Below, piece after piece: positions 1-64,000 of a stretch of 64,000 nucleotides of DNA. The stretch spans positions 3,286,001 to 3,350,000 of the forward strand of contig NZ_CP047349.1 of the NCBI RefSeq assembly GCF_011045835.1, in the 5' to 3' direction. Source of the stretch: Proteus terrae subsp. cibarius. Lineage in GTDB: Bacteria > Pseudomonadota > Gammaproteobacteria > Enterobacterales > Enterobacteriaceae. The notes beneath the pieces were generated by a model. The model made no database searches. It was not told the DNA's origin and saw only the letters and a list, made by a program, of their open reading frames with translations. Within the stretch, counting starts at the first letter, position 1. Every line of letters starts with the position of its first letter. Made by a program: the position numbers and the translations under genes.

Positions 1-1168
1 GCTCAACAATATGTTTACCTTCACCGACCTTACTTTTAAGTAACTTCTGACTAACTGAAATGTGCGGTTGTTGCTGAAGATGTTTTAGCAATCTTGTGCG
101 TTCAGTTTTAACAAACTCTTCCAATTGCCATGGCTTTGCCTTTTGAGAAACGCTTGATTTATCTCCAATCCGTACAGGTAACACCATGTCGCGATAAATA
201 TTTTCTTCAGACATCATTCGTTCAAGAACATTGTCAACAGCAACGTGTGTTGATGCACAAAGTAAGATCCGCTTACCTCGCTTTATTAATTGAAGAATCA
301 GTTCGCAAATGGCTGTAGTTTTGCCAGATCCAGGGGGGCCTTCAAGGAAGGCAAAGTCTGGTGTATTGAGTGCAATATTTACAAAATCACGCTGCTGAGA
401 TGTTCCCTCTCTTGCTCCATCGGTAAGAACGTAGTAGTCATCGTTAAATAAGTGCTCATCATAAGGAACATTCGGCCACTTAGCATGATCCTTACCTTCA
501 AACAGCCTCAATAGCGGAAGATGGTGAATAGAAGGGGTGTCTTGTAAGCTTTGTAATGCATTAATCTGACACTTTAACTGGTATGTGTTTGGACGAATAA
601 CCAAATAGTCGTGGTCAGGTAAACGATCCAATAACAAGCTGTCATTCTCTACATTTCTGTCCAGGACTGAAATTGCGTTGGATTTATTGAATCCAACATT
701 GCTTTGTGATTTACCCGTCAAATGCCAACCATAACCGTCTGGACACTCATACGACGACAGCCCATTGCCTAATTCACTCGCAATTTCGTCCGCGTGCTCC
801 TCAGTTGCATAAGCCATTTTAGGTTTACCGTGACTTCTACAATTTGGGCATTCTCTAGCGGCACTACCCACGGCTTTCCATCTAGCGGGGCTTGCTTCGT
901 ATACCGTGTCGGTACTTTCATCTAAAAAGAGCTTTAAGTTCTTTTCGAAATCACCGCAGTTATCGGCAGGCTCAACTAATTGTATCCATACTCCACTTTG
1001 AGCATCGTCCAGCTTTTCCCAAGCTATCGCTTTAACAGCCTTCGTACTTTCTAGGTATTTTCGAGTGGTGTCTAAATACTTATAAAAGTCACCAAGACCA
1101 CTCACTGCTTTACTAAGCAGGATGTCTGGCCTGTGAATTCCTAAGTTTGCGTATCTTAATAACGCCAT
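1..1168 (-). CDS. Superfamily 1 DNA/RNA helicase, partial (C-terminal part beyond window)
   Basis: I translated the minus strand from the ATG at 1168 and found an open frame to the window edge (389 codons). Walker A GPPGSGKT lies at residues 277-284, preceded by the Q-motif-like stretch usual in Upf1/Dna2-type SF1 helicases, and the ILLCASTHVAVDNVLERM stretch (motif Ia) follows. The N-terminal 270 residues hold a likely zinc site: CPNC at 107-110, then C142 and H149. AAAGGA sits about 8 nt before the ATG. The gene occupies the HS2 hotspot next to a toxin-antitoxin pair, so a defence or maintenance role is an inference. Helicase motifs II-VI are not visible here. Confidence 0.8.
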   Translation of the reverse strand, partial: MALLRYANLGIHRPDILLSKAVSGLGDFYKYLDTTRKYLESTKAVKAIAWEKLDDAQSGVWIQLVEPADNCGDFEKNLKLFLDESTDTVYEASPARWKAVGSAARECPNCRSHGKPKMAYATEEHADEIASELGNGLSSYECPDGYGWHLTGKSQSNVGFNKSNAISVLDRNVENDSLLLDRLPDHDYLVIRPNTYQLKCQINALQSLQDTPSIHHLPLLRLFEGKDHAKWPNVPYDEHLFNDDYYVLTDGAREGTSQQRDFVNIALNTPDFAFLEGPPGSGKTTAICELILQLIKRGKRILLCASTHVAVDNVLERMMSEENIYRDMVLPVRIGDKSSVSQKAKPWQLEEFVKTERTRLLKHLQQQPHISVSQKLLKSKVGEGKHIVE

Positions 1169-1450
1169 GTTTCGTCCTTTGATCGAATAAGTTGTTCATC
1201 CTAAATATCAAGCATCGTGCCAACAACCTTCGATTCAAAGGCCTTATTAATTGCGCACCACCGAACAAATAAAGGTTTTTACAGAAAGGTATTTTTCACA
1301 CCCTTTGGGTAAATTTATAACCTATAAGTACCATTTTGTACATCACATAACTCTCATGAAGCCAAGACAATGAAAAGAACCCAAACAACTTTACTTTGAC
1401 TACTTTTAACTGAAACGCCGTCATGATAAACGGGTACGGGGTAGGATGAC
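1169..1450. other. Intergenic region upstream of the helicase
   Basis: No open frame of note. It must hold the promoter of the minus-strand helicase. An AT-rich stretch around 1310-1345 is the most promoter-like part, but I cannot assign -35 and -10 boxes with confidence. Confidence 0.4.
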
Positions 1451-1490
1451 GCCCAAGCCGTCAGATATCTGGCCGCTTGGGCATTTTTTA
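1451..1490 (+). terminator. Rho-independent terminator-like hairpin without an obvious gene
   Basis: GCCCAAGC (1451-1458) pairs with GCTTGGGC (1475-1482), with inner pairing of CAGATATCTG, and TTTTTT follows on the plus strand. No plus-strand gene lies upstream. It could end a small RNA or be left over from an older insert at this hotspot. Confidence 0.6.
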
Positions 1491-1495
1491 TTGTT

Positions 1496-1596
1496 ATCAG
1501 GTGCACAGTAAAACGGCGCTGATTGCTGGAACTGTTGTGCTAATGACTTCTTGAGTGCTGGCAACGATAGGTTAAGGTTGCAGACATAACACTTTT
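1496..1596 (-). repeat. Decayed duplicate of the traA 3' end
   Basis: About 100 bases here match 3691-3789 (the last ~30 codons of traA) with a handful of substitutions and at least one indel that breaks the frame. Shared stretches include GGCGCTGATTGCTGGAACTG and ACTTCTTGAGTGCTGGCAAC. The two copies are direct repeats flanking the mosAT pair, so they record insertion or recombination at hotspot HS2. Confidence 0.85.
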
Positions 1597-1748
1597 ATCG
1601 CCTACAAGCGATGACAGAAGCGCCGTTGCTAGCCAAACGGTTTAGCTGAGCCCGTTTTTTTACACCTATGTGGACTCGGTTAGATAGATTGAAGAAATCG
1701 CAATCTAACTAGGGGGCTTATAGCTCGTTGAGGATTGTTATAAACGAA

Positions 1749-2699
1749 TTACTCGGCGTTTGCGTTAACAAGCCAATCATCAAGCACTTGCTTTAATTTA
1801 TCTAATTGCTCTTGATGTTTTGCTTGATTCTTTGCCAATTTGTTAATATTCTGCAACTTCCAACGAATCGCTGGCAAGTCTGCTGCATTAGGATAGTCAA
1901 ACAATGCCCAGTCAGGTTGCCCTCTTTTGAATGACATAAGGAAAGCATGATCCCTTTCTGTGAAATGTTTTTGCAGTTCAATTAACATCATGGGCCTAAC
2001 AGAGGCTAAGTCTTCGCATTCAACTTTTTCAAAAGTCATTCCGTCAAATTCTGCCTGAAATTTCTCATTTAGAGGCTGCCAGTTTGGCGACATGACTTCA
2101 TTAATAGGCCGAGGGTGACTTAATGTATAGGTTAAAAAACCCACCAAAATCTCTCTCGAAATCCCTTCACTGCCAAGTAACATACGCACATCAAATAAGT
2201 CGCGAGGATGTTGGCGATCCATTGCAGCACACAATTTTCCACCATACAGATCGGGAAGACTGACTACCTGAATCTCAGCATAACCAAACTCGTCTTCAAC
2301 AGACTCTTGAACTGGCATTATTTCTGCCCTATGCAATGTACCTCTGGCGACGGGCGACACTTCAATTTTGATCGTCGCAACCGGACTTGATACAACGATT
2401 CTCAGTTCATCAGCTTTATTATCCTGAAATGCCGCTCTGATATCTGGTTGAATATTGATTCTGTCTGTAATGCGCTGCAATGCAGCCCTGACATTAATCA
2501 ATGCCTCATCTCTTGGTTCAAGTGGAAGATAAGCAAGATCAATATCTACAGATAGCCGAGGAAAATCTCTCACAAATAAATTAATGGCGGTGCCACCTTT
2601 AAGTGCAAAAACCGTCTCTGTTGCTACCACAGGAAGCATTCTTATGAGCAAGGAAACCTGTTTGTAATATGGGCTATCTTTATCCATTATGTTGTTCAC
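1749..2699 (-). CDS. mosT: Nucleotidyltransferase-like toxin, MosT/AbiEii family
   Basis: 316 aa. The nucleotidyltransferase signature of the AbiEii (DUF1814) family is visible: KGGTAIN at 34-40, then the acidic pair DID at 52-54, followed by an IEV strand typical of the third acidic position. In the SXT element the pair mosA-mosT sits in the same place (between traA and s054) and favours ICE retention by killing cells that lose it. Its start overlaps the end of the upstream antitoxin gene by 20 nt, so the two are translationally coupled. The name rests on family, order and location, not on an alignment; AbiEii of a type IV toxin-antitoxin or abortive-infection pair is the general description. 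Confidence 0.8.
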   Translation of the reverse strand: MNNIMDKDSPYYKQVSLLIRMLPVVATETVFALKGGTAINLFVRDFPRLSVDIDLAYLPLEPRDEALINVRAALQRITDRINIQPDIRAAFQDNKADELRIVVSSPVATIKIEVSPVARGTLHRAEIMPVQESVEDEFGYAEIQVVSLPDLYGGKLCAAMDRQHPRDLFDVRMLLGSEGISREILVGFLTYTLSHPRPINEVMSPNWQPLNEKFQAEFDGMTFEKVECEDLASVRPMMLIELQKHFTERDHAFLMSFKRGQPDWALFDYPNAADLPAIRWKLQNINKLAKNQAKHQEQLDKLKQVLDDWLVNANAE

Positions 2700-3471
2700 C
2701 TTTTTTGACGCTTAATATCTCTGGCACTGTGATTTGATATCGCTCATCAAAACGTCCTTTTTCGACAACCTGCCGCTTTCCTGCACCCAATTTAATTCTT
2801 GTTTCATCTATGCGATTGACCCACTGGTGATCGTAGTATCGACCCAGAAATAGAAATATTCGGTTTGCCTGAACAGAGCTGCTTCGCTCAAGAATATCTT
2901 GTACTTTTCTAGGGCTAAGATTGACTAAACCCTGAAATAATTCTGCGACATGCTCAAATGAAATCAGCTTCCCAATAGCGTCTACCACTTCATAGGCAGC
3001 AAGTTCTGCACAGCTGACAGTGAGTTCTTTCTCTTTAACCGTGATCCTTTTCAAATCTTTCTCGGGATTCACTTCAAGCTTATGATTTCCACAGTAAAAC
3101 CAATTCTGATAAGGGAATTCACGAAACCATTTTGGTAAGGACGACTTATTTTTAACGCAAATCCAAACTTGCTCTTTGTTCAGCTGTAAATAGTGACTCA
3201 GTCCTTGGTGAGTTAAGCTGCTCAATCCAGCCAAATGAACTGAAACGCCCAATTGCACATCTAATGCTTGAATGGCATCAACCCAAGTTGGCTTTATATC
3301 GCCCTGCGCATCTGGACGATAATACACGCCAGAACATAGCTTCTTTAGCCAACCGTTCTGCGCGTACTTTTGAGCCAAGGAATAGCTCACACCGTTTTCA
3401 GTCAGCCATTGCTGAAGTACTAGCGCACCAGGAGAAGTATGAGCAACAAGCCAGTTTATTTTAGATGACAT
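2680..3471 (-). CDS. mosA: Antitoxin and autorepressor, MosA/AbiEi family
   Basis: 263 aa from the ATG at 3471; an in-frame ATG at 3513 would add 14 residues and neither start has a strong Shine-Dalgarno. The N-terminal ~60 residues (tail of NWLVAHTSPGALVLQQWL and a following winged-helix-like stretch) resemble AbiEi-type antitoxins, which bind inverted repeats in their own promoter and counter the AbiEii toxin. It is the first gene of a two-gene operon with mosT. The start choice follows family alignment logic (mature proteins begin close to the winged helix) and remains uncertain. Confidence 0.75.
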   Translation of the reverse strand: MSSKINWLVAHTSPGALVLQQWLTENGVSYSLAQKYAQNGWLKKLCSGVYYRPDAQGDIKPTWVDAIQALDVQLGVSVHLAGLSSLTHQGLSHYLQLNKEQVWICVKNKSSLPKWFREFPYQNWFYCGNHKLEVNPEKDLKRITVKEKELTVSCAELAAYEVVDAIGKLISFEHVAELFQGLVNLSPRKVQDILERSSSVQANRIFLFLGRYYDHQWVNRIDETRIKLGAGKRQVVEKGRFDERYQITVPEILSVKKGEQHNG

Positions 3472-3546
3472 TTTAACACCAAAAGTATGAATATCACGAA
3501 CAGTATAAACCATATAGTTTATTACGATAGGAATTTTAACACTTTA

Positions 3547-3560
3547 GGTATTAATATACC
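3547..3560 (-). promoter_or_regulatory. Inverted repeat in the mosAT promoter region, possible operator
   Basis: GGTAT-TAAT-ATACC, a perfect 5-bp inverted repeat about 75 nt upstream of the chosen mosA start. AbiEi antitoxins repress their operon by binding such repeats, so this is a candidate site. The AT-rich stretch 3490-3580 probably holds the promoter. Confidence 0.4.
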
Positions 3561-3606
3561 AAATACTGTAAACCAAGTTCGTTAATGTGGCGTCGCTGAA
3601 ATGAAA

Positions 3607-3649
3607 AGGTCTACACAACATCACCAATAACCCGATGTTGTGTAGACCT
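3607..3649 (-). terminator. Perfect 16-bp inverted repeat after traA
   Basis: AGGTCTACACAACATC (3607-3622) and its exact complement (3634-3649) enclose an 11-nt loop. It lies 40 nt beyond the traA stop on the minus strand and is followed there by CCTTTTCATTT, a weak U-tract. Most likely the terminator of the traL-A operon. A protein-binding site is the alternative. Confidence 0.65.
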
Positions 3650-3691
3650 AAGTTTGATTGCCTTAAGTGAACTGCCTACTGTGGTTCACAT

Positions 3692-4078
3692 TCAGGGGCC
3701 CAGTAAGACGGCGCTGATTGCTGGAACTGTTGTGCCAATGACTTCTTGAGTGCTGGCAACGACAGGTAAAGTTGCAGACATAACACTTTCAACGACTGTT
3801 GGCGTATTGTAGAGACCCATACCGCCACCAATGCCCAAGGCAAAGGCCATCAAGCTTTGGCGAGCGATACCGCCCACAATACCCACCAGAACCATGGCTC
3901 CCGCTACGATCCGTCCCAAAGTACCTTGGGTCCAATCTTTTAGGGTATCCCACACATCGGTGAAAGCATCACCACCGGTGCCCGCAAATGAGGGCTCCGA
4001 AATCATTAACGCCATCAAACCAAGCGCACCAATGGTCATTAGGCGCTGAGTCTGAATGCTGCGAACTGCATTTGTCAT
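3692..4078 (-). CDS. traA: TraA-like pilin precursor of the conjugative pore
   Basis: 128 aa. A hydrophobic N-terminal segment ending SEPSFAG (residues ~26-33) looks like a signal sequence, followed by two hydrophobic segments (about 55-80 and 85-125), the layout of F-type prepilins. It is the last gene of the traL-E-K-B-V-A run, and its ATG overlaps the traV stop (ATGA). In SXT/R391 ICEs this gene encodes the mating-pilus subunit. A degraded copy of its 3' end lies at 1496-1596. Confidence 0.85.
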   Translation of the reverse strand: MTNAVRSIQTQRLMTIGALGLMALMISEPSFAGTGGDAFTDVWDTLKDWTQGTLGRIVAGAMVLVGIVGGIARQSLMAFALGIGGGMGLYNTPTVVESVMSATLPVVASTQEVIGTTVPAISAVLLGP

Positions 4079-4647
4079 TCGTTAGTTTCTCCGTAGATAC
4101 TCAAGTTATCGCGCTTACCATCAGCTCCCGCTGAGGCTGAATCGCTTTGAGTCTGAAGTGGACGTAGCACTGGCGAAACCGTTCGAGTTGCGGACACCCC
4201 AATATCCCACCGGCGCGGTTCAATTTCGGTAAACACGTAGCTGGATAAATTCAGATCTCCACGGTCATCCTCCCAAGGCGCAATCCAAATTCGCATCACC
4301 CTTGAAGGAATGCGAATAGGTGCAGATTGCTGCGTCTCAGGTAATGCTGGATGGCTCAACAGTCCTGTTTCTAAATCAGATTGTGAATACCCAGAGGGAG
4401 AACCAATTCGAGTCGCCACAGCATCAATCGTCTTGGGTGCAGCGCCATTACTGGTAAGCTCATAGACTTCTCGAGCGGATAAACAGCGCACACCGTCAGG
4501 CATACCTGGGCATCCATATTCACTACTCCCAAGACCCAATGAACTACAGCCAGACAATAAGGTTGAGCCGACTGCCAATAAAAGTAATCCAGCTTTAGAC
4601 CACTGTTTTGACTGGTGCTTTGGGTTGTTCTGCATTGATGTCGTCAT
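4075..4647 (-). CDS. traV: TraV, outer-membrane lipoprotein of the type IV secretion core
   Basis: 190 aa when started at the ATG at 4647, which has AGAGGAG 8-9 nt upstream; a longer frame to 4725 lacks such a site. The N-terminus has a hydrophobic stretch ending LLSGC, a clear lipobox with Cys at about residue 34. Two more cysteines (CPGMPDGVRC) follow the lipid site, as in the TraV family. TraV anchors the TraK/TraB channel to the outer membrane. The gene sits between traB and traA. Confidence 0.88.
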   Translation of the reverse strand: MTTSMQNNPKHQSKQWSKAGLLLLAVGSTLLSGCSSLGLGSSEYGCPGMPDGVRCLSAREVYELTSNGAAPKTIDAVATRIGSPSGYSQSDLETGLLSHPALPETQQSAPIRIPSRVMRIWIAPWEDDRGDLNLSSYVFTEIEPRRWDIGVSATRTVSPVLRPLQTQSDSASAGADGKRDNLSIYGETNE

Positions 4648-4721
4648 AGTTAACTCTCCTCTGGATACACATCTTATTGTCTGAAACGAACTTCGATCGG
4701 TTAGCAACATGCAGGATTTTT

Positions 4722-6011
4722 TCATCTTCTTGCACCTCCCCCTTGCGAAGTGGCCAACGACAACGAGGCACCACGAGTGACGATTACTTCAATTTTCCTT
4801 GCAGCGTCTATCTCTATGACTGGGAACATATTTTCAGCCATGTCCAAATAGAACTTGGCCACTCGATCCAATGCTTTACCTGTGCCTTTAATCGCAGCGC
4901 CTTGTAATGCTTCTTGGCTCATGACTTGCTGGTACAGCTGAGTATCACCGGCATTACCCGTCTGAATCGTCGGAACAGGATTTACATCAAATGCGCCAGC
5001 CAAGCCCTGAAGGAATCCGGCCATCATCGATTTGGCCACCAGCTGGCCTTGTTTCGACACCAATCGGCCACGAATACCGGCTTTGCCGTCTTCACCCACG
5101 GCATAAGAATCCAGTCGTGTTTCAATGACGCCACCATCTTCTCTCACACATGAAATGGTCTCGCCTCGCAAATAAGCACGCTCAGAGCTCAAATCACCGT
5201 AACCTGCGGCGATCAAGAAACACTCTTTGATATCCGCTCTAAATCGGTTGGGTAAAATGGCTTCCTTTTGAATCCTCAGCAATGCAGGAAAAGGTTCGCG
5301 TCTTGCGGACTCGTGAGTAGGTGCATCCAAACCCGTGATCAAAGTACCCGAGATAATGCTGCCCGCCGGTAGATACAAAGGCGGCGCTTCTTGCACAACA
5401 ACCTCTGGTTCAGCAACCACTTCAGGCTCAATCATACGAATCGTGATTGGCGGCAATGGAACATCTCGTGCTCGTGTACCTTGACCATTGACTGGCTGCT
5501 GATAGAGCGGATCAGGCAGCGGCGCATTGGCAAAATAGTCGTCTGGGTTAGACGGCAGTGGCTTTTCTTCTTTAGGCAATTCCATGGCAGATAAAGGCAC
5601 TTCAAAGCGGCTATTTGTGCCTTCAACTGCTGCATCACCTCCAGCGCGAACATCATCAAGTTCCGCTCTAAGGCGGGCCAGCTCCGCATTGACCTCACTT
5701 GGTATAGAAGGCGAACCTGGGCTTAGCCGTCCTGAATCGACGTCACGACGCAAGCGCTCAACTTCACGACGTAACTGTTCATTGCGCTCACTGAGTAGTT
5801 TTACGTTTGCAGCCAAACTATCGACCCCAACATCACGAGTATTGGTATCCGTTAGAATGTGCCGGATCGTTTCCTGTCGGTTCCGACTGCTTGAGCCATC
5901 GTCAGGATTAGGTGAAAACACCATCACCATCAGGATGAGACCACCAGCAATACCGGCAACCGATAGGCCCCGCTTCATGTTCGGGCTCATTTGTTCCCAT
6001 TGTGCTTTCAT
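4722..6011 (-). CDS. traB: TraB, inner-membrane-spanning scaffold of the type IV secretion core
   Basis: 429 aa. One N-terminal membrane segment (about residues 15-32), then a charged coiled coil (about 60-115), a proline-rich linker, and a C-terminal VirB10-like beta domain from about 215. This is the order seen in F-type TraB, which spans both membranes and signals to the outer-membrane ring. Start and neighbours fit the traK-B-V order, with 2 nt between traK and traB. Confidence 0.9.
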   Translation of the reverse strand: MKAQWEQMSPNMKRGLSVAGIAGGLILMVMVFSPNPDDGSSSRNRQETIRHILTDTNTRDVGVDSLAANVKLLSERNEQLRREVERLRRDVDSGRLSPGSPSIPSEVNAELARLRAELDDVRAGGDAAVEGTNSRFEVPLSAMELPKEEKPLPSNPDDYFANAPLPDPLYQQPVNGQGTRARDVPLPPITIRMIEPEVVAEPEVVVQEAPPLYLPAGSIISGTLITGLDAPTHESARREPFPALLRIQKEAILPNRFRADIKECFLIAAGYGDLSSERAYLRGETISCVREDGGVIETRLDSYAVGEDGKAGIRGRLVSKQGQLVAKSMMAGFLQGLAGAFDVNPVPTIQTGNAGDTQLYQQVMSQEALQGAAIKGTGKALDRVAKFYLDMAENMFPVIEIDAARKIEVIVTRGASLSLATSQGGGARR

Positions 6012-6013
6012 CG

Positions 6014-6913
6014 TTATTCACCTCCCACAAGAAGTGAAGGTCGCTGACTTTCCAACGCTTCTTCACGATGATTGCGAACAACCACATACAACTCAGTCTT
6101 TTCACCCAGCAACAAGATATTGCGAGGCCAGTAGGCGCTTGCCACTATATCTGGTGCATGACAGGCTATTTCACTGGCTTCTATCGGCTCATCGGCAAAG
6201 CTTTCAACCAGTCCTACATAGACGGTGAAGTAATGTCCCGTCACAATTTGCCCCTGCTTAAAACCAAACTTTAAGCCCGGCTGAAAACATTTCGGGCTTG
6301 TGTCAGTTTGGCCAGCTAAACGGATGTCATAGCCTTGTGGTAACTCATTTAGTGCAAGGCGTCTGAGTAAATCACGTAAGCTATCGACGTATGGCTGAGC
6401 CGTTTCCCAAGTGGCGGCTTTTCGGTTCACGACGCCCTTAATGGGCCACTGCTGACCATCAATAGCTAAGGTGATTTCACGCGGTGGAATACGACGAGGT
6501 ACTAAGGTGACAGATAACGCAGGCGCTTCCTGACCAGTCGGAGTGATGTAAAGTGAAACCGGTGATTCTTTGTCCGTGGCCACATATACAACATTCCCCT
6601 TGATTTGCGTCTGAGCATCACTGGTTGTTCTCACCTGAGGCGATTCAAACGGCGTCACAATTCGATTCAGATGACCAAGTGCTACAGGGATCAGTTCATT
6701 AACCCCCGGTGTCATCAGTAGCGTTGTTGGCGTATCCGCTGCAACCGAATTGCTTTGAACCGGTGGATTTGCAGTAGCAGACTGCTTCATCACACTGGCT
6801 GGCACAATCGGCAATTCCACGTCTGCATACGACGCTTGAGATAACAGGACGCCACTCAAGCTCATTGCGATTAAGCTTGGTGTTATCCATCGACTAATTT
6901 TGGTTCGCATCAT
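6014..6913 (-). CDS. traK: TraK, secretin-like outer-membrane ring protein
   Basis: 299 aa with a signal peptide (positively charged start, hydrophobic core, cleavage likely after SQASYA near residue 30). The rest is beta-rich without membrane segments, matching the VirB9/TraK family that forms the outer-membrane pore with TraV and TraB. The frame overlaps the end of traE by 20 nt, so translation is probably coupled. Confidence 0.88.
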   Translation of the reverse strand: MMRTKISRWITPSLIAMSLSGVLLSQASYADVELPIVPASVMKQSATANPPVQSNSVAADTPTTLLMTPGVNELIPVALGHLNRIVTPFESPQVRTTSDAQTQIKGNVVYVATDKESPVSLYITPTGQEAPALSVTLVPRRIPPREITLAIDGQQWPIKGVVNRKAATWETAQPYVDSLRDLLRRLALNELPQGYDIRLAGQTDTSPKCFQPGLKFGFKQGQIVTGHYFTVYVGLVESFADEPIEASEIACHAPDIVASAYWPRNILLLGEKTELYVVVRNHREEALESQRPSLLVGGE

Positions 6914-7520
6914 TCACCCTCCGGTTTTGCTCTTGGGTCAACTTTTCACGAACTCGCTTCGTTCTAGCTTGCCCCTCATACGTATCCATCCAACTGAGCT
7001 TTGGACGGTATTGCTCAATATCGATGTCAAACTCATAGGTGCGAGTTTGGCGCTGTTCATCTCCAGATGGCCCAGAAACCAAGGAATAACCGGTCACAAA
7101 GACATGGCCGGTTTCATACTCATACTCCACTTGTCTGGGTTGGAATTTGAGCGTGACTCGGTCTTCACGGATCTGTCTTGCCTGAATCTCCAGTGCATCG
7201 ACCACTTGCTGGTACACCGCAGGTGAAAGTAGCGGCTCAATGGCAACCCGGATGAAAGACACATTACCCGGCGTCACGTTGCCCATAAGCTCAGCCAGGT
7301 AGAGTCCCCAGGATTCAAGGTAAGGTTGAGTGGCTTGGTTTCGTGACACTTCAGCCGTTTCAGACAAGGTTGGTGGTTGAATAGCTACCACGGTATTGCG
7401 AGAAAATGCCGCTATCGCAAGCAGCAAATTAGATAGCACCAGCACCGCAATCAGGAACCGTTGCCATCGGTTCTCTAATTGCGTGCCTTGCCATGATTTT
7501 AAAAACACGTCGAACTTCAC
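6894..7520 (-). CDS. traE: TraE, pilus assembly inner-membrane protein
   Basis: 208 aa. One membrane anchor near the N-terminus (about residues 20-40, RFLIAVLVLSNLLLAIAAF) and a periplasmic domain, the VirB8/TraE arrangement. Overlaps both neighbours (traL by 4 nt, traK by 20 nt), a tightly coupled operon. Family length (~190-210 aa) is normal. Confidence 0.9.
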   Translation of the reverse strand: MKFDVFLKSWQGTQLENRWQRFLIAVLVLSNLLLAIAAFSRNTVVAIQPPTLSETAEVSRNQATQPYLESWGLYLAELMGNVTPGNVSFIRVAIEPLLSPAVYQQVVDALEIQARQIREDRVTLKFQPRQVEYEYETGHVFVTGYSLVSGPSGDEQRQTRTYEFDIDIEQYRPKLSWMDTYEGQARTKRVREKLTQEQNRRVNDANQN

Positions 7521-7804
7521 GGCAGATAGCTCCTGATAAATGGGTTAGGGATTGTCTTGGCTTTGGTTGGCAACAGCCCGGCCCAGTAGATGGCGTGAAG
7601 AATAAAACCATCTGGGCGACCATCACGAAAACGCCGATAGAGCTTGGTTGTCACCAACCCCAACAGGCATAAAACCAAGGCATTACCGGTAAAAATGCCG
7701 ATCACTAGCCCCAACAGGATGGGAGCCATCTCATCGGCACTCCAAAGCAGGAAGTGCGGCGGGTCATCGATATAGGACGGAATACTCACAGGTTCCATAG
7801 TCAC
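7517..7804 (-). CDS. traL: TraL, small inner-membrane pilus assembly protein
   Basis: 95 aa with one long hydrophobic region (about 25-60) and the PSYIDDPPHFLLW start typical of VirB3/TraL proteins. First gene of the mating-pore operon; its promoter must lie in 7805-7944, back to back with the toxin-antitoxin promoter. Stop overlaps the traE start (ATGA). Confidence 0.9.
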   Translation of the reverse strand: MTMEPVSIPSYIDDPPHFLLWSADEMAPILLGLVIGIFTGNALVLCLLGLVTTKLYRRFRDGRPDGFILHAIYWAGLLPTKAKTIPNPFIRSYLP

Positions 7805-7944
7805 TCCTTGTTGTTTGAATTGAGAAGTGAAGGATGCCTTGGGATTGGCAGGTTAAGTGGTCAGCTAGATGCCGAATTCTTGAAGGTTTTGAGGGTTCTA
7901 CTCAGACAAGACGGTTAAGTTCTAGACAAACCGCGCAACCAGAG

Positions 7945-7962
7945 TTATCATTTATGATAACC
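7945..7962. promoter_or_regulatory. Inverted repeat, likely operator of the toxin-antitoxin pair
   Basis: GTTATCAT-TT-ATGATAAC, perfect 8-bp arms, 16 nt before the toxin start. HTH antitoxins of the HigA type repress their own operon at such sites. Its placement between divergent genes could also let it affect traL. Confidence 0.6.
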
Positions 7963-7978
7963 TAAGTTAAGGATACCC

Positions 7979-8302
7979 ATGAGCTGGAAGATCGACTTTT
8001 ACGATGGCGTTGAGGAGCAGATCCTCGATATGCCACCCAAAATACAAGCTCGCATGATTAAGCTTTTAGAGCTGATGGAAAAGCATGGTGCAAACTTGGG
8101 GCCTCCTCATACTGAGTCTATGGGCGATGGGTTATTTGAAATCCGCGCCAAAGCTCATGAAGGTATTGGTAGAGGCTTATTTTGCTACTTAAAAGGGAAG
8201 CACATTTATGTGTTACACGCTTTTGTAAAAAAATCTCAAAAGACGCCCAAAAATGAGCTCAATCTTGCCAGAGATAGACAAAAAGAGGTTCAAAAATCAT
8301 GA
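7979..8302 (+). CDS. HigB-like (RelE superfamily, Gp49-like) toxin
   Basis: 107 aa. The pattern of a short beta-rich protein with the stretch GDGLFEIRAK followed by GLFCYLKGKHIYVLHAFVKKSQKTP is characteristic of phage-derived Gp49-like/HigB mRNA interferases, where the C-terminal HAFxKKxxKTP segment is conserved. AAGGAT precedes the ATG. Overlaps the antitoxin start by 4 nt; toxin-first order is typical of HigBA. It sits between traJ-like and traL (hotspot HS1), where SXT also has a RelE-type pair. The predicted activity is ribosome-dependent mRNA cleavage. Confidence 0.85.
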   Translation: MSWKIDFYDGVEEQILDMPPKIQARMIKLLELMEKHGANLGPPHTESMGDGLFEIRAKAHEGIGRGLFCYLKGKHIYVLHAFVKKSQKTPKNELNLARDRQKEVQKS

Positions 8303-8577
8303 GTCTGCAAAAACTGAAACAACGTGCTTTAGCCAATGCTGAAGTTAAGAATGAGTACGATAAGCTTGAGAGTGAGTTCAGCTTTATTGACCAATTGCTT
8401 ACCATGAGAACAAAGGCAGGACTTACTCAAGAACAAGTTGCTGAAAGAATGCATACCCAAAAGAGTAACGTCAGTCGTTTAGAAAAAGGTAATGCCAATC
8501 CAAGTTGGTCAACTCTTCTAAAATATGCTCACGCATGTGGCTTTGAATTAACACTCAAGCCACAAAAAATGAGTTAA
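8299..8577 (+). CDS. HigA-like XRE-family antitoxin
   Basis: 92 aa with a helix-turn-helix at about residues 36-75 (RTKAGLTQEQVAERM then KSNVSRLEKG). It would neutralise the upstream toxin and repress the operon through the repeat at 7945-7962. Coupled to the toxin by an ATGA overlap. Confidence 0.87.
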   Translation: MSLQKLKQRALANAEVKNEYDKLESEFSFIDQLLTMRTKAGLTQEQVAERMHTQKSNVSRLEKGNANPSWSTLLKYAHACGFELTLKPQKMS

Positions 8578-8602
8578 CGTAATTCATGAGGCCTAACTGG
8601 CC

Positions 8603-9247
8603 TCATATCTTCTTCTGCAAGTGGCTTAATGCCAACCCTGCCATCAATGCCAAACCAATGATCAGCGACGGTAACACCACTGGAGGAATGGCCAGCGGGG
8701 CGAACAATCCCATAAACAGCAAGATGACGCCTGAACCCAGAATTATCATGCTATAGCGGTGAATGATAGGGCTCGAAAAATCAAAGGTTGTTTTCTTAAT
8801 CTTCCAGGTCATCAAGCCGTCCCACAAAGCCGGTAACATGAGAATAAACGCAAAGGGCAACCAGACCATCAGCAAAGCAAATCGAGTGAACACTTGGTAC
8901 AACACATCAAAAAATGCCTGAATACGGTCTTCTACCCACACAAACCAAAAGCCTCCCATGTTCTCCATCCCTTTAGAACGCTGTCGTTGCTCTTCAGTGG
9001 GGATTAGAAAATCACGCACAGATTGCTCCATCTGCGTATCCACAACCCATGACTGATACCAGCGATGGCTAGTTTGACCAATCCAATAGCTTGTTTGTGC
9101 GCCCAATTGATTTTGGATCATCTGCTTCTCTTTACTAATGACTCGGCCAGTCCAATCACCGGGCACTAATACGCCAATGGCAATAATCTCCAGCATCAGT
9201 GCCAGACACAGTAGCCAAACCGACTTATGCTTGCTCATGCCAAACAT
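8603..9247 (-). CDS. traJ: ICE membrane protein, TraJ-like (DUF4400 type)
   Basis: 214 aa with about four membrane segments (N-terminal, about 115-140, 160-180 and 185-205) and a soluble loop carrying the WxxxWVxD-type stretch. The profile and position after traD match the integrating-element membrane protein family that accompanies coupling proteins; in SXT maps the gene bordering HS1 is called traJ. Function is not established from sequence. Start overlaps the preceding gene by 23 nt. The symbol is by position. Confidence 0.6.
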   Translation of the reverse strand: MFGMSKHKSVWLLCLALMLEIIAIGVLVPGDWTGRVISKEKQMIQNQLGAQTSYWIGQTSHRWYQSWVVDTQMEQSVRDFLIPTEEQRQRSKGMENMGGFWFVWVEDRIQAFFDVLYQVFTRFALLMVWLPFAFILMLPALWDGLMTWKIKKTTFDFSSPIIHRYSMIILGSGVILLFMGLFAPLAIPPVVLPSLIIGLALMAGLALSHLQKKI

Positions 9248-9785
9248 CCTCTTCTACTCGTGCCAGCATGGCTGCAACGGTTGGCGTCATAATCCGGGCT
9301 TTAATCACTTGTTGAAGCCGCTTTGTCGTCGTATGACCACTGACATAACGCACCTCGATGCGTCCTTCAGCCAAATACGTCATCCGATTTGGACGATTAC
9401 GAATCCAGGTGTAGAAATACACACCATCCACGGCGGCCCACTCAAAATGGTCAGGATCACGCAGGCGAATCCCCGTAAAAGCACTGGCGGCAGTCCAGGT
9501 CAGTGCCTCAATGAAATGCCAAAGGCGTACACTGTCATCATCACAACTGACTTCTTCATAACTGCCCAAACCATTACACAGACACAAATCAAAGATGGAA
9601 TGGCCATCTAACGTGAGCGCATCTGTTAAATAGTCCGCCAAACAGTGCACTGAAGCCAAAGCATGAGGCCAGTCGGTTTCAAGCAGTCTTAAGGTTTCCT
9701 TGAACTGGGGGTTATGTTGCTGCCACTGAGCGAGCATTTCCTTACTGGTAAGTGTTGTCATTTTCAGACAGACAGAATGATGCAT
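9225..9785 (-). CDS. Conserved ICE protein between traD and traJ, function unknown
   Basis: 186 aa, no membrane segment or signal peptide. AAGGAG precedes the ATG at 9785 by 6 nt, so that start is preferred to the ATG at 9761. Aromatic-rich central part (WHFIEALTWTAASAF, VDGVYFYTWIRNRP). I do not recognise a domain. Placement inside the traI-D-J operon suggests a role in transfer. Confidence 0.75.
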   Translation of the reverse strand: MHHSVCLKMTTLTSKEMLAQWQQHNPQFKETLRLLETDWPHALASVHCLADYLTDALTLDGHSIFDLCLCNGLGSYEEVSCDDDSVRLWHFIEALTWTAASAFTGIRLRDPDHFEWAAVDGVYFYTWIRNRPNRMTYLAEGRIEVRYVSGHTTTKRLQQVIKARIMTPTVAAMLARVEEDVWHEQA

Positions 9786-9794
9786 ACAGACTCC

Positions 9795-11615
9795 TTATGC
9801 TGCCTGTGTAGAGCTGGTTAAAATAGGAATGCGACCTTTAATGACGCGGCCACCTGAAAGCTTGGCGATGTACTCTAGGTTGGGGAGCTGGCCTAATAAC
9901 TGCGGTGGAAACATATCGCCTTCTTCCTCCATCAAGCGTTCGCCATGATTGCCGGTAAATAACGCGGGGCTGTCCGAGTTGGACGACATACCTTGAGTTT
10001 GCATGATGTACTGCAACCGAGTCTTAGGCAGATTGTCAGTAATGTACTGCTGCGTTTCGGTATCCATCACCCGAAGAGCTATCAAGTTGTTAATGTTACC
10101 TAACACCTGGCGTGCCTTAGCTTCGCTGCCTGTACGGGCTGCAAAGTCAGCAAAGGTCTGAGTAGCAATCACACAACGCATTTTTGCGCCACGGCCTTTG
10201 TTGAGCAGTTGAATGAAGGGATCGTTGACGACTTCAGCCGCCTCATCGATGAAGATATTTACGGGTCGATTATCAACACCATAGTTATAGCGGTCACCGG
10301 CCACAGCAGTGAGATCGGACAAAAGCAACGAGCCAATGGCGCTGCCAACCATGGCGTCGGTCAATGAATCCAAGCCGATATAAGCCACTTGGGCATTGTT
10401 GATAATACGGCCAGAATCCGTAATTAACCGGCTGTCATCCACGTCGTTTGCAATCGGTGATAGCAATGGACCTAGTTCACTTGATGTGAGCATATTGAGC
10501 ACCGGCATCAATGAGGCCACCATCTTTGAATAGTGGGTTCTGTCATGCTCAAACATACTCAAAAGGCCCTCCAAATCAGTATTGGCGGCAACGGGCTGAA
10601 TGCGTTCGTAGTAGAAAAGCAGCATCGCCATGGCTTGTTTAGCCAAGGTATTGGCCTTTTCGGTAAAGCGCTTGATCTCCACACTAAAGTTCGGATACAC
10701 CTGCTCACCCCATGCCGTGACGGCTTTTACTACCAAGCCTTCTGGGCCACCTTCCAAGAATCGTCTCAGTGTTTTCAGATCAGGACGCTGAGAAGTAAGC
10801 AACAGACCTTGCACGATGTTATTCAGTGCCATTTGGCCAAAGGCTTTAAATGGATCAGCACCGGTTTCAGATGGAATTAATGCCGCAATTCGGCTGGCAA
10901 TTTCAGTGCCCCGGTTAAAGTTTCTCAGGGGATTAAGCCGTACTGAATGCTCTGGAAAACCCGGATGAAAATACACAAAGCGCTCAGGACTACCGGCGGC
11001 AATACAGGCTCGCTGCGCATTATCCTTAAGTTCCTTGTCTCCCTTAGGGTCAATAATAATCACGGCTTCATTACGCAAAATGGCCTGGGTAATCATCGTA
11101 TCAAAGCATCGGGTTTTTCCGGCACCGGTCGTACCGACAATTAAGGTATGGCCTTCTGTGTGACCAACTGGCTGGTACACATCTTCTTCTTTGGGCTCGA
11201 CACCATGAATCCAGGTCGAACCCATTTGTTTGCCGTGACCTTGGTTAAGCAAGGTTTGCTTATCCCGCTTTAATATTTCATAAGCGCGTTGGGCATGGCG
11301 TTGGTCCCACTCAAAGCCATACCCTAACCACAGTTCATCAGGATGTTTTGCCATCACCTTTTGTAAATGCGAAAGCTCCATAAAAGCCAAAGGTTTGCCT
11401 TTTAGCCCCTTCTGCAACTTATAAAGACGGTAAGCCTCAGGCAGGCGATACAACGCCATGCCCGAGGAAATCCCTGTCATCCACCAAAATGGCTCAGGTG
11501 GTAACTCAGTGAGTATTTCTGCTGCAATTGCCCCAGTTGCCCCAACTAGCCAACCTGCTGCTGCCATGGCTTCATAGTTCGTGCGCCAGGGCATCTCGTA
11601 TGCGTTTTCTTTCAT
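9795..11615 (-). CDS. traD: TraD, type IV coupling protein ATPase
   Basis: 606 aa. Two N-terminal membrane segments (about 17-32 and 40-55), Walker A GTTGAGKT at 161-168, Walker B NIFIDEAAEV near 430, and the downstream ATQTFAD motif: the order seen in VirD4/TraD/TraG coupling proteins. It links the relaxosome (TraI, MobI) to the pore. 48 nt after traI, before the conserved gene at 9225. Confidence 0.93.
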   Translation of the reverse strand: MKENAYEMPWRTNYEAMAAAGWLVGATGAIAAEILTELPPEPFWWMTGISSGMALYRLPEAYRLYKLQKGLKGKPLAFMELSHLQKVMAKHPDELWLGYGFEWDQRHAQRAYEILKRDKQTLLNQGHGKQMGSTWIHGVEPKEEDVYQPVGHTEGHTLIVGTTGAGKTRCFDTMITQAILRNEAVIIIDPKGDKELKDNAQRACIAAGSPERFVYFHPGFPEHSVRLNPLRNFNRGTEIASRIAALIPSETGADPFKAFGQMALNNIVQGLLLTSQRPDLKTLRRFLEGGPEGLVVKAVTAWGEQVYPNFSVEIKRFTEKANTLAKQAMAMLLFYYERIQPVAANTDLEGLLSMFEHDRTHYSKMVASLMPVLNMLTSSELGPLLSPIANDVDDSRLITDSGRIINNAQVAYIGLDSLTDAMVGSAIGSLLLSDLTAVAGDRYNYGVDNRPVNIFIDEAAEVVNDPFIQLLNKGRGAKMRCVIATQTFADFAARTGSEAKARQVLGNINNLIALRVMDTETQQYITDNLPKTRLQYIMQTQGMSSNSDSPALFTGNHGERLMEEEGDMFPPQLLGQLPNLEYIAKLSGGRVIKGRIPILTSSTQAA

Positions 11616-11663
11616 TCATGCTCCGCAAAATAACCGTTTGCAATCCGCTTAATTTCAAATGGA

Positions 11664-13805
11664 TTAATGCTTAGCGTGAGCGGTAAACAGAACCGTTTCC
11701 CCCTCATCAAACTGGCATTGGTCACTGGCCGAGATCCCCCGAAGCAATTGCCCGGCTGGAATGCCATGTGCATTGGCGACTTGGCGTAAGGTTTGAATCG
11801 TGACGCGAATACCATCGGCACTATGATCCACGTACGGGTAATCGCCATCGGTCAGTAAGATGGGCAAATCTTTCACAAAATTAACCATCTGTTGCCGCTG
11901 CGCGTGTTTGGGGTCTGTACTTGAGTTCGCATTGGGCCCAATCGGCTTTTGCTTACGCTCCGCTCTTGTGGCGGGCTCTTTTGCTTGGGTATTAGTTGTC
12001 TTAGTTCGACTCGGACGCTGTAAAGCCTCTTCATTCTGAATTGCTGCCGCCGGTTCTGCGTCTTGTTTGGGAAGGTCTATCAGTGCAGTTAGCCCTTTAG
12101 AAATCGATACTTTCAACAGCAACCCTTGCTCCTGAACTCCATCATTTGTAGTCACAGTTCTGGCTTTACGCGTCGGGTTTGCCGGATCTAGTTCAAGCCA
12201 ATCTAATCGACTGAGTTCAGCAAGCAGTTTTCGGGGAGCACACCAATGTCTTACGGCATCGGGATAGCGGATCAGTATCTGTTCATCAACCATAACCAAC
12301 GCACTACTGGCCTCTGGGAGCCATGCCAAAGATTCAGGCAGATTCAATGCTTCTGCATCGTGCTGGTTTACGTTATTTGAGATAGCGCCATCATATGAGT
12401 TGTTAGGCTTTTCACATCCATCACCTGGAGCATTTTCAGTTGCCTGAAGGTGATTAACATCACTGGCAAGACGAAGTTCATCATCTTGGTCGGACGATTT
12501 TGACGATGGCGACTCAGCCGAATTGCTTTGTTCGATTGATGATGACGCTTCAGGCAAGTCTGAATGCTCACTGGAGCGACTCAGTGGCTCTGCTTGTGTT
12601 TGCTGTGTTGGTTCCCACTCTGATTTGCTGAACAGTTTCACGCTACTTGGTACATTCGAGCTGAACAATAAATCGGCCTCAGATATATGCAGCATGGGTA
12701 GCCAGATTGGCTTGCCGTCTTTGATCAGCACTTCAGGGGCAAGGCTTTCATATCGTTCATTTGAGGCGGATTTTTTGGCCAATCCTCGCTCAATGAGGAT
12801 GTCCGCAAGGGTATCGGGATCTCTTGGAATGCCAGGTATCTTGTCTTTGGCCAACAGTTCAATGATGTCCTTAGCAGCGCTTTTCCAAACCAGGTAAAGA
12901 TGGGTTGATTGATTTGATTTTCGTACCCAGACTCTGGCGTCTCGCTGATTGACCAGCCACTGGGAACTGGCAAGTAATCGCCTCATGGCATTAAGTAGAT
13001 AGCGTTCGACTGGGAGACCAAGGGCATTGTCGTCAACGGAAATTCGTTGAGCTTTGAGGTCTCGCTGTACACTGGTTTGGTCAGCGTCAATGACCAGTTT
13101 AGACAGGACATGCTCTGGATCGGTATTGCCAATTGCTTCCAGCATGGCTTGCAAAATTTCAGGGCCCGGCTGGGTTAACCATGCGAGCAACTCAGGCGTC
13201 ATCACCCGGTTTAACACCAGAATTGAAAATTGCTCGTGCCGTTTGCACCGTCCGTCGCGCCAGCGAATGAAATAGCGTTCAATGCGGTTATTAGTGGCCC
13301 ACTGGGATAAGGTTTCTAAAAATGGGTTCCACTGATAGCGTCCATCTTCGTCTGTGATGGACAAGTCTGAAACAGGTTTACCAATATCATGGAACAAACC
13401 GCCAAGAGCCGCAGCAACACGCCACCTTGGTTCCAGCTCTTTTTTTTCAACAGGTGTGCCACTGGCAACAAAGATGATCCCTTCAGCTGCTTGTGCCGCC
13501 CAGAAAGCAACTTCCAACGAATGACGTAATAAACCACCCGCACCACTGTGATGATGATGCTCAGATGCTGGCAGCAAGTGGACATAAGCCGCCAGATGAT
13601 CAATGCAGGGCTGAATCAGCCTTTGAAACTCACGCTGATTAAAGCCAAGTATCTGGCGCAGTTTGGCAATTAGCTCGTCTTGTGTGGACTGCAAATCCTC
13701 GGGTGACGCAGCTGGCAACCCCTTCAGAAATGGCGGATAGCGTGGAATGTCTGTAGAAATTAAATCTACCTTTTTCTCAACATGCTTATCGAACAGCTTG
13801 AACAT
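11664..13805 (-). CDS. traI: TraI, MobH-family relaxase
   Basis: 713 aa from the ATG at 13805 (a TTG four codons upstream is less likely). HHHH at about residues 83-86, RHS at 94-96 and HDIGKP at 139-144 are the histidine/HD-type metal motifs of MobH relaxases, which nick oriT and lead DNA transfer. A low-complexity Ser/Pro/Gln linker (about 400-480) separates a C-terminal TraI_2_C-like domain. The start codon directly abuts a 15-bp hairpin that probably ends the upstream operon, and no Shine-Dalgarno is visible. Confidence 0.9.
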   Translation of the reverse strand: MFKLFDKHVEKKVDLISTDIPRYPPFLKGLPAASPEDLQSTQDELIAKLRQILGFNQREFQRLIQPCIDHLAAYVHLLPASEHHHHSGAGGLLRHSLEVAFWAAQAAEGIIFVASGTPVEKKELEPRWRVAAALGGLFHDIGKPVSDLSITDEDGRYQWNPFLETLSQWATNNRIERYFIRWRDGRCKRHEQFSILVLNRVMTPELLAWLTQPGPEILQAMLEAIGNTDPEHVLSKLVIDADQTSVQRDLKAQRISVDDNALGLPVERYLLNAMRRLLASSQWLVNQRDARVWVRKSNQSTHLYLVWKSAAKDIIELLAKDKIPGIPRDPDTLADILIERGLAKKSASNERYESLAPEVLIKDGKPIWLPMLHISEADLLFSSNVPSSVKLFSKSEWEPTQQTQAEPLSRSSEHSDLPEASSSIEQSNSAESPSSKSSDQDDELRLASDVNHLQATENAPGDGCEKPNNSYDGAISNNVNQHDAEALNLPESLAWLPEASSALVMVDEQILIRYPDAVRHWCAPRKLLAELSRLDWLELDPANPTRKARTVTTNDGVQEQGLLLKVSISKGLTALIDLPKQDAEPAAAIQNEEALQRPSRTKTTNTQAKEPATRAERKQKPIGPNANSSTDPKHAQRQQMVNFVKDLPILLTDGDYPYVDHSADGIRVTIQTLRQVANAHGIPAGQLLRGISASDQCQFDEGETVLFTAHAKH

Positions 13806-13842
13806 AAGAAAGCCCAAATAAAAACATTATTTGGGCTTTCTT
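13806..13842 (-). terminator. 15-bp hairpin between the HS5 operon and traI
   Basis: AAGAAAGCCCAAATA (13806-13820) and its exact complement (13828-13842) with a 7-nt loop. On the minus strand it follows the Res gene by 65 nt and immediately precedes the traI ATG. It has a U-rich descending arm but no U-tract outside, because traI begins there. Confidence 0.65.
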
Positions 13843-13906
13843 ACTGAGCGGCTATTCAGATAGGTTATAAAAATTTCTAACTATCGCCACTATCACGCCA
13901 ATTTAG

Positions 13907-16780
13907 TCACTCTTTGTACTCAAATTCACTCAAAAGGCCATCAACAGTTCTTGATAATGTAATAGCATCATGAGGTAACAAAACGTAATGCCAAGGTTTT
14001 CCGCCAACTTTAGCTGCGTTTTCATTCGCATAACTACACCACCTTGTTGCAGCTTTTGCTTTAGCAATTACATCAACATCTTCCAACTCTCTCGCTTTCT
14101 TTGGCTCCATTAACAGGAAAAGTGTTTCTGTTTCAACAACAAAATCTGGCTCATAGTTTTGGCCACTTCGGTATTCTATGCGAAACTGTCCTGGGCTTGG
14201 TTTCATCCATCTAACAACTGTTCGATCTTGCTCTAGCACCTGAGCTAAACGAAGCTCTCCATCTACTGAATCAAATTTCTGATATGGGTAACAACAGCGG
14301 TCAAAACCAGTGAAAAGCATCTGCCTTACTTTGTTCTTTTGCCCTGGTGGTATTGGTGCACGGAAGTCCCTAGGTTCCTCATCATTAGCAAAGTTGAAAG
14401 TAGTAGGTTTTAACACATCAAAACCTTGAGTCACACTACCAACATAGTCAGTTGGCGTTGTCCACATGTGCTGTTTTATTTGCGACCAAATAAAATCCGC
14501 TAAAATACGGCCTGCCGACTTAAGCACTCCCTCAGCATCAACATCGCTCAAATAGCTTTTTAGGTGCGCAACCATTTGACCAGATAGCTTATAAAGCATT
14601 CCTGCATGCTCATCGTAATCAATCTCGTCGTGATCCATGAGGTAAAATACCAAATAGTTTTCAAGCCGTGCTTCTGAAACAGCACTTTTCTCCCAGTTAA
14701 TTGAACTTATTTGACTGGTCTCCAGATTGCTTATGATGATTTCATTAGACTGTGGTTTAAGAGAAATACGTTCCAAACCTGAAAGATCAAAGTCATTAAA
14801 ACCATAGTTAACATCACGAGTAGGAAGCACCACGATTTTGGGAATGTCTATGGTATATTCTGCAATTTTATGTGTAACGGTTGAAACAATTTCATCTACA
14901 GTAGCGGCATCAAATAATTCGACTTGCTCTTTTTCTTGTGCAACAGAGTGGTTATACCCTTCAGTCACCCTGTTTGATCCCTCAGCATTCATAACAAATA
15001 ATTCTTTCGCGACTTGATGAACACGCTGAGTAATGTGTTTTTTAACGTGCTCCGCTGTCAGTTGCTTACTGCTGTCGAGATTTTTTGCTTCTTGCTGAAC
15101 TATGGCAACAGTAAGTTCAGCAATCTTCTTCTGCGTTGGGCTATATACTTTGCTTGTTGCATTATCGCTTGAATCAGAGTTATCAATTTGTTTCGAACTT
15201 CCTACTTCATAGCTCGCTCGCCCATCCCCTATTGAACTGTTCTCAATGTAAATAGGCTTATTGCCTAAAGCGTAATCCACCATTGAAGGTACGAAAATCT
15301 GCTTTGGTTTTTTTTCTGGAATATCATCTTCATCGCTGGAACCTATATAAAGAGTCTTTTTGATGATGGACTCTTTGTCGTTCGCCTGATCGATAATCTC
15401 TTGGAATCGGTCGTGCGCAATAATCGTCAACCGATCAACAGCCTCTACATTAGTTCTCTTACCGTAAGGTAAACGAAGCCCTCGACCTATGGTTTGCTCG
15501 GTTAAAATTTCAGATGCAGAAGCGCGAAGAGGCACAATAGTATAGAGATTGGTGACATCCCATCCTTCTTTTAGCTTGTTAACATGAATCACTATTTCAG
15601 TATCTTTATCATGCTCAACTGCAAGTAATCTCTGAGTCGTCTCCTCTGACTCCTCACCAGTTTGATTGGAGTGAACGGTGATGACTTTCCCTTTATAAGC
15701 ACCTTCAAAGAAAGAATCATCTTCAATTTTTTTCTTCAATACTTCTGCATGTAACGTATCCTGTGCCACTACAAGCATGAATGGCTTAACTAGCTTAACT
15801 CCTGCATTGTTTGCATAACTAGCCAACTCTGTTTTCACATACTCGTGATGGTGAATGCCATCTTCTAATTTAATTTCCTCCAAGCGTTCTAGAGAGTAAT
15901 CACTAGGTTTAAATTCCTTGCGTGTTGCAACAGCTGGTGTTTTGACATAACCATCATTCAAAGCACTTGCTAATGGATAATGATAAATAATATTTGTAAA
16001 CTCTTTCGGTTTTGAGCCAACAGTTTTGGGCGTTGCAGTAAGCTCAATACCTAATACAGGCTTCAGATCATTTAATGCTTTTGCACCAGCAGAAGCATAG
16101 TATCTGTGTGCCTCATCCATAATAACGACAAGATCAGGCAAATCAGCAAGATAGTTGAAATACGAATCACCGATGTACTCTTGCAATCGCCGCATTTTTG
16201 GATCATTAGATTTGTTAGCGCCCACTTTATTGTCTTTCGCGTTTATTTTCGAAACGTTGAAAATATTAATATGTGGCGCTTCTTCGCCTGCAAATAAATC
16301 ACCTGTCATTGTCGCAGCAACAGCATAGTCTAATCGCACACCGCGGCCATCTTCATAGTCATCACCAGTGATGATGACAGGTGGTGTTTGAACTAACTCC
16401 GGAATCCCTTGAAAAACATACTTTGGATTCCCCATAAGGAAATCTTTTTTCAGCTTCTCATAAATCGTCAAGTTAGGCGCAAGCACAAAAAAATGTCTAC
16501 TACGGCCAGTCAAATACAACCAAGCGATCATTGCTCCCATCAGACGTGTTTTGCCCACGCCTGTTGCAAGAGCAAAACAGAGTGAAGGGAAGTCACGTTC
16601 AAACATTTTCATTGATGGGTATTGCGGTTTCAATACCTCAATCCAGCGATTCAAATCTGGATCTTTGCTCAATTCCATTTGTTCAAGAACATCACACAAA
16701 ATTTGCAATGATTTTTCTTGTGGATTACGAAGAGAGAGTCGAGCACTAATTTGGTTGGCTACTTTTACATCGTCACTCAT
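13907..16780 (-). CDS. Type III restriction-like Res protein: DEAH helicase with PD-(D/E)xK nuclease
   Basis: 957 aa. Walker A ATGVGKT at 72-78, DEAH box at 222-225, TATPK motif III near 249, helicase C-terminal half with IGRGLRLPYG near 430, then a C-terminal nuclease signature P878-D879 ... E892-P-K894 (PDFVV ... EPK). This matches Res subunits of type III restriction enzymes, which translocate or switch on ATP and cut beside the site. It begins 3 nt after methyltransferase B, so the Mod and Res genes form one transcription unit. Last gene of the HS5 operon. Confidence 0.88.
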   Translation of the reverse strand: MSDDVKVANQISARLSLRNPQEKSLQILCDVLEQMELSKDPDLNRWIEVLKPQYPSMKMFERDFPSLCFALATGVGKTRLMGAMIAWLYLTGRSRHFFVLAPNLTIYEKLKKDFLMGNPKYVFQGIPELVQTPPVIITGDDYEDGRGVRLDYAVAATMTGDLFAGEEAPHINIFNVSKINAKDNKVGANKSNDPKMRRLQEYIGDSYFNYLADLPDLVVIMDEAHRYYASAGAKALNDLKPVLGIELTATPKTVGSKPKEFTNIIYHYPLASALNDGYVKTPAVATRKEFKPSDYSLERLEEIKLEDGIHHHEYVKTELASYANNAGVKLVKPFMLVVAQDTLHAEVLKKKIEDDSFFEGAYKGKVITVHSNQTGEESEETTQRLLAVEHDKDTEIVIHVNKLKEGWDVTNLYTIVPLRASASEILTEQTIGRGLRLPYGKRTNVEAVDRLTIIAHDRFQEIIDQANDKESIIKKTLYIGSSDEDDIPEKKPKQIFVPSMVDYALGNKPIYIENSSIGDGRASYEVGSSKQIDNSDSSDNATSKVYSPTQKKIAELTVAIVQQEAKNLDSSKQLTAEHVKKHITQRVHQVAKELFVMNAEGSNRVTEGYNHSVAQEKEQVELFDAATVDEIVSTVTHKIAEYTIDIPKIVVLPTRDVNYGFNDFDLSGLERISLKPQSNEIIISNLETSQISSINWEKSAVSEARLENYLVFYLMDHDEIDYDEHAGMLYKLSGQMVAHLKSYLSDVDAEGVLKSAGRILADFIWSQIKQHMWTTPTDYVGSVTQGFDVLKPTTFNFANDEEPRDFRAPIPPGQKNKVRQMLFTGFDRCCYPYQKFDSVDGELRLAQVLEQDRTVVRWMKPSPGQFRIEYRSGQNYEPDFVVETETLFLLMEPKKARELEDVDVIAKAKAATRWCSYANENAAKVGGKPWHYVLLPHDAITLSRTVDGLLSEFEYKE

Positions 16781-16783
16781 TTA

Positions 16784-18427
16784 TTACGCTTCCTCTTCAT
16801 CGTCGTAAAGTTCAACATCATCTTCAGCTAACACATTCAAAGTAAAGCTGTAATCATCATTATCCCATTCACACTTATTCAAGATTGATTGAGGGATTTT
16901 CTTAATCGTTAAGTTCGGGAAGTCAGCGCCTTCGCTCATAAAGGCTTTACAGCAAATTAGAAGGGTGCGATCTTCACCAACATCCTCGCTAATACGCTTG
17001 AGCTGGTCATATGCCAACGAGCCTGTGGTTACATAGATGAAATCAGTCTCGGTGCTATAACCGTGATTCCAGAATTGAGTTTCACTAGGAGCGTAAGTAA
17101 AGCCCATGTGTTTACACATGGCAGCTGATAGCATCTCAGCGTTATACTCTTTGTTGATGATCCAATTACCCCATTCATCTTTTTGCAGAAGAGATGGAGC
17201 AAGACGGAGATAACGGAAACCGCCGCCACCTTGCCAGTTAACTGCTTTAGATATGCCGCCTTGGTCTTCACCATCAATCACCTTTTTAAGGCGAGGAACG
17301 ATATGAGTTTCACAGTGGTCACCCAACTCAACCATGATCCAACGACGGCCCATTTTGTGTGCTACTGCGCCAGTTGTACCGGAGCCAGCAAAAGAATCGA
17401 GGACAATATCTCCTGGTTTAGTACTTAAACGAATAACTCTCTCTAATAATCGTTCAGGTTTTGGAGTTGAAAAAAGCTTATCTAAATCTGGTAAAAGAGT
17501 ATTATTTTCAGCCTTTGCTTCTTGATTGTGGCCAACATCTTCAGAAAGCCATAATGTGGATGGAACTACACCTTCTTTATTATCTTTAATAAATCTTTTT
17601 AAGCGCGGTTGATTATTTCCATCTTTCCCCCACCAAATAAGATTTTGACTTTCAAAGTCTTTTATTGTTTCAGGGGAATATGCCCAACAACGGCCCTTGG
17701 GGGGATAAACCTCTTGTCCATTAGGTCCAACTATAGGATACAAGCCTGTACTTTTCCCAGTAATTGCATATTGTTTCCCCCTCTGTCCAGAAGTTAAACT
17801 TACATGTAATGGACTTGATGCCCATGGGCCTCTAGGATCATCATCTTGGTTTTTGTAATCTTGCGTGTTGCGTTCAGATCTTGGAATTCTTCCCATTGAG
17901 AAAAAATCAATATTTTTGGCGTAAGCCAAAACCATATCAGTATTTGACGAAAACAATATCGCATTATTATGAATGCTTGTAGTTTTCTGCCAAGTAACTT
18001 GACCTATAAAGTTAGAACGACCAAAAATCTCATCACAAAGTACTTTTAAATAATGCCCCTCAGCATCATCAATTGTAATCCAAATACTCCCTTCTATAGA
18101 TAACAAAGACTGTAAAATTAACAACCTATCACGGATAAGGGATAACCACATCGAGTGCTCTAAACCATCATCATAGTGAGAAAAAGCACTCCCCGTGTTA
18201 TAAGGAGGATCAATAAAAATGCATTTAATTTTTCCAAAATAATCTTGTTCTAATGCTTTTAAGGCCAAAAGATTATCACCATGAATAAGAAGGTTATCAT
18301 TAAAAATCCCTTCTTTTTTCTCACCTTGAAAAGACAATTCACTATCTTCAAGAAAAATCCGTGGCTCCAAACGAGGCCGTTTTTGTTTACCAATCCAAGT
18401 AAGTTCTAGTTTTTTTTTATTGGTCAT
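16784..18427 (-). CDS. Type III-like DNA methyltransferase B
   Basis: 547 aa from the ATG at 18427, which overlaps the end of methyltransferase A by 11 nt. DPPYNTG (73-79, motif IV) precedes FAGSGTTG (motif I, SAM binding), the beta-class order of type III Mod proteins and N6-adenine or N4-cytosine enzymes. The last ~200 residues are almost identical to methyltransferase A, but the central ~200 residues, where target recognition is expected, differ strongly. Probable role: protective modification and specificity for the adjoining Res. A second specificity is inference. Confidence 0.88.
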   Translation of the reverse strand: MTNKKKLELTWIGKQKRPRLEPRIFLEDSELSFQGEKKEGIFNDNLLIHGDNLLALKALEQDYFGKIKCIFIDPPYNTGSAFSHYDDGLEHSMWLSLIRDRLLILQSLLSIEGSIWITIDDAEGHYLKVLCDEIFGRSNFIGQVTWQKTTSIHNNAILFSSNTDMVLAYAKNIDFFSMGRIPRSERNTQDYKNQDDDPRGPWASSPLHVSLTSGQRGKQYAITGKSTGLYPIVGPNGQEVYPPKGRCWAYSPETIKDFESQNLIWWGKDGNNQPRLKRFIKDNKEGVVPSTLWLSEDVGHNQEAKAENNTLLPDLDKLFSTPKPERLLERVIRLSTKPGDIVLDSFAGSGTTGAVAHKMGRRWIMVELGDHCETHIVPRLKKVIDGEDQGGISKAVNWQGGGGFRYLRLAPSLLQKDEWGNWIINKEYNAEMLSAAMCKHMGFTYAPSETQFWNHGYSTETDFIYVTTGSLAYDQLKRISEDVGEDRTLLICCKAFMSEGADFPNLTIKKIPQSILNKCEWDNDDYSFTLNVLAEDDVELYDDEEEA

Positions 18428-20051
18428 CTTCGTCATCCAGTTCGTATTCTTCAGGCTCTGCGAGTACATTTAAAGTAAAACTGTAATCGTCGTTGTCCCA
18501 CTCGCATTTATTCAAGATTGATTGTGGGATTTTCTTAATCGTTAAGTTCGGGAACTCCGCTCCTTCACTCATAAATGCTTTGCAGCAAATCAGGAGCGTT
18601 CGATCTTCACCAACGTCTTCGCTAATACGCTTGAGCTGGTCATACGCTAACGAACCTGTGGTAACATAGATGAAATCAGTCTCGGTGCTGTAACCGTGAT
18701 TCCAGAATTGAGTTTCACTAGGAGCGTAAGTAAAGCCCATGTGTTTACACATGGCAGCTGATAGCATTTCTGCATTGTATTCTTTATTGATAACCCAGTT
18801 ACCCCATTCATCTTTTTGCAGAAGAGATGGAGCAAGACGTAAATAACGGAAACCACCACCACCTTGCCAGTTAACTGCTTTAGATATGCCACCTTGGTCT
18901 TCACCATCAATGACTTTCTTGAGGCGAGGAACGATGTGCGTGTCGCAATGCTCACCCAACTCAACCATGATCCAACGACGCCCCATTTTTTGAGCAACTG
19001 CACCTGTAGTGCCTGAACCCGCAAATGAATCTAGAACCAGATCTCCAGGGTTGGTAGCGATGGTTAATATACGCTGAATTAAACGCTCGGGCTTTGGCGT
19101 ATCGAACACGTCTTTACGCCCAAACAACTGAATGATTTCCTTTTTTGCTTCGTCTGTATGGCCTACGTCCTCATGTGGCCACCAATTATGAGGCGTCATA
19201 CCATCACGAACTTCAGATAGAAACAACTTTACAGCAGGTGTAGTATTCGTACCATTAATGCCCCACCAGATGCGCTTTTCTTCTATGTGTTTTCGGTGAG
19301 TTTCTCGATCATACTTCCAAGCTTTTTTCGTATTCTTAATCACTTCACCGGTATTAGGATTTGTAATGTCATAACACAAATTAGGGCGCTTTTCAGGGGT
19401 TGCTTGGTTCAGGTAATCTACTGACTTCCAAGGTCCCCTCGGATCATTATCTGGATTTTTATATCTAGCAACAGAATCCTCCGTACGAGGAAGCAAGTTG
19501 TTAACAAATTTATCGGATTTTCTATAAACAAGAATTCTGTCACAGATTGAGGCTATGCCTTTAAAATTGTTACTTACACTATATTTTCGCTGCCAAGTAA
19601 TATCAGTAACAAAGTTTGCTCTTCCAAATATCTCATCACACATAACTTTTAAATAGTGAGACTCATTGTCATCAATTGTGATCCACAACGAACCATCTTC
19701 AGACAAAAGCTGATGGAGTAACACCAATCTATCTCTCATCAATGTAAGCCACATTGAGTGCTCTAATCCATCATCATAATGTGAAAAAGCACTCCCTGTA
19801 TTATAGGGGGGGTCAATTACTATACATTTAACTTTACTTGTGTAATCTTGCTCTAATGCTTTGAGAGCCAATAAGTTATCAGATTTAATCAGTAAATTGC
19901 TAAACTCCTGTTCGCTGTCCTGGCCAATGTCTACTGAAACATTGAAATAAGAGTATTCTTTACTTTCCAAGAAAATGCGAGGCTCGAGTCTTGGCAACTT
20001 GTCCTTACCAATCCAGCTGAGTTCCAACTTGTTATTTTTAATGTTATTCAT
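18417..20051 (-). CDS. Type III-like DNA methyltransferase A
   Basis: 544 aa from the ATG at 20051; an upstream extension to 20129 has no good ribosome site. DPPYNTG at 80-86, FAGSGTTG at 343-350. Beta-class order as in type III Mod. N-terminal core and C-terminal ~200 residues are shared with methyltransferase B; residues about 150-320 are unrelated or very diverged. About 46 nt separate it from the upstream 255-aa gene. Most likely an adenine methyltransferase, by analogy only. Confidence 0.88.
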   Translation of the reverse strand: MNNIKNNKLELSWIGKDKLPRLEPRIFLESKEYSYFNVSVDIGQDSEQEFSNLLIKSDNLLALKALEQDYTSKVKCIVIDPPYNTGSAFSHYDDGLEHSMWLTLMRDRLVLLHQLLSEDGSLWITIDDNESHYLKVMCDEIFGRANFVTDITWQRKYSVSNNFKGIASICDRILVYRKSDKFVNNLLPRTEDSVARYKNPDNDPRGPWKSVDYLNQATPEKRPNLCYDITNPNTGEVIKNTKKAWKYDRETHRKHIEEKRIWWGINGTNTTPAVKLFLSEVRDGMTPHNWWPHEDVGHTDEAKKEIIQLFGRKDVFDTPKPERLIQRILTIATNPGDLVLDSFAGSGTTGAVAQKMGRRWIMVELGEHCDTHIVPRLKKVIDGEDQGGISKAVNWQGGGGFRYLRLAPSLLQKDEWGNWVINKEYNAEMLSAAMCKHMGFTYAPSETQFWNHGYSTETDFIYVTTGSLAYDQLKRISEDVGEDRTLLICCKAFMSEGAEFPNLTIKKIPQSILNKCEWDNDDYSFTLNVLAEPEEYELDDEDDQ

Positions 20052-20097
20052 CTCACAAACCTTAATAGTGGATCGTTTAATAACCATCCATTGCAAA

Positions 20098-20865
20098 TTA
20101 TTTATCCAGCATCTCACGAGCAATAGCATTCAAAAAGTCTTGGGTTTGAAGTCCATCTTTTATTAACACAACTCTAAAATTCGTCTTACCCTGCTTCAAA
20201 GTCTCACCCTTTTCATCCCAAGCTTTACTGCTAGACATTATTTCAGTAGTAGCTCCACCTAAAATATATAGATCTACCTCTCCATCTTCAAAAAGCCTTA
20301 AGCCATCGGAACGATCGTAAGTTTTCATTGGTGGCATATTATTTTGATGATCTTTTTGGTAGTCTCGGTAATTCTTCAAGTGAAACATTGGACGTATATA
20401 GAACTCCTTTTCAGACTCTGTTTTGCCTTTAGACTGAGACTGGTATGGTCCCAATATATGCCAATCGTTAATAACCCCAACTAGGCTCTTTTGCACACAT
20501 AAGGAAGAGCGAACCTCCACTATAGACTCTGCACCACCAGTTTTTATTTTAATGTCGTATAAATCATGCTCTTGGAAATCGTCTGTTCGAACTTGGTCAT
20601 AACTTTCTACTGTTATTGGCAAATTATGCTTTTCAAAGAACTTTCTCAATAAGTAGCTACATGAAATATCAGCCAAAGCACCCAGAAAGTTTTGGCTGAA
20701 TCTTTCTTGTTGGCTTCTTGGAGACCCACTTGGATCTCCATGAGCCACTTTAGGGGCTTTTCTGAATGCTCGATGCTTTGCTAGCTCAATTAATTCCGGT
20801 TCATCTAAAACTTCCACTTTGTAGAAGTTCCAACCGTTTATTGCGGGCATAAGAGTGAATTTCAT
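20098..20865 (-). CDS. Unrecognised operon protein, possible PD-(D/E)xK-like domain
   Basis: 255 aa from the ATG at 20865, which is 2 nt after the SNF2 stop, so it is translated in coupled fashion. No signal or membrane segment. The stretch HDLYDIKIKT followed by ESIVEVRSS resembles a nuclease-fold D ... ExR/K core, but lysine is replaced by arginine and I cannot confirm the fold. The position between the SNF2 ATPase and the methyltransferases makes it a core part of the system, perhaps a nuclease or DNA-binding subunit. Confidence 0.7.
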   Translation of the reverse strand: MKFTLMPAINGWNFYKVEVLDEPELIELAKHRAFRKAPKVAHGDPSGSPRSQQERFSQNFLGALADISCSYLLRKFFEKHNLPITVESYDQVRTDDFQEHDLYDIKIKTGGAESIVEVRSSLCVQKSLVGVINDWHILGPYQSQSKGKTESEKEFYIRPMFHLKNYRDYQKDHQNNMPPMKTYDRSDGLRLFEDGEVDLYILGGATTEIMSSSKAWDEKGETLKQGKTNFRVVLIKDGLQTQDFLNAIAREMLDK

Positions 20866-20867
20866 GA

Positions 20868-23687
20868 TCAATTCACGCTCCATGTTGCTTCAAAAATGAG
20901 CTCTAAACGAGTATCCAGTTTCAACCTTGCCTCAATTTCTTCTAGCAAGCGGTCTTCCTCTTGCTCAATTAACTTTTTCTCTTCATGGTAATTGAGCATC
21001 ACTTGATCCCTTTCCCGTTCAAGAGACTTTAATGCTCGCTTTGCCGCCATTTTCTCTTGCAGTGTACCAAGTTGCCGAGATGCTTTTCTTGCCTGCTTTA
21101 TTTCCAGGTCTAACTGCTTAATACGGATATCTAAGGCAATTCTCTTATCTTCCGCCCAGCGTTCTAACTTCTCAACTTCTTCCGCATAATACCGTTCATT
21201 GTCTTGCTCAACTTCACTGATGAACACCTGAAGCTGGAGACTGGTATCACCATCCAGTCCAACATAAGAATCAAGTAGTTGAGGTTTACCTTGAAGCGAA
21301 ATTGGCAATTGCAGGATGCGTTCTACAGTTTCAGGATGAACAATCTCACCAGTATCGGTAATCGCTGCGAGAATTAGTCGCTCACGTTTTTCTTCACTAG
21401 AACCAATACTCACTTTTGTTACGCGCAACATACCCTTTTTGGAAACTAAATTCCTTACATCAGCCCAGTGGGTGTCTTCAGGCGTATATACGAAAGCCAA
21501 ATGGGTGCTTTCAAGTTTATCAACCTTGTAACGCTCTAATAACTCCAGGCCCAAGCCCTCTGATACACGAAACAGATTGTGATCATGTTGCACTGCATGA
21601 TGCCAATCCAAAGAGTAGAACGAGTCTCCCACGGAAAAGCCATGTTCTGTCACGGTAAAAGAGCTATCTGACGCAAACACCATTCTCGCCAGTAACAGTA
21701 ATTTCTTCTGATAATGGGATAACTGAGCCGTCACTCTATTACGGCGAGTATTCAAACGGTCAACAACATCTGCGTCAAAGTTTTCCAACAGAGAACGCCG
21801 CGTCTCATTCACCTTTACTTCGAGCTGTTCTTTTAACTGCTCTTGTAACTGGTTAAATTCGTGCTCAATTTGGTCATCACTTCTACAGCTCTGATAAATG
21901 TCATGGATTCTCCGTTCAATATCCACACCTGACTCGATTGAACCTAGAATCTCATCTGACGCACCAAAAACCCCTTCAAACAACTGAAACTTTTGGCTCA
22001 GTAACTCAAAGACACGCTCGTCGGCCCGATTACCCTTGTTGATAAAGTTAACCACTACAACATCATGCTTTTGGCCATAGCGGTGGATACGCCCAATACG
22101 CTGTTCAACACGTTGTGGGTTCCATGGCAAGTCGTAATTCACGAGTAGCGAACAAAATTGTAAGTTAATACCTTCTGCGCCAGCCTCGGTACAGATCATC
22201 AAAGTAGCTTCATCTTTGAATTTATCGACCAAAGCCGCCTTCATATCCGCAGTTTTGGAGCCTGATATCCTTGTTGAACCGTGGTGTTTTTCTAGCCACT
22301 CTTTGTAAATAGCTTTCGAGGCAGCATCATTGTTGCTTCCATTGAGCAAGACAATCTGCCCACTATATCCATTGCTTGTGAGCAGCTCAGCTAACCAGGT
22401 TTGAGTTCTGACGGATTCAGTGAAAACAACCGCTTTCCTACTTCCGCCTAACTCACTCGTCTTATCAAATGCTCTTGTCAACACACGAAGTAAAGCCTCA
22501 GCTTTGGCGTTACCGCTGATTTTTGCTGCGAGCTCTTTAAATGAACGTAGCAACTCAATTTCAGCACTTAATGCTACTGGATCGATATCTTCGTCTTCTA
22601 TTGCATCTTCATCTTGATAATCATTCAAGCAGTCAAGATCTTGCAAAGCCTCGATGAGAGGTAGCTTTTGCTCTAACCGATTGATCATGGTTTCAAGTGT
22701 ACCAAGTACAGCATAGGAGGATGACGCAAGTATTTTGCGGATAACAAGTGTGACTAAATGCCTTGCACCTGATTTGATAGAGAGAAGATCCTCTCTCTGC
22801 AAGTACTCAGATACTTCTGTATAAAGCTGTTCTTCTTCTGCTGAGGGACGAAAGTCTTCAGTCATTGAATAACGACGAGTGAAACTAATGCCGCCTTCTT
22901 CTTGCACTTGTCGACGTAGCGTACGATTGCAAACTTTGCTCAATCTTGCACGTAATAGGGCTAGCTCAATTTCATCCAAATTTTGTCGGCCATATCGGGC
23001 TTTAAATGAATTCAAATCACCAAAAAAGTGAGGATCTAGAATAGAAACCAACCCATAAAGCTCTAATATACTGTTTTGCAAAGGGGTAGCAGAGAGCATT
23101 ACTTTTTTTCGTCCTTGCAATGCAAGCTCTAATTTTTTCGCGGTTTTTGCACCATCAGTTTTGTAGATATTTCGAAGTTTATGCGCTTCATCTAGGACGA
23201 CAAGATCCCAAGAAACCCGTGCTAACTCAACTTCTTTCCTAGCTGCAAATTCATAGGAGCAGATACATATTGCTGGCTTTCCTGTGCTAACTTCCACTTC
23301 AAAAGGATTAGCGATACCACTTTTTATCGCGGCGTTAAAAGTTGTTGCTTCAAGAATTGCAGACGGTAAGGAAAATTTTTCTTCTAATTCTTGGCTCCAC
23401 TGCTTTCTTAAAGTAGCAGGTACAATCAATAAGAGCTTTCGTTTACGTTCTGCCCATTTCTGAGCTAGAACCAGACTAGCTTCTATCGTTTTACCTAATC
23501 CAACCTCGTCGGCTAAGATAACTCCACTAGACAGCGGTGATGATAAGGCAAACAGTGCAGCCTCAACCTGATGTGGGTTCATATCAACTTTGGAATTAGC
23601 AATAGTTTGAGTCATTGACTCTTCTGCTTTTCCAGAGAGCGTTAGAGTGTGAGCTAACCAAGCTTTTTGGTGCGATGAATAATTCAA
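20868..23687 (-). CDS. SNF2-family ATPase with long C-terminal coiled coil
   Basis: 939 aa. DEVGLGKT Walker A at 60-67, DEAH box (LDEAHKL) near 170, TPLQN motif, and C-terminal helicase lobe with GAEGINLQ and QRIGRIHRYGQ motifs: a Swi2/Snf2-like translocase. The last ~170 residues are a charged coiled coil. SNF2 ATPases of this kind occur in DISARM (DrmD), RapA and several uncharacterised restriction-type defence loci. Here it is first after the WYL regulator (18-nt gap). Confidence 0.88.
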   Translation of the reverse strand: MNYSSHQKAWLAHTLTLSGKAEESMTQTIANSKVDMNPHQVEAALFALSSPLSSGVILADEVGLGKTIEASLVLAQKWAERKRKLLLIVPATLRKQWSQELEEKFSLPSAILEATTFNAAIKSGIANPFEVEVSTGKPAICICSYEFAARKEVELARVSWDLVVLDEAHKLRNIYKTDGAKTAKKLELALQGRKKVMLSATPLQNSILELYGLVSILDPHFFGDLNSFKARYGRQNLDEIELALLRARLSKVCNRTLRRQVQEEGGISFTRRYSMTEDFRPSAEEEQLYTEVSEYLQREDLLSIKSGARHLVTLVIRKILASSSYAVLGTLETMINRLEQKLPLIEALQDLDCLNDYQDEDAIEDEDIDPVALSAEIELLRSFKELAAKISGNAKAEALLRVLTRAFDKTSELGGSRKAVVFTESVRTQTWLAELLTSNGYSGQIVLLNGSNNDAASKAIYKEWLEKHHGSTRISGSKTADMKAALVDKFKDEATLMICTEAGAEGINLQFCSLLVNYDLPWNPQRVEQRIGRIHRYGQKHDVVVVNFINKGNRADERVFELLSQKFQLFEGVFGASDEILGSIESGVDIERRIHDIYQSCRSDDQIEHEFNQLQEQLKEQLEVKVNETRRSLLENFDADVVDRLNTRRNRVTAQLSHYQKKLLLLARMVFASDSSFTVTEHGFSVGDSFYSLDWHHAVQHDHNLFRVSEGLGLELLERYKVDKLESTHLAFVYTPEDTHWADVRNLVSKKGMLRVTKVSIGSSEEKRERLILAAITDTGEIVHPETVERILQLPISLQGKPQLLDSYVGLDGDTSLQLQVFISEVEQDNERYYAEEVEKLERWAEDKRIALDIRIKQLDLEIKQARKASRQLGTLQEKMAAKRALKSLERERDQVMLNYHEEKKLIEQEEDRLLEEIEARLKLDTRLELIFEATWSVN

Positions 23688-23705
23688 TTTAGCACTTCCA
23701 TTTTT

Positions 23706-24638
23706 TTAATTCTGACTAGTTCTATAGCCGGGAAGTAATGCATCATTTTTTACTCCATACAGCGCCTGCCCATTCCTTAACCAAAGTTGATACTCAGGAC
23801 CAATTAATGAGTAATTATTAGAACAATCTACATTCCAAAGACGAAGCAAATACCCAGCGGTTGCGGCTCTAATCTCAACCTTTAGAACGCCACCCGTCAT
23901 ACCATAATCCAGTTCAATCGCTTCGCTGTGCTTAATACGAGGATGCGGCACTAACTCTAGCTCTACAAAGCGATTCCATTGCCGATCTTGGGTTTCGAGC
24001 TCCGTTTCAGACAAATTGGAATCCTCAAGCACGACCGCTGCTTTAATTCGGGTCAGCACAAAGTCACGGAACTCACCATGCTTGCGGTCAAAACCACGAA
24101 CATGCCAACGCAGGCCATTGTCCACCAGCGTATGCGGTACAATTTCACGCGTGGTTTCACCACTCGATAACGACACATAGGTGATACTCAAGGCTTTGCC
24201 TTTGTGTATGGCCTCGGTGACTTTCGCTACTATCGATAAACTCGGCTTGTTAAGGTGATAAGGCGCTTCACAAGCCAGAGGTGGTTTTACCTTTCCAGTG
24301 AAGCCATCGCCGTACCCTTGGCTAATCGTCGCCAGCGTTCTCACAACGTCGTAGTCGAACAAGGGCTCAAAAGCTTCACCGCGCTTATGCAACTTGAGCT
24401 TTTGGTCATATTCAATATTGCCTGGCGCAAGCTCTCGGTACATCGTGAAGTCTTTCGTTGCTTGTGCAGCGGCTATGCTGAAGCGATCGACTAAATCCGC
24501 CCGTACCGCTTCGCCCTTAAACAATAAAGTGAAATCGATGTGGGCAATGCGATCCCTGGTTGCTTGTGGCAACTGCGCTATCTGCGAAAGCCTATCTGAC
24601 TTCGCCACTACCGTTTGTTTCAGACCATCATTTGTCAT
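23706..24638 (-). CDS. WYL-domain transcriptional regulator (BrxR/CapW-like)
   Basis: 310 aa. N-terminal region (about 1-100) looks like a winged helix. The WYL domain follows at about 147-195 (ITYVSLSSGETTREIVPHT and RWHVRGFD), then a C-terminal WCX-like part. Proteins of this shape repress BREX, CBASS and other defence operons and may sense nucleic-acid signals. It is the first gene of the HS5 operon, so autoregulation is likely. Confidence 0.83.
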   Translation of the reverse strand: MTNDGLKQTVVAKSDRLSQIAQLPQATRDRIAHIDFTLLFKGEAVRADLVDRFSIAAAQATKDFTMYRELAPGNIEYDQKLKLHKRGEAFEPLFDYDVVRTLATISQGYGDGFTGKVKPPLACEAPYHLNKPSLSIVAKVTEAIHKGKALSITYVSLSSGETTREIVPHTLVDNGLRWHVRGFDRKHGEFRDFVLTRIKAAVVLEDSNLSETELETQDRQWNRFVELELVPHPRIKHSEAIELDYGMTGGVLKVEIRAATAGYLLRLWNVDCSNNYSLIGPEYQLWLRNGQALYGVKNDALLPGYRTSQN

Positions 24639-24959
24639 GCGTCTTGTTTATCCAATTCAACCAGATTCTTAATACTCTGCTTATAAAGTAAGGACCGTCA
24701 TCGCGTAATCACATTGAATAGTGTCACTCAATGCTGCTCTTAATCCGCAATGACTTAGCAATCTCTACCGGTTGAAGCTGGACAGATGGCCATAAAACAC
24801 TGAATAGGCTTCAACCTAATTAATTTTATTAGGTATCATCCTATCACAAATTATTTTGTAGGGAAGACTAAGCGGCAACTTTTTGATCTGGATTGCAATT
24901 GCCGCTCAGGTATGGGCGTGAAGACCTTGTTTGGTGCCATCGATGATAGTTGCTATCAA
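24639..24959. promoter_or_regulatory. HS5 operon promoter region with inverted repeat
   Basis: No gene. CATTGA (24712-24717) and TCAATG (24728-24733) form an inverted repeat about 75 nt upstream of the WYL start, a candidate operator for it. The remainder is AT-rich with no assigned element. Confidence 0.35.
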
Positions 24960-25259
24960 TCAATGCGCTACCCGAACCAGTGGCACCACGATGTAACTGC
25001 AATGAGATACCCCTTTGTCCGACTCTGTAGACATCAGGGCTCGTTGCTCACTCTCCCGAATGCGCCTGGCGACTTCTGCCTGGGCTGGTAGCAATGGCAG
25101 CATCCCTTCAGCAATCGCGTCCGGTGCAGACTCTTGGCCACAGGACATCAAGTGCTTCCATGGATCTTTAAGAAAGCGCTCGAACGTGATGCCAAATTCA
25201 ATGATGCGGGCAGAGACGAAGATTTCGCCCCAGTATTCAATGTAGGTGTCTTGGTACAT
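24960..25259 (-). CDS. Conserved small ICE protein near HS5, function unknown
   Basis: 99 aa. No domain recognised. By position it may correspond to the conserved gene (s026 in SXT nomenclature) that borders hotspot HS5; this is inference. Central charged stretch (VARRIRESEQRA). GAGGAATCTTTCC precedes the ATG, an acceptable ribosome site. Confidence 0.6.
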   Translation of the reverse strand: MYQDTYIEYWGEIFVSARIIEFGITFERFLKDPWKHLMSCGQESAPDAIAEGMLPLLPAQAEVARRIRESEQRALMSTESDKGVSHCSYIVVPLVRVAH

Positions 25260-25346
25260 GGAAAGATTCCTCTTGTTGGTTAAACCATGAGTTCACTTTC
25301 CATTTTCCAGAGATTCTCAAATATGCAAGGCTTAACTTATAGAGAG

Positions 25347-26252
25347 CTACAAAGCTTTAAATCGATTGCGAGCATCTTTGTAGTCATAGTGGGCATGTTC
25401 TGAGCCACGATGGTACAAATCATCCAGGTAAGTTTGTTCCTGCGGTAACTCGTCTTCGCTGATTTCGCGCCACCAATGCTTGTTGGCACCTTTAACACCG
25501 TCATGCCAGCGGTAACCACGCTCTTTTAAATAGTCCTTTACGTCAAACGGCGCACCAAACGCACGAACTAACACAGTTCGCCTGTCCGCTTCAGACAACA
25601 AGTTTGCAACGGACTCGGGCAACAAATGGAACAACCAGGCCATCGCCAAACAATCGGTTGCAGCTCGGTGTCCTTCATAAAACCAACCTAAGCGAAGCAG
25701 CAGGTACTCAAGCTTTCGACTTTCAAAACCCAGTGCCTTCCAATCTATGCCACTGGCTGAACAGGCCCAAGATAGATGGCCTAATGCAGCAAACCGCTTT
25801 TCAAAGAAAGGACGATCAAACTGCGCATTGTGTGCAACCACCAGCGGATCATCGGATAACCAACTCGCTACCAGTGAATCATCAATGTGCTGGCCTTGCA
25901 CCATATCATCGGTGATACCGGTTAACTCGGTAATCAGCTCGGGGATAGGCTTACCGGGATCTTCATACAAGCTGATCACATCAACAATCGACACAATCCG
26001 CTGAGCAGAGGGGCTGTAAAGCACCTTAACCATACCAAGCTCAATAATGGACTCGTCCTCGGCAGACAGTCCGGTTGTCTCTGTATCGAGCAGCACCATT
26101 GGCTGTTCATCACCAACCATAGGAGAAAGTTCAAGTGGCCAGGACTGCGGCTCACGCGTTAATGGAATACGCTCCAGCAATCTAAAATCTTCTGGTCTTT
26201 CTGGAATATCCGCGAGGCGCTCTAGCGGAAATGGCGCAGGGGCTCTTGTCAT
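25347..26252 (-). CDS. DEDDh-family 3'-5' exonuclease (DnaQ-like)
   Basis: 301 aa. ExoI motif DTETTG at 56-61, ExoII HNAQFDRP near 140, and ExoIII-type HRAATDCLA near 193: the DEDDh catalytic set. The C-terminal ~60 residues (KERGYRWHDG ... KHWWREI) match the small domain often found after such exonucleases on ICEs. Could act in ICE replication or repair. Conserved backbone gene upstream of traI in SXT-type elements. Confidence 0.85.
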   Translation of the reverse strand: MTRAPAPFPLERLADIPERPEDFRLLERIPLTREPQSWPLELSPMVGDEQPMVLLDTETTGLSAEDESIIELGMVKVLYSPSAQRIVSIVDVISLYEDPGKPIPELITELTGITDDMVQGQHIDDSLVASWLSDDPLVVAHNAQFDRPFFEKRFAALGHLSWACSASGIDWKALGFESRKLEYLLLRLGWFYEGHRAATDCLAMAWLFHLLPESVANLLSEADRRTVLVRAFGAPFDVKDYLKERGYRWHDGVKGANKHWWREISEDELPQEQTYLDDLYHRGSEHAHYDYKDARNRFKAL

Positions 26253-26846
26253 TGATGGTTCCTCTTCAATTCTATTGTTCGCTTTGGGTTATTTCACTGT
26301 GCCACAGGTTTCTCTAAATGCACCTTGGATACCTCAGCGTTTTTTTGATCTTTCTACTGGGTGACCCATGTATGAAGGCTTTGGCTAAGCCTTTCAGAAA
26401 GCCTTAGCTAAACCCTTTAGGTAACCCTTACCGATACCCTTTAGGTATGGCTTAGCCAACCCCTTTTCAAACGGTTGAAAAAGGCTTGAACTGAGTTCGA
26501 CTGAGCATTTTAATGATGCTCCTGACTTCGCTTTAAGCCAGTAAATTCAATACGAAGCAGAATTTTACTAACTGTTTTTAAACCCTTTGCAAAGGGTTCA
26601 ACAAGCCTTGTTTGACGGTTACTTGACCCATGCGTTAACCAGTAGCAGTAACAGGATCAGTAACAGAAACAAGAGCAGTAGGCAGAAGCAGTATTGTCCA
26701 AGCCTTGCAGGCTTTGACGAGGGCGAGCAATCCCCACATCAAGCTTTTCAACACAAAAAAGAAATCACCCACGACACAACGTCTTACTCGAACAACTACA
26801 GTTTTACCTACAATTTTACTTGTAGAAATCAGCATAGCATCAGATA
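26253..26846. repeat. Intergenic region with dyad and tandem repeats between exonuclease and rumA
   Basis: No supported gene over ~590 bases. TTGGCTAAGCC (26381-26391) and GGCTTAGCCAA (26449-26459) are perfect inverted repeats, and CCCTTTAGGTA occurs twice (26413 and 26437). They lie in the leader of the minus-strand exonuclease and could be regulatory or replication-related. I cannot assign a function. Confidence 0.45.
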
Positions 26847-26862
26847 CTGTATAAACAAACAG
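26847..26862 (+). promoter_or_regulatory. LexA (SOS) box upstream of rumA
   Basis: CTGT-ATAAACAA-ACAG, a perfect match to CTGT-N8-ACAG, 29 nt before the rumA ATG. This is consistent with SOS induction of the error-prone polymerase genes. Confidence 0.85.
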
Positions 26863-26890
26863 TATTAATTCTATTTTTTCGAGGTTCGTC

Positions 26891-27340
26891 ATGAGTGTCT
26901 CGCTGATAGGCCGTAGCGGCGCACTTGCCTTCATCAAAGCCAAGCGCCTTCGTATTCCATTGTTCATGGAACGTGTTTCTGCTGGTTTTCCCTCACCAGC
27001 GCAGGATTATGTTGAGCAAACGCTCGACCTCAACGAGCTGTGCATCAAGCGACCGGCTGCAACGTTCTTTGTGCGTGTTGAAGGTGATTCAATGATTGAT
27101 GCTGGGATTCACCCAGATGATATTTTGGTGGTTGATCGTTCTGTTCAAGCAGAACACGGTGACATTGTCATCGCTGGCATCCATGGAGAACTCACGGTAA
27201 AGGAGCTTCAACTAAGGCCGTGCGTCAAGCTGATCCCAAGAAACCAGGCGTATGAGCCCATTCATATTCCTGAAGGGGCAGAGTTAGAGATATTTGGTGT
27301 GGTCACCAATGTGGTGCGAAACATGCGCCGTAAGTCGTGA
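26891..27340 (+). CDS. rumA: RumA, UmuD-like SOS mutagenesis protein
   Basis: 149 aa. Self-cleavage site AG at 31-32, catalytic Ser in EGDSM (Ser67) and Lys104 in LTVKEL: the LexA/UmuD serine-lysine protease set. Length is normal for UmuD. It would be cleaved to the active form and pair with RumB in translesion synthesis. The adjacent rumB is interrupted, so only RumA is likely to be functional. Confidence 0.93.
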   Translation: MSVSLIGRSGALAFIKAKRLRIPLFMERVSAGFPSPAQDYVEQTLDLNELCIKRPAATFFVRVEGDSMIDAGIHPDDILVVDRSVQAEHGDIVIAGIHGELTVKELQLRPCVKLIPRNQAYEPIHIPEGAELEIFGVVTNVVRNMRRKS

Positions 27341-27347
27341 CTGTCCC

Positions 27348-27580
27348 ATGCCTGTATTTGCCTTGGTGGACTGCAACAACTTTTACGCCAGTTGTGAGAA
27401 GCTGTTTCGTCCTGATTTAAAAGATACGCCGGTTGTGGTGCTGTCCAACAATGACGGCTGCGTGGTTGCACGCTCGCGTGAAGCTAAGTTACTCGGTATT
27501 AAAATGGGCGTACCCGTCTTTCAGATCAAAGCCGAAATGCAGCGCCATGGCATTTTGGCATTCTCCTCTAACTATGCGCT
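27348..27580 (+). pseudogene. rumB: rumB 5' part (UmuC-like polymerase V subunit), interrupted
   Basis: Starts at the ATG at 27348, 7 nt after the rumA stop. The first 77 codons encode the Y-family polymerase N-terminus (ALVDCNNFYASCEKLF and SNNDGCVVARS with catalytic acids). At 27576-27580 (GCGCT) the frame meets the resistance island and stops at 27617 after foreign sequence. Joined with 41887-42922 it gives exactly 423 codons in frame including stop. Confidence 0.93.
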
Positions 27581-27769
27581 TACAGTTGGGAAATACTTTA
27601 GACATCACATGTTGTAATGTTTCAGGTTGTATAAATTAGACGTCGAGATGAGGGGTGGTTACAATTTTTACTATTGGTTAAGAAATATCTTGAAAAAGTA
27701 GATGTATGAACGCGTAACCCCCTGGGGGAAGGCTTAGCAGTGTGAATAACGGATGATTTAGGTGTTAAT

Positions 27770-28266
27770 GTGATTGAACAAAATAGGTCGTTTCCAGATG
27801 ACTTCGGCTTTGACTATTGTCTTATGTGGATTAGTACGGAGAAATATCCCTCATTTATAAGTAGGCCACACCCTGACAGTGGCGAGATCATCCATGACGT
27901 TAGGGACAACTCAAAACCATTTGCTCATAAACTTCCAATTTTAATAGACCCCGATGGTATCAATGTGGTGCCAGTGAATCTATATCTTCACTCTTTGTTG
28001 GCAGATCCAGATATATCCTCCGATAAGACGATTCAATCCCATGCAGTTGCGTTATTGAGCTTCTATCGGTGGTTGAGCACGGAAATCCCCGAACATACAC
28101 ACCCAAGGACTGGCCTTCTGGTTGATGAAAAACCTCCGTTAACAATATATGACTGCACCGAGAAGGTAGAGGAAAGTCCAATCGTGAGATATCGAGACTA
28201 TTTATTGGAAAACCTTTATACCAAGGATGAAACTGGAAAAGTCGGTGGTTCTCCAAGTACAGCCTC
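27770..28266 (+). pseudogene. Truncated recombinase-like gene near the left end of the rumB insert
   Basis: 165 residues starting at the ATG at 27770. The stretch IQSHAVALLSFYRWLSTE looks like the N-terminal SAM-like domain of tyrosine recombinases that use arrays of integrase genes. The gene is cut at 28267 by a Tn3-family tnpA fragment; everything read beyond is antisense of that tnpA. No catalytic domain survives. Recombinase identity is moderate inference. Confidence 0.55.
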
Positions 28267-29575
28267 TCTTCAGTGGTCCACCGAATGCGATTTCCGTCTG
28301 CATCTGTTGAAGTTGGGCGACGACGGCTTCTGAGCCTTTACCGGCCTCACATTCAAGGCACAAGAACACCTGCCTTAACAGTTGCTCCAGGAGATTGCAT
28401 TGTTCATCGTAATGTTGCCACTGGTACTCTTCCACGGTCCGTTTCTGTTTTTTCAGGTAAAGGCAGAGGGTCTGGATATCCCTGTCATTCATGACCTTCA
28501 ATGCCTGTTGTCTGACTACTGAGAAGGGTTGATTATCATCAATGTTCTCATCCACAAACAGATGCAGTAACTCTGCCGCTTTCGTGACATTGTCCGCGGC
28601 TGACTGCCAGGACAGGAACACTGCTTGTTGTGCAAAGGTGTTGGCAGCTTCTTGTTGCTTGCGGATATGGTAAATGAACCCATCAGTTAACCGTTCCAGT
28701 GCCAGTTGTATCCGCTCTGTCAGGTGACATAGCAACCATAGATGCTGCTGTGCGCGTTTGAATCGTTTGAGTTTACTACCGTAATAGTTGATGAGCTCAC
28801 CGAAGTGTTGTCGATTTTTAAGAGACAGATTAAGCCCATCGATAACGCCATTGATTTGCGTGCGCCATGGCGCTAACTGATGATAAAGGGCAAGCTCTTT
28901 TTTAAGTTCAGGTACGGTCAGACTTTTTGCACCGCCTCTGAGCTGGTTCAGGCTTAGTCCGTCATCAATGGCTGTTATGCTGTCCAGAAAGACGTGAAGT
29001 TCAGGACTGGTGAGTTGATTAAGTTGGTGCGCCAGGTCTTTTCTGACCTGCTGCATCGCTCTGCTTATCAGTCTCTGGAGTACGGTGTACCTAGGGATAG
29101 CAATGCTGTGACTGGTTAGGAATTCAATAGCAGTATCAAAGAGGTAACGCGGCTCCAGCCAGGCATTGCCCACCTGAACAAGGTGGTCGAAAAGAGAATT
29201 GAAGTGCTGACTTTCGTCCCATTTGTGATAACCAGCAAGGTCTAATACTTTTGCGTAGAGTCGATCTTTTTGTTTTTGTGAGGGAGTGAATGGTCTGAGC
29301 CCCTTGCCGCCAAGCAGCTCTTTACTGATGAACATTAAATCCTTAGAAACCTGCGAGTAAGCGATATCTAGGATGACGGGCTTTGATTTGAAGTATCCCA
29401 AAATCGCGACAAAGTAACATCTATGAGCTCTGAGACGAATTGACCGAAAAACTGCCAATTCCGCATCGTTCAGAGAAAAGTACAGACGTTGTTCTTCGAT
29501 TGAAAAAATGGGTGGGGAATAAAGATCTGCCTGTTCTGCTCTCGTGAGAATAGTAATTTCGTTTTTGATGGCCAT
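28267..29575 (-). pseudogene. tnpA: Tn3-family transposase, N-terminal fragment
   Basis: Codes for the first ~436 residues of the same transposase as 37780-40758, with the same start and sequence (MAIKNEITILTRAEQADL). The 3' part is missing, so the catalytic DDE domain is absent and the fragment cannot transpose by itself. It and its terminal repeat (29640-29714) form a direct repeat of 39450-40898. Confidence 0.9.
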
Positions 29576-29639
29576 ATCAGGGCTGTTCCGTATTAAATGT
29601 ACGATATTTACCTAATTTGCCACACTTATAAGTAGTAAC

Positions 29640-29714
29640 CCACCTCCGCAGCCATTTATTGGTGTGGTCTACAGAGGATTAAGTCTTTTTAGAGGGGAAA
29701 ATCCCTAGAACCCC
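29640..29714. repeat. Terminal inverted repeat of the truncated Tn3-family element
   Basis: About 75 bases from CCACCTCCGCAGCC to TCCCTAGAACCCC, matching the ends of the complete element at 37686 and 40898. Marks the outer end of the truncated copy. Confidence 0.85.
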
Positions 29715-30045
29715 ATCTCCAAACATATCAAGCGTGTCTGTATCCCACTCTATTGTAAACAAGACATTTTTATCTTTTATATTCAATGGCTTATTTTCCT
29801 GCTAATTGGTAATACCATGAAAAATACCATGCTCAGAAAAGGCTTAACAATATTTTGAAAAATTGCCTACTGAGCGCTGCCGCACAGCTCCATAGGCCGC
29901 TTTCCTGGCTTTGCTTCCAGATGTATGCTATTCTGCTCCTGCAGCTAATGGATCACCGCAAACAGGTTACTCGCCTGGGGATTCCCTTTCGACCCGAGCA
30001 TCCGTATGAGACTCATGCTCGATTATTATTATTATAGAAGCCCCC
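29715..30045 (+). promoter_or_regulatory. Upstream region of sul2
   Basis: No gene. The GC-rich stretch 29870-29990 is of the type found between ISCR2 and sul2 and presumably carries the sul2 promoter, but I could not fix its boxes. The first ~100 bases (29715-29830) are AT-rich and unassigned. Confidence 0.45.
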
Positions 30046-30861
30046 ATGAATAAATCGCTCATCATTTTCGGCATCGTCAACATAACCTCGGACAGTTTCT
30101 CCGATGGAGGCCGGTATCTGGCGCCAGACGCAGCCATTGCGCAGGCGCGTAAGCTGATGGCCGAGGGGGCAGATGTGATCGACCTCGGTCCGGCATCCAG
30201 CAATCCCGACGCCGCGCCTGTTTCGTCCGACACAGAAATCGCGCGTATCGCGCCGGTGCTGGACGCGCTCAAGGCAGATGGCATTCCCGTCTCGCTCGAC
30301 AGTTATCAACCCGCGACGCAAGCCTATGCCTTGTCGCGTGGTGTGGCCTATCTCAATGATATTCGCGGTTTTCCAGACGCTGCGTTCTATCCGCAATTGG
30401 CGAAATCATCTGCCAAACTCGTCGTTATGCATTCGGTGCAAGACGGGCAGGCAGATCGGCGCGAGGCACCCGCTGGCGACATCATGGATCACATTGCGGC
30501 GTTCTTTGACGCGCGCATCGCGGCGCTGACGGGTGCCGGTATCAAACGCAACCGCCTTGTCCTTGATCCCGGCATGGGGTTTTTTCTGGGGGCTGCTCCC
30601 GAAACCTCGCTCTCGGTGCTGGCGCGGTTCGATGAATTGCGGCTGCGCTTCGATTTGCCGGTGCTTCTGTCTGTTTCGCGCAAATCCTTTCTGCGCGCGC
30701 TCACAGGCCGTGGTCCGGGGGATGTCGGGGCCGCGACACTCGCTGCAGAGCTTGCCGCCGCCGCAGGTGGAGCTGACTTCATCCGCACACACGAGCCGCG
30801 CCCCTTGCGCGACGGGCTGGCGGTATTGGCGGCGCTGAAAGAAACCGCAAGAATTCGTTAA
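30046..30861 (+). CDS. sul2: Sul2, sulfonamide-resistant dihydropteroate synthase
   Basis: 271 aa, the expected Sul2 length. Starts MNKSLIIFGIVNITSDSFSD, with the pterin-binding DPGMGFFLG and SRKSFLR motifs of dihydropteroate synthase. It replaces the drug-sensitive host enzyme in folate synthesis. High-GC codon use sets it off from the AT-rich ICE. Followed by strA and strB, the RSF1010-like order. Confidence 0.97.
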   Translation: MNKSLIIFGIVNITSDSFSDGGRYLAPDAAIAQARKLMAEGADVIDLGPASSNPDAAPVSSDTEIARIAPVLDALKADGIPVSLDSYQPATQAYALSRGVAYLNDIRGFPDAAFYPQLAKSSAKLVVMHSVQDGQADRREAPAGDIMDHIAAFFDARIAALTGAGIKRNRLVLDPGMGFFLGAAPETSLSVLARFDELRLRFDLPVLLSVSRKSFLRALTGRGPGDVGAATLAAELAAAAGGADFIRTHEPRPLRDGLAVLAALKETARIR

Positions 30862-30921
30862 CTGCACATTCGGGATATTTCTCTATATTCGCGCTTCATC
30901 AGAAAACTGAAGGAACCTCCA

Positions 30922-31725
30922 TTGAATCGAACTAATATTTTTTTTGGTGAATCGCATTCTGACTGGTTGCCTGTCAGAGGCGGAGAATCTGGTGATTTTG
31001 TTTTTCGACGTGGTGACGGGCATGCCTTCGCGAAAATCGCACCTGCTTCCCGCCGCGGTGAGCTCGCTGGAGAGCGTGACCGCCTCATTTGGCTCAAAGG
31101 TCGAGGTGTGGCTTGCCCCGAGGTCATCAACTGGCAGGAGGAACAGGAGGGTGCATGCTTGGTGATAACGGCAATTCCGGGAGTACCGGCGGCTGATCTG
31201 TCTGGAGCGGATTTGCTCAAAGCGTGGCCGTCAATGGGGCAGCAACTTGGCGCTGTTCACAGCCTATCGGTTGATCAATGTCCGTTTGAGCGCAGGCTGT
31301 CGCGAATGTTCGGACGCGCCGTTGATGTGGTGTCCCGCAATGCCGTCAATCCCGACTTCTTACCGGACGAGGACAAGAGTACGCCGCAGCTCGATCTTTT
31401 GGCTCGTGTCGAACGAGAGCTACCGGTGCGGCTCGACCAAGAGCGCACCGATATGGTTGTTTGCCATGGTGATCCCTGCATGCCGAACTTCATGGTGGAC
31501 CCTAAAACTCTTCAATGCACGGGTCTGATCGACCTTGGGCGGCTCGGAACAGCAGATCGCTATGCCGATTTGGCACTCATGATTGCTAACGCCGAAGAGA
31601 ACTGGGCAGCGCCAGATGAAGCAGAGCGCGCCTTCGCTGTCCTATTCAATGTATTGGGGATCGAAGCCCCCGACCGCGAACGCCTTGCCTTCTATCTGCG
31701 ATTGGACCCTCTGACTTGGGGTTGA
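30922..31725 (+). CDS. strA: StrA, aminoglycoside 3''-phosphotransferase APH(3'')-Ib
   Basis: 267 aa with a TTG start at 30922 (MNRTNIFFGE), the usual StrA start and length. Kinase motifs VCHGDPCMPNFMV and LIDLGRLG are the APH catalytic loop and metal site. It phosphorylates streptomycin. GAAGGAACC precedes the start. Its TGA overlaps the strB ATG by 1 nt. Confidence 0.96.
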   Translation: MNRTNIFFGESHSDWLPVRGGESGDFVFRRGDGHAFAKIAPASRRGELAGERDRLIWLKGRGVACPEVINWQEEQEGACLVITAIPGVPAADLSGADLLKAWPSMGQQLGAVHSLSVDQCPFERRLSRMFGRAVDVVSRNAVNPDFLPDEDKSTPQLDLLARVERELPVRLDQERTDMVVCHGDPCMPNFMVDPKTLQCTGLIDLGRLGTADRYADLALMIANAEENWAAPDEAERAFAVLFNVLGIEAPDRERLAFYLRLDPLTWG

Positions 31726-32561
31726 TGTTCATGCCGCCTGTTTTTCCTGCTCATTGGCACGTTTCGCAACCTGTTCTCATTGCGGACACCTTTTCCAGCC
31801 TCGTTTGGAAAGTTTCATTGCCAGACGGGACTCCTGCAATCGTCAAGGGATTGAAACCTATAGAAGACATTGCTGATGAACTGCGCGGGGCCGACTATCT
31901 GGTATGGCGCAATGGGAGGGGAGCAGTCCGGTTGCTCGGTCGTGAGAACAATCTGATGTTGCTCGAATATGCCGGGGAGCGAATGCTCTCTCACATCGTT
32001 GCCGAGCACGGCGACTACCAGGCGACCGAAATTGCAGCGGAACTAATGGCGAAGCTGTATGCCGCATCTGAGGAACCCCTGCCTTCTGCCCTTCTCCCGA
32101 TCCGGGATCGCTTTGCAGCTTTGTTTCAGCGGGCGCGCGATGATCAAAACGCAGGTTGTCAAACTGACTACGTCCACGCGGCGATTATAGCCGATCAAAT
32201 GATGAGCAATGCCTCGGAACTGCGTGGGCTACATGGCGATCTGCATCATGAAAACATCATGTTCTCCAGTCGCGGCTGGCTGGTGATAGATCCCGTCGGT
32301 CTGGTCGGTGAAGTGGGCTTTGGCGCCGCCAATATGTTCTACGATCCGGCTGACAGAGACGACCTTTGTCTCGATCCTAGACGCATTGCACAGATGGCGG
32401 ACGCATTCTCTCGTGCGCTGGACGTCGATCCGCGTCGCCTGCTCGACCAGGCGTACGCTTATGGGTGCCTTTCCGCAGCTTGGAACGCGGATGGAGAAGA
32501 GGAGCAACGCGATCTAGCTATCGCGGCCGCGATCAAGCAGGTGCGACAGACGTCATACTAG
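31725..32561 (+). CDS. strB: StrB, aminoglycoside 6-phosphotransferase APH(6)-Id
   Basis: 278 aa starting MFMPPVFPAHWHVSQ. APH-type motifs LHGDLHHENIMF and VIDPVGLVGE are visible. Works with StrA to give streptomycin resistance. It is coupled to strA. A Tn3-transposase tail and a Tn5393-type end repeat follow immediately, showing the pair came from a Tn5393-like transposon. Confidence 0.96.
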   Translation: MFMPPVFPAHWHVSQPVLIADTFSSLVWKVSLPDGTPAIVKGLKPIEDIADELRGADYLVWRNGRGAVRLLGRENNLMLLEYAGERMLSHIVAEHGDYQATEIAAELMAKLYAASEEPLPSALLPIRDRFAALFQRARDDQNAGCQTDYVHAAIIADQMMSNASELRGLHGDLHHENIMFSSRGWLVIDPVGLVGEVGFGAANMFYDPADRDDLCLDPRRIAQMADAFSRALDVDPRRLLDQAYAYGCLSAAWNADGEEEQRDLAIAAAIKQVRQTSY

Positions 32562-32577
32562 ATATCAAGCGACTTCT

Positions 32578-32667
32578 CCTATCCCCTGGGAACACATCAA
32601 TCTCACCGGAGAATATCGCTGGCCAAAGCCTTAGCGTAGGATTCCGCCCCTTCCCGCAAACGACCCC
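32578..32667 (+). mobile_element. Remnant of a Tn5393-type transposon: tnpA tail and 38-bp end repeat
   Basis: Frame WEHINLTGEYRWP then stop at 32634 is the usual C-terminus of a Tn3-family transposase. It is followed by the inverted-repeat end (32630-32667), which reads on the minus strand GGGGTCGTTTGCGGGAAGGG and continues to CGCTAAGG. The end repeat abuts the ISCR2 fragment. Confidence 0.8.
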
Positions 32668-33072
32668 AAACAGGAAACGCAGCTGAAACGGGAAGCTCAA
32701 CACCCACTGACGCATGGGTTGTTCAGGCAGTACTTCATCAACCAGCAAGGCGGCACTTTCGGCCATCCGCCGCGCCCCACAGCTCGGGCAGAAACCGCGA
32801 CGCTTACAGCTGAAAGCGACCAGGTGCTCGGCGTGGCAAGACTCGCAGCGAACCCGTAGAAAGCCATGCTCCAGCCGCCCGCATTGGAGAAATTCTTCAA
32901 ATTCCCGTTGCACATAGCCCGGCAATTCCTTTCCCTGCTCTGCCATAAGCGCAGCGAATGCCGGGTAATACTCGTCAACGATCTGATAGAGAAGGGTTTG
33001 CTCGGGTCGGTGGCTCTGGTAACGACCAGTATCCCGATCCCGGCTGGCCGTCCTGGCCGCCACATGAGGCAT
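32668..33072 (-). pseudogene. rcr2: ISCR2 transposase, N-terminal fragment
   Basis: Starts MPHVAARTASRDRDTG and carries the zinc-finger cysteines (CRRGFCPSCGARRM-like) of IS91-family transposases, but lacks the catalytic Tyr region. Frame continues about 44 codons into unrelated DNA. Non-functional. Confidence 0.9.
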
Positions 33073-33190
33073 GTTCCGCGTCCTTGCAATACTGTGTTTA
33101 CATACAGTCTATCGCTTAGCGGAAAGTTCTTTTACCCTCAGCCGAAATGCCTGCCGTTGCTAGACATTGCCAGCCAGTGCCCGTCACTCC
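32668..33190 (-). mobile_element. ISCR2 fragment (left copy)
   Basis: Identical to 36958-37480 as far as I compared. It holds the first ~135 codons of the IS91-like transposase (to 33072) and the 118-bp upstream end. The truncation at 32667 meets the Tn5393 end. With the second copy it forms a direct repeat 4,290 bp apart. Confidence 0.88.
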
Positions 33191-33489
33191 GCGGTCTTCA
33201 CTGCGTGATCGAGTTGATCGACACCCGCCGTGACACGCTCCATGAAGTGCCTGCCTGCGTCTGTTAGCCGAACGCCCCGCGCATGGCGCTCAAATAGCAG
33301 GACACCAAGGTTATCCTCCAGCGCTTTCACACGCGCGCTGACGCTCGACTGGCTGATACCAAGTGCCTTGGCCGCATGCCGAAAATTCAGATGCTCGGCG
33401 ACGGCGATGAACTGAACAAGGGAAATGAGCGGTATCCTGCCAGACAGGATACCGACATTCACGAGGTTTCGATGGTTAGTGCGCCGCAT
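33191..33489 (-). pseudogene. LysR-family regulator, N-terminal fragment
   Basis: About 100 codons beginning at 33489. The helix-turn-helix of LysR proteins is visible (LNFRHAAKALGISQSSVSARV and FERHARGVRLT). It is cut by the ISCR2 end at 33190, so the effector domain is gone. This fragment beside floR is a familiar part of floR clusters. Confidence 0.88.
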
Positions 33490-33516
33490 CGGAGCGGGCC
33501 TGCTACCAGTCGTCGG

Positions 33517-34731
33517 TTAGACGACTGGCGACTTCTCGGTGGCAGCCCCACGGAGCCGAAGGAGCACCAGCCCCAACGAAACCAGTACCGCCATCGCCGT
33601 GGCGTAACAGATCACGGGCCACGCTGTGTCACCGTTTAAAAGTGCCACCGCCAATGTCCCGACAATGCTGACTATCAGGCTTTGAACGCAGAAGTAGAAC
33701 GCGACCGCTGATCCCGCGATGTCGTCGAACTCTGCCAAAGCGCCGTTCGCGGTAACGGACACCGTGAAGACAATACCGACCGCGACAACCCACATCGGTA
33801 GGATGAAGGTGAGGAATGACGGCGAGCCGTAAAGTTCGCCGATCCCCAACAGGACCGCTCCGCAAACAAGCAACGCCATCCCACGCGCCACGCATCCTGC
33901 GATGCCCCATCTGGCGACAAAGGACTTCGCGAAACGGGTTGTCACGATCATTACAAGCGCGACAGTGGCGAAGGCAAAGCTGAATCCGATCTCGGAATAT
34001 TCCGCTTGGCCTATGAGCACACGGGGAGCCGTCGAGAAGAAGACGAAGTAGGTGCCCATACCGGCGCTAAAGCCGACAGTGTAAACCCAAAAAGCCGGAC
34101 TCGCGAAGATCGGCAAGACAGATCGGCGCGTCTTGACTTGATCCAGAGGGCGGGTTTCGTGCCACCTGAAACCCGCATTTAGGAGTGCGAGCATCGCCAG
34201 TATAGCCAAAGTAATGAATATCGCCTGCCATCCCAAGAACTCGCCGATCAATACTCCGGCGATAGGGCCGAGCGCAGGCACGAACGCCAGCATCGAACTG
34301 AAAAGGCCGTAGATGACGACACCCTCAGGACGGTTGGCATAAACGTCGCGAACCGTCGCGAACGTCGCCACCAGCATGGCCGACGCGCCCACTGCTTGAA
34401 GTAGACGGAAAGCGACAAAGGCCGGTGCAGTTGAAGACCAAGCTGCTCCCAGAGACGCAATGACGAAAGCCGTTGCGCCCGCAAGTAGAATTGGCCGTCG
34501 CCCGATTCTGTCTGAGAGCGGACCAAAAATCACCTGGCCCACGCCGAGCATCACCATATAGAGGCTCAACGTGAGTTGGATCATAGCGGGCGTCGTGTTC
34601 AGGATGCCGGGCATCGCTGGAACGACAGGGAGATAAATATCCATCGCCAGTGAAGCGAGGATGTCGAAAGGAGCCATCAGCAGCAGTGCTGCCGGCAGCG
34701 TATAGGCCCACGCGGGGCGTGTGGTGGTCAT
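33517..34731 (-). CDS. floR: FloR, florfenicol/chloramphenicol efflux pump
   Basis: 404 aa, normal for FloR. Twelve membrane segments by hydrophobicity, with the MFS motif GPLSDRIGRRP near 75 and start MTTTRPAWAYTLPAALLLMAP. It exports phenicols using proton exchange. Placed between the lysR fragment and a VirD2-like gene, the arrangement known around ISCR2. Higher GC than the ICE backbone. Confidence 0.97.
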   Translation of the reverse strand: MTTTRPAWAYTLPAALLLMAPFDILASLAMDIYLPVVPAMPGILNTTPAMIQLTLSLYMVMLGVGQVIFGPLSDRIGRRPILLAGATAFVIASLGAAWSSTAPAFVAFRLLQAVGASAMLVATFATVRDVYANRPEGVVIYGLFSSMLAFVPALGPIAGVLIGEFLGWQAIFITLAILAMLALLNAGFRWHETRPLDQVKTRRSVLPIFASPAFWVYTVGFSAGMGTYFVFFSTAPRVLIGQAEYSEIGFSFAFATVALVMIVTTRFAKSFVARWGIAGCVARGMALLVCGAVLLGIGELYGSPSFLTFILPMWVVAVGIVFTVSVTANGALAEFDDIAGSAVAFYFCVQSLIVSIVGTLAVALLNGDTAWPVICYATAMAVLVSLGLVLLRLRGAATEKSPVV

Positions 34732-34814
34732 GACGAATCAACCCTCGATTAAGATTAAGGAATACCGGGCGACGTCTGCTCGTCAGCAATCAGATGAGAC
34801 TAGCCTTACAGAGC

Positions 34815-34843
34815 GCCGCAACAACAATACTGGTTGTTGCGGC
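34815..34843 (-). promoter_or_regulatory. Hairpin in the floR leader
   Basis: GCCGCAACAAC and its exact complement (11-bp arms, 7-nt loop) lie 84 nt upstream of the floR ATG. Not followed by a U-tract, so not a simple terminator. Could be an attenuation element or an old transposon end. Confidence 0.4.
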
Positions 34844-34953
34844 TTACTTGTCTGCTGACTTGGAATTTCCCATCTGATTACTCCACGCTTACGAATATGA
34901 ATTGCTACATTTTATCAGATTATCTTTTGCTTCGCAATGCGGCATGGGCGCAC

Positions 34954-35700
34954 TCAGCGTTCCAGCCCCCTCTGCCGCCCTAACTGCCACGACACCGACC
35001 CGCCCTGCACGATGCCCATAACCTCGCGGCCGAGTTGGCGGTCGATGATCGGCCGCCACGGGACAAGGGTGAACTCATGGGATTTCTCGACCACGGCGAA
35101 CTTGCCGCTCGATAGATGCACGGTTCCGGTAAACTTGCCGCTGACGCTCTCGCCGTCCGTGGCGGCGCGGAACGGCAGGCCCTTACTCAAAGCCATATCC
35201 GATCCGACGCCGGCTACCTCGCGCTCCCGCAGGATGGCGAGAAGGTTGCGCCGGTAGAAGACGCGGCTGTCCCGGCTGCGGGTGGCGTCGCCCTGTTCGA
35301 TATGGTGCTCGCGGCGCTGGTCCATGGCTTCGCGGACTTGTTGCCCGAAGCCGGTTGGCGCAAGGTCGGCCGTCTCGCCGTGGATCAGCCGCCGGTCCAG
35401 CCAGGTCGCGCCGTCCGATCCGATCTGTTTGTTCAGATCGACCGGGGAAAGGACGCGAACGCTGGCCTGACTGTCTCGGCCGGCGTCATGGGCGGCGGCA
35501 CGGCTGACCAGATCATCGGGGATGCGCCATTGGTCGGCGTCGATCCGCTCGACGATACCGGCCCGGCGTAGCGCCTCCAGCCGGCGCACATGGGCATCGA
35601 CATAGCCCTCATAGTCGCCGCCTGGAACGCGGCACGTATAGGAAGAATAAACGCCCTTTTCACCCAAGTCCAACAGCTTTGGACCGCAGTTGACTCTTTC
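34954..35700 (-). pseudogene. VirD2-like relaxase, C-terminal fragment
   Basis: Frame runs 34954-35838, but only about 35700 downward looks native (YTCRVPGGDYEGYVDAHVRRLEAL onward, the DUF3363-type C-terminus seen in VirD2-like mobilisation proteins of soil bacteria). The N-terminal nickase domain is missing; residues further upstream are different foreign DNA. It is a passenger commonly seen next to floR in ISCR2 clusters. Confidence 0.75.
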
Positions 35701-35868
35701 GACACCCCTGCGATGCAACCCAATCCGGCTGACGGGGAGCCAGCAACGCTGAAAATTTACCCTCCTCTTTCCCACTAGCGGCTCCTTTTCCGACAACCAG
35801 CACGGCGGATCCCTGCCGCGGCGCTGTGAACGCAGCATTTTGATTGGTATCGTTGGCCTTCAGGCTCG

Positions 35869-37362
35869 TCAGTCAAACAGACCCAGGAGCAGCTCAGCCG
35901 GTGGCGCCCGGCTTTCGGGTAACGCCCTGGTCCCGCTGGTTTCGGCTTTGTGCTTCAGGTGATCAAGGATCTGCTTGATCACTATAGGGTCTTCAATGCA
36001 GGCGATGACTTTCATGGCGCCGCCGCAGCCGCTGCAGGTCTCGATGTCGATATTGAAAACACGCTTGAGCCGTTGCGCCCATGTCATCGACGCTCGCCGT
36101 TGTGCTGGTGTTGCCGGTTCATCAGCCACCCTGACCTTGTTGCCCCTGCCCCGTTTTGCCGGCGTGACCAACGCCCGGTGCCGACTGTTGGGTGCGAACA
36201 CCCCGTGGAAGCGGGTTAGGTTGACTCTGGGCTTCGGTACCAGGGCGGCCAGCCTTGCAATGAAATCCAATGGTTCGAAAATGACGTGCGTGGTGCCGTC
36301 CCGGTACGGCGTCTTGAGCTGGTAGCGCACGTTGCCGCCTCGTGTTAACGACAGCCGCTTCTCGGATACCGCCGGGCGGCTGATGTACCGGCACAGCCGT
36401 TCGAGCTTCTTGCGTTCATCGGCCCTGGCCGCCACGCCGGCGTGCAGGCTGGACCCGGCTACCTTGCCAATCCCGTCACCGAACGGATCACCACTGGTCG
36501 GCAGAGTTTGCAAAGTGAACACCTTTCGCCCCGCCTGTGAACCGACAGCGATACGGTAAGTGATCGAGTGCCCCAGCAGGGGTGTCATCGGGTCGTCATC
36601 CACCGCATCCGAGGCCAGATAGCTGTTTTCGACATCCCGTTCCAGCAGGCCTTGCCGTTCCAGATAGCGACCCACCCGGTGGGCGATGGTGTGCGTCAGC
36701 TGGGTGAGCTCTGGGCTGGTCGGCGCCTTGACCCAGCGGAAACGCGCTGAGCCGTGGGATTGCTCGACATACACACCGTCGAGAAACAGCATGTGGAAGT
36801 GAACATTCAGATTGAGCGCCGATCCAAAACGCTGGATCAGGGTGACCGCGCCCGTCTTGGCCACTTGGTGGGTATGGCCCGCTTTCTTGACCAGGTGCGT
36901 GGCAATGACGCGGTAAACGATGCCCAGCACCCACCCCATGATCTCGGGCCGGCTGGCAAACAGGAAACGCAGCTGAAACGGGAAGCTCAACACCCACTGA
37001 CGCATGGGTTGTTCAGGCAGTACTTCATCAACCAGCAAGGCGGCACTTTCGGCCATCCGCCGCGCCCCACAGCTCGGGCAGAAACCGCGACGCTTACAGC
37101 TGAAAGCGACCAGGTGCTCGGCGTGGCAAGACTCGCAGCGAACCCGTAGAAAGCCATGCTCCAGCCGCCCGCATTGGAGAAATTCTTCAAATTCCCGTTG
37201 CACATAGCCCGGCAATTCCTTTCCCTGCTCTGCCATAAGCGCAGCGAATGCCGGGTAATACTCGTCAACGATCTGATAGAGAAGGGTTTGCTCGGGTCGG
37301 TGGCTCTGGTAACGACCAGTATCCCGATCCCGGCTGGCCGTCCTGGCCGCCACATGAGGCAT
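35869..37362 (-). CDS. rcr2: ISCR2 (IS91-like) rolling-circle transposase
   Basis: 497 aa. N-terminal zinc finger (CESCHAEHL and CPSCGARR), a central nickase part with NVHFHMLFLDGV (HUH-type), YLSR-like tyrosine region near CRYISRPAVS, and ETCSGCGGAMKV at the C-terminus. It is complete. Its oriIS is at the end next to 37480, close to the Tn3-like element. Confidence 0.93.
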   Translation of the reverse strand: MPHVAARTASRDRDTGRYQSHRPEQTLLYQIVDEYYPAFAALMAEQGKELPGYVQREFEEFLQCGRLEHGFLRVRCESCHAEHLVAFSCKRRGFCPSCGARRMAESAALLVDEVLPEQPMRQWVLSFPFQLRFLFASRPEIMGWVLGIVYRVIATHLVKKAGHTHQVAKTGAVTLIQRFGSALNLNVHFHMLFLDGVYVEQSHGSARFRWVKAPTSPELTQLTHTIAHRVGRYLERQGLLERDVENSYLASDAVDDDPMTPLLGHSITYRIAVGSQAGRKVFTLQTLPTSGDPFGDGIGKVAGSSLHAGVAARADERKKLERLCRYISRPAVSEKRLSLTRGGNVRYQLKTPYRDGTTHVIFEPLDFIARLAALVPKPRVNLTRFHGVFAPNSRHRALVTPAKRGRGNKVRVADEPATPAQRRASMTWAQRLKRVFNIDIETCSGCGGAMKVIACIEDPIVIKQILDHLKHKAETSGTRALPESRAPPAELLLGLFD

Positions 37363-37480
37363 GTTCCGCGTCCTTGCAATACTGTGTTTACATACAGTCT
37401 ATCGCTTAGCGGAAAGTTCTTTTACCCTCAGCCGAAATGCCTGCCGTTGCTAGACATTGCCAGCCAGTGCCCGTCACTCC
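35869..37480 (-). mobile_element. ISCR2 (right copy, with intact transposase)
   Basis: Contains an intact 497-aa transposase gene and the same 118-bp upstream end as the left copy. Outer boundaries beyond 35869 are not fixed by the sequence. ISCR2 moves by rolling circle from one end and can mobilise flanking floR and sul2. Confidence 0.85.
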
Positions 37481-37665
37481 CTGTCGTCTGGGCGTTCCTC
37501 TGGGCTAAACATCGACATGATCCGGCGCTTAATATCGCCGTCCTTGTTGACCAGCGTCTTGGTCACGAAGGCCGCGTATTCTTTGGCGTTGTCGTACCCT
37601 TTCCAGACCTCGTGGGGGTCAAGAGCGTAGGCGCAAACCCGCCCAGCGACTGGGATTCTGACCAA
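37474..37665 (-). CDS. Short orphan ORF between ISCR2 and the Tn3-like element
   Basis: 63 aa, GC-rich, ending within the ISCR2 end. Begins MVRIPVAGRVCAYALDPHEVW. No domain recognised and no clear ribosome site. Probably a fragment of a gene cut by ISCR2; low confidence that it is expressed. Confidence 0.3.
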   Translation of the reverse strand: MVRIPVAGRVCAYALDPHEVWKGYDNAKEYAAFVTKTLVNKDGDIKRRIMSMFSPEERPDDRE

Positions 37666-37685
37666 GGCGCGTTCTGTCTCAAGGT

Positions 37686-40600
37686 GGGGTTCTAGGGATT
37701 TTCCCCTCTAAAAAGACATAATCCTCTGTAGACCACACCAATAAATGGCTGCGGAGGTGGTTTACTTTCAGCTTGGAGCCTAATCATCCACTATCGGCCT
37801 TGTTATTTCGCCAATATTGGGCAATTTCCCAGTATTAGTGAAGTTATACGTTCCGCTTAAGTTGATATTTTGCCACGCAACGGGCGAAACAGCACGAGTG
37901 ATACCCGCTTTCTCTTCATCTCCTCTCGCTTCAAAGTGTCCCAGAAGATGACTCAGTATCGCGGAGTTGAAGTAGATGATCGCGTTGGCAAGCAATCTTG
38001 CGCATTCATTCCAGATAGCGATTTCAGACTCGTTTTTGCCACGGAACTGATCACCATTCACCGACGCAATGGCTCGTCTAAGGAAGTGCCATGCTTCTCC
38101 CCGGTTCAGGGCACGTTGCACATACTGCCGCAAACTGGCATCGTCGATGTAGTCAAGTAAATATTGCGCTTTAACCAGTCGATTATACTCCGTCAGAGCC
38201 TGTAATATTGGGTGTCCAGAAGGGTAACCAGACAACTTTCTTACCAGCATTGCTTGTGTCGTCCGCTTTGTCTGAAGTGACAGAACAATACGCCTGATAT
38301 CTTGCCATCCCGTTGTAATAACATTCGTTCTGATAGGCTTCTTTAGCGCCAGTATGGTGCTGCCTTGTTCACTTTCAGTCACATCAAACAGATCATTGAT
38401 GACACTACTGAACTGCGCGTATCGCGGTGCAAAACTGTAACCGCATAGATCCAGTAAGGCGAAGTTAACATGATTGACACCGTGTGTATCTGTCGAGAGT
38501 ACGTCAGGTTTGATTTCACTGCTGTTGGATTGTAACAGGTCATAAATATAGTGTGATTCGTGCTCGTTGGAACCGATGATCCGAGCATTGAGGGCGCTGT
38601 GGTTGGCCACCAGTGTCATGGCCGTGATCCCTTTGTTGGTGCCGAAATACTTAGAGGAGTACCGGGTTTTAAAGGTTTCCAGATGGGTTTCGAATTTCTG
38701 ACCATCCGCACTGGCATGCAGCTGGTCCTCCTGAATATGGTAGTGGCGGAAGATGGGTAGCGCTGCAACCGCATTATTGATCACGTCGCTGGCGTCATGC
38801 AGCGTTTCAGGCCGGATATAGTTGGCCTGCACCGTACTCAGGTGTTCATAGCTTCGATCGGAGATCTGCGCCATGCCATACACACCACGGTGAGTGGCGT
38901 TGGCAATCAGAATGGCCAGTAAATCATCCTGATGAGTGAACCCTTGTTTTTGTATCGGAAGTACATGAGTCAGACATTTCATGAACCCGGTTTCGCGCTC
39001 TACATACCGCAGTACATCCGCGATACCGACCGGTTGCATTCGCTTAAAAAAGGGATTGTTGACCAGAGATGTAGCGCTTTTGGTCGGCAGACGCCAGCGG
39101 GTACCGGTACGATTTTTCATGATCACATTTCGATTGTCTCCCTCATCAATATGGAGAGCAACGTCTTTGAGTGCACTTTCCAGCCGGTGTTGTTTCTCCT
39201 GTAACAATAACTCTGCGGGCTGTTTTAGTCTGTCCAGTGTTGATGAGGCCAGCAAGGTATCCTGCGATGTCTGGGGGATCAGGTCGTCTTCCAGTGCGCG
39301 GTATTTGGTAACATTTGGCAAATAAATGCGTCCATTCAGTCGTGAGGTTAACTGCCGGTAGAGCAGCCATTCGTAACGTTGCGGGTTAACGTTATCCTGT
39401 TTAACCAACCATGGGAGGTGCTTTTTCGGGATGAGCGACGTATCCATCGTCTTCAGTGGTCCACCGAATGCGATTTCCGTCTGCATCTGTTGAAGTTGGG
39501 CGACGACGGCTTCTGAGCCTTTACCGGCCTCACATTCAAGGCACAAGAACACCTGCCTTAACAGTTGCTCCAGGAGATTGCATTGTTCATCGTAATGTTG
39601 CCACTGGTACTCTTCCACGGTCCGTTTCTGTTTTTTCAGGTAAAGGCAGAGGGTCTGGATATCCCTGTCATTCATGACCTTCAATGCCTGTTGTCTGACT
39701 ACTGAGAAGGGTTGATTATCATCAATGTTCTCATCCACAAACAGATGCAGTAACTCTGCCGCTTTCGTGACATTGTCCGCGGCTGACTGCCAGGACAGGA
39801 ACACTGCTTGTTGTGCAAAGGTGTTGGCAGCTTCTTGTTGCTTGCGGATATGGTAAATGAACCCATCAGTTAACCGTTCCAGTGCCAGTTGTATCCGCTC
39901 TGTCAGGTGACATAGCAACCATAGATGCTGCTGTGCGCGTTTGAATCGTTTGAGTTTACTACCGTAATAGTTGATGAGCTCACCGAAGTGTTGTCGATTT
40001 TTAAGAGACAGATTAAGCCCATCGATAACGCCATTGATTTGCGTGCGCCATGGCGCTAACTGATGATAAAGGGCAAGCTCTTTTTTAAGTTCAGGTACGG
40101 TCAGACTTTTTGCACCGCCTCTGAGCTGGTTCAGGCTTAGTCCGTCATCAATGGCTGTTATGCTGTCCAGAAAGACGTGAAGTTCAGGACTGGTGAGTTG
40201 ATTAAGTTGGTGCGCCAGGTCTTTTCTGACCTGCTGCATCGCTCTGCTTATCAGTCTCTGGAGTACGGTGTACCTAGGGATAGCAATGCTGTGACTGGTT
40301 AGGAATTCAATAGCAGTATCAAAGAGGTAACGCGGCTCCAGCCAGGCATTGCCCACCTGAACAAGGTGGTCGAAAAGAGAATTGAAGTGCTGACTTTCGT
40401 CCCATTTGTGATAACCAGCAAGGTCTAATACTTTTGCGTAGAGTCGATCTTTTTGTTTTTGTGAGGGAGTGAATGGTCTGAGCCCCTTGCCGCCAAGCAG
40501 CTCTTTACTGATGAACATTAAATCCTTAGAAACCTGCGAGTAAGCGATATCTAGGATGACGGGCTTTGATTTGAAGTATCCCAAAATCGCGACAAAGTAA

Positions 40601-40898
40601 CATCTATGAGCTCTGAGACGAATTGACCGAAAAACTGCCAATTCCGCATCGTTCAGAGAAAAGTACAGACGTTGTTCTTCGATTGAAAAAATGGGTGGGG
40701 AATAAAGATCTGCCTGTTCTGCTCTCGTGAGAATAGTAATTTCGTTTTTGATGGCCATATCAGGGCTGTTCCGTATTAAATGTACGATATTTACCTAATT
40801 TGCCACACTTATAAGTAGTAACCCACCTCCGCAGCCATTTATTGGTGTGGTCTACCTGAGGATTAAGTCTTTTTAGAGGGGAAAATCCCTAGAACCCC
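37686..40898 (-). mobile_element. Complete tnpA-only Tn3-family element (3.2 kb)
   Basis: Ends are near-perfect terminal inverted repeats of about 75 bases (37686-37760 and 40823-40898), beginning GGGGTTCTAGGGATTTTCCC. It carries only a transposase, as IS1071-like elements do. The flanking 5-mers (AAGGT left, ATTGT right) do not match, so the element has been rearranged since insertion. It interrupts a second Tn3 transposase gene at the right end. Confidence 0.88.
37780..40758 (-). CDS. tnpA: Tn3-family transposase
   Basis: 992 aa, the usual length. C-terminal region contains the DDE_Tnp_Tn3 domain, with the DTHGVNHVNFALLDLCGY block and WQNINLSGTYNF near the end. Start MAIKNEITIL. N-terminal ~436 residues are duplicated at 28267-29575. 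It should be active unless point mutations are present that I cannot detect. Confidence 0.93.
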   Translation of the reverse strand: MAIKNEITILTRAEQADLYSPPIFSIEEQRLYFSLNDAELAVFRSIRLRAHRCYFVAILGYFKSKPVILDIAYSQVSKDLMFISKELLGGKGLRPFTPSQKQKDRLYAKVLDLAGYHKWDESQHFNSLFDHLVQVGNAWLEPRYLFDTAIEFLTSHSIAIPRYTVLQRLISRAMQQVRKDLAHQLNQLTSPELHVFLDSITAIDDGLSLNQLRGGAKSLTVPELKKELALYHQLAPWRTQINGVIDGLNLSLKNRQHFGELINYYGSKLKRFKRAQQHLWLLCHLTERIQLALERLTDGFIYHIRKQQEAANTFAQQAVFLSWQSAADNVTKAAELLHLFVDENIDDNQPFSVVRQQALKVMNDRDIQTLCLYLKKQKRTVEEYQWQHYDEQCNLLEQLLRQVFLCLECEAGKGSEAVVAQLQQMQTEIAFGGPLKTMDTSLIPKKHLPWLVKQDNVNPQRYEWLLYRQLTSRLNGRIYLPNVTKYRALEDDLIPQTSQDTLLASSTLDRLKQPAELLLQEKQHRLESALKDVALHIDEGDNRNVIMKNRTGTRWRLPTKSATSLVNNPFFKRMQPVGIADVLRYVERETGFMKCLTHVLPIQKQGFTHQDDLLAILIANATHRGVYGMAQISDRSYEHLSTVQANYIRPETLHDASDVINNAVAALPIFRHYHIQEDQLHASADGQKFETHLETFKTRYSSKYFGTNKGITAMTLVANHSALNARIIGSNEHESHYIYDLLQSNSSEIKPDVLSTDTHGVNHVNFALLDLCGYSFAPRYAQFSSVINDLFDVTESEQGSTILALKKPIRTNVITTGWQDIRRIVLSLQTKRTTQAMLVRKLSGYPSGHPILQALTEYNRLVKAQYLLDYIDDASLRQYVQRALNRGEAWHFLRRAIASVNGDQFRGKNESEIAIWNECARLLANAIIYFNSAILSHLLGHFEARGDEEKAGITRAVSPVAWQNINLSGTYNFTNTGKLPNIGEITRPIVDD

Positions 40899-41466
40899 AT
40901 TGTGATACTTGGTAATCATTCCCCCCACGAAATTTATTGCCATTAACTGAAGTAATAGCACGTTTTAACTGATGGTATGCTTCACCTCTGTTCAAGGCTT
41001 GCTGGACGTAATGACGCAACGTTGAATTATCAACATACTCCAAAACATAAATAGATTTAATTAAACGGTCGTACTCATGCAATGCTGACAATCTTCGGCT
41101 CTTGCCGTTACTCAACTTTCTAATGATTGTGCTTTGAGTGGTGGTTTTACGACTCAATGAACAAACAATATGCTGAATATTGTCCCATTCTTCAGCAATT
41201 AGCTTATGATTAATATCTTTCTTTAATTGAATACGGCCTCCGTTCTCTTCAGTCACTTCAAATAGCTCAAAAAACACCTTTTTCATTTTCGCGTATCGAG
41301 GGGCGAATGTGTAACCAAAGAAATCTAATATAGCGAAGTTAACATTATTGGTACCATGCGTATCGGTCGATAAGGTATTAGGCTGTATATCTGAAGAGTT
41401 GTTATAGAGTAAGTCAAAAGCAAAGTGACCTTCATATTCGTTAGCGCCAATGACTTGCGTACTCAC
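40899..41466 (-). pseudogene. Fragment of a second Tn3-family transposase
   Basis: About 189 residues from the C-terminal half of another Tn3 transposase (TQVIGANEYEGHFAFDLL, LSTDTHGTNNVNFAILDF, NRGEAYHQLKRAI). It is similar to but clearly different from the 992-aa enzyme. Cut on one side by the end of the complete element (after SQW) and on the other at about 41466. Confidence 0.85.
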
Positions 41467-41881
41467 CGGAACATGACGTGGTCAACCAAAATTGACCAAC
41501 CCAGTTAAGCTACTTTTTTCAATTTCTTCATGTCCGCCTCATATTGATTTGAAATTTCCATACTTTATCTAATTCATGTTTTTCTAAATTAGATAAAATG
41601 CAACTCAGAAATGTCCAGAAGTGAGTTGTGTGGTGTCGAGTGGAGATTGTACGATTAAGCCCCTAAGTAATTAGTCCGTCAGTCTCCCTCGGTAATCAAA
41701 TTAGTACATCTTAGCGATCAAATTGGTAAAAAATTAGACATGTAGATGAATGCCCACCTTAAAAAATAGACAGCGGGTTGGGCTGGGTGATTTTTCTGGT
41801 GTTAGACGCCAGCAACCCATGCGGCAGAATGGTTGCTCACTTACTCGTCTATTTTTAGCGGGAATTCTTAGCCAACTGTAC
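41467..41881 (+). mobile_element. Right end of the rumB insert, no intact gene
   Basis: Contains a GGTCAA-N6-TTGACC inverted repeat (41480-41497), a short C-terminal-like frame, and the right end of the insert (CCAACTGTAC ending 41881). No gene over 100 codons belongs here; the open frame from 41750 joins rumB only past 41886. Confidence 0.6.
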
Positions 41882-41886
41882 GCGCT

Positions 41887-42922
41887 GTATGCAGATTTAA
41901 GCAGTCGAGTGATGCGCACTTTGGAGGAGATGGCACCACGAGTAGAGGTTTACTCTATTGACGAAGCGTTTTTGGATTTAACCGGTATTGAGTCTGCCAT
42001 ATCTCTTGTCGAGTTCGGACAACAAGTGCGAGAGCGCATAGGCCACTGGATTGGGATCACCGTCTGTGTAGGCATTGCACCGACTAAAACACTCGCCAAA
42101 CTGGCTAACCATGCCGCCAAAAAATATCCAGCTACTCAGGGGGTTGTAGACCTGACCAATCCAGATCGGCAACGTCGATTGCTCGCATTAGTCCCGGTTG
42201 ATGATGTTTGGGGCGTTGGTAGACGGCTTTCTAAGCGTTTAAATGCGTTGGGTATCACCACAGCCTTAGATCTCGCCAATGCCTCTCCTAGAGCCATCAG
42301 AGACCAGTTTTCAGAGGTTTTAGAAAGAACCGTCAGAGAGCTCAATGGTGAGTCGTGCATTGAACTTGAAGAGATCCCGCCAACTAAGAAGCAAATCGTC
42401 TGTAGCCGTTCATTTGGCGTAAAAGTGACGCACTTTGAATTTTTAAGTGAAGCCGTATGCGAATACGCAACCCGCGCCACTGAGAAACTTCGCAAAGAAC
42501 AGCAGCAAGCCAAAGTGCTGACCGTGTTCATACGTACCAGCCCCTTTAAGGACAACGAGCCGCAGTACAGCAACTCTGCATCGGGTGAATTGCTAATCCC
42601 CAGTTGCGACACGCGGGATTTTATCGAGCTGGCCAATCACTTACTCAAGCGGATATGGAAGGATGGTTTTCGTTATGCCAAAGCGGGCGTCATGCTGTCT
42701 GACTTTTACGATCCTGGCATGTTTCAACCAGGACTATTCGATGACGTATCGACCCGCTCTAATAGCCAGCAGCTAATGTCTGTATTGGACACCATTAACC
42801 AAAGCGGTGCCGGAAAGGTTTTCTTTGCTGGACAAGGACTCAAGAAAGATTGGTCGATGAAGCGAGAGCATTTGTCTCCCGCTTATACAACACGCTGGGA
42901 CCAGTTACCGCGAGTGAAGTAG
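41887..42922 (+). pseudogene. rumB: rumB 3' part (UmuC-like), separated from its start
   Basis: Continues RumB from codon 78: EVYSIDEAFLDLTGIE (catalytic SIDE), AKLANHAAKK, and the C-terminal little-finger region up to LPRVK at 42922. An open frame runs upstream to 41750 through foreign sequence, so a short fusion might be made, but it lacks the N-terminal catalytic acids. RumB function is therefore lost. Confidence 0.93.
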
Positions 42923-42932
42923 CGCAGTTGAC

Positions 42933-43376
42933 TCAATACGCATTCACTCTGCGACGCAGCATGTTGAGCTTATCAACCTGGCGTCGAATATCACTGAAGA
43001 ATTCCTCTTTCTCCATGGCCAGCGCTAGCTCCCATTCTTTGGCCAAACCTTGGCAGTCTAAAAATGCGTATCTCAGCTTCGTCTTTGAGATACGCAGCCC
43101 CTTGCTAAAGACCACGCGTTTGCCTCGTTGACCGTGAAAACTGTTGATATACCACTCTATGCCAAAGCCATACTTAAAGTCTCTGATACGGACACCAAGC
43201 AGACCCCAGTCTTTAAAGGGCTCATTCTCTCGAACCTTGTAATGGGTAACCCAAAAGTCATCAACTTCAGCTCGTGCCAGCGCTTTTAGCCTGTCCGTTT
43301 CTTGCTGAAGTAAATCTGATACATCTGCTTTCCATTGTTCATTGACGATTTCTACCAAACCAATTTCCCCATCCAA
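42933..43376 (-). CDS. mobI: MobI, auxiliary oriT-processing protein
   Basis: 147 aa. Size, location between rumB and the oriT region and orientation match mobI of SXT, which is required for transfer and acts at oriT with TraI. Hydrophilic with a long basic C-terminal helix (FFSDIRRQVDKLNMLRRR). Convergent with rumB (10-nt gap). Confidence 0.85.
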   Translation of the reverse strand: MDGEIGLVEIVNEQWKADVSDLLQQETDRLKALARAEVDDFWVTHYKVRENEPFKDWGLLGVRIRDFKYGFGIEWYINSFHGQRGKRVVFSKGLRISKTKLRYAFLDCQGLAKEWELALAMEKEEFFSDIRRQVDKLNMLRRRVNAY

Positions 43377-43835
43377 TTAACCCCTAAAGCCAAAACCACT
43401 ATCCGTTTGGCTTTTGGATCGAAACGCCAAACGTAAAACTGCCGTCACAATCACTGTTTGGCGTCTCGATATAAATCGACTCGCTCAATCCCATACCCGA
43501 CAAGGGATACAGGCTGATTTCACTTAAAAACACCTAAAAAGACGTATCGCCATGAAGATACAAACCGTTTGGCAAGTTCAGGCCAGAATGCAAACGACGT
43601 TTGGCGTCTCAATTTTTTTGGCTAGGTCACCAGCCGCCAAACAGAGCCTATTCTCATACTTTTGCAAAAATGCAATAGGCAGATAGATGAAAGGATTTGT
43701 CACCTTTCTGCCCACCGCCAGTGCACCGAATCCTGATAATGACATTTGAGTAAACCGCCAGAGCACTTGGAAATGCCCAAGCGTGAACAGCGCGGTTGAT
43801 TGAAAACCGTTAGAGCACTTTGAGTGCACAGGAGA
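43377..43835. other. oriT: oriT region
   Basis: In SXT-type ICEs the transfer origin lies between mobI and s003. Here the region holds six GTTTGGC-type motifs in alternating orientation (43403, 43426, 43455, 43565, 43598 and 43634) and the inverted repeat GCCTATT (43646-43652) / AATAGGC (43674-43680) around TTTGCAAA. The nick site cannot be given from sequence alone. Confidence 0.75.
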
Positions 43836-43840
43836 TAAGT

Positions 43841-44815
43841 ATGTTTGTACTAGGCGTAGATATCGGTTACTCAAACCTGAAGCTGGCAATTGGCCAATCA
43901 GGTAGTGAACCGAAAACCATTATTCTACCTGCGGGTGCCGGTCCAGCGGATCGTATGCCGGAGCGTATCGGTGGAGGCGATGATGAAACTTGTTTGTATG
44001 TCTCTGTCGATAATGAGCGCTGGGCCGCTGGTGTTCCTGCTGGACGCCTTCAAGGCTGGGAACGAGAGCTTCACCCGGAATATCCCACCACAAAAACCTA
44101 TAAGGCACTTTTTCATGCCGCCTTGTTAATGGCTGAAACAGAATCCATCGATTTGGTTGTCACTGGATTACCGGTTTCCCAGTTTCATGAACCACAACGT
44201 AAGTCTGACCTTGTGCAGCGTTTAAAAGGTGTCCATCAAGTGACGCCTAAGCGCAGCATCACCGTTCATGACGTCAAAGTACTACCACAGCCTGCCGGTG
44301 CCTATATGGATCTGGTTCAAACGGGTGGTGATCTGGGCTTGATTGAAGAAGGTCGTGTCGTCGTCATTGATCCCGGCTTCTTTTCTGTTGATTGGGTTGC
44401 CCTTGAGGCCGGAGAAATTCGCTACAGCTCATCAGGAACCAGTCTTCAGGCAATGTCCGTGCTACTGGAAACCATCGATAAGCTGATTTCGGAAGATCAT
44501 GGTGCCAAAGTCGGAATGGATCGACTTGAAAAAGCCATGAGAACCGGCGACTTACAGGTCCTGCTATTTGGAGAAAAAGTCGATATTTCACCTTATCTGA
44601 ATGCTGCCATGAAAAAGGTAGCGCCTGTTGCTCTTACAGCCATGCGTCAATCCATGCGTGACGAAAGCATTAATGCGGACTTGGTATTGATCGCCGGAGG
44701 TGGAGCCTTGGCTTATAAGGAAGCGGCCAAGGAGATTTTTTCACGAAGCAAGATCATCGTGCCTGAGCAGTCTGTTTTGGCGAACGTCCGAGGCTTCTGG
44801 TTTTATGGGGCATGA
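43841..44815 (+). CDS. srpM: SrpM, actin-like ParM-type ATPase
   Basis: 324 aa from the ATG at 43841 (AGGAG 7 nt upstream). Actin-family phosphate-1 motif GVDIGYSNLK at 5-14, VIDPGFFSVD phosphate-2 and the late IAGGGALAYK adenosine motif. It corresponds to s003 of SXT, part of the srpMRC segregation system that stabilises the circular, replicating ICE. Overlaps srpR by 4 nt. Confidence 0.88.
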   Translation: MFVLGVDIGYSNLKLAIGQSGSEPKTIILPAGAGPADRMPERIGGGDDETCLYVSVDNERWAAGVPAGRLQGWERELHPEYPTTKTYKALFHAALLMAETESIDLVVTGLPVSQFHEPQRKSDLVQRLKGVHQVTPKRSITVHDVKVLPQPAGAYMDLVQTGGDLGLIEEGRVVVIDPGFFSVDWVALEAGEIRYSSSGTSLQAMSVLLETIDKLISEDHGAKVGMDRLEKAMRTGDLQVLLFGEKVDISPYLNAAMKKVAPVALTAMRQSMRDESINADLVLIAGGGALAYKEAAKEIFSRSKIIVPEQSVLANVRGFWFYGA

Positions 44816-45087
44816 TCATGAGAGTTGTCGTCAACATTCCCCCAGGGAGCCACCCAGAACTACTCAAAGAATTGGAAAAGACGCCACCACGGGAACGCGC
44901 TGAGCGTCTGCGGATGCTGGCAACCTTTGGGTTAATTCAAATGAGCCAACCCAATCTATCCACGACATCTGTACCGGTGGATGGCCTTGCACCAGATGGT
45001 GAAGTTACTTCTATGAGTACAGCGCCAGAACCCAAAGCAGAAACACGTAAACAATCATTAAAATCAAAACTAGGGCTGGGCTTATAA
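44812..45087 (+). CDS. srpR: SrpR-like DNA-binding partner of SrpM
   Basis: 91 aa, hydrophilic, in the position of s002 in SXT, overlapping srpM (ATGA). Basic C-terminus. Presumed adaptor linking a centromere (srpC) to SrpM filaments. Sequence itself shows no recognisable DNA-binding motif, so the name rests on location. Confidence 0.75.
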   Translation: MIMRVVVNIPPGSHPELLKELEKTPPRERAERLRMLATFGLIQMSQPNLSTTSVPVDGLAPDGEVTSMSTAPEPKAETRKQSLKSKLGLGL

Positions 45088-45088
45088 C

Positions 45089-46330
45089 ATGGCGTTATCA
45101 GTTAGCTGGCTCGATGCCAGGTTAAATAAAGAAGCAAAAGAAACCGTAGTAAAAGCCGACCGAGATGGGCTAAGTGCTCGGGTATCGCCCAAGGGCAAAA
45201 TTGTTTTTCAGTTTCGTTATCGGTTCGATGGCAAGCAACAGCGGGTAGACATAGGTACTTACCCCCTTATGAAGCTGGCTGAAGCCAGGAATGAGCTGGA
45301 TAGGTTAAGGGCAGTACTTGATCAAGGCCGAAACCCCAAGCTTTACCTACAGCAGGAACGGGCTAAGTATTCTGCTAATCAAAGCTTCGAATCGATTTTT
45401 CGAGACTGGATAGACTCTGCCGGTAAGCAAGGGCTAAAGGAGAAAACGTGGCACTACCAAAAACGCAGCAGTGAAATATATTTGCTGCCCCGACTTGGCA
45501 AGTATCCATTAACTGACATCACTGAATTGTCCTTGCGAAACTGTCTTCGTGAGGTTTCGGAATCGTCTCCGTCAAACACAGAGCGCCTAGTGTCTGTACT
45601 GCATAAGTTCTATGACTGGCTGATTGATGAACAAATTTTGGAAATTAACGCTGCCGCTGGGATCACAGCAAAAAAGGTTGGCGGTAAAAAAGGAAAACGA
45701 ACTCGGGTGCTAAATGACAACGAGATCAGGATACTTTGGCGCTATTTGCATGAGTCAAAAATCACTGAGAAGAATCGCATCTACATAAAACTGCTTCTCT
45801 TATTGGGAGGGCGCAAGGGCGAACTCATTCAAGCTGAAAAGCATCACTTTGACTTGCAATCTGCAATGTGGACAGTGCCCATAGAGATCCGCAAACAAGG
45901 TGAGAAAATTGGAGCGCCGATCATGCGGCCATTGATTAAGCCAGCTATTGAGCTGATTGAACTGGCGATGCAGATGAGCAAATCAACTTACTTGTTTCCC
46001 GCGAACGGACAAGAAGAGCTTGCCACAAATGGCTTTGATACCACTATTCCTAACAATGTGAAAATCTGGGCTCGCAGATCGCTTGGTATTGAGATGGAAC
46101 ACTGGTCTATGCATGATCTTCGCAGAACGATGCGAACGCGAATGTCTGCCATCACGACGCAAGAAGTTGCCGAGTTGATGATTGGCCACAGCAAAAAAGG
46201 GCTGGATGCTATCTACAACCAATATCAGTACCTGGACGAAATGCGTCATGCTTACGACGTTTGGTATCAACAACTAGAAACCATCATCGAGCCGACAGGC
46301 TTTCCATTCAACTGGCGTTTCGGACAATAA
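45089..46330 (+). CDS. int: Int, tyrosine integrase of the ICE
   Basis: 413 aa, the IntSXT length. Catalytic residues of tyrosine recombinases are visible: R242, HxxR (H342-x2-R345), H367 and Y376. N-terminal ~90 residues match the DUF4102 arm-binding domain of P4-type integrases. It catalyses exchange at prfC. Starts 1 nt after srpR. Confidence 0.95.
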   Translation: MALSVSWLDARLNKEAKETVVKADRDGLSARVSPKGKIVFQFRYRFDGKQQRVDIGTYPLMKLAEARNELDRLRAVLDQGRNPKLYLQQERAKYSANQSFESIFRDWIDSAGKQGLKEKTWHYQKRSSEIYLLPRLGKYPLTDITELSLRNCLREVSESSPSNTERLVSVLHKFYDWLIDEQILEINAAAGITAKKVGGKKGKRTRVLNDNEIRILWRYLHESKITEKNRIYIKLLLLLGGRKGELIQAEKHHFDLQSAMWTVPIEIRKQGEKIGAPIMRPLIKPAIELIELAMQMSKSTYLFPANGQEELATNGFDTTIPNNVKIWARRSLGIEMEHWSMHDLRRTMRTRMSAITTQEVAELMIGHSKKGLDAIYNQYQYLDEMRHAYDVWYQQLETIIEPTGFPFNWRFGQ

Positions 46331-46407
46331 GGGGTAGCTGAATTAAGGAAGAGACTGAGCTAGTACAAATGACCGAGTCAAGTAGTGCATTTGGCTCGGT
46401 TTAGATT

Positions 46408-46437
46408 AGTTGTTTTTCCAGTTACAAAAAAACAACT
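46408..46437. terminator. Hairpin between convergent int and the ATPase gene
   Basis: GTTGTTTTT pairs with AAAAACAAC around CCAGTTAC; with its A/T arms it can act as a bidirectional terminator. Weak evidence. Confidence 0.4.
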
Positions 46438-46459
46438 TATCGAATAATTATTATAAGTC

Positions 46460-48478
46460 TCACGACGCCTCAGAGAGAGGTATTTGCAATTCATCCACAA
46501 GGGTTTGCTTAGATTTATACTCTAGCTCGCTTCTCTTTATTTTTAGCTTTTGTAATAAAGCACTATGAGTCACCTCGAAATCATTAAAAATTGTAGACCA
46601 ACTTTTAACGTATACTCGAATTCTTTCATCCGCCCCGGAAACAAGGCCCGCGCCGCCCTTACCAGCAAGGTCTTTCAACCGCCTTGTAATTTGAGTATCA
46701 TTCTGGGAGATTTTAGTTCCAACAAGAACAACATCAAATCTCATTCTCTCATCATTAAAGGCAGGATGCTTATCAAGTACCTCAGCATAACGTTCAGCTT
46801 GAGCTAAATGTTTCTTATTCAATGCTACACTTGGTCTTTTTATTTCAATGATCGTACATTTAATAAATTCTTCTTGTGTAGAATGATCAATTGTGACCAT
46901 TTTGCGTGCAAGAAACAAATCTACTTGGCCTTTTGCCCCCTCTATGGTAGCGCCTTCAATAAGATCACTGGTACTGATATCGTCCCCATCCAATATTTCA
47001 ATATCTGAATTCCGAAGATTTCTAGCTGTATTAGAAAAGTCATCCTCTTCGGCACCTATAGTTGTGTACTGAGGGCCAAACAACCATGTATTAGCCTCAA
47101 TAATACCTTGTAAGTCTGGTGTTTCTAGAACTTCTTTAGCGTGCTCTTTAAAAAGGTACTTCATTTTCTGTACGACTAGATCTCGCTTATGAATGTGTCC
47201 AATCGTGCTAATTATATAATCAAGTTTAGATTTACTTATTTGAGATGCAAATTCATCCATTTGCTCCTTATTTAAGTCTAAAACGCCTTCCAATATATCT
47301 ATCAAACTATCATTTTCACTTGATGTAGATAGCCTATCAAGCAAACCGATTATAATTTTTGTTTGCTTAGCCTTTAGCCCATTAAAAGCTGCTGGATCAG
47401 CAACGCAGATACTAGTTACTAATTTCTTCGTATGTGCAATTCTAAAGGAACGATCTTCGTCAGACTCCCAATTGTAAACAGGAAAATATCCTTTTTCTTC
47501 GAAAGAATCGACAAGCTGAACAGCTCTTTCTCTAAGGAACCCCTGATAAATCTCGGCTGTTTTGTTGCGCAGTTCTTTTAGCAGCATAGCTAAAACTTTA
47601 TTCCCATCACTCTTTTCACTAATGAAGAGATCAGCATTTGGAGATGAGGTATCTTGAAAATTATCGAACCACTCAGATTGTATATATCCACTTATGAAAA
47701 AATTGTTTTTGTAGTTAAAACCAGTCAGATTTCTATACTTCTGATGTTCTTTTGAATCTCTAAAATAATTGTATGACTTTTCACCAGATGGTTTTTTTAT
47801 CCACTGAATGATACTTGAACTAAATATATTTCCATCAACATCTATAAGCTCTTGAAACAACCTATGTTGGGGAGGCGTCACTCGGACTCTATTAACTGAT
47901 ATTTTAAGGTTAGAAAAAACTATTAGCTTCCAACCAAATTCATTTGAAAGCTCCTCCATGATATTTTCAATATTAGGGATTTTTTGAGATTTTTCACTCG
48001 TAATGCCCGTAAGAAATACTGATGTCCCACTTCCATTTGAAAGAATACTACTATGCTGTTCTTTATCGTCGATCAACTCAACTTTGTACGTTTTAATACG
48101 AGACGAGTCTATGGTAATACGTGCATTCTCAGATTGTCTTCTCGTAAGCCAGGTTGCTGTTGCAGCATATTTATGAAATGAATACCGCCCTCTGCCTTGA
48201 CTGCCTTTTTGGGTAACCTGTTTTTTGGATGAGTCATCCCAATTATCAAAATTTCGGTCTAGGTTATGAAAGTCAATTCCTTCACCATTATCATGGATCT
48301 CTATTGACTCCACCCCGCCGAGATCACAGGTGTTAATAATGACATCAATATCTGATGCACCAGCATCCAAACCGTTCCAGATATATTCACTCAACATCTT
48401 CCAAGCGGGAATTGAGCCGAAACGTTTTTTTATCGACGCATTTGTAATACCTGTTGTCCGTTCTTGAGGAGTCGTCAC
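46460..48478 (-). CDS. GHKL-type ATPase fused to a Shedu/DUF4263-like nuclease region
   Basis: 672 aa. N-terminal Bergerat fold: E31 and N35 of the N-box (EYIWNGLDAG), DNGEGI at 63-68, and the glycine-rich GSQGRGRYS near 95. C-terminal region from about 450: IIEANTWLFGPQY, then GQVDLFLARK and CTIIEIKRPSV, the D ... ExK core order of Shedu SduA (DUF4263, PD-(D/E)xK) proteins. The middle is unrecognised. ATP-driven conformational change coupled to cutting is inference. Sits between int and xis, where SXT has no such gene. Confidence 0.7.
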   Translation of the reverse strand: MTTPQERTTGITNASIKKRFGSIPAWKMLSEYIWNGLDAGASDIDVIINTCDLGGVESIEIHDNGEGIDFHNLDRNFDNWDDSSKKQVTQKGSQGRGRYSFHKYAATATWLTRRQSENARITIDSSRIKTYKVELIDDKEQHSSILSNGSGTSVFLTGITSEKSQKIPNIENIMEELSNEFGWKLIVFSNLKISVNRVRVTPPQHRLFQELIDVDGNIFSSSIIQWIKKPSGEKSYNYFRDSKEHQKYRNLTGFNYKNNFFISGYIQSEWFDNFQDTSSPNADLFISEKSDGNKVLAMLLKELRNKTAEIYQGFLRERAVQLVDSFEEKGYFPVYNWESDEDRSFRIAHTKKLVTSICVADPAAFNGLKAKQTKIIIGLLDRLSTSSENDSLIDILEGVLDLNKEQMDEFASQISKSKLDYIISTIGHIHKRDLVVQKMKYLFKEHAKEVLETPDLQGIIEANTWLFGPQYTTIGAEEDDFSNTARNLRNSDIEILDGDDISTSDLIEGATIEGAKGQVDLFLARKMVTIDHSTQEEFIKCTIIEIKRPSVALNKKHLAQAERYAEVLDKHPAFNDERMRFDVVLVGTKISQNDTQITRRLKDLAGKGGAGLVSGADERIRVYVKSWSTIFNDFEVTHSALLQKLKIKRSELEYKSKQTLVDELQIPLSEAS

Positions 48479-48623
48479 TTACCTATCCATCCAATCAATA
48501 AAAAATCCATGCTGCTATCTTAGCCTAAGTTGGTGTACATATTAACTATATTGTTGGCACAAGCCGGCGTTTCAAAGCGTTAGTCCAAGCTCCAACAGAA
48601 AAACTAAGCTACGCTATCTATTC

Positions 48624-48812
48624 CTAATTCTTCTCATACTCCTCCAAGTCTTCAATGTGCCACAGCTTGTTTCGTGTATTTCGGTTGATACGAGGTTGCG
48701 GCAAGCTGCCATCTTTTATTCTTCGCCAGAGCGTCGTATAGCTAATGTGGTAACGAGCCATAACTTCGTAAGACGTTAGAAAAGGGGTTACTTGGTGCGC
48801 TACTGCTGTCAT
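48624..48812 (-). CDS. xis: Xis/AlpA-like recombination directionality factor
   Basis: 62 aa from the ATG at 48812, which has AGGAG 8 nt upstream. Winged-helix AlpA type with FLTSYEVMARYHISYTTLWR. Convergent with int but separated by the inserted ATPase gene. In SXT, xis favours excision. Rest of the ICE end lies to the right. Confidence 0.8.
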   Translation of the reverse strand: MTAVAHQVTPFLTSYEVMARYHISYTTLWRRIKDGSLPQPRINRNTRNKLWHIEDLEEYEKN

Positions 48813-49271
48813 CTGCATTCTCCTGAAAATCAATGTAAAGCTATCATCGCCTGATTCATCACTTGTTGATGGTCAGAAAGATGCATGATTTGTTCAGAAG
48901 ATCAGGCCCATACAAATGAACTTTTAGGACAGCAAGAAAGCAACCGGTAACCAACTCAACCGGCAAACAATTAGAGATAATCGCGAACGTCTTACCATCA
49001 TTTCTCGATTTTTGGCATAAAAAATATAGGCAAGTTTTGGCTAAAACCCAGTAGGAACAAGGCCTACAGCTAGGTTTGTGTCATGGAATTTGGCTAAAAA
49101 CGGTAAATATGGCGATTTGTACTCAAGTTTGTACACATTTTCCGAGGTTACGCTTGAACATCATTGAAAAGCAAAGAAACGAGAAAAAGACAAAAAGCCT
49201 TTAAATTCAGTACGTAGAGATGTGATTGTGGTGTGCAATGAAAGGTGGTTTTAAGCGTTGAAAGGCTGGGC
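48813..49271. other. ICE end region between xis and attL
   Basis: No gene. Must contain int arm-type binding sites near attL. Several short repeats are present but none is clear enough to assign. Confidence 0.5.
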
Positions 49272-49343
49272 GGCATCAGGGTGGGAAATTATGGCAAAAG
49301 TTCTACGACGAGCAACTTCTTGCTGAAAAATAGGATTAGACAT
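49251..49343 (-). pseudogene. prfC: prfC 5' remnant (peptide chain release factor 3)
   Basis: From the ATG at 49343 the frame reads MSNPIFQQEVARRRTFAIIS then HPDA, matching the RF3 N-terminus to its 24th residue. It then diverges (AQPFNA, stop at 49251) where RF3 would continue with GKTT. The ICE supplies a new 5' end for prfC at its other end, beyond the window. Expression of this 30-aa remnant is unlikely to matter. Confidence 0.95.
49272..49293. other. attL: attL junction of the ICE in prfC
   Basis: The sequence encoding AIISHPDA (minus strand GCCATAATTTCCCACCCTGA) is the conserved target region of SXT-type ICEs near the prfC start. Right of it lies host DNA with the prfC start codon; left of it the prfC frame ends in foreign residues. 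The crossover lies within this block. Confidence 0.9.
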
Positions 49344-49964
49344 CAATGGTGATCTTCTAGTTGATAGACGAGAGAATGTAAGGCACTGATATATCGCTAT
49401 AAGTAATAATTAAAGTGACTATAAAGACATTCAACCCGTAAGTTAATCTTAATTGGCGCTTATTTTCGCCTATCTTGTCTGTATAAACAATCAATGGTTA
49501 CTATTTTATCTGCTTGAGGGAGTGATGCCTAGTGTTTGAAAAAATTAATCGTGCCTATTGCTTTATAGGGTAACGCTGTTTTCATTGATACTCTCAAAAT
49601 ACTTATTTTACTAAAATTTCTACAAACTGACTTTATGAGTTACTAATAAAGCCCTGAATTAGCCTATTTATTTTCGGTTAAAATCGGGATTGAATATAAG
49701 TTCCTAAATAAATACACCTTCATTTAGATTTAATTTTGTCTATATTTAGAGACTAATCACTTTATTTAAAACAAAAATAAATACTCAATTTACTTATTTT
49801 AAATGCCATTCACCTTTTTAACACTGTTATAATCACCTAACGTTTTAAAATTAAACAATGACAAAAGTGAAATTAACTTGATAAATTTATATTAAGTGAA
49901 AATAAAGATAAATTTTAAATACAATTAATAAAAAATAAAATTTTCACACTTCAAATAAAATAAA
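49344..49964. other. Intergenic region upstream of prfC
   Basis: AT-rich host DNA of ~620 bases between prfC and rimI, no gene of note. It carries the prfC promoter, now driving only the remnant. No yjjG gene, present at this place in E. coli, is seen. Confidence 0.55.
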
Positions 49965-49988
49965 AAAACGCCTAATAGAAGGCGTTTT
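49965..49988 (-). terminator. rimI terminator
   Basis: AAAACGCCT and its complement AGGCGTTTT with 6-nt loop, 26 nt past the rimI stop. On the minus strand TTTT and AT-rich DNA follow; it can work in both directions. Confidence 0.85.
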
Positions 49989-50013
49989 AAATTTAACTTA
50001 AATAAAGATTTAA

Positions 50014-50460
50014 TTAGAAAGAAATAGGATAAGCCATGATAATCGCATCTTCATTGCCTGTCTTTGTTGGGTAATAGTTTTTGCGTTTTGAAACGAAATT
50101 AAATCCTATAGATTCATAGAGATTGAACGCTTTTTCATTAGATTCCCGCACCTCTAACCACAGGGTAGTAATATTTTTTTTCTCAAGCGTTTCAATCAGT
50201 TCTAATAAAAGTTCTTTACCGTAACCTTTCCCCTGATAATCAGGATGGATTGCGATATTAAAAAGTGTTGCCTCATCTAATATTAATTGCGTAATTGCGA
50301 AACCTACAATAATATTATCAATGCAAATTTTCAGATTAAAATAATGACTTCCTTGGTTACTATAAAATGTTTCTTCACTCCAAGGGAATGAATGACTTAA
50401 TTTTTCAATTTGCCATGCTAAAGGTAAATCAGCAGGGTTTAAGAGTGAAATGGTCTTCAT
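50014..50460 (-). CDS. rimI: RimI, ribosomal protein S18 N-alpha-acetyltransferase
   Basis: 148 aa from the ATG at 50460 (MKTISLLNPADLPLAW), which fits known RimI starts; a longer frame to 50505 is improbable. GNAT acetyl-CoA motif HPDYQGKGYGKELL and the conserved C-terminal NYYPT block. Acetylates the S18 N-terminus. Its start overlaps the end of holD by 32 nt. Confidence 0.93.
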   Translation of the reverse strand: MKTISLLNPADLPLAWQIEKLSHSFPWSEETFYSNQGSHYFNLKICIDNIIVGFAITQLILDEATLFNIAIHPDYQGKGYGKELLLELIETLEKKNITTLWLEVRESNEKAFNLYESIGFNFVSKRKNYYPTKTGNEDAIIMAYPISF

Positions 50461-50839
50461 ATTGATAGATTTGTTTCCAAAGATCGCGTTTTGCATCAGC
50501 ATCAAAATATAACTGATGTAATGAAGGGCTTCTCAGAGAAGTATATTCAGAGGGAAGTATGAGATCAGTGCCTAATAACCAGCAGGGAAGATCAAATGAT
50601 TCTGTGAGCATGCTCACATCATCTGTTGTAATACAATAGATTTCGTTTTTATCTATCCCCATGGCGCTAAAAATATCAGAGAAAAGCCCGTTATTTAGAT
50701 CAACGGTATCATCAGTAATGATAAGTAAACGTGTTGTATCCGGAAATTGAACAGAATGCTCGCCTTTTAACACAGCAGGCTTATGAAGTACCCACTGACG
50801 AATTCCAAGTTGGGATAACATTCTGTCTTTACGGCTCAT
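50429..50839 (-). CDS. holD: HolD, DNA polymerase III psi subunit
   Basis: 136 aa. N-terminal LSQLGIRQWVLHKPAVLKGE matches the conserved psi segment that contacts chi and the clamp loader. SLHQLYFDADAKRDLWKQI near the C-terminus also fits. Forms the holD-rimI operon, a usual neighbour of prfC. Confidence 0.9.
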   Translation of the reverse strand: MSRKDRMLSQLGIRQWVLHKPAVLKGEHSVQFPDTTRLLIITDDTVDLNNGLFSDIFSAMGIDKNEIYCITTDDVSMLTESFDLPCWLLGTDLILPSEYTSLRSPSLHQLYFDADAKRDLWKQIYQYEDHFTLKPC

Positions 50840-50968
50840 TATGCTTACCTATCAAGTGTAGAACAACGGTACATAGTATCAGAGGGCATAAACTACGCCA
50901 ATAAATAGCGTCGGTTTCTTTATATCTGATATCATGCGTCTCATGTTTTTTAAGGAGTAATAATCATA

Positions 50969-51985
50969 ATGTCCTCACTGTCCCCTGCTAGCGAAGTTAT
51001 TCTTCGTCACCTAGATCATTTCGCAGACAGGCATGTACTTATTGCAGGTGATCTCCAAGATACTTTCGCAGCACAGATCCAGGCAAAAAGTGTCAGAGCA
51101 TATACCAACCAATATCACCAGTGGCTACCATTACTAAAATCAATGGGTGATAACGCACTCTTTGGTTTAGTTGCAGATCAGTCCTTTGTGAAATATTGCA
51201 ATACCTTGATCTACTTTTGGCCTAAAAATAAAAACGAAGCCACTTTCCAACTGCGTAGCCTTTGCTCTAACTTACAAGTGGGTACTGAAATCTTTATCGT
51301 CGGTGAAAACCGTAGCGGTGTTAAAAGTGCCACTGAATTAATGAACGGTATCGCTAAACTTAAAAAAATAGATTCAGCACGCCGTTGTAGCTTATTTTTT
51401 GGTACTCAAACATATCAAACACTGTTTGACCGTAATAACTGGTGGCAAACTTATCGCCATGATGATCTCACTGTAATGGCATTGCCGGGTGTCTTTAGCC
51501 AAAACGCATTAGATGAGGGTAGCCGTTTATTACTTTCAACTTTTGATGATGCAATGGTTGGCGATTTACTGGATATGGCATGTGGCTGTGGTGTACTCGC
51601 CACTGTACTTGGTAAGAAAAACCCAATGTTGAAACTGACACTATGTGATGTGAATGCGGCGGCAATTTCTTCTAGTATCGCCACCTTAAACGTGAATGAA
51701 TTAGAAGGTCGAGTAATTGCAAGTAATGTCTATTCAGCGGTCGAAGAAACTTATGATTGGATAATCTCAAACCCGCCTTTCCATGATGGTTTAGGCACAA
51801 GCTATACCGCTGCTGAAGATATTATTCGCCTTGCTCCAAATTATCTGAAAAGAGGCGGTAAATTGCGCATTGTAGCGAATTCATTTATCCCTTATCCAGA
51901 TATTTTGGATCACGTATTTGGCTCTCACGAAGTACTTGCATCAACAGGTAAATTTAAAGTTTACCAAGCAACCAAGAAAGACTAA
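50969..51985 (+). CDS. rsmC: RsmC, 16S rRNA m2G1207 methyltransferase
   Basis: 338 aa. Class I methyltransferase with DMACGCGVLAT (SAM motif) near 202 and ISNPPFHDG (NPPF motif) near 268. N-terminal half is the duplicated fold found in RsmC. Divergent from holD. AAGGAG precedes the ATG. Confidence 0.93.
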   Translation: MSSLSPASEVILRHLDHFADRHVLIAGDLQDTFAAQIQAKSVRAYTNQYHQWLPLLKSMGDNALFGLVADQSFVKYCNTLIYFWPKNKNEATFQLRSLCSNLQVGTEIFIVGENRSGVKSATELMNGIAKLKKIDSARRCSLFFGTQTYQTLFDRNNWWQTYRHDDLTVMALPGVFSQNALDEGSRLLLSTFDDAMVGDLLDMACGCGVLATVLGKKNPMLKLTLCDVNAAAISSSIATLNVNELEGRVIASNVYSAVEETYDWIISNPPFHDGLGTSYTAAEDIIRLAPNYLKRGGKLRIVANSFIPYPDILDHVFGSHEVLASTGKFKVYQATKKD

Positions 51986-51990
51986 TCACA

Positions 51991-52020
51991 AGCCCTGTTA
52001 TCTCAAACAGGGCTTTATTT
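51991..52020 (+). terminator. rsmC terminator
   Basis: AGCCCTGTT / AACAGGGCT with a 6-nt loop, followed by TTATTTTT, 6 nt after the rsmC stop. Confidence 0.9.
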
Positions 52021-52094
52021 TTGGGGCTGATTTTAAGTGATAACTCAAGGTGTTTTATTTTTCATCACCAAGATAATTTATTGATAAAAAATAA

Positions 52095-52122
52095 TTGACG
52101 CCAAAAATAAAAGGCATAAAAT
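52095..52122 (+). promoter_or_regulatory. Promoter of the tRNA-Leu pair
   Basis: TTGACG (52095-52100), 16-nt spacer, TAAAAT (52117-52122), then a GC-containing start region 18 nt before the first tRNA. Confidence 0.65.
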
Positions 52123-52139
52123 TCGCTTCCTGTCTGAAT

Positions 52140-52226
52140 GCGAGAGTGGCGGAATTGGTAGACGCGCTAGCTTCAGGTGTTAGTGTCCTTACGGACGTGG
52201 GGGTTCAAGTCCCCCTTTTCGCACCA
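52140..52226 (+). tRNA. leuX-like tRNA-Leu: tRNA-Leu(CAG), first copy
   Basis: 87 nt with acceptor GCGAGAG, D-arm GGCGGAATTGGTAGACGC, anticodon loop CTTCAGGT (anticodon CAG), long variable arm, T-arm GGTTCAAGTCC, encoded CCA. Decodes CUG. Confidence 0.95.
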
Positions 52227-52264
52227 AACAGACAATATCCAGAGTAAAATTATTGAGTAAGACT

Positions 52265-52351
52265 GCGAGGATGGCGGAATTGGTAGACGCGCTAGCTTCA
52301 GGTGTTAGTGTTCTTACGGACGTGGGGGTTCAAGTCCCCCTCTTCGCACCA
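52265..52351 (+). tRNA. tRNA-Leu: tRNA-Leu(CAG), second copy
   Basis: 87 nt, nearly identical to the first copy; differences lie mainly in the acceptor stem (GCGAGGA) and one base in the variable arm. Encoded CCA. Same anticodon. Tandem, 38 nt apart, one transcript. Confidence 0.95.
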
Positions 52352-52407
52352 CTCAATAACCTTTTTTTCTTGTGATAACTCCCCTCCAATCACTCAGCGA
52401 ATATTCT

Positions 52408-52671
52408 CTATCCATAATATGCGACTAAAAGTGTCATCAAACTGTAGGTTAATACAACACCTGCGGGTATCATCACCCACATCTGTAATTTTTTATGGAA
52501 CAGCATCAAGGTGGATAACAGCATTGAAACCACTAAAATCAGCGTAAAGGCTGATGTTCCTGCAATATAATGCGTGATCACTGTTAGCAAAGAAGAAACC
52601 GCCAACATTTCCCATAAATTTATACGAGATGTCCAAGATGTCACTGGAGGTATACGTGTTGGTTTAGCCAT
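52408..52671 (-). CDS. yjjZ: DUF1435 membrane protein, YjjZ-like
   Basis: 87 aa with two or three membrane segments (about 20-37, 40-58, 65-85). The gene neighbours rsmC as yjjZ does in E. coli, and a Fur box lies upstream. E. coli yjjZ is Fur-regulated, which agrees. Function unknown. Confidence 0.75.
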   Translation of the reverse strand: MAKPTRIPPVTSWTSRINLWEMLAVSSLLTVITHYIAGTSAFTLILVVSMLLSTLMLFHKKLQMWVMIPAGVVLTYSLMTLLVAYYG

Positions 52672-52685
52672 AATAACACACCATT

Positions 52686-52708
52686 AATGATAATGATTTT
52701 CATTATTA
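52686..52708 (-). promoter_or_regulatory. Fur box upstream of yjjZ-like gene
   Basis: GATAATGATTTTCATTATTA closely matches GATAATGATAATCATTATC. It lies 17 nt before the start, so the gene is expected to be repressed by iron. Confidence 0.78.
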
Positions 52709-52800
52709 TATATAACACTTATACCAAATCAACTTATATAAAGAAAAAAACTTATTTGATATCCTTATTTTTTAAAGGGTTATGTGTATCTTTTAGAATA

Positions 52801-52840
52801 ATAAATAAAAAACGTCTTACCATTTTCACGATAAGACGTT
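52801..52840 (-). terminator. Terminator after the GNAT gene
   Basis: AACGTCTTA (52811-52819) and TAAGACGTT (52832-52840); on the minus strand TTTTTTATTT follows. 38 nt past the GNAT stop. Confidence 0.85.
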
Positions 52841-52878
52841 CAATTTTATTATGTTGTTATAGTGGTCAATAAACGAAA

Positions 52879-53427
52879 CTAAGCGTTATTTAGATTGATA
52901 AAATGAAAGACTAAATGAATATCTTCAGGCTCTCTTTCATAAAGCTCAGGATCAGGAGTATCAACTAAACGACACCCTAAATGCTGATAAAAATTCACAC
53001 TATTTTCAGAAGGTGTTGATGATATATATAATCCATCCGCCCCTCTTTTCTTCGCATATTCCACACAATAATCAAATAATATTCGTGCTAAACCTTGCCC
53101 ACGTTGCTGGTGGCTAACATGTAAAAAAGAGAGTTGCAGTAAGGTACCATTTTGACCACGTTTTTGCGGATCAACACTCGCAGCTGCAATCAATTGACCT
53201 TGTTTAAAAACACCCCAGAAAGGTGCTCCTCGGTCAAAACTTTCGAGTAAAACAGGAGTGTAATGCTCTGCTTCACCTTCTGGCCAACCTTTCATATCAA
53301 AACGTTGCTCTGATAAAAGTAACTTTCCTTCTTTTAATACATACAGCTTTTCAATAAGCTCAGTTCTATCAATTTCCCATACTTGTGGAATTTCATTCCT
53401 TGTTAATTGACGAATATTGTTTTTCAT
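52879..53427 (-). CDS. GNAT-family acetyltransferase
   Basis: 182 aa. Acetyl-CoA motif QRGQGLARILFDY and later NSVNFYQHLGCRLV are standard GNAT features. Substrate unknown. 2 nt after the yjbB-like gene, so co-transcribed. Confidence 0.88.
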   Translation of the reverse strand: MKNNIRQLTRNEIPQVWEIDRTELIEKLYVLKEGKLLLSEQRFDMKGWPEGEAEHYTPVLLESFDRGAPFWGVFKQGQLIAAASVDPQKRGQNGTLLQLSFLHVSHQQRGQGLARILFDYCVEYAKKRGADGLYISSTPSENSVNFYQHLGCRLVDTPDPELYEREPEDIHLVFHFINLNNA

Positions 53428-53429
53428 TA

Positions 53430-55061
53430 TTAAAGATTAACCTGTTCTGATGATGCTTCACTTCGTTCTAATGCGTGGTAAGCCACGGCACAGAATAAGG
53501 AATTCAACCGTTTCATATCACCGAGCAAACTGGTATGCAGAGAACTAGTTTCAATACTTTGCATATTATGCAAATGAAGACGTTCTACATGAGCAAACGA
53601 GTAACGCTGGTTGAGTAAACGGAAACGATGTTTTGCTCGACGTAATTTACGAGCATGTTCCATGTTGCCGGAAACAAATACCGACATCGCCAGATTCAGA
53701 TTACTTTGCAGACGCTCAAGGAGTGTCTGTAATTCACGACGCCCTTCCTCCGATAAAAATAAGTGATGATTTAGACCTTTACTCACCACTTCAGATGACA
53801 TACGCGCTATGATAGCGGATGATTGCTGTAAATTCATCGCTGTATCAATAATTTCAGCCCAACGTCGAGAGTCTTCAGTTCCTAGATCATGCTGTTGAAT
53901 TTGTGCCATATACAATTTTATGCTGCTATGGAGTAATTCGACCTCTTCTTCTAACTGGCTAATTTCCCTTTTTTGCTGACGATCACCTTCCATTAATGCA
54001 GTAAAACGTTGCAACATTTGTTCGACAACATCACCTAATCGTAGGGATTCTCTAACCGCATTAGCGATAGCTAAAGAAGGTGTATCAATAGCTGATTGAT
54101 CCAAATAACGAGGTGCCACTTCAGATCCTGTAGCAGGCAATTCTGGGATCAGTCGCTGACATAATTTTGCCATTATGCCGACAAAAGGGATCATCATTAC
54201 ACAGCGTGCAAGATTATAAATAACATGAAAATAGATAACGACTTCAGCCGGTGAAAATCCATATTGCTGAATTTTATTTGCAATGATGGTTATCCAAGGT
54301 AAAACCAATAGCGCACCAATCAATTTAAAAAATAGACTTCCTAGTACTACTTGGCGTGAAACAACATTCTGCCCTCGGCTACTCATTAACGCCAACAAAC
54401 CACTACCAATATTAGAACCAATCACAATGCATAAACTGATGTATAAAGGCATTAGCCCAGTTGCACTTAATGTCGCTGTTAATAACACAGCAGCCAGACT
54501 TGAATAACTCACCATAGCAAACAAAGCGCCCACTAAGAGAGCTAAAACAGTGTCTCCACTTAATGATGTGAAGATAGCTTGTACCGCACTGGCATGGGTA
54601 ATTGGTTCTGCGGAAGTGACTATCAGCTGTAAGGCTAAAATAATTAAACCAAGACCAATTCCTACACGCCCTAATTGCCCGACCCGCTCTTTTTTACGGC
54701 TTAGAAAAGTGATCACCCCGACAAGAATAAGTAGTGGAGATAACCAAGAGAGATCAAAGGTTAGCACTCGCGCCATCAGTGCAGTACCCACATCTGCACC
54801 TAACATAATAACCAGTGCCGGTGTAATCGAAATCAGCCCTTGCGTCACAAAAGAGATAACCAAAAGTGCCGTCGCATTACTGCTTTGGACTAATGCCGTT
54901 ACCCCAACACCCGCAAGGAAAGCATTGGATTTCTTATTAATACTTTTACCTAAAATTCGGCGTAAATCAGAACCAAAGACGCGCATAATGCCTGTACGAA
55001 CAATATGTGTTCCCCAGACAAGAAGTGCGACTGATGAGAGTAAATGAAGCAGTGTCAGCAT
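53430..55061 (-). CDS. yjbB: Na/phosphate cotransporter family protein, YjbB-like
   Basis: 543 aa, the E. coli YjbB length. About nine membrane segments in the first 300 residues, with two inverted-repeat QSSNATALL and SYSSLAAVLL blocks typical of NptA/Na_Pi proteins, then a C-terminal PhoU-like helical region. Likely moves phosphate out or in. Neighbour of phoA. The name is by length and layout. Confidence 0.82.
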   Translation of the reverse strand: MLTLLHLLSSVALLVWGTHIVRTGIMRVFGSDLRRILGKSINKKSNAFLAGVGVTALVQSSNATALLVISFVTQGLISITPALVIMLGADVGTALMARVLTFDLSWLSPLLILVGVITFLSRKKERVGQLGRVGIGLGLIILALQLIVTSAEPITHASAVQAIFTSLSGDTVLALLVGALFAMVSYSSLAAVLLTATLSATGLMPLYISLCIVIGSNIGSGLLALMSSRGQNVVSRQVVLGSLFFKLIGALLVLPWITIIANKIQQYGFSPAEVVIYFHVIYNLARCVMMIPFVGIMAKLCQRLIPELPATGSEVAPRYLDQSAIDTPSLAIANAVRESLRLGDVVEQMLQRFTALMEGDRQQKREISQLEEEVELLHSSIKLYMAQIQQHDLGTEDSRRWAEIIDTAMNLQQSSAIIARMSSEVVSKGLNHHLFLSEEGRRELQTLLERLQSNLNLAMSVFVSGNMEHARKLRRAKHRFRLLNQRYSFAHVERLHLHNMQSIETSSLHTSLLGDMKRLNSLFCAVAYHALERSEASSEQVNL

Positions 55062-55482
55062 AGAAATAATAACCTTATTTTTATCGTTGTTTGTTTGACT
55101 CTGTTCTCCTTCAATCTCATAAAAAAGAGAAAGACCACGAGCAGATAATCTATCTGAGAAAAATTTTTACGGGTAATGCCTTAAATAACGTAGAGTGTTA
55201 TTTGACAAAAAGATATTGCAACTTAAGTGCAATAATCAATGGAGAAGTTGAGAATATTACATAGATTAGTTTGTAAGTTCTGTTAATTATAACAGAGAAT
55301 GTGTAACTTTCAAAATCAGCCTGTAAATAACCTATTGATTTATTATCATTTTATTTTAAATAGACTAAATTATTAATAAAAAAACGCGACCAGAGGGTAT
55401 CTCTCTAAGTCGCGCGAAAATACAACAATTTAGTAAGGCAATTCGACTACAAGTTCAGACAGACTATAAATTCAGCTTAAAT
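55062..55482. other. Intergenic region with phoA terminator
   Basis: About 420 bases without a gene. Holds the yjbB-like promoter and the phoA terminator at 55376-55414. AT-rich. Confidence 0.7.
55376..55414 (-). terminator. phoA terminator
   Basis: CGCGAC (55385-55390) pairs with GTCGCG (55409-55414) with further pairing inside (AGAGGG/CTCTCT), and the minus strand continues into TTTTTTT. 68 nt past the phoA stop. Confidence 0.8.
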
Positions 55483-56922
55483 TTATTTCAGACCCATTGC
55501 ATCACGCATCGTGAAGAACAAGTCTGTTTGGTCAGTTAATCCAACCACATTAGCTGCATGCGGGCCATAAGCAGCCACACGCAATTGCGCACCAGTATGC
55601 TCTTGAGATTCCTCTTCAGAGTTACCGTAATTCACCACCATAACCGCACCATCTTTAGTGATAAGTGCTTGTGTTAACCCGCTTGATTTCACATCCGCTT
55701 CAATAATTTGGCTTGAGTGAGCATGGTCTGCAGTCACGATAATCAGCGTATCACCGTTTTGCTTAGCGAAATCTAAACCGATTTGTACGGCTTCATCTAG
55801 CGCAACCGTTTCACCGATTTGTCCACAAGGATTAGCGTTATGATCTTGCTTATCAATAGAGGCACTTTCGACCTGTAAGAAGAAACCATTTTCATTGGTC
55901 TTCAGTAAGTCGATCGCTTTTTTGGTCATTTGTGCCAGTGTTGGCGCATTTGGATCGAGTTTAGAGTTAGGTTTGCACTCTAATGGTGGATTGTTCAAAT
56001 TACCATGATATGTCGCTTTAGGGCCTTCCCATGCCACGGCCATATTGCCCTCATGGAACAAACCTAATACTGGTTTATCTTGGTTTGCCAGCGTAATCGC
56101 ATCCAGTGATTTTGCATCCTTCACTATTTGATAACCACGCTCAATCGCTTGCTGTTCTAACGTTTTGCCTTTGTACTCACCGGCAGCTGCAGTTTGAGCA
56201 AAACTTTTCGCTCCGCCCCCTAATGTAACGTCTGCTCGAGTCACTAAAAGCTGCTCAGAGATAGAGCCTCTACCACCATTTTCTAATGCGTTTGTTGAGC
56301 ATTTTTCTAAAGTCTCAACGGGGCCATAGCATTTACGTCCTGTCACATGCGAGAACAATGCCGCAGGTGTCGCATCTTGAATTTCCGACGTTGTTACGTT
56401 CCCTGTTGCCTTTCCATTGGCTTTTGCTAATTCCAAAATAGTTTGGTGATCCTTACCAAACACATCAATTCCTAATGCACCATTATAGGTTTTCACACCC
56501 GAAGCCCATGCCGTTGCTGAGGCTGCCGAATCGGTTACATAGTTAGGTTTTTGTGTTTTTCTATCTAATGAATAGTGTGTGTATTGACCCGTTATCGGTA
56601 ACGCATCAATGCCTTTAAAGAAACCACCAGCACCTTCAGCGTAGTTACGTGCAACAGTGATTTCAGAATCCCCCATACCATCACCAATAAAGAGGATCAC
56701 ATTTTTTGCCTGGTTGTTATTTAAAGCGGCTTTTAATGCCTCAGTTTGATCTTGAGTCATACGGCGAGCACCGCCAAATTCCGTGATATTACCTTTTGCT
56801 GCGCGATCTTGTGCCAAAATTGTATCCGCAGCAACGGGAGCTGCAAAAGAAGAGAAACTCGCACCAGCTAATAGCGTTGTTACAATAACGGATAAAATAG
56901 AACGTTGGTAACGATGAGACAT
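55483..56922 (-). CDS. phoA: PhoA, periplasmic alkaline phosphatase
   Basis: 479 aa with a signal peptide (cleavage after SFAAP, near 30). Nucleophile Ser in [10 protein letters not shown], metal ligands in [22 protein letters not shown] and TADHAHSSQ. Two cysteine pairs (CYGP/CSTN; CKP/CGQ) would form disulfides. Hydrolyses phosphate esters in the periplasm. Preceded by a strong Pho box, so phosphate-starvation induced. Confidence 0.96.
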
Positions 56923-56996
56923 AGCTTTTTCCTTGCACTCTAAAATAAAAAAAACAGGATTAATGTTTTAAGTCAGGAAAAGCTTACGGCAGTTAA

Positions 56997-57058
56997 ATGA
57001 CAGAGAAATGAAGAGTAAAAGCGATTTCGATGACAGCTTTATGACAAGTTGATGACAA
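56997..57058 (-). promoter_or_regulatory. Pho box (PhoB binding sites) of phoA
   Basis: On the minus strand TTGTCATCAAC, TTGTCATAAAG and CTGTCATCGAA are three direct repeats of 11 nt (57030-57058), with a further CTGTCATTT at 56997-57003, 33 nt away. This agrees with the CTGTCAT-type PhoB consensus. Confidence 0.88.
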
Positions 57059-57063
57059 ACAAA

Positions 57064-57094
57064 AAGCTTATACCGCGAATGCGTATATAAGCTT
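57064..57094 (-). terminator. Terminator of the Fes-like gene
   Basis: AAGCTTATA and TATAAGCTT with CGCGAATGCG loop; minus strand continues TTTTTG. 40 nt past the stop. Confidence 0.85.
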
Positions 57095-57133
57095 CTGTTG
57101 TATTAAAGCATATTGTTAAGGCGAGATCTTAAA

Positions 57134-58708
57134 CTAGTCATTCTCTTGGGTTAATGCTTTTGCGCCCAAATACAGGGTTTCACACCAAGAAATATAATCA
57201 TGCCCACTGGCCATTTCGAGTGATTTAACAGGATAGCCTTTTTGCTCTAAAACCTGCTTAAGATGGCGATTATTATTTAAAATCCCCCCTTTATCACCAC
57301 GACTTTCAAATAGCCCTGCTTCTAAGAAAAACTGCAATGGCTTTTTATCTGCTTGCTCAAATTGTCGAATAAGCCATTCTGGCTCTTCATTTTCAGGTGC
57401 CCACCAATAAGAGCCAGACATACTCAGCACTTTACCAAAACGATCAGGGCGATTAAATGCGGCCCATGAAGATGCTAATCCACCATAACTTGAGCCTGAT
57501 ATTATCGTTTCTTCCCCAGATACGTGAATACCTTTCTCTTTTTCTAGCCAAACAAATAATTCATCAGCCAAGAAACGATAAAAATCAGGGTTTGGCGGTA
57601 ATTCAACACTACGGCGATCACTATCAATACTATCAACAAATAGGATCATCATCGGTGCCAATTTACCTTCCTCGATCTGTTTATCAAAAAACCGATCAAT
57701 ACCATATTGGCGACGATAAGTTTGACCATCAAATAACACCAAGATCCGCGGTATTTCCATTTTTTGGGCTGGCAGATAAAGTGCAATTTCACGACCATTA
57801 TTTAAGATTTCACTGTGAAAACGAACAATCTCGGTCTTGCCTTTCATTGTTCTATCAAGAATATCGGGCAATTGGCATTCACGTTTACTGTCTAACGACA
57901 ATAACGAAAAGTGATTATAGATATCCTCAGACTGACTTGGTGAATTTTGGGAATTAAACGGATCGGCTTGTGCCGTGGTTAAGATCGCACGACGTTGTTC
58001 AAAAGGCTCTGAATTTTCAATAACAGGCACATCAGGCGCTAATTTATATTGCATTAATGTGTCGTTAGGCACGATATAACTGCGATACCAAATATCGCTA
58101 TTGGCTAAATGGGTTAACGGATCATGGTTACCATCGGGTGATCCCAATAAATAAACATTCTTTTTGGCACCTTGCCATAGAAAAGTGACTCGCTTTTTAT
58201 CATGATCATAAGGCTCAATCAGAGGAGTTCCTTCCTGATGTATTTGTTGCCAAAATGCCTGAATATTTTTTTGATCAAGTTGTTTGGCGAGTGTTTGTAA
58301 ACGAGGGCTAGTTGGTGCAATACCTGCATCTTTATCTAACGGTTGATAAGGCTGTGTTATTAGCGTGAATTGCCACTGTTTTTTGGCTTCGCCTTGTGCA
58401 ACCAATTGATAATGTGTCGTTTCGGGTAATAAAAAGCGTACTTTCTGTTGCCCATCAGCAGGAATATCCTTTAATAAACTACGAATATGAGTGCCATCTT
58501 GTGTCTCTAACCGTAGGTTTTGTATCCCTTTTACGTTTAATTCAACATAACGTTGGCTTTCTAAATAAGCGGTAAAACACAACGTATTATTGTTATCAAA
58601 ATGACCTGTCATTTCTTTATTTTCAGTTACTGCTAAGCAACTTGCAAAGCTGGGAAAAGAGGCCATCAATGCGCATATCATCAGAGGAATTCTCACTTTA
58701 TTTCTCAT
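57134..58708 (-). CDS. Secreted Fes/IroE-like enterobactin esterase
   Basis: 524 aa. Signal peptide (IPLMICALMASFPSFAS, cleavage near 23) predicts periplasmic location, unlike cytoplasmic Fes. N-terminal domain with VYLLGSPDGNHDPLTH (DUF3327 type), then alpha/beta-hydrolase esterase domain: nucleophile in IISGSSYGGLASS, His in SGHDYISWCE. Likely cleaves siderophore esters or xenosiderophores. Preceded by a Fur box. Periplasmic IroE is the best comparison. Confidence 0.82.
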   Translation of the reverse strand: MRNKVRIPLMICALMASFPSFASCLAVTENKEMTGHFDNNNTLCFTAYLESQRYVELNVKGIQNLRLETQDGTHIRSLLKDIPADGQQKVRFLLPETTHYQLVAQGEAKKQWQFTLITQPYQPLDKDAGIAPTSPRLQTLAKQLDQKNIQAFWQQIHQEGTPLIEPYDHDKKRVTFLWQGAKKNVYLLGSPDGNHDPLTHLANSDIWYRSYIVPNDTLMQYKLAPDVPVIENSEPFEQRRAILTTAQADPFNSQNSPSQSEDIYNHFSLLSLDSKRECQLPDILDRTMKGKTEIVRFHSEILNNGREIALYLPAQKMEIPRILVLFDGQTYRRQYGIDRFFDKQIEEGKLAPMMILFVDSIDSDRRSVELPPNPDFYRFLADELFVWLEKEKGIHVSGEETIISGSSYGGLASSWAAFNRPDRFGKVLSMSGSYWWAPENEEPEWLIRQFEQADKKPLQFFLEAGLFESRGDKGGILNNNRHLKQVLEQKGYPVKSLEMASGHDYISWCETLYLGAKALTQEND

Positions 58709-58734
58709 TATTAACTATTGTGAGAAGCAATAGT

Positions 58735-58754
58735 AATGATAATTGTTATCAATT
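58735..58754 (-). promoter_or_regulatory. Fur box upstream of the Fes-like gene
   Basis: TGATAA-TTG-TTATCA (58737-58751) is a perfect dyad and matches the Fur consensus core. A separate CTATTG/CAATAG hairpin (58715-58733) lies in the leader. Confidence 0.8.
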
Positions 58755-58788
58755 CAATGAAAATTAAATGAGTATAGATAAATAAAAG

Positions 58789-58822
58789 CCTCCTATTTTA
58801 TTATTGAGGAGGCTTTCTTTCT
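58789..58822 (-). terminator. Terminator of the DUF218 gene
   Basis: AAAGCCTCCT and AGGAGGCTTT around an AT-rich loop, with T-tracts on both strands. 27 nt past the stop of the gene at 58849. Confidence 0.85.
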
Positions 58823-58848
58823 AATTAATTACCTGAGAGACTTTCCTA

Positions 58849-59988
58849 TCAACGTTCTTCTAATGGATAACTACGGAAGCTCCATAATCCTAATGCTTTT
58901 AAGCCATCACGATAAATGCCTTGTATATCTGATTTACTTGCCTTTTGTAATTCAGCTAATGGCTTATCTGGTGCAACAACTGTTAGGTAAGAGATATCAC
59001 TTGGGCCACTTTGCCAGCTTGCAAGTGTGAAAATCGCATCGGCACGACGAACATGACTACCAGAGCTAATAATAACAGCTGTTTTAATACGATGTTTGGT
59101 TAAGGCATAGCGGCTAAATAACGCATTCTCGACTGTTGTACGTGCATAGTTCTCTTGGAAAATACGCTCTGGTGCAATACCATTTTTCACCAACCAATCC
59201 GCCATTAACTTTCCTTCTGTTTGATGTGCTTTAGGCACACCACCCGTCACGATAATCATGGCTTCAGGTAATTGTTTAGCGACTTCTAAGGTTTTATTTA
59301 GACGTTCAATTAAAATTTTATTCATTGTACCATCAGGATTTAATGCATAACCCAATGTCACAATCGCATTGTTATCTTTGGTTTTATTTAGTTTTGCCAA
59401 ATCTGTTTGCGTTAATTTATCACTTAACGGCATTTTGCTGACACGATCTATCTCAGCAAAGAAACGTTTGAGTTCATCCGCTTTCGCCGGATTTAATGAT
59501 TTTAATTTATTGAAATAGGCTTCACTTTCTTTATCTTTACCTTCGAAACGTGTCCACGAAGTCACATAAATTAACGCATCAATATCATCAGGAGCGGCTT
59601 CTAAAATCTGTTTATAAATCGTAATTGCGCGAGGAACATCATTGTTATAGATATAAGCGCTGGCAGTACTAAATAATAAATCAAGGCGGTAAGGCTCTAA
59701 TTTATAAGCTTGTTGCAGTTTTTGCGCCACAATTTCCATATTTGATGGCAGTTTTCCCGTAAAACCAGCATCAGAGACACGCGCTGGTGACTTAAAAGCA
59801 TCTAATGCATCTTGGATCAAACTATCAACCGTTTGGCGCTGAGAGACATACTGCTGATAACTATTATCAGGTTGATGGACTTTTTGATAAGCCAATGCAT
59901 TTGATGAGACGGTAAAACCTAAAGCAGCAATCGCTAACGAAATGACTGTTTTCTTGATATGAAGTGAAACACGGGAAGGTTGCGCCAT
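58849..59988 (-). CDS. TPR-DUF218 exported protein (YdcF/SanA-like)
   Basis: 379 aa with an N-terminal signal sequence or anchor (SLAIAALGFTVSSNALA). Residues about 70-190 look like TPR helices; DUF218 domain from about 200 with IVTLGYALNPDGT, IVTGGVPKAHQTEG and VISSGSHVRRADAIF. DUF218 proteins act in envelope maintenance, including vancomycin tolerance and cell-wall precursor pathways. Exact role not known here. Neighbouring transcript units are separate. Confidence 0.82.
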   Translation of the reverse strand: MAQPSRVSLHIKKTVISLAIAALGFTVSSNALAYQKVHQPDNSYQQYVSQRQTVDSLIQDALDAFKSPARVSDAGFTGKLPSNMEIVAQKLQQAYKLEPYRLDLLFSTASAYIYNNDVPRAITIYKQILEAAPDDIDALIYVTSWTRFEGKDKESEAYFNKLKSLNPAKADELKRFFAEIDRVSKMPLSDKLTQTDLAKLNKTKDNNAIVTLGYALNPDGTMNKILIERLNKTLEVAKQLPEAMIIVTGGVPKAHQTEGKLMADWLVKNGIAPERIFQENYARTTVENALFSRYALTKHRIKTAVIISSGSHVRRADAIFTLASWQSGPSDISYLTVVAPDKPLAELQKASKSDIQGIYRDGLKALGLWSFRSYPLEER

Positions 59989-60333
59989 TATCTTGTCCTT
60001 TTACGAAAAATAGTCTGCTTCTTCACCTAAGCGAATGAAGATAGAGAGTGTGACTCCTCACACCTAATGGCAAAAGAAATACACACCGATAAATCTATAC
60101 CTATTTTCTATAATAGAGATCCCTGAATTAATTTTCAGTAACCTTTTTCACCTTATTGAAAAAAATAGCATTATTACGTAGATAGCTTATTTGACAGATT
60201 TTTTTATATATTTTTATCTTTTGGCAAGAGATTTTGTTCTGATAGGTCATTAGTAGTAAAGAATAAAAGAAATTTACTCAGGAAGAAAAACATTAAGTTT
60301 TGAGACAAGCGATTATTATCATTCTTCAATGTA
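59989..60333. other. Intergenic region between the DUF218 gene and nadR
   Basis: About 345 AT-rich bases with the DUF218 promoter; no gene or clear element apart from the nadR terminator that follows. Confidence 0.6.
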
Positions 60334-60359
60334 AAAAAACGCCACTAATGGCGTTTTTT
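60334..60359 (-). terminator. nadR terminator
   Basis: AAAAAACGCCA / TGGCGTTTTTT with a 4-nt loop, directly before the nadR stop side. Confidence 0.92.
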
Positions 60360-60369
60360 AATCATAATG

Positions 60370-61614
60370 TTACTCAATATGTTTTGATTGCATCATCAAT
60401 AATTCTCTGACTAATTCAACGCAACTTAAGAAACGTTCGTCATAATCAGGGGAGTTAACTTTGATATACTCAATATTGTTTTTATCGAGCATTTCCATTA
60501 ATAAGGTTTGGAAACGACGACGATCTTTATCACTCCCTAAACTACGCAAACCATCGGCTACCCATGGCGTGTTATTTTCTAGCAAAATAACTAAATCAAA
60601 ACGGTATTCATCAATCAGAGCTTGAACAAAGGGGTGCTCTTTACCCTCATAACGTAAACAAAATGCCTGTGTTGTGACAAAGTCCGTATCAACAAAAGCA
60701 ACTTTATTTGCATATTTAACAGCAAAATCAATATATTGAGCATGCCCTAATGCAATTTTATCGTAGTCGGAATATTGTAATGCCATTTCATCACCACCAA
60801 GGTGAGAAAATACATAATCACGACCATATTCCCATGCACTCGTCGTATTGAAAATATTGGCAAGCTTATTCACTAACGTTGATTTACCGCTGGATTCGCC
60901 ACCTAAAATCGCTACTGTACGCACAAAGAAAGGTTTTACTTCTGTTGGAATATATTCCCAATATTTAAAAGGCGCTTGGCGGATTTGACTGCCACTGATA
61001 TTCATAAATGAACGTTCAGGATCAATCAGAACCGTTTCAATACCCAAGAAAGCATTATATTGATCCGCATCTTCCCGTTCACTAGTATAGATAAAATCAG
61101 GGGTTATCTGCTTTTCACGCAAAAATGTTTTGATCCCATCACTCCACATTTCCCAACCATGAGGCTGTGGCTCTATACCGTGTTCATCAAACTCATGAAT
61201 ACGGATATTCTTTTGATATTTAAAGGTTTGTAATAACCAGCGCAATCTATCACTGACCGTAGGTTGTTGTGACATCGCACTGTTGATAAAAAGGTTTTTA
61301 TCACGAGGCTCGTCATGACATAAAATGACATGCAATTCATCTACTTGACTACAAGCACGTTGAATTAAATAAATATGCCCGGTGTGAAGAGGATAAAATT
61401 TGCCAAAAATCACACCAATGGTTTTCTTTTTCACTGGGTATTCTAACCCTAAAAATTGGTGTAATGCCGACATCTTTTGAGCACTGGGACTCTTGATTTT
61501 ATTATTAATCAATTGGCTAAGATAGCCTTTCGTCATATCACTTTCATCAGCAACTTTTTGTAAAGTATATCCATTTTTTCTGATAGCCTGTTTGATATAA
61601 TCAAAAGAGCCCAT
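60370..61614 (-). CDS. nadR: NadR, NAD repressor, NMN adenylyltransferase and ribosylnicotinamide kinase
   Basis: 414 aa. N-terminal HTH (VADESDMTKGYLSQLINN), central nucleotidyltransferase with GKFYPLHTGH, and C-terminal kinase with Walker A GGESSGKST. All three activities of NadR are represented, and length is normal. Downstream of radA by 11 nt, in the serB-radA-nadR order. Confidence 0.95.
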   Translation of the reverse strand: MGSFDYIKQAIRKNGYTLQKVADESDMTKGYLSQLINNKIKSPSAQKMSALHQFLGLEYPVKKKTIGVIFGKFYPLHTGHIYLIQRACSQVDELHVILCHDEPRDKNLFINSAMSQQPTVSDRLRWLLQTFKYQKNIRIHEFDEHGIEPQPHGWEMWSDGIKTFLREKQITPDFIYTSEREDADQYNAFLGIETVLIDPERSFMNISGSQIRQAPFKYWEYIPTEVKPFFVRTVAILGGESSGKSTLVNKLANIFNTTSAWEYGRDYVFSHLGGDEMALQYSDYDKIALGHAQYIDFAVKYANKVAFVDTDFVTTQAFCLRYEGKEHPFVQALIDEYRFDLVILLENNTPWVADGLRSLGSDKDRRRFQTLLMEMLDKNNIEYIKVNSPDYDERFLSCVELVRELLMMQSKHIE

Positions 61615-61625
61615 ACTTTTCTCCT

Positions 61626-63017
61626 TTAGAAATCTTCCAAATCATCAAGGACAGATAACGCATCTGACAGCTTCTTCACACCATACACTTTCATATCAGG
61701 GGGATTCTTTTTCGGCATATTTGCACTAGGTACAATTGCACGTTTAAATCCATGTTTTGCTGCTTCTGCAATACGCTCTTGCCCACTAGGTACAGGTCGA
61801 ATTTCTCCCGCAAGTCCCACTTCACCAAATATCACTAAATCACGCGGTAAAGGACGATTACGAAAACTTGATACTAATGATAATAACAAGGCTAAATCTG
61901 CACTGGTTTCTGTGACTTTTACTCCACCAACTACATTCACAAAAACGTCTTGATCAGACATTTGTAATCCGCCATGGCGATGTAAAACGGCAAGTAAAAT
62001 GGCAAGGCGATTTTGCTCTAATCCCACCGCAACACGCCGTGGATTAGACAACATTGAGTGGTCAACTAACGCTTGGATTTCCACCAGCAAAGGTCTTGTA
62101 CCTTCCCACACCACCATCACAGAACTGCCTGAGGTAATCTCATCACCTCGGCTTAAAAAGATAGCTGAGGGATTGCTCACCTCCCGTAATCCTTGCTCTG
62201 TCATGGCAAAAACGCCTAATTCATTAACGGCGCCAAAACGGTTTTTATGACTACGTAAAGTACGAAAACGAGAGTCTGTTTCACCATCCAACATAACGGA
62301 GCAGTCGATACAGTGTTCCAGCACTTTAGGCCCAGCCAATGTGCCATCTTTTGTTACATGACCTACCATAATAATGGCAACATCATTAGTTTTAGCAAAA
62401 CGGGTCAGATAAGCGGCTGTTTCGCGGACTTGAGCAACACTGCCTGGCGAAGATTGAATATCTGCCATATGCATCACTTGAATAGAGTCAATCACCATTA
62501 ATTTAGGTTGTTCTTGTGAGGCAATTAAACAAATCTGTTCAATACTGGTTTCTGACAACATATTCAGTTCGGCTGTCGGTAAACCTAATCGGTGAGCGCG
62601 CATAGCGACTTGTTGTAGCGACTCTTCACCCGTGACATACAGTGTTTTCATTTCAGTCGCTAAACGGCACATAGTTTGTAGCAATAAAGTACTTTTACCT
62701 GCACCGGGGCTTCCCCCAATTAAAATGGCACTTCCGGGAACAACGCCACCACCTAGTACGCGGTCGAACTCTTTAAACCCTGTGGAAAATCGAGGTAATG
62801 CTTCAAGGCTAATTTCCGATAATTTTTGAACTCGGCTAACCCCTTTCGCATCACCCGCAAATCCACTAAAACGCTCGTTGCGGGAAGAAGGGGCTGCTGC
62901 AAGGCGTACTTCTGTAATTGTATTCCACGCATGACAAGCAGAACATTGCCCTTGCCAACGAGGGTAATCTGCACCACATTCATTACATACAAAGGCTCTT
63001 TTTGCTGCTTTTGCCAC
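61626..63017 (-). CDS. radA: RadA, DNA branch-migration protein
   Basis: 463 aa. N-terminal zinc finger CNECG ... CSACH, Walker A GGSPGAGKST near 98, KNRFG motif near 252, and a Lon-like C-terminal domain. It drives branch migration in recombination. Gene order serB-radA-nadR is the standard enteric one. Confidence 0.95.
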   Translation of the reverse strand: MAKAAKRAFVCNECGADYPRWQGQCSACHAWNTITEVRLAAAPSSRNERFSGFAGDAKGVSRVQKLSEISLEALPRFSTGFKEFDRVLGGGVVPGSAILIGGSPGAGKSTLLLQTMCRLATEMKTLYVTGEESLQQVAMRAHRLGLPTAELNMLSETSIEQICLIASQEQPKLMVIDSIQVMHMADIQSSPGSVAQVRETAAYLTRFAKTNDVAIIMVGHVTKDGTLAGPKVLEHCIDCSVMLDGETDSRFRTLRSHKNRFGAVNELGVFAMTEQGLREVSNPSAIFLSRGDEITSGSSVMVVWEGTRPLLVEIQALVDHSMLSNPRRVAVGLEQNRLAILLAVLHRHGGLQMSDQDVFVNVVGGVKVTETSADLALLLSLVSSFRNRPLPRDLVIFGEVGLAGEIRPVPSGQERIAEAAKHGFKRAIVPSANMPKKNPPDMKVYGVKKLSDALSVLDDLEDF

Positions 63018-63054
63018 ACTTCTCTCCCAACAATAACTATTTAGAAAAACACCC

Positions 63055-64000
63055 TTAGCGCTCTTCGTGTTTTAAACCACCACTTAAAATACACAATACA
63101 CCCATTAGATCGGCGTGGCGGATCGCAACTTTTGCCTGAGCATACACTTTAGGTTTTGCATGATAAGCAATACCAAGCCCTGCTTTTCTCAACATTTTAA
63201 GATCGTTTGCACCATCCCCAATGGCAATTGTTTGCTCTATTGGGATCTCTAAATCTTTAGCTAAACGTGCAAGGACTTGTGCTTTATATTTCGCATCAAC
63301 AATAGGGCCTTTAACTTTACCCGTTAGTTTGCCATCTTTAATTTCAAGATGATTAGCAACAGCAGCTACTAAACGTAATTTTTGTTTTAAGTTATCAGCA
63401 AAATACGTAAAACCGCCAGATGCGATAGCAATATGCCAATCCATCGCCTGAAGTTTTCGAACTAAGCTCGTTAACCCCGGCATAAGAGGCAAATCATCCA
63501 TCACTTTTTGTAAAATAGAAGCGTCAGCACCTTTAAGTTCAGCAACACGCAGTTTTAAGCTTTCACTAAAATCCATTTCACCTTGCATTGCTCGCTCTGT
63601 TATCGCAGCAACTTTATCCCCCACTCCTGCTAATTTAGCGATTTCATCAATACATTCAATTTGAATTGCCGTTGAATCCATATCCATCACTAAAAGCCCA
63701 GGAGAACGTAAACGAGGAATTTCACCTAGAGGAACGACATCTAGGCCACATTCATCGGATAAACGGCGGATCCGGCGAGTTAGGCTACCTGCAATACGCA
63801 CAACTTGGTAATCATCAATGCGCCATGAAGAAACCACGACGATTGCCACACCTAATTTATGTTGGAACTCACTTATTCTTTTCTTATCAAGTTCACGTCC
63901 ATAAAGTAACCACCCACTATCTCCAGCACGGTAATCTAGTGGCATTACCTCTTCACCACTGAGTGATAACGGCAGACCTGGCCATTTACGGATTTCATCC
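63055..64000 (-). CDS. serB: SerB, phosphoserine phosphatase (5' end beyond window)
   Basis: The frame continues beyond an internal ATG at 63945 to the window edge with RKWPGLPLSLSGEEV, which matches the SerB N-terminus, so about 10 residues are missing. HAD motif DMDSTAIQ (nucleophile Asp), ASGGFTYF, and GDGANDLKM are visible. Last step of serine synthesis. First of the serB-radA-nadR genes. Confidence 0.95.
   Translation of the reverse strand, partial: DEIRKWPGLPLSLSGEEVMPLDYRAGDSGWLLYGRELDKKRISEFQHKLGVAIVVVSSWRIDDYQVVRIAGSLTRRIRRLSDECGLDVVPLGEIPRLRSPGLLVMDMDSTAIQIECIDEIAKLAGVGDKVAAITERAMQGEMDFSESLKLRVAELKGADASILQKVMDDLPLMPGLTSLVRKLQAMDWHIAIASGGFTYFADNLKQKLRLVAAVANHLEIKDGKLTGKVKGPIVDAKYKAQVLARLAKDLEIPIEQTIAIGDGANDLKMLRKAGLGIAYHAKPKVYAQAKVAIRHADLMGVLCILSGGLKHEER

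Follow-up and report, generated by a model that had tools for sequence, protein, structure and literature searches.

Closest described systems

In type III restriction-modification (R-M) systems, one strand of an asymmetric site is methylated, and DNA is cut between two inverted sites. A helicase-like ATPase gene near type III Mod-Res was reported from more than 500 genomes by Murray et al. (2021, PMC8259958); in the Eco86II/BspHIV group it lies 5' of mod and res. The accessible text of that paper describes one Mod, versus two in the locus presented here, and m4C methylation; it mentions no gene in the interval between ATPase and Mod and assigns no role to the extra ATPase. According to the same text, the Eco86II ATPase is dispensable for methylation, and no ATPase peptide was found in active Eco86II, so the role of such an ATPase may be marginal. 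An R-M operon that contains a back-up effector is known from the type IC system EcoprrI, where the available part of the source describes PrrC, a tRNA nuclease (PMC12707154).

Several loci found in the present searches are closer in layout. The nearest relative found is located on the Aeromonas media plasmid pE31A (L006), where a WYL gene, SNF2 (71% identical), a slot, Mod and Res (69%) follow each other; its slot holds an AAA ATPase and a DUF4276 protein, and its one Mod is interrupted by an IS. E. coli/Salmonella loci of the HTH-SNF2-Abi-Mod-Res type (L012, L114, L115, L119) have the same order of SNF2, slot, Mod and Res, the SNF2 of L115 being 40% identical to that of the window (the whole 64,000-nt stretch analysed), but they carry a single Mod and an Abi gene (plus AIPR in L115) instead of P3, the 255-aa protein considered below. 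Flavobacterium celericrescens (L029) combines, as here, SNF2, two Mods, a P3 relative and one Res. However, its order is SNF2-GmrSD-Mod1-260aa-Mod2-P3-Res, and its enzymes belong to another Mod/Res subfamily (Mod 27–29% identical; Res 31% over 83 residues).

The hotspot-5 insert and its genes

The operon occupies positions 13907–24638 of the window in hotspot 5 (HS5) of an SXT/R391-type ICE. Its features are as follows.

11664..13817, minus strand: relaxase gene traI/mobH, in the ICE backbone flanking HS5 (NCBIfam MobH, 411.3 bits)
13754..23820, ends approximate, no strand: HS5 cargo insert, bounded by traI/mobH on one side and the 3' part of s026 on the other
13907..16780, minus strand: Res, the ATP-dependent restriction subunit of the type III system, carrying a C-terminal PD-ExK motif (PADLOC REase_III, 1393.5 bits, E 0; Pfam ResIII, 3.6e-19)
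16784..18427, minus strand (ORF opens at 18469): ModB, second type III methyltransferase/specificity subunit (PADLOC MTase_III, 2.6e-238; Pfam N6_N4_Mtase, 1.8e-45)
16784..17377, minus strand: C-terminal half of ModB common with ModA, last residues excepted
17497..17995, approximate, minus strand: target-recognition region of ModB (divergent middle of the ModA-ModB alignment)
18417..20051, minus strand (ORF opens at 20129): ModA, type III methyltransferase/specificity subunit (PADLOC MTase_III, 3.5e-226; Pfam N6_N4_Mtase, 3.8e-47)
18417..19010, minus strand: C-terminal half of ModA common with ModB except for the last residues; presumed to dock on Res
19127..19598, approximate, minus strand: target-recognition region of ModA (divergent middle of the same alignment)
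20098..20865, minus strand: P3, 255 aa, in the SNF2-Mod slot; possible PD-(D/E)xK-like restriction nuclease (no library family)
20868..23687, minus strand, TTG start: SNF2-family ATPase (Pfam SNF2-rel_dom, 1.5e-37)
23706..24638, minus strand: regulator with a WYL domain, assigned to the ICE core gene s026 by its position (Pfam WYL, 1.2e-14)

All six minus-strand ORFs of the first-pass annotation were present, with the motifs DEVGLGKT, DEAH, DPPYNTG (twice) and PD...ExK of Res intact in the translations, and Pfam assigns them WYL, SNF2-rel_dom plus Helicase_C, N6_N4_Mtase twice, and ResIII. WYL and SNF2 are separated by 18 nt, and SNF2 and P3 by 2 nt. With the likely translation starts read from the DNA (ATG at 20051 for ModA and at 18427 for ModB), P3 and ModA are separated by 46 nt, the spacing counted earlier, the two Mod genes overlap by 11 nt and ModB is 3 nt from Res.

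Placement in HS5, defined as the interval between s026 and traI in the available text of PMC2791158, was borne out by backbone matches on both sides. Positions 10303–13753 and 23821–28267 are each 95.0% identical to the ICE of E. coli WP4-S18-ESBL-08 (BLASTN), and between these blocks no match to it was reported (E 1e-20). On the traI side, window matches end at 13753–13755 (L109, L111, L112); on the s026 side they begin at 23746–23821 (L005, L109–L112; BLASTN for both). The last 40–115 nt of the WYL gene fall within the variable zone; compared with the WYL genes of four ICE-type loci, its DNA drops to 53–65% identity at this 3' end. The G+C content is 0.385–0.426 in the cargo genes versus 0.49 in traI and s026.

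The same text assigns s026 to COG2378 and names it the least conserved among the core genes (PMC2791158). The WYL gene is taken as s026 by its place rather than by comparison with the SXT s026 sequence. Because it is thereby a core gene, the description as a six-gene HS5 operon holds for gene content and placement, and the cargo itself is five genes: SNF2, P3, ModA, ModB and Res. In other ICE-type loci the WYL gene precedes unrelated cargos, which corrects its earlier inclusion among the genes joined in the operon; s026 could control the operon.

Both Mods are of the beta class, match the type III profile and contain DPPY, and Res, an SF2 ATPase with a C-terminal PD-ExK motif, adjoins them. 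Gene order places the locus with the Eco86II-like group, the ATPase gene being 5' of mod and the ATPases likened by description. The methylated base cannot be told from DPPY, since the m4C Mods, in the available text of PMC8259958, also carry DPPY/F. The locus does exceed a plain Mod-Res pair, as had been proposed, by SNF2, P3 and two Mods beside one Res. The best explanation, held with fair though incomplete confidence, is a type III system of dual specificity to which P3 would add an accessory nuclease.

The SNF2 ATPase and its linkage to Mod and Res

Relatives of SNF2 are spread, at full length, over many phyla. The protein is DrmD-like, below the DrmD cut-offs, and likely the helicase-like ATPase associated with type III systems. 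In 20 genomes of its own genus, only its own copy and one other, at 42% identity, were found. A census covered 80 genome loci (L014–L093), the best 80 of at least 563 relatives, with a crude ORF caller and a Mod label above 40 bits. Among these, 59 had a full-length, family-level SNF2 gene, 55 of them with at least 1.5 kb downstream. The expected co-occurrence with such Mods was clear: a Mod lies downstream in 48 of these 55 usable loci. Where at least 7 kb was available downstream (45 loci from the same best 80 of at least 563), 40 had Mod and 39 had Mod and Res. Seven of the 55 lack a downstream Mod (L015, L020, L046, L052, L063, L068, L077), L063 and L068 having it upstream instead. The count omits 21 of the 80 loci, which were fragments or low scorers; Mod is present in five of these (L053, L080, L081, L083, L090). 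The 21 also include five full-length relatives from Myxococcota, none of which has a Mod.

The SNF2-Mod-Res arrangement is already known and widespread among type III systems, and the extra ATPase is not new. Since it was reported in 2021 near type III Mod-Res in more than 500 genomes (Eco86II/BspHIV, in the accessible text of PMC8259958), it cannot by itself mark a new compound system, as had been suggested.

A variable slot between SNF2 and Mod

Between SNF2 and Mod, one to three ORFs (at least 140 aa, same strand) are present in 29 of the 48 Mod-bearing loci, taken from the best 80 of at least 563 relatives. When 48 slot ORFs from 61 loci were clustered together with P3 and its Virgibacillus relative, 25 clusters resulted. 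Domains found in the 20 slot ORFs scanned include Abi_2, AIPR, SIR2, SLFN_AlbA_2, GmrSD_N, Fic, kinase, AAA_21 and DUF4276; in this ICE, P3 is the occupant. In E. coli/Salmonella loci whose SNF2 and Res are at least 97.5% and 98.9% identical, respectively, Mod is 69% identical and the slot genes differ; identity between these Mod alleles is lost mainly in the middle.

P3 is one occupant of a variable slot and not, as proposed earlier, part of a conserved SNF2-P3-Mod-Res set. The exact order of the six genes was not found in plasmid loci L006–L013, genome loci L014–L093 (best 80 of at least 563) and E. coli loci L114, L115, L118 and L119. The slot itself appears new; among the papers listed in literature searches, titles and abstract openings mention no such variable slot at SNF2-bearing type III loci. 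Occupied by differing known effector types, it offers a direct and testable role for the extra ATPase, which could gate a back-up effector or act as its partner. Not every slot ORF encodes an effector: a 418-aa ORF in L012 is an annotated IS256 transposase, one in L060 has sigma-factor domains, and a 292-aa ORF in L083 is an SNF2 fragment.

Two Mods and a single Res

In 30-column blocks of the ModA-ModB alignment, amino acid identity is 24–52% in the recognition regions and 90–100% in the C-terminal half, falling to 25% in the tail. The pN and pS values are 0.016 and 0.47 for the C-terminal part and 0.23 and 0.71 for the N-terminal part; in the recognition region pN is 0.47. This pattern appears new, and nothing on two mods sharing one res was met in titles and abstract openings of the papers listed. 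The Flavobacterium Mods, too, have conserved ends and different middles, independently of the window pair.

The two Mods, unlike in their recognition regions but near-identical over most of the C-terminal half, would each be able to dock on the single Res. Two distinct asymmetric sites would then be methylated in the cell, and Mod2-Res would cut phage DNA without either mark. The C-terminal likeness could also have arisen through conversion alone, and not from docking. Two Mods alike mainly in the C-terminal half are a natural setting in which to test whether one Res can serve two specificities.

An ordinary type III system with SNF2, where one of the Mods is a redundant and transient allele (either captured or a duplicate en route to loss) and P3 an unrelated passenger, is considered rather unlikely. 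It would agree with the rarity of a second full Mod, found in 1 of the 48 related Mod-bearing loci (from the best 80 of at least 563 relatives), with the variation of recognition-region alleles among strains and with the changeable slot content. That single case, the only other double-Mod locus in the census, is the Flavobacterium locus, where P3 is also present. Both Mods of the window are, however, full length with intact motifs, and a C-terminal pN of 0.016 at a pS of 0.47 implies long purifying selection on both. The passenger status of P3 is countered by the position of its family beside methylases in seven of nine loci.

The P3 family

P3 matched no family in Pfam, PADLOC or NCBIfam and nothing in the PDB, either by sequence or by profile; its best E value against PHROGs is 0.1 (0.044 for the Virgibacillus relative), and none was found in phages and viral contigs. 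Nothing on it appeared in titles and abstract openings of the papers listed. The family, rare and with nine members in bacteria and archaea, appears new in that it is unmatched in the libraries searched. Each member is recovered by the profile of the other eight (9/9, E ≤ 1.3e-21; 3.6e-28 for the window protein). Profile matches in DAHP synthases (L094, L095) were set aside as chance, the frames being those of a metabolic enzyme; of further matches, L096 falls at the profile span of L094/L095 and L097 has a frame with stops.

The PD-(D/E)xK pattern comprises an acid on a helix and D and ExK on neighbouring strands. In the P3 alignment the corresponding residues could be E/D66, D104 (7/9 members) and E117-x-R119 (9/9), with arginine in place of the usual lysine in all nine. 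An AlphaFold model from two sequences, with a pLDDT of only 39, places a helix at 49–79 and strands at 105–108 and 115–119. P3 is read as a candidate restriction-type nuclease because seven of the nine members directly adjoin a recognised DNA methylase on the same strand. These methylases are of three kinds. For the eighth member (Virgibacillus) the neighbour, without a family match in four libraries, is called a methylase by motif reading only. The earlier link of the 255-aa gene to these Mods accordingly survives at the level of the family, which recurs beside DNA methylases, and fails at the slot, which varies.

The order Mod-P3-Res is found in L029 and L107, the Mod fragment of the latter being the end of a type III Mod (1.7e-57); L104 is arranged as helicase-DUF4391-P3-Mod-Res. 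In Thermococcus, M. jannaschii and Campylobacter, the P3 relative comes right after a methylase, and the annotated neighbours include neither Res nor SNF2. The partners in M. jannaschii and Thermococcus (Eco57I/TaqI_C in the latter) match type IIG enzyme-methylase models, and these two archaeal partners may have a nuclease of their own.

Such methylase-P3 pairs, like the extra Mod2-P3 pair inside the Flavobacterium SNF2-Mod-Res locus, would suit two interleaved R-M systems, with P3 and ModA forming a self-contained type II-like pair within the slot of SNF2-ModB-Res. This arrangement is also doubtful: ModA and ModB are paralogues that have their C-terminal half in common, so ModA is not a foreign methylase, and in Methanomethylovorans P3 accompanies a Mod-Res pair with only one Mod, from which it also follows that P3 does not need two Mods.

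In the preferred dual-specificity reading, P3 in its interchangeable slot would most likely act as a second, methylation-controlled nuclease and back-up effector. PrrC is likewise a back-up effector within an R-M operon (PMC12707154), but no homology between the two is proposed. SNF2 would probably link the slot effector with the restriction complex or clear DNA for it, and the whole would presumably serve phage defence. A wider proposal, that P3 founds a new restriction-nuclease family which, bound to no single methylase class, joins type III (Mod), type IIG-like and EcoRI-type modification systems, that the ICE carries a layered two-Mod/one-Res system, and that SNF2-Mod-Res is a chassis with an exchangeable effector slot firing when restriction fails, is put forward tentatively, as somewhat short of an even chance. 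If P3 is a nuclease, its family lies outside the libraries searched, and it travels on a kind of mobile element known to move between enteric and marine bacteria.

Relation to DISARM, BREX and MADS

A DISARM or BREX derivative is highly improbable: SNF2 matches PADLOC DrmD (2.9e-200), BrxHI (7.8e-70) and a DrmA model (3.6e-40) among the best 25 matches listed for it (as for the Mods), but it scores below both curated NCBIfam DrmD cut-offs (658.6 versus 950 bits for DrmD_b, NF038318; 260.7 versus 610 bits), the DrmA match falls on SNF2 itself and so reflects general helicase likeness, and the rest of the cargo consists of P3, two Mods and Res, which leaves no PglZ, BrxC, DrmA, DrmB or DrmC gene in the insert, in line with the earlier exclusion of DISARM. 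Among the Pfam, NCBIfam and PADLOC matches listed for the six proteins there is none to PglZ or BrxC.

A MAD2-type DNA methyltransferase is a component of MADS. Assignment to MADS was rejected too: no NCBIfam MADS model, the MADS2 model included, matches the six proteins at 0.001. Literature titles on MADS, among the matches listed, concern mostly plants and none bacterial defence. In the E. coli loci L114, L115 and L119, the mads1 label in RefSeq belongs to the HTH header only.

Operon Content and Insertion Site

The six tightly packed minus-strand reading frames described in the first-pass annotation were borne out, and the helicase, methylase and Res nuclease motifs it listed are intact in the translations. 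The profile search it had proposed, run with Pfam, PADLOC and NCBIfam, named five of the six proteins: a WYL regulator, a SNF2 ATPase, two methyltransferases (ModA and ModB, which PADLOC types as type III) and the restriction subunit Res, likewise of type III. The 255-aa protein, P3, has no family in these three libraries. Sequence reading gives the likely methyltransferase starts:

20051, minus strand, likely start of ModA
18427, minus strand, likely start of ModB

The P3–ModA gap is therefore 46 nt, the spacing originally proposed, and ModA and ModB overlap by 11 nt. With ModA as query against its own genome, ModA and ModB were the sole matches.

BLASTN of the window against ICE-type loci matched the flanks on both sides and left the middle unmatched, which delimits the insert to the traI–s026 interval:

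about 13754–23820, hotspot 5 insert, from BLASTN match edges

E. coli WP4-S18-ESBL-08 matches 10303–13753 and 23821–28267 (95.0% each), R997 matches up to 13755 (93.7%) and again from 23818 (93.5%), and the flank identities of E. coli XH1815 are 93.1% and 93.4%. The stretches fetched from Shewanella and Vibrio gigantis, which do not include the traI side, match from 23746 (95.2%) and at 23746–24890 (91.8%), respectively. COG2378 regulators are of the WYL kind, and the WYL gene of the window is a putative s026, judged from its position and kind. In PMC2791158, hotspot 5 is defined by the traI–s026 interval, in agreement with the earlier placement of the operon, and s026 is a COG2378 regulator and, like s073, one of the core genes that diverge most.

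In R997 and E. coli XH1815, a high-identity WYL gene stands ahead of type I R-M together with BstXI-family and McrBC genes; it precedes type I R-M in Vibrio gigantis and a Mod/DEAD operon in E. coli WP4-S18-ESBL-08. The latter operon is of another kind than that of the window (DEAD protein versus Res: 23% identity, over 250 residues only). No annotated defence operon adjoins this gene in Shewanella. Compared with R997, Shewanella, Vibrio gigantis and E. coli WP4-S18-ESBL-08, WYL DNA identity is 88–99% per block over the first 200 codons and drops to 53–65% at the 3′ end (23706–23820). The boundary thus fades out along the 3′ end, a hint that arriving cargos are exchanged through recombination within s026. 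The WYL gene of Aeromonas media pE31A is far more distant (45–55% DNA identity throughout). The G+C content of the cargo is 0.385–0.426 versus 0.49 for traI. WYL regulators next to defence loci are already known (PMC9122601, PMC9122589). Further along, 28267–41471 contains stretches that match other SXT-type ICEs at 99–100% identity, in their insertion-sequence and drug-resistance regions.

The SNF2–Mod–Res Core

The SNF2 protein is DrmD-like, yet it falls short of both curated NCBIfam cut-offs, scoring 658.6 bits against 950 and 260.7 against 610. Its relatives were found by tblastn in 51 plasmid records at E 1e-50. The genome census covered the best 80 of at least 563 relatives, 59 of these loci being full-length at family level and 55 of the 59 having at least 1.5 kb downstream. 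Among these 55, Mod lies downstream of SNF2 in 48 and upstream in 2 more; where at least 7 kb follows (45 of the 55), Mod is present in 40, and Mod with Res in 39. The 21 loci of the best 80 left out of the count include 5 with Mod, and Mod is absent from all five full-length Myxococcota relatives among them, a control picked post hoc.

This linkage fits Eco86II and BspHIV, in which a helicase-like ATPase is encoded 5′ of mod (Murray et al. 2021, PMC8259958), the ATPases being likened by description. According to that paper, such an ATPase lies near Mod and Res in >500 genomes and is dispensable for methylation, and none of its peptides was seen in active Eco86II. The SNF2–Mod–Res core is already known. 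Another genome of the window's own genus (G1586) carries a SNF2 relative at 42% identity.

The Slot between SNF2 and Mod

Reading frames of at least 140 aa between SNF2 and Mod were counted as slot ORFs. The slot holds one to three of them in 29 of 48 loci and none in 19 (from the best 80 of at least 563 relatives). With low scorers included, a slot ORF occurs in 31 of the 53 Mod-bearing genome loci of the same best 80, and in 5 of 8 plasmid loci. Together these 53 and 8 loci contain 48 slot ORFs, which form 25 clusters with P3 and its Virgibacillus relative. A Pfam scan of 20 slot ORFs returned AAA/SMC-like, DUF4276, AIPR, Abi_2, SLFN_AlbA_2, Bro-N, SIR2_2, HerA, GmrSD_N (once with HNH), Fic, protein kinase and sigma factor matches, as well as a weak CENP-H match; two ORFs were without family. 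Genes of these kinds are known as abortive-infection or restriction effectors, and we infer that the interval is an effector slot.

Four E. coli/Salmonella loci (L012, L114, L115 and L119) are nearly identical pairwise in SNF2 (97.5–99.9%) and Res (98.9–99.9%). They split into two groups of two, between which Mod is 69% and the Abi gene 67% identical. The middle of Mod is its recognition part, and the Mod difference is concentrated there. A second slot gene is limited to one group: AIPR in L115 and, in L119, a 206-aa ORF 99.5% identical to part of that AIPR. These loci show that recognition domain and slot are exchanged inside a fixed frame. A fifth strain (L118) has no Mod or Res within 9 kb after SNF2, where IS elements are located. 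The small HTH gene ahead of SNF2–Mod–Res at L114:11814–12014 is labelled mads1 in RefSeq, its neighbours carrying no MADS label; such a header is perhaps common to several systems.

The P3 Family

The first search of plasmids with P3 found only a Virgibacillus protein (P0002, 2e-6). Successive relative searches and a profile extended the family to nine members, and one further round added none. Leave-one-out profiles recovered each member at E ≤1.3e-21 (window P3, 3.6e-28). The family is rare. In the phylum of the window it was found in 1 of 398 genomes (only the source genome), and the phyla of a Neobacillus and of Flavobacterium gave 1 of 299 and 1 of 296 genomes, the latter being Flavobacterium celericrescens itself; phages gave none. 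As a single query, P3 matched 1 of 295 genomes of its order and 5 of 369 of its class. The other four include two DAHP synthases, whose likeness to P3 residues 72–141 (29–33% identity) was taken as chance.

A recognised methylase lies directly beside P3 in seven of nine members. The order is P3–ModA–ModB–Res in the window, Mod2–P3–Res in Flavobacterium, a cut-off type III Mod (1.7e-57), P3 and Res in G1044, and helicase–DUF4391–P3–Mod–Res in Methanomethylovorans:

L104:4754–5572, DUF4391 gene beside P3, Methanomethylovorans plasmid pMETHO01 (Pfam 4.6e-74)

P3 directly follows a 1.2-kaa N-6 methylase in Thermococcus (Eco57I/TaqI_C matches) and M. jannaschii (type IIG match), and an EcoRI-type methylase in Campylobacter. 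The 840-aa protein ahead of the Virgibacillus P3 has no match in four libraries and is read as a methylase by its motifs. In Lactococcus, P3 is beside an AlwI R-M system, out of line with it. Mod and Res of G1044 are closest to those of Methanomethylovorans (42% and 36%); those of Flavobacterium are of the same kind, and those of the window belong to another subfamily. P3 has therefore met type III systems at least two times.

R50, G62, E117, R119, S120, S121, Y141, K146 and E150 are invariant in all nine members. Position 66 is E in eight and D in the window protein; D104 aligns in seven, the two archaeal exceptions showing a visible one-residue shift. The putative site looks like PD-(D/E)xK with R replacing K. 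An AlphaFold model from two sequences did not confirm the fold (pLDDT 39).

The Two Methyltransferases and Proposed Working

ModA and ModB are 90–100% alike per 30-column block across most of the C-terminal half and 24–52% in the recognition region. Synonymous difference is 0.47 in the C-terminal part (bootstrap 0.36–0.58) and 0.71 in the N-terminal part (0.60–0.84), intervals that barely miss overlap; nonsynonymous difference is 0.016, 0.23 and, in the recognition region, 0.47. From these values, a more recent common ancestor of the C-terminal parts is likely, through recombination or conversion, and strong selection has probably kept them since. Mod would dock on Res through this half. One Res per Mod dimer is established (PMC8259958).

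As far as the literature search shows, three features are new: a slot with exchangeable content, P3 as a family, and the form with two Mods. Beyond gene content and selection, the working we infer is as follows. ModA and ModB would methylate the native genome at two asymmetric sites, and Mod2–Res would cut incoming DNA without one of the two marks. P3 could be a further nuclease whose target the adjacent methylase spares, or a back-up effector. SNF2 could couple restriction and P3 or remodel DNA, and s026 would keep expression low.

Two full Mods occur in only 1 of 48 related loci (from the best 80 of at least 563), that of Flavobacterium, which is also the only one of these 48 with a P3 relative; being one locus, it makes the co-occurrence suggestive only. 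Its Mods have conserved ends and different middles. Between them lies one more reading frame:

L029:16190–16972, 260-aa ORF between two Flavobacterium Mods, no Pfam match

Its D...ELK pattern is read as PD-(D/E)xK-like; at this locus a small possible nuclease comes after each of the two Mods.
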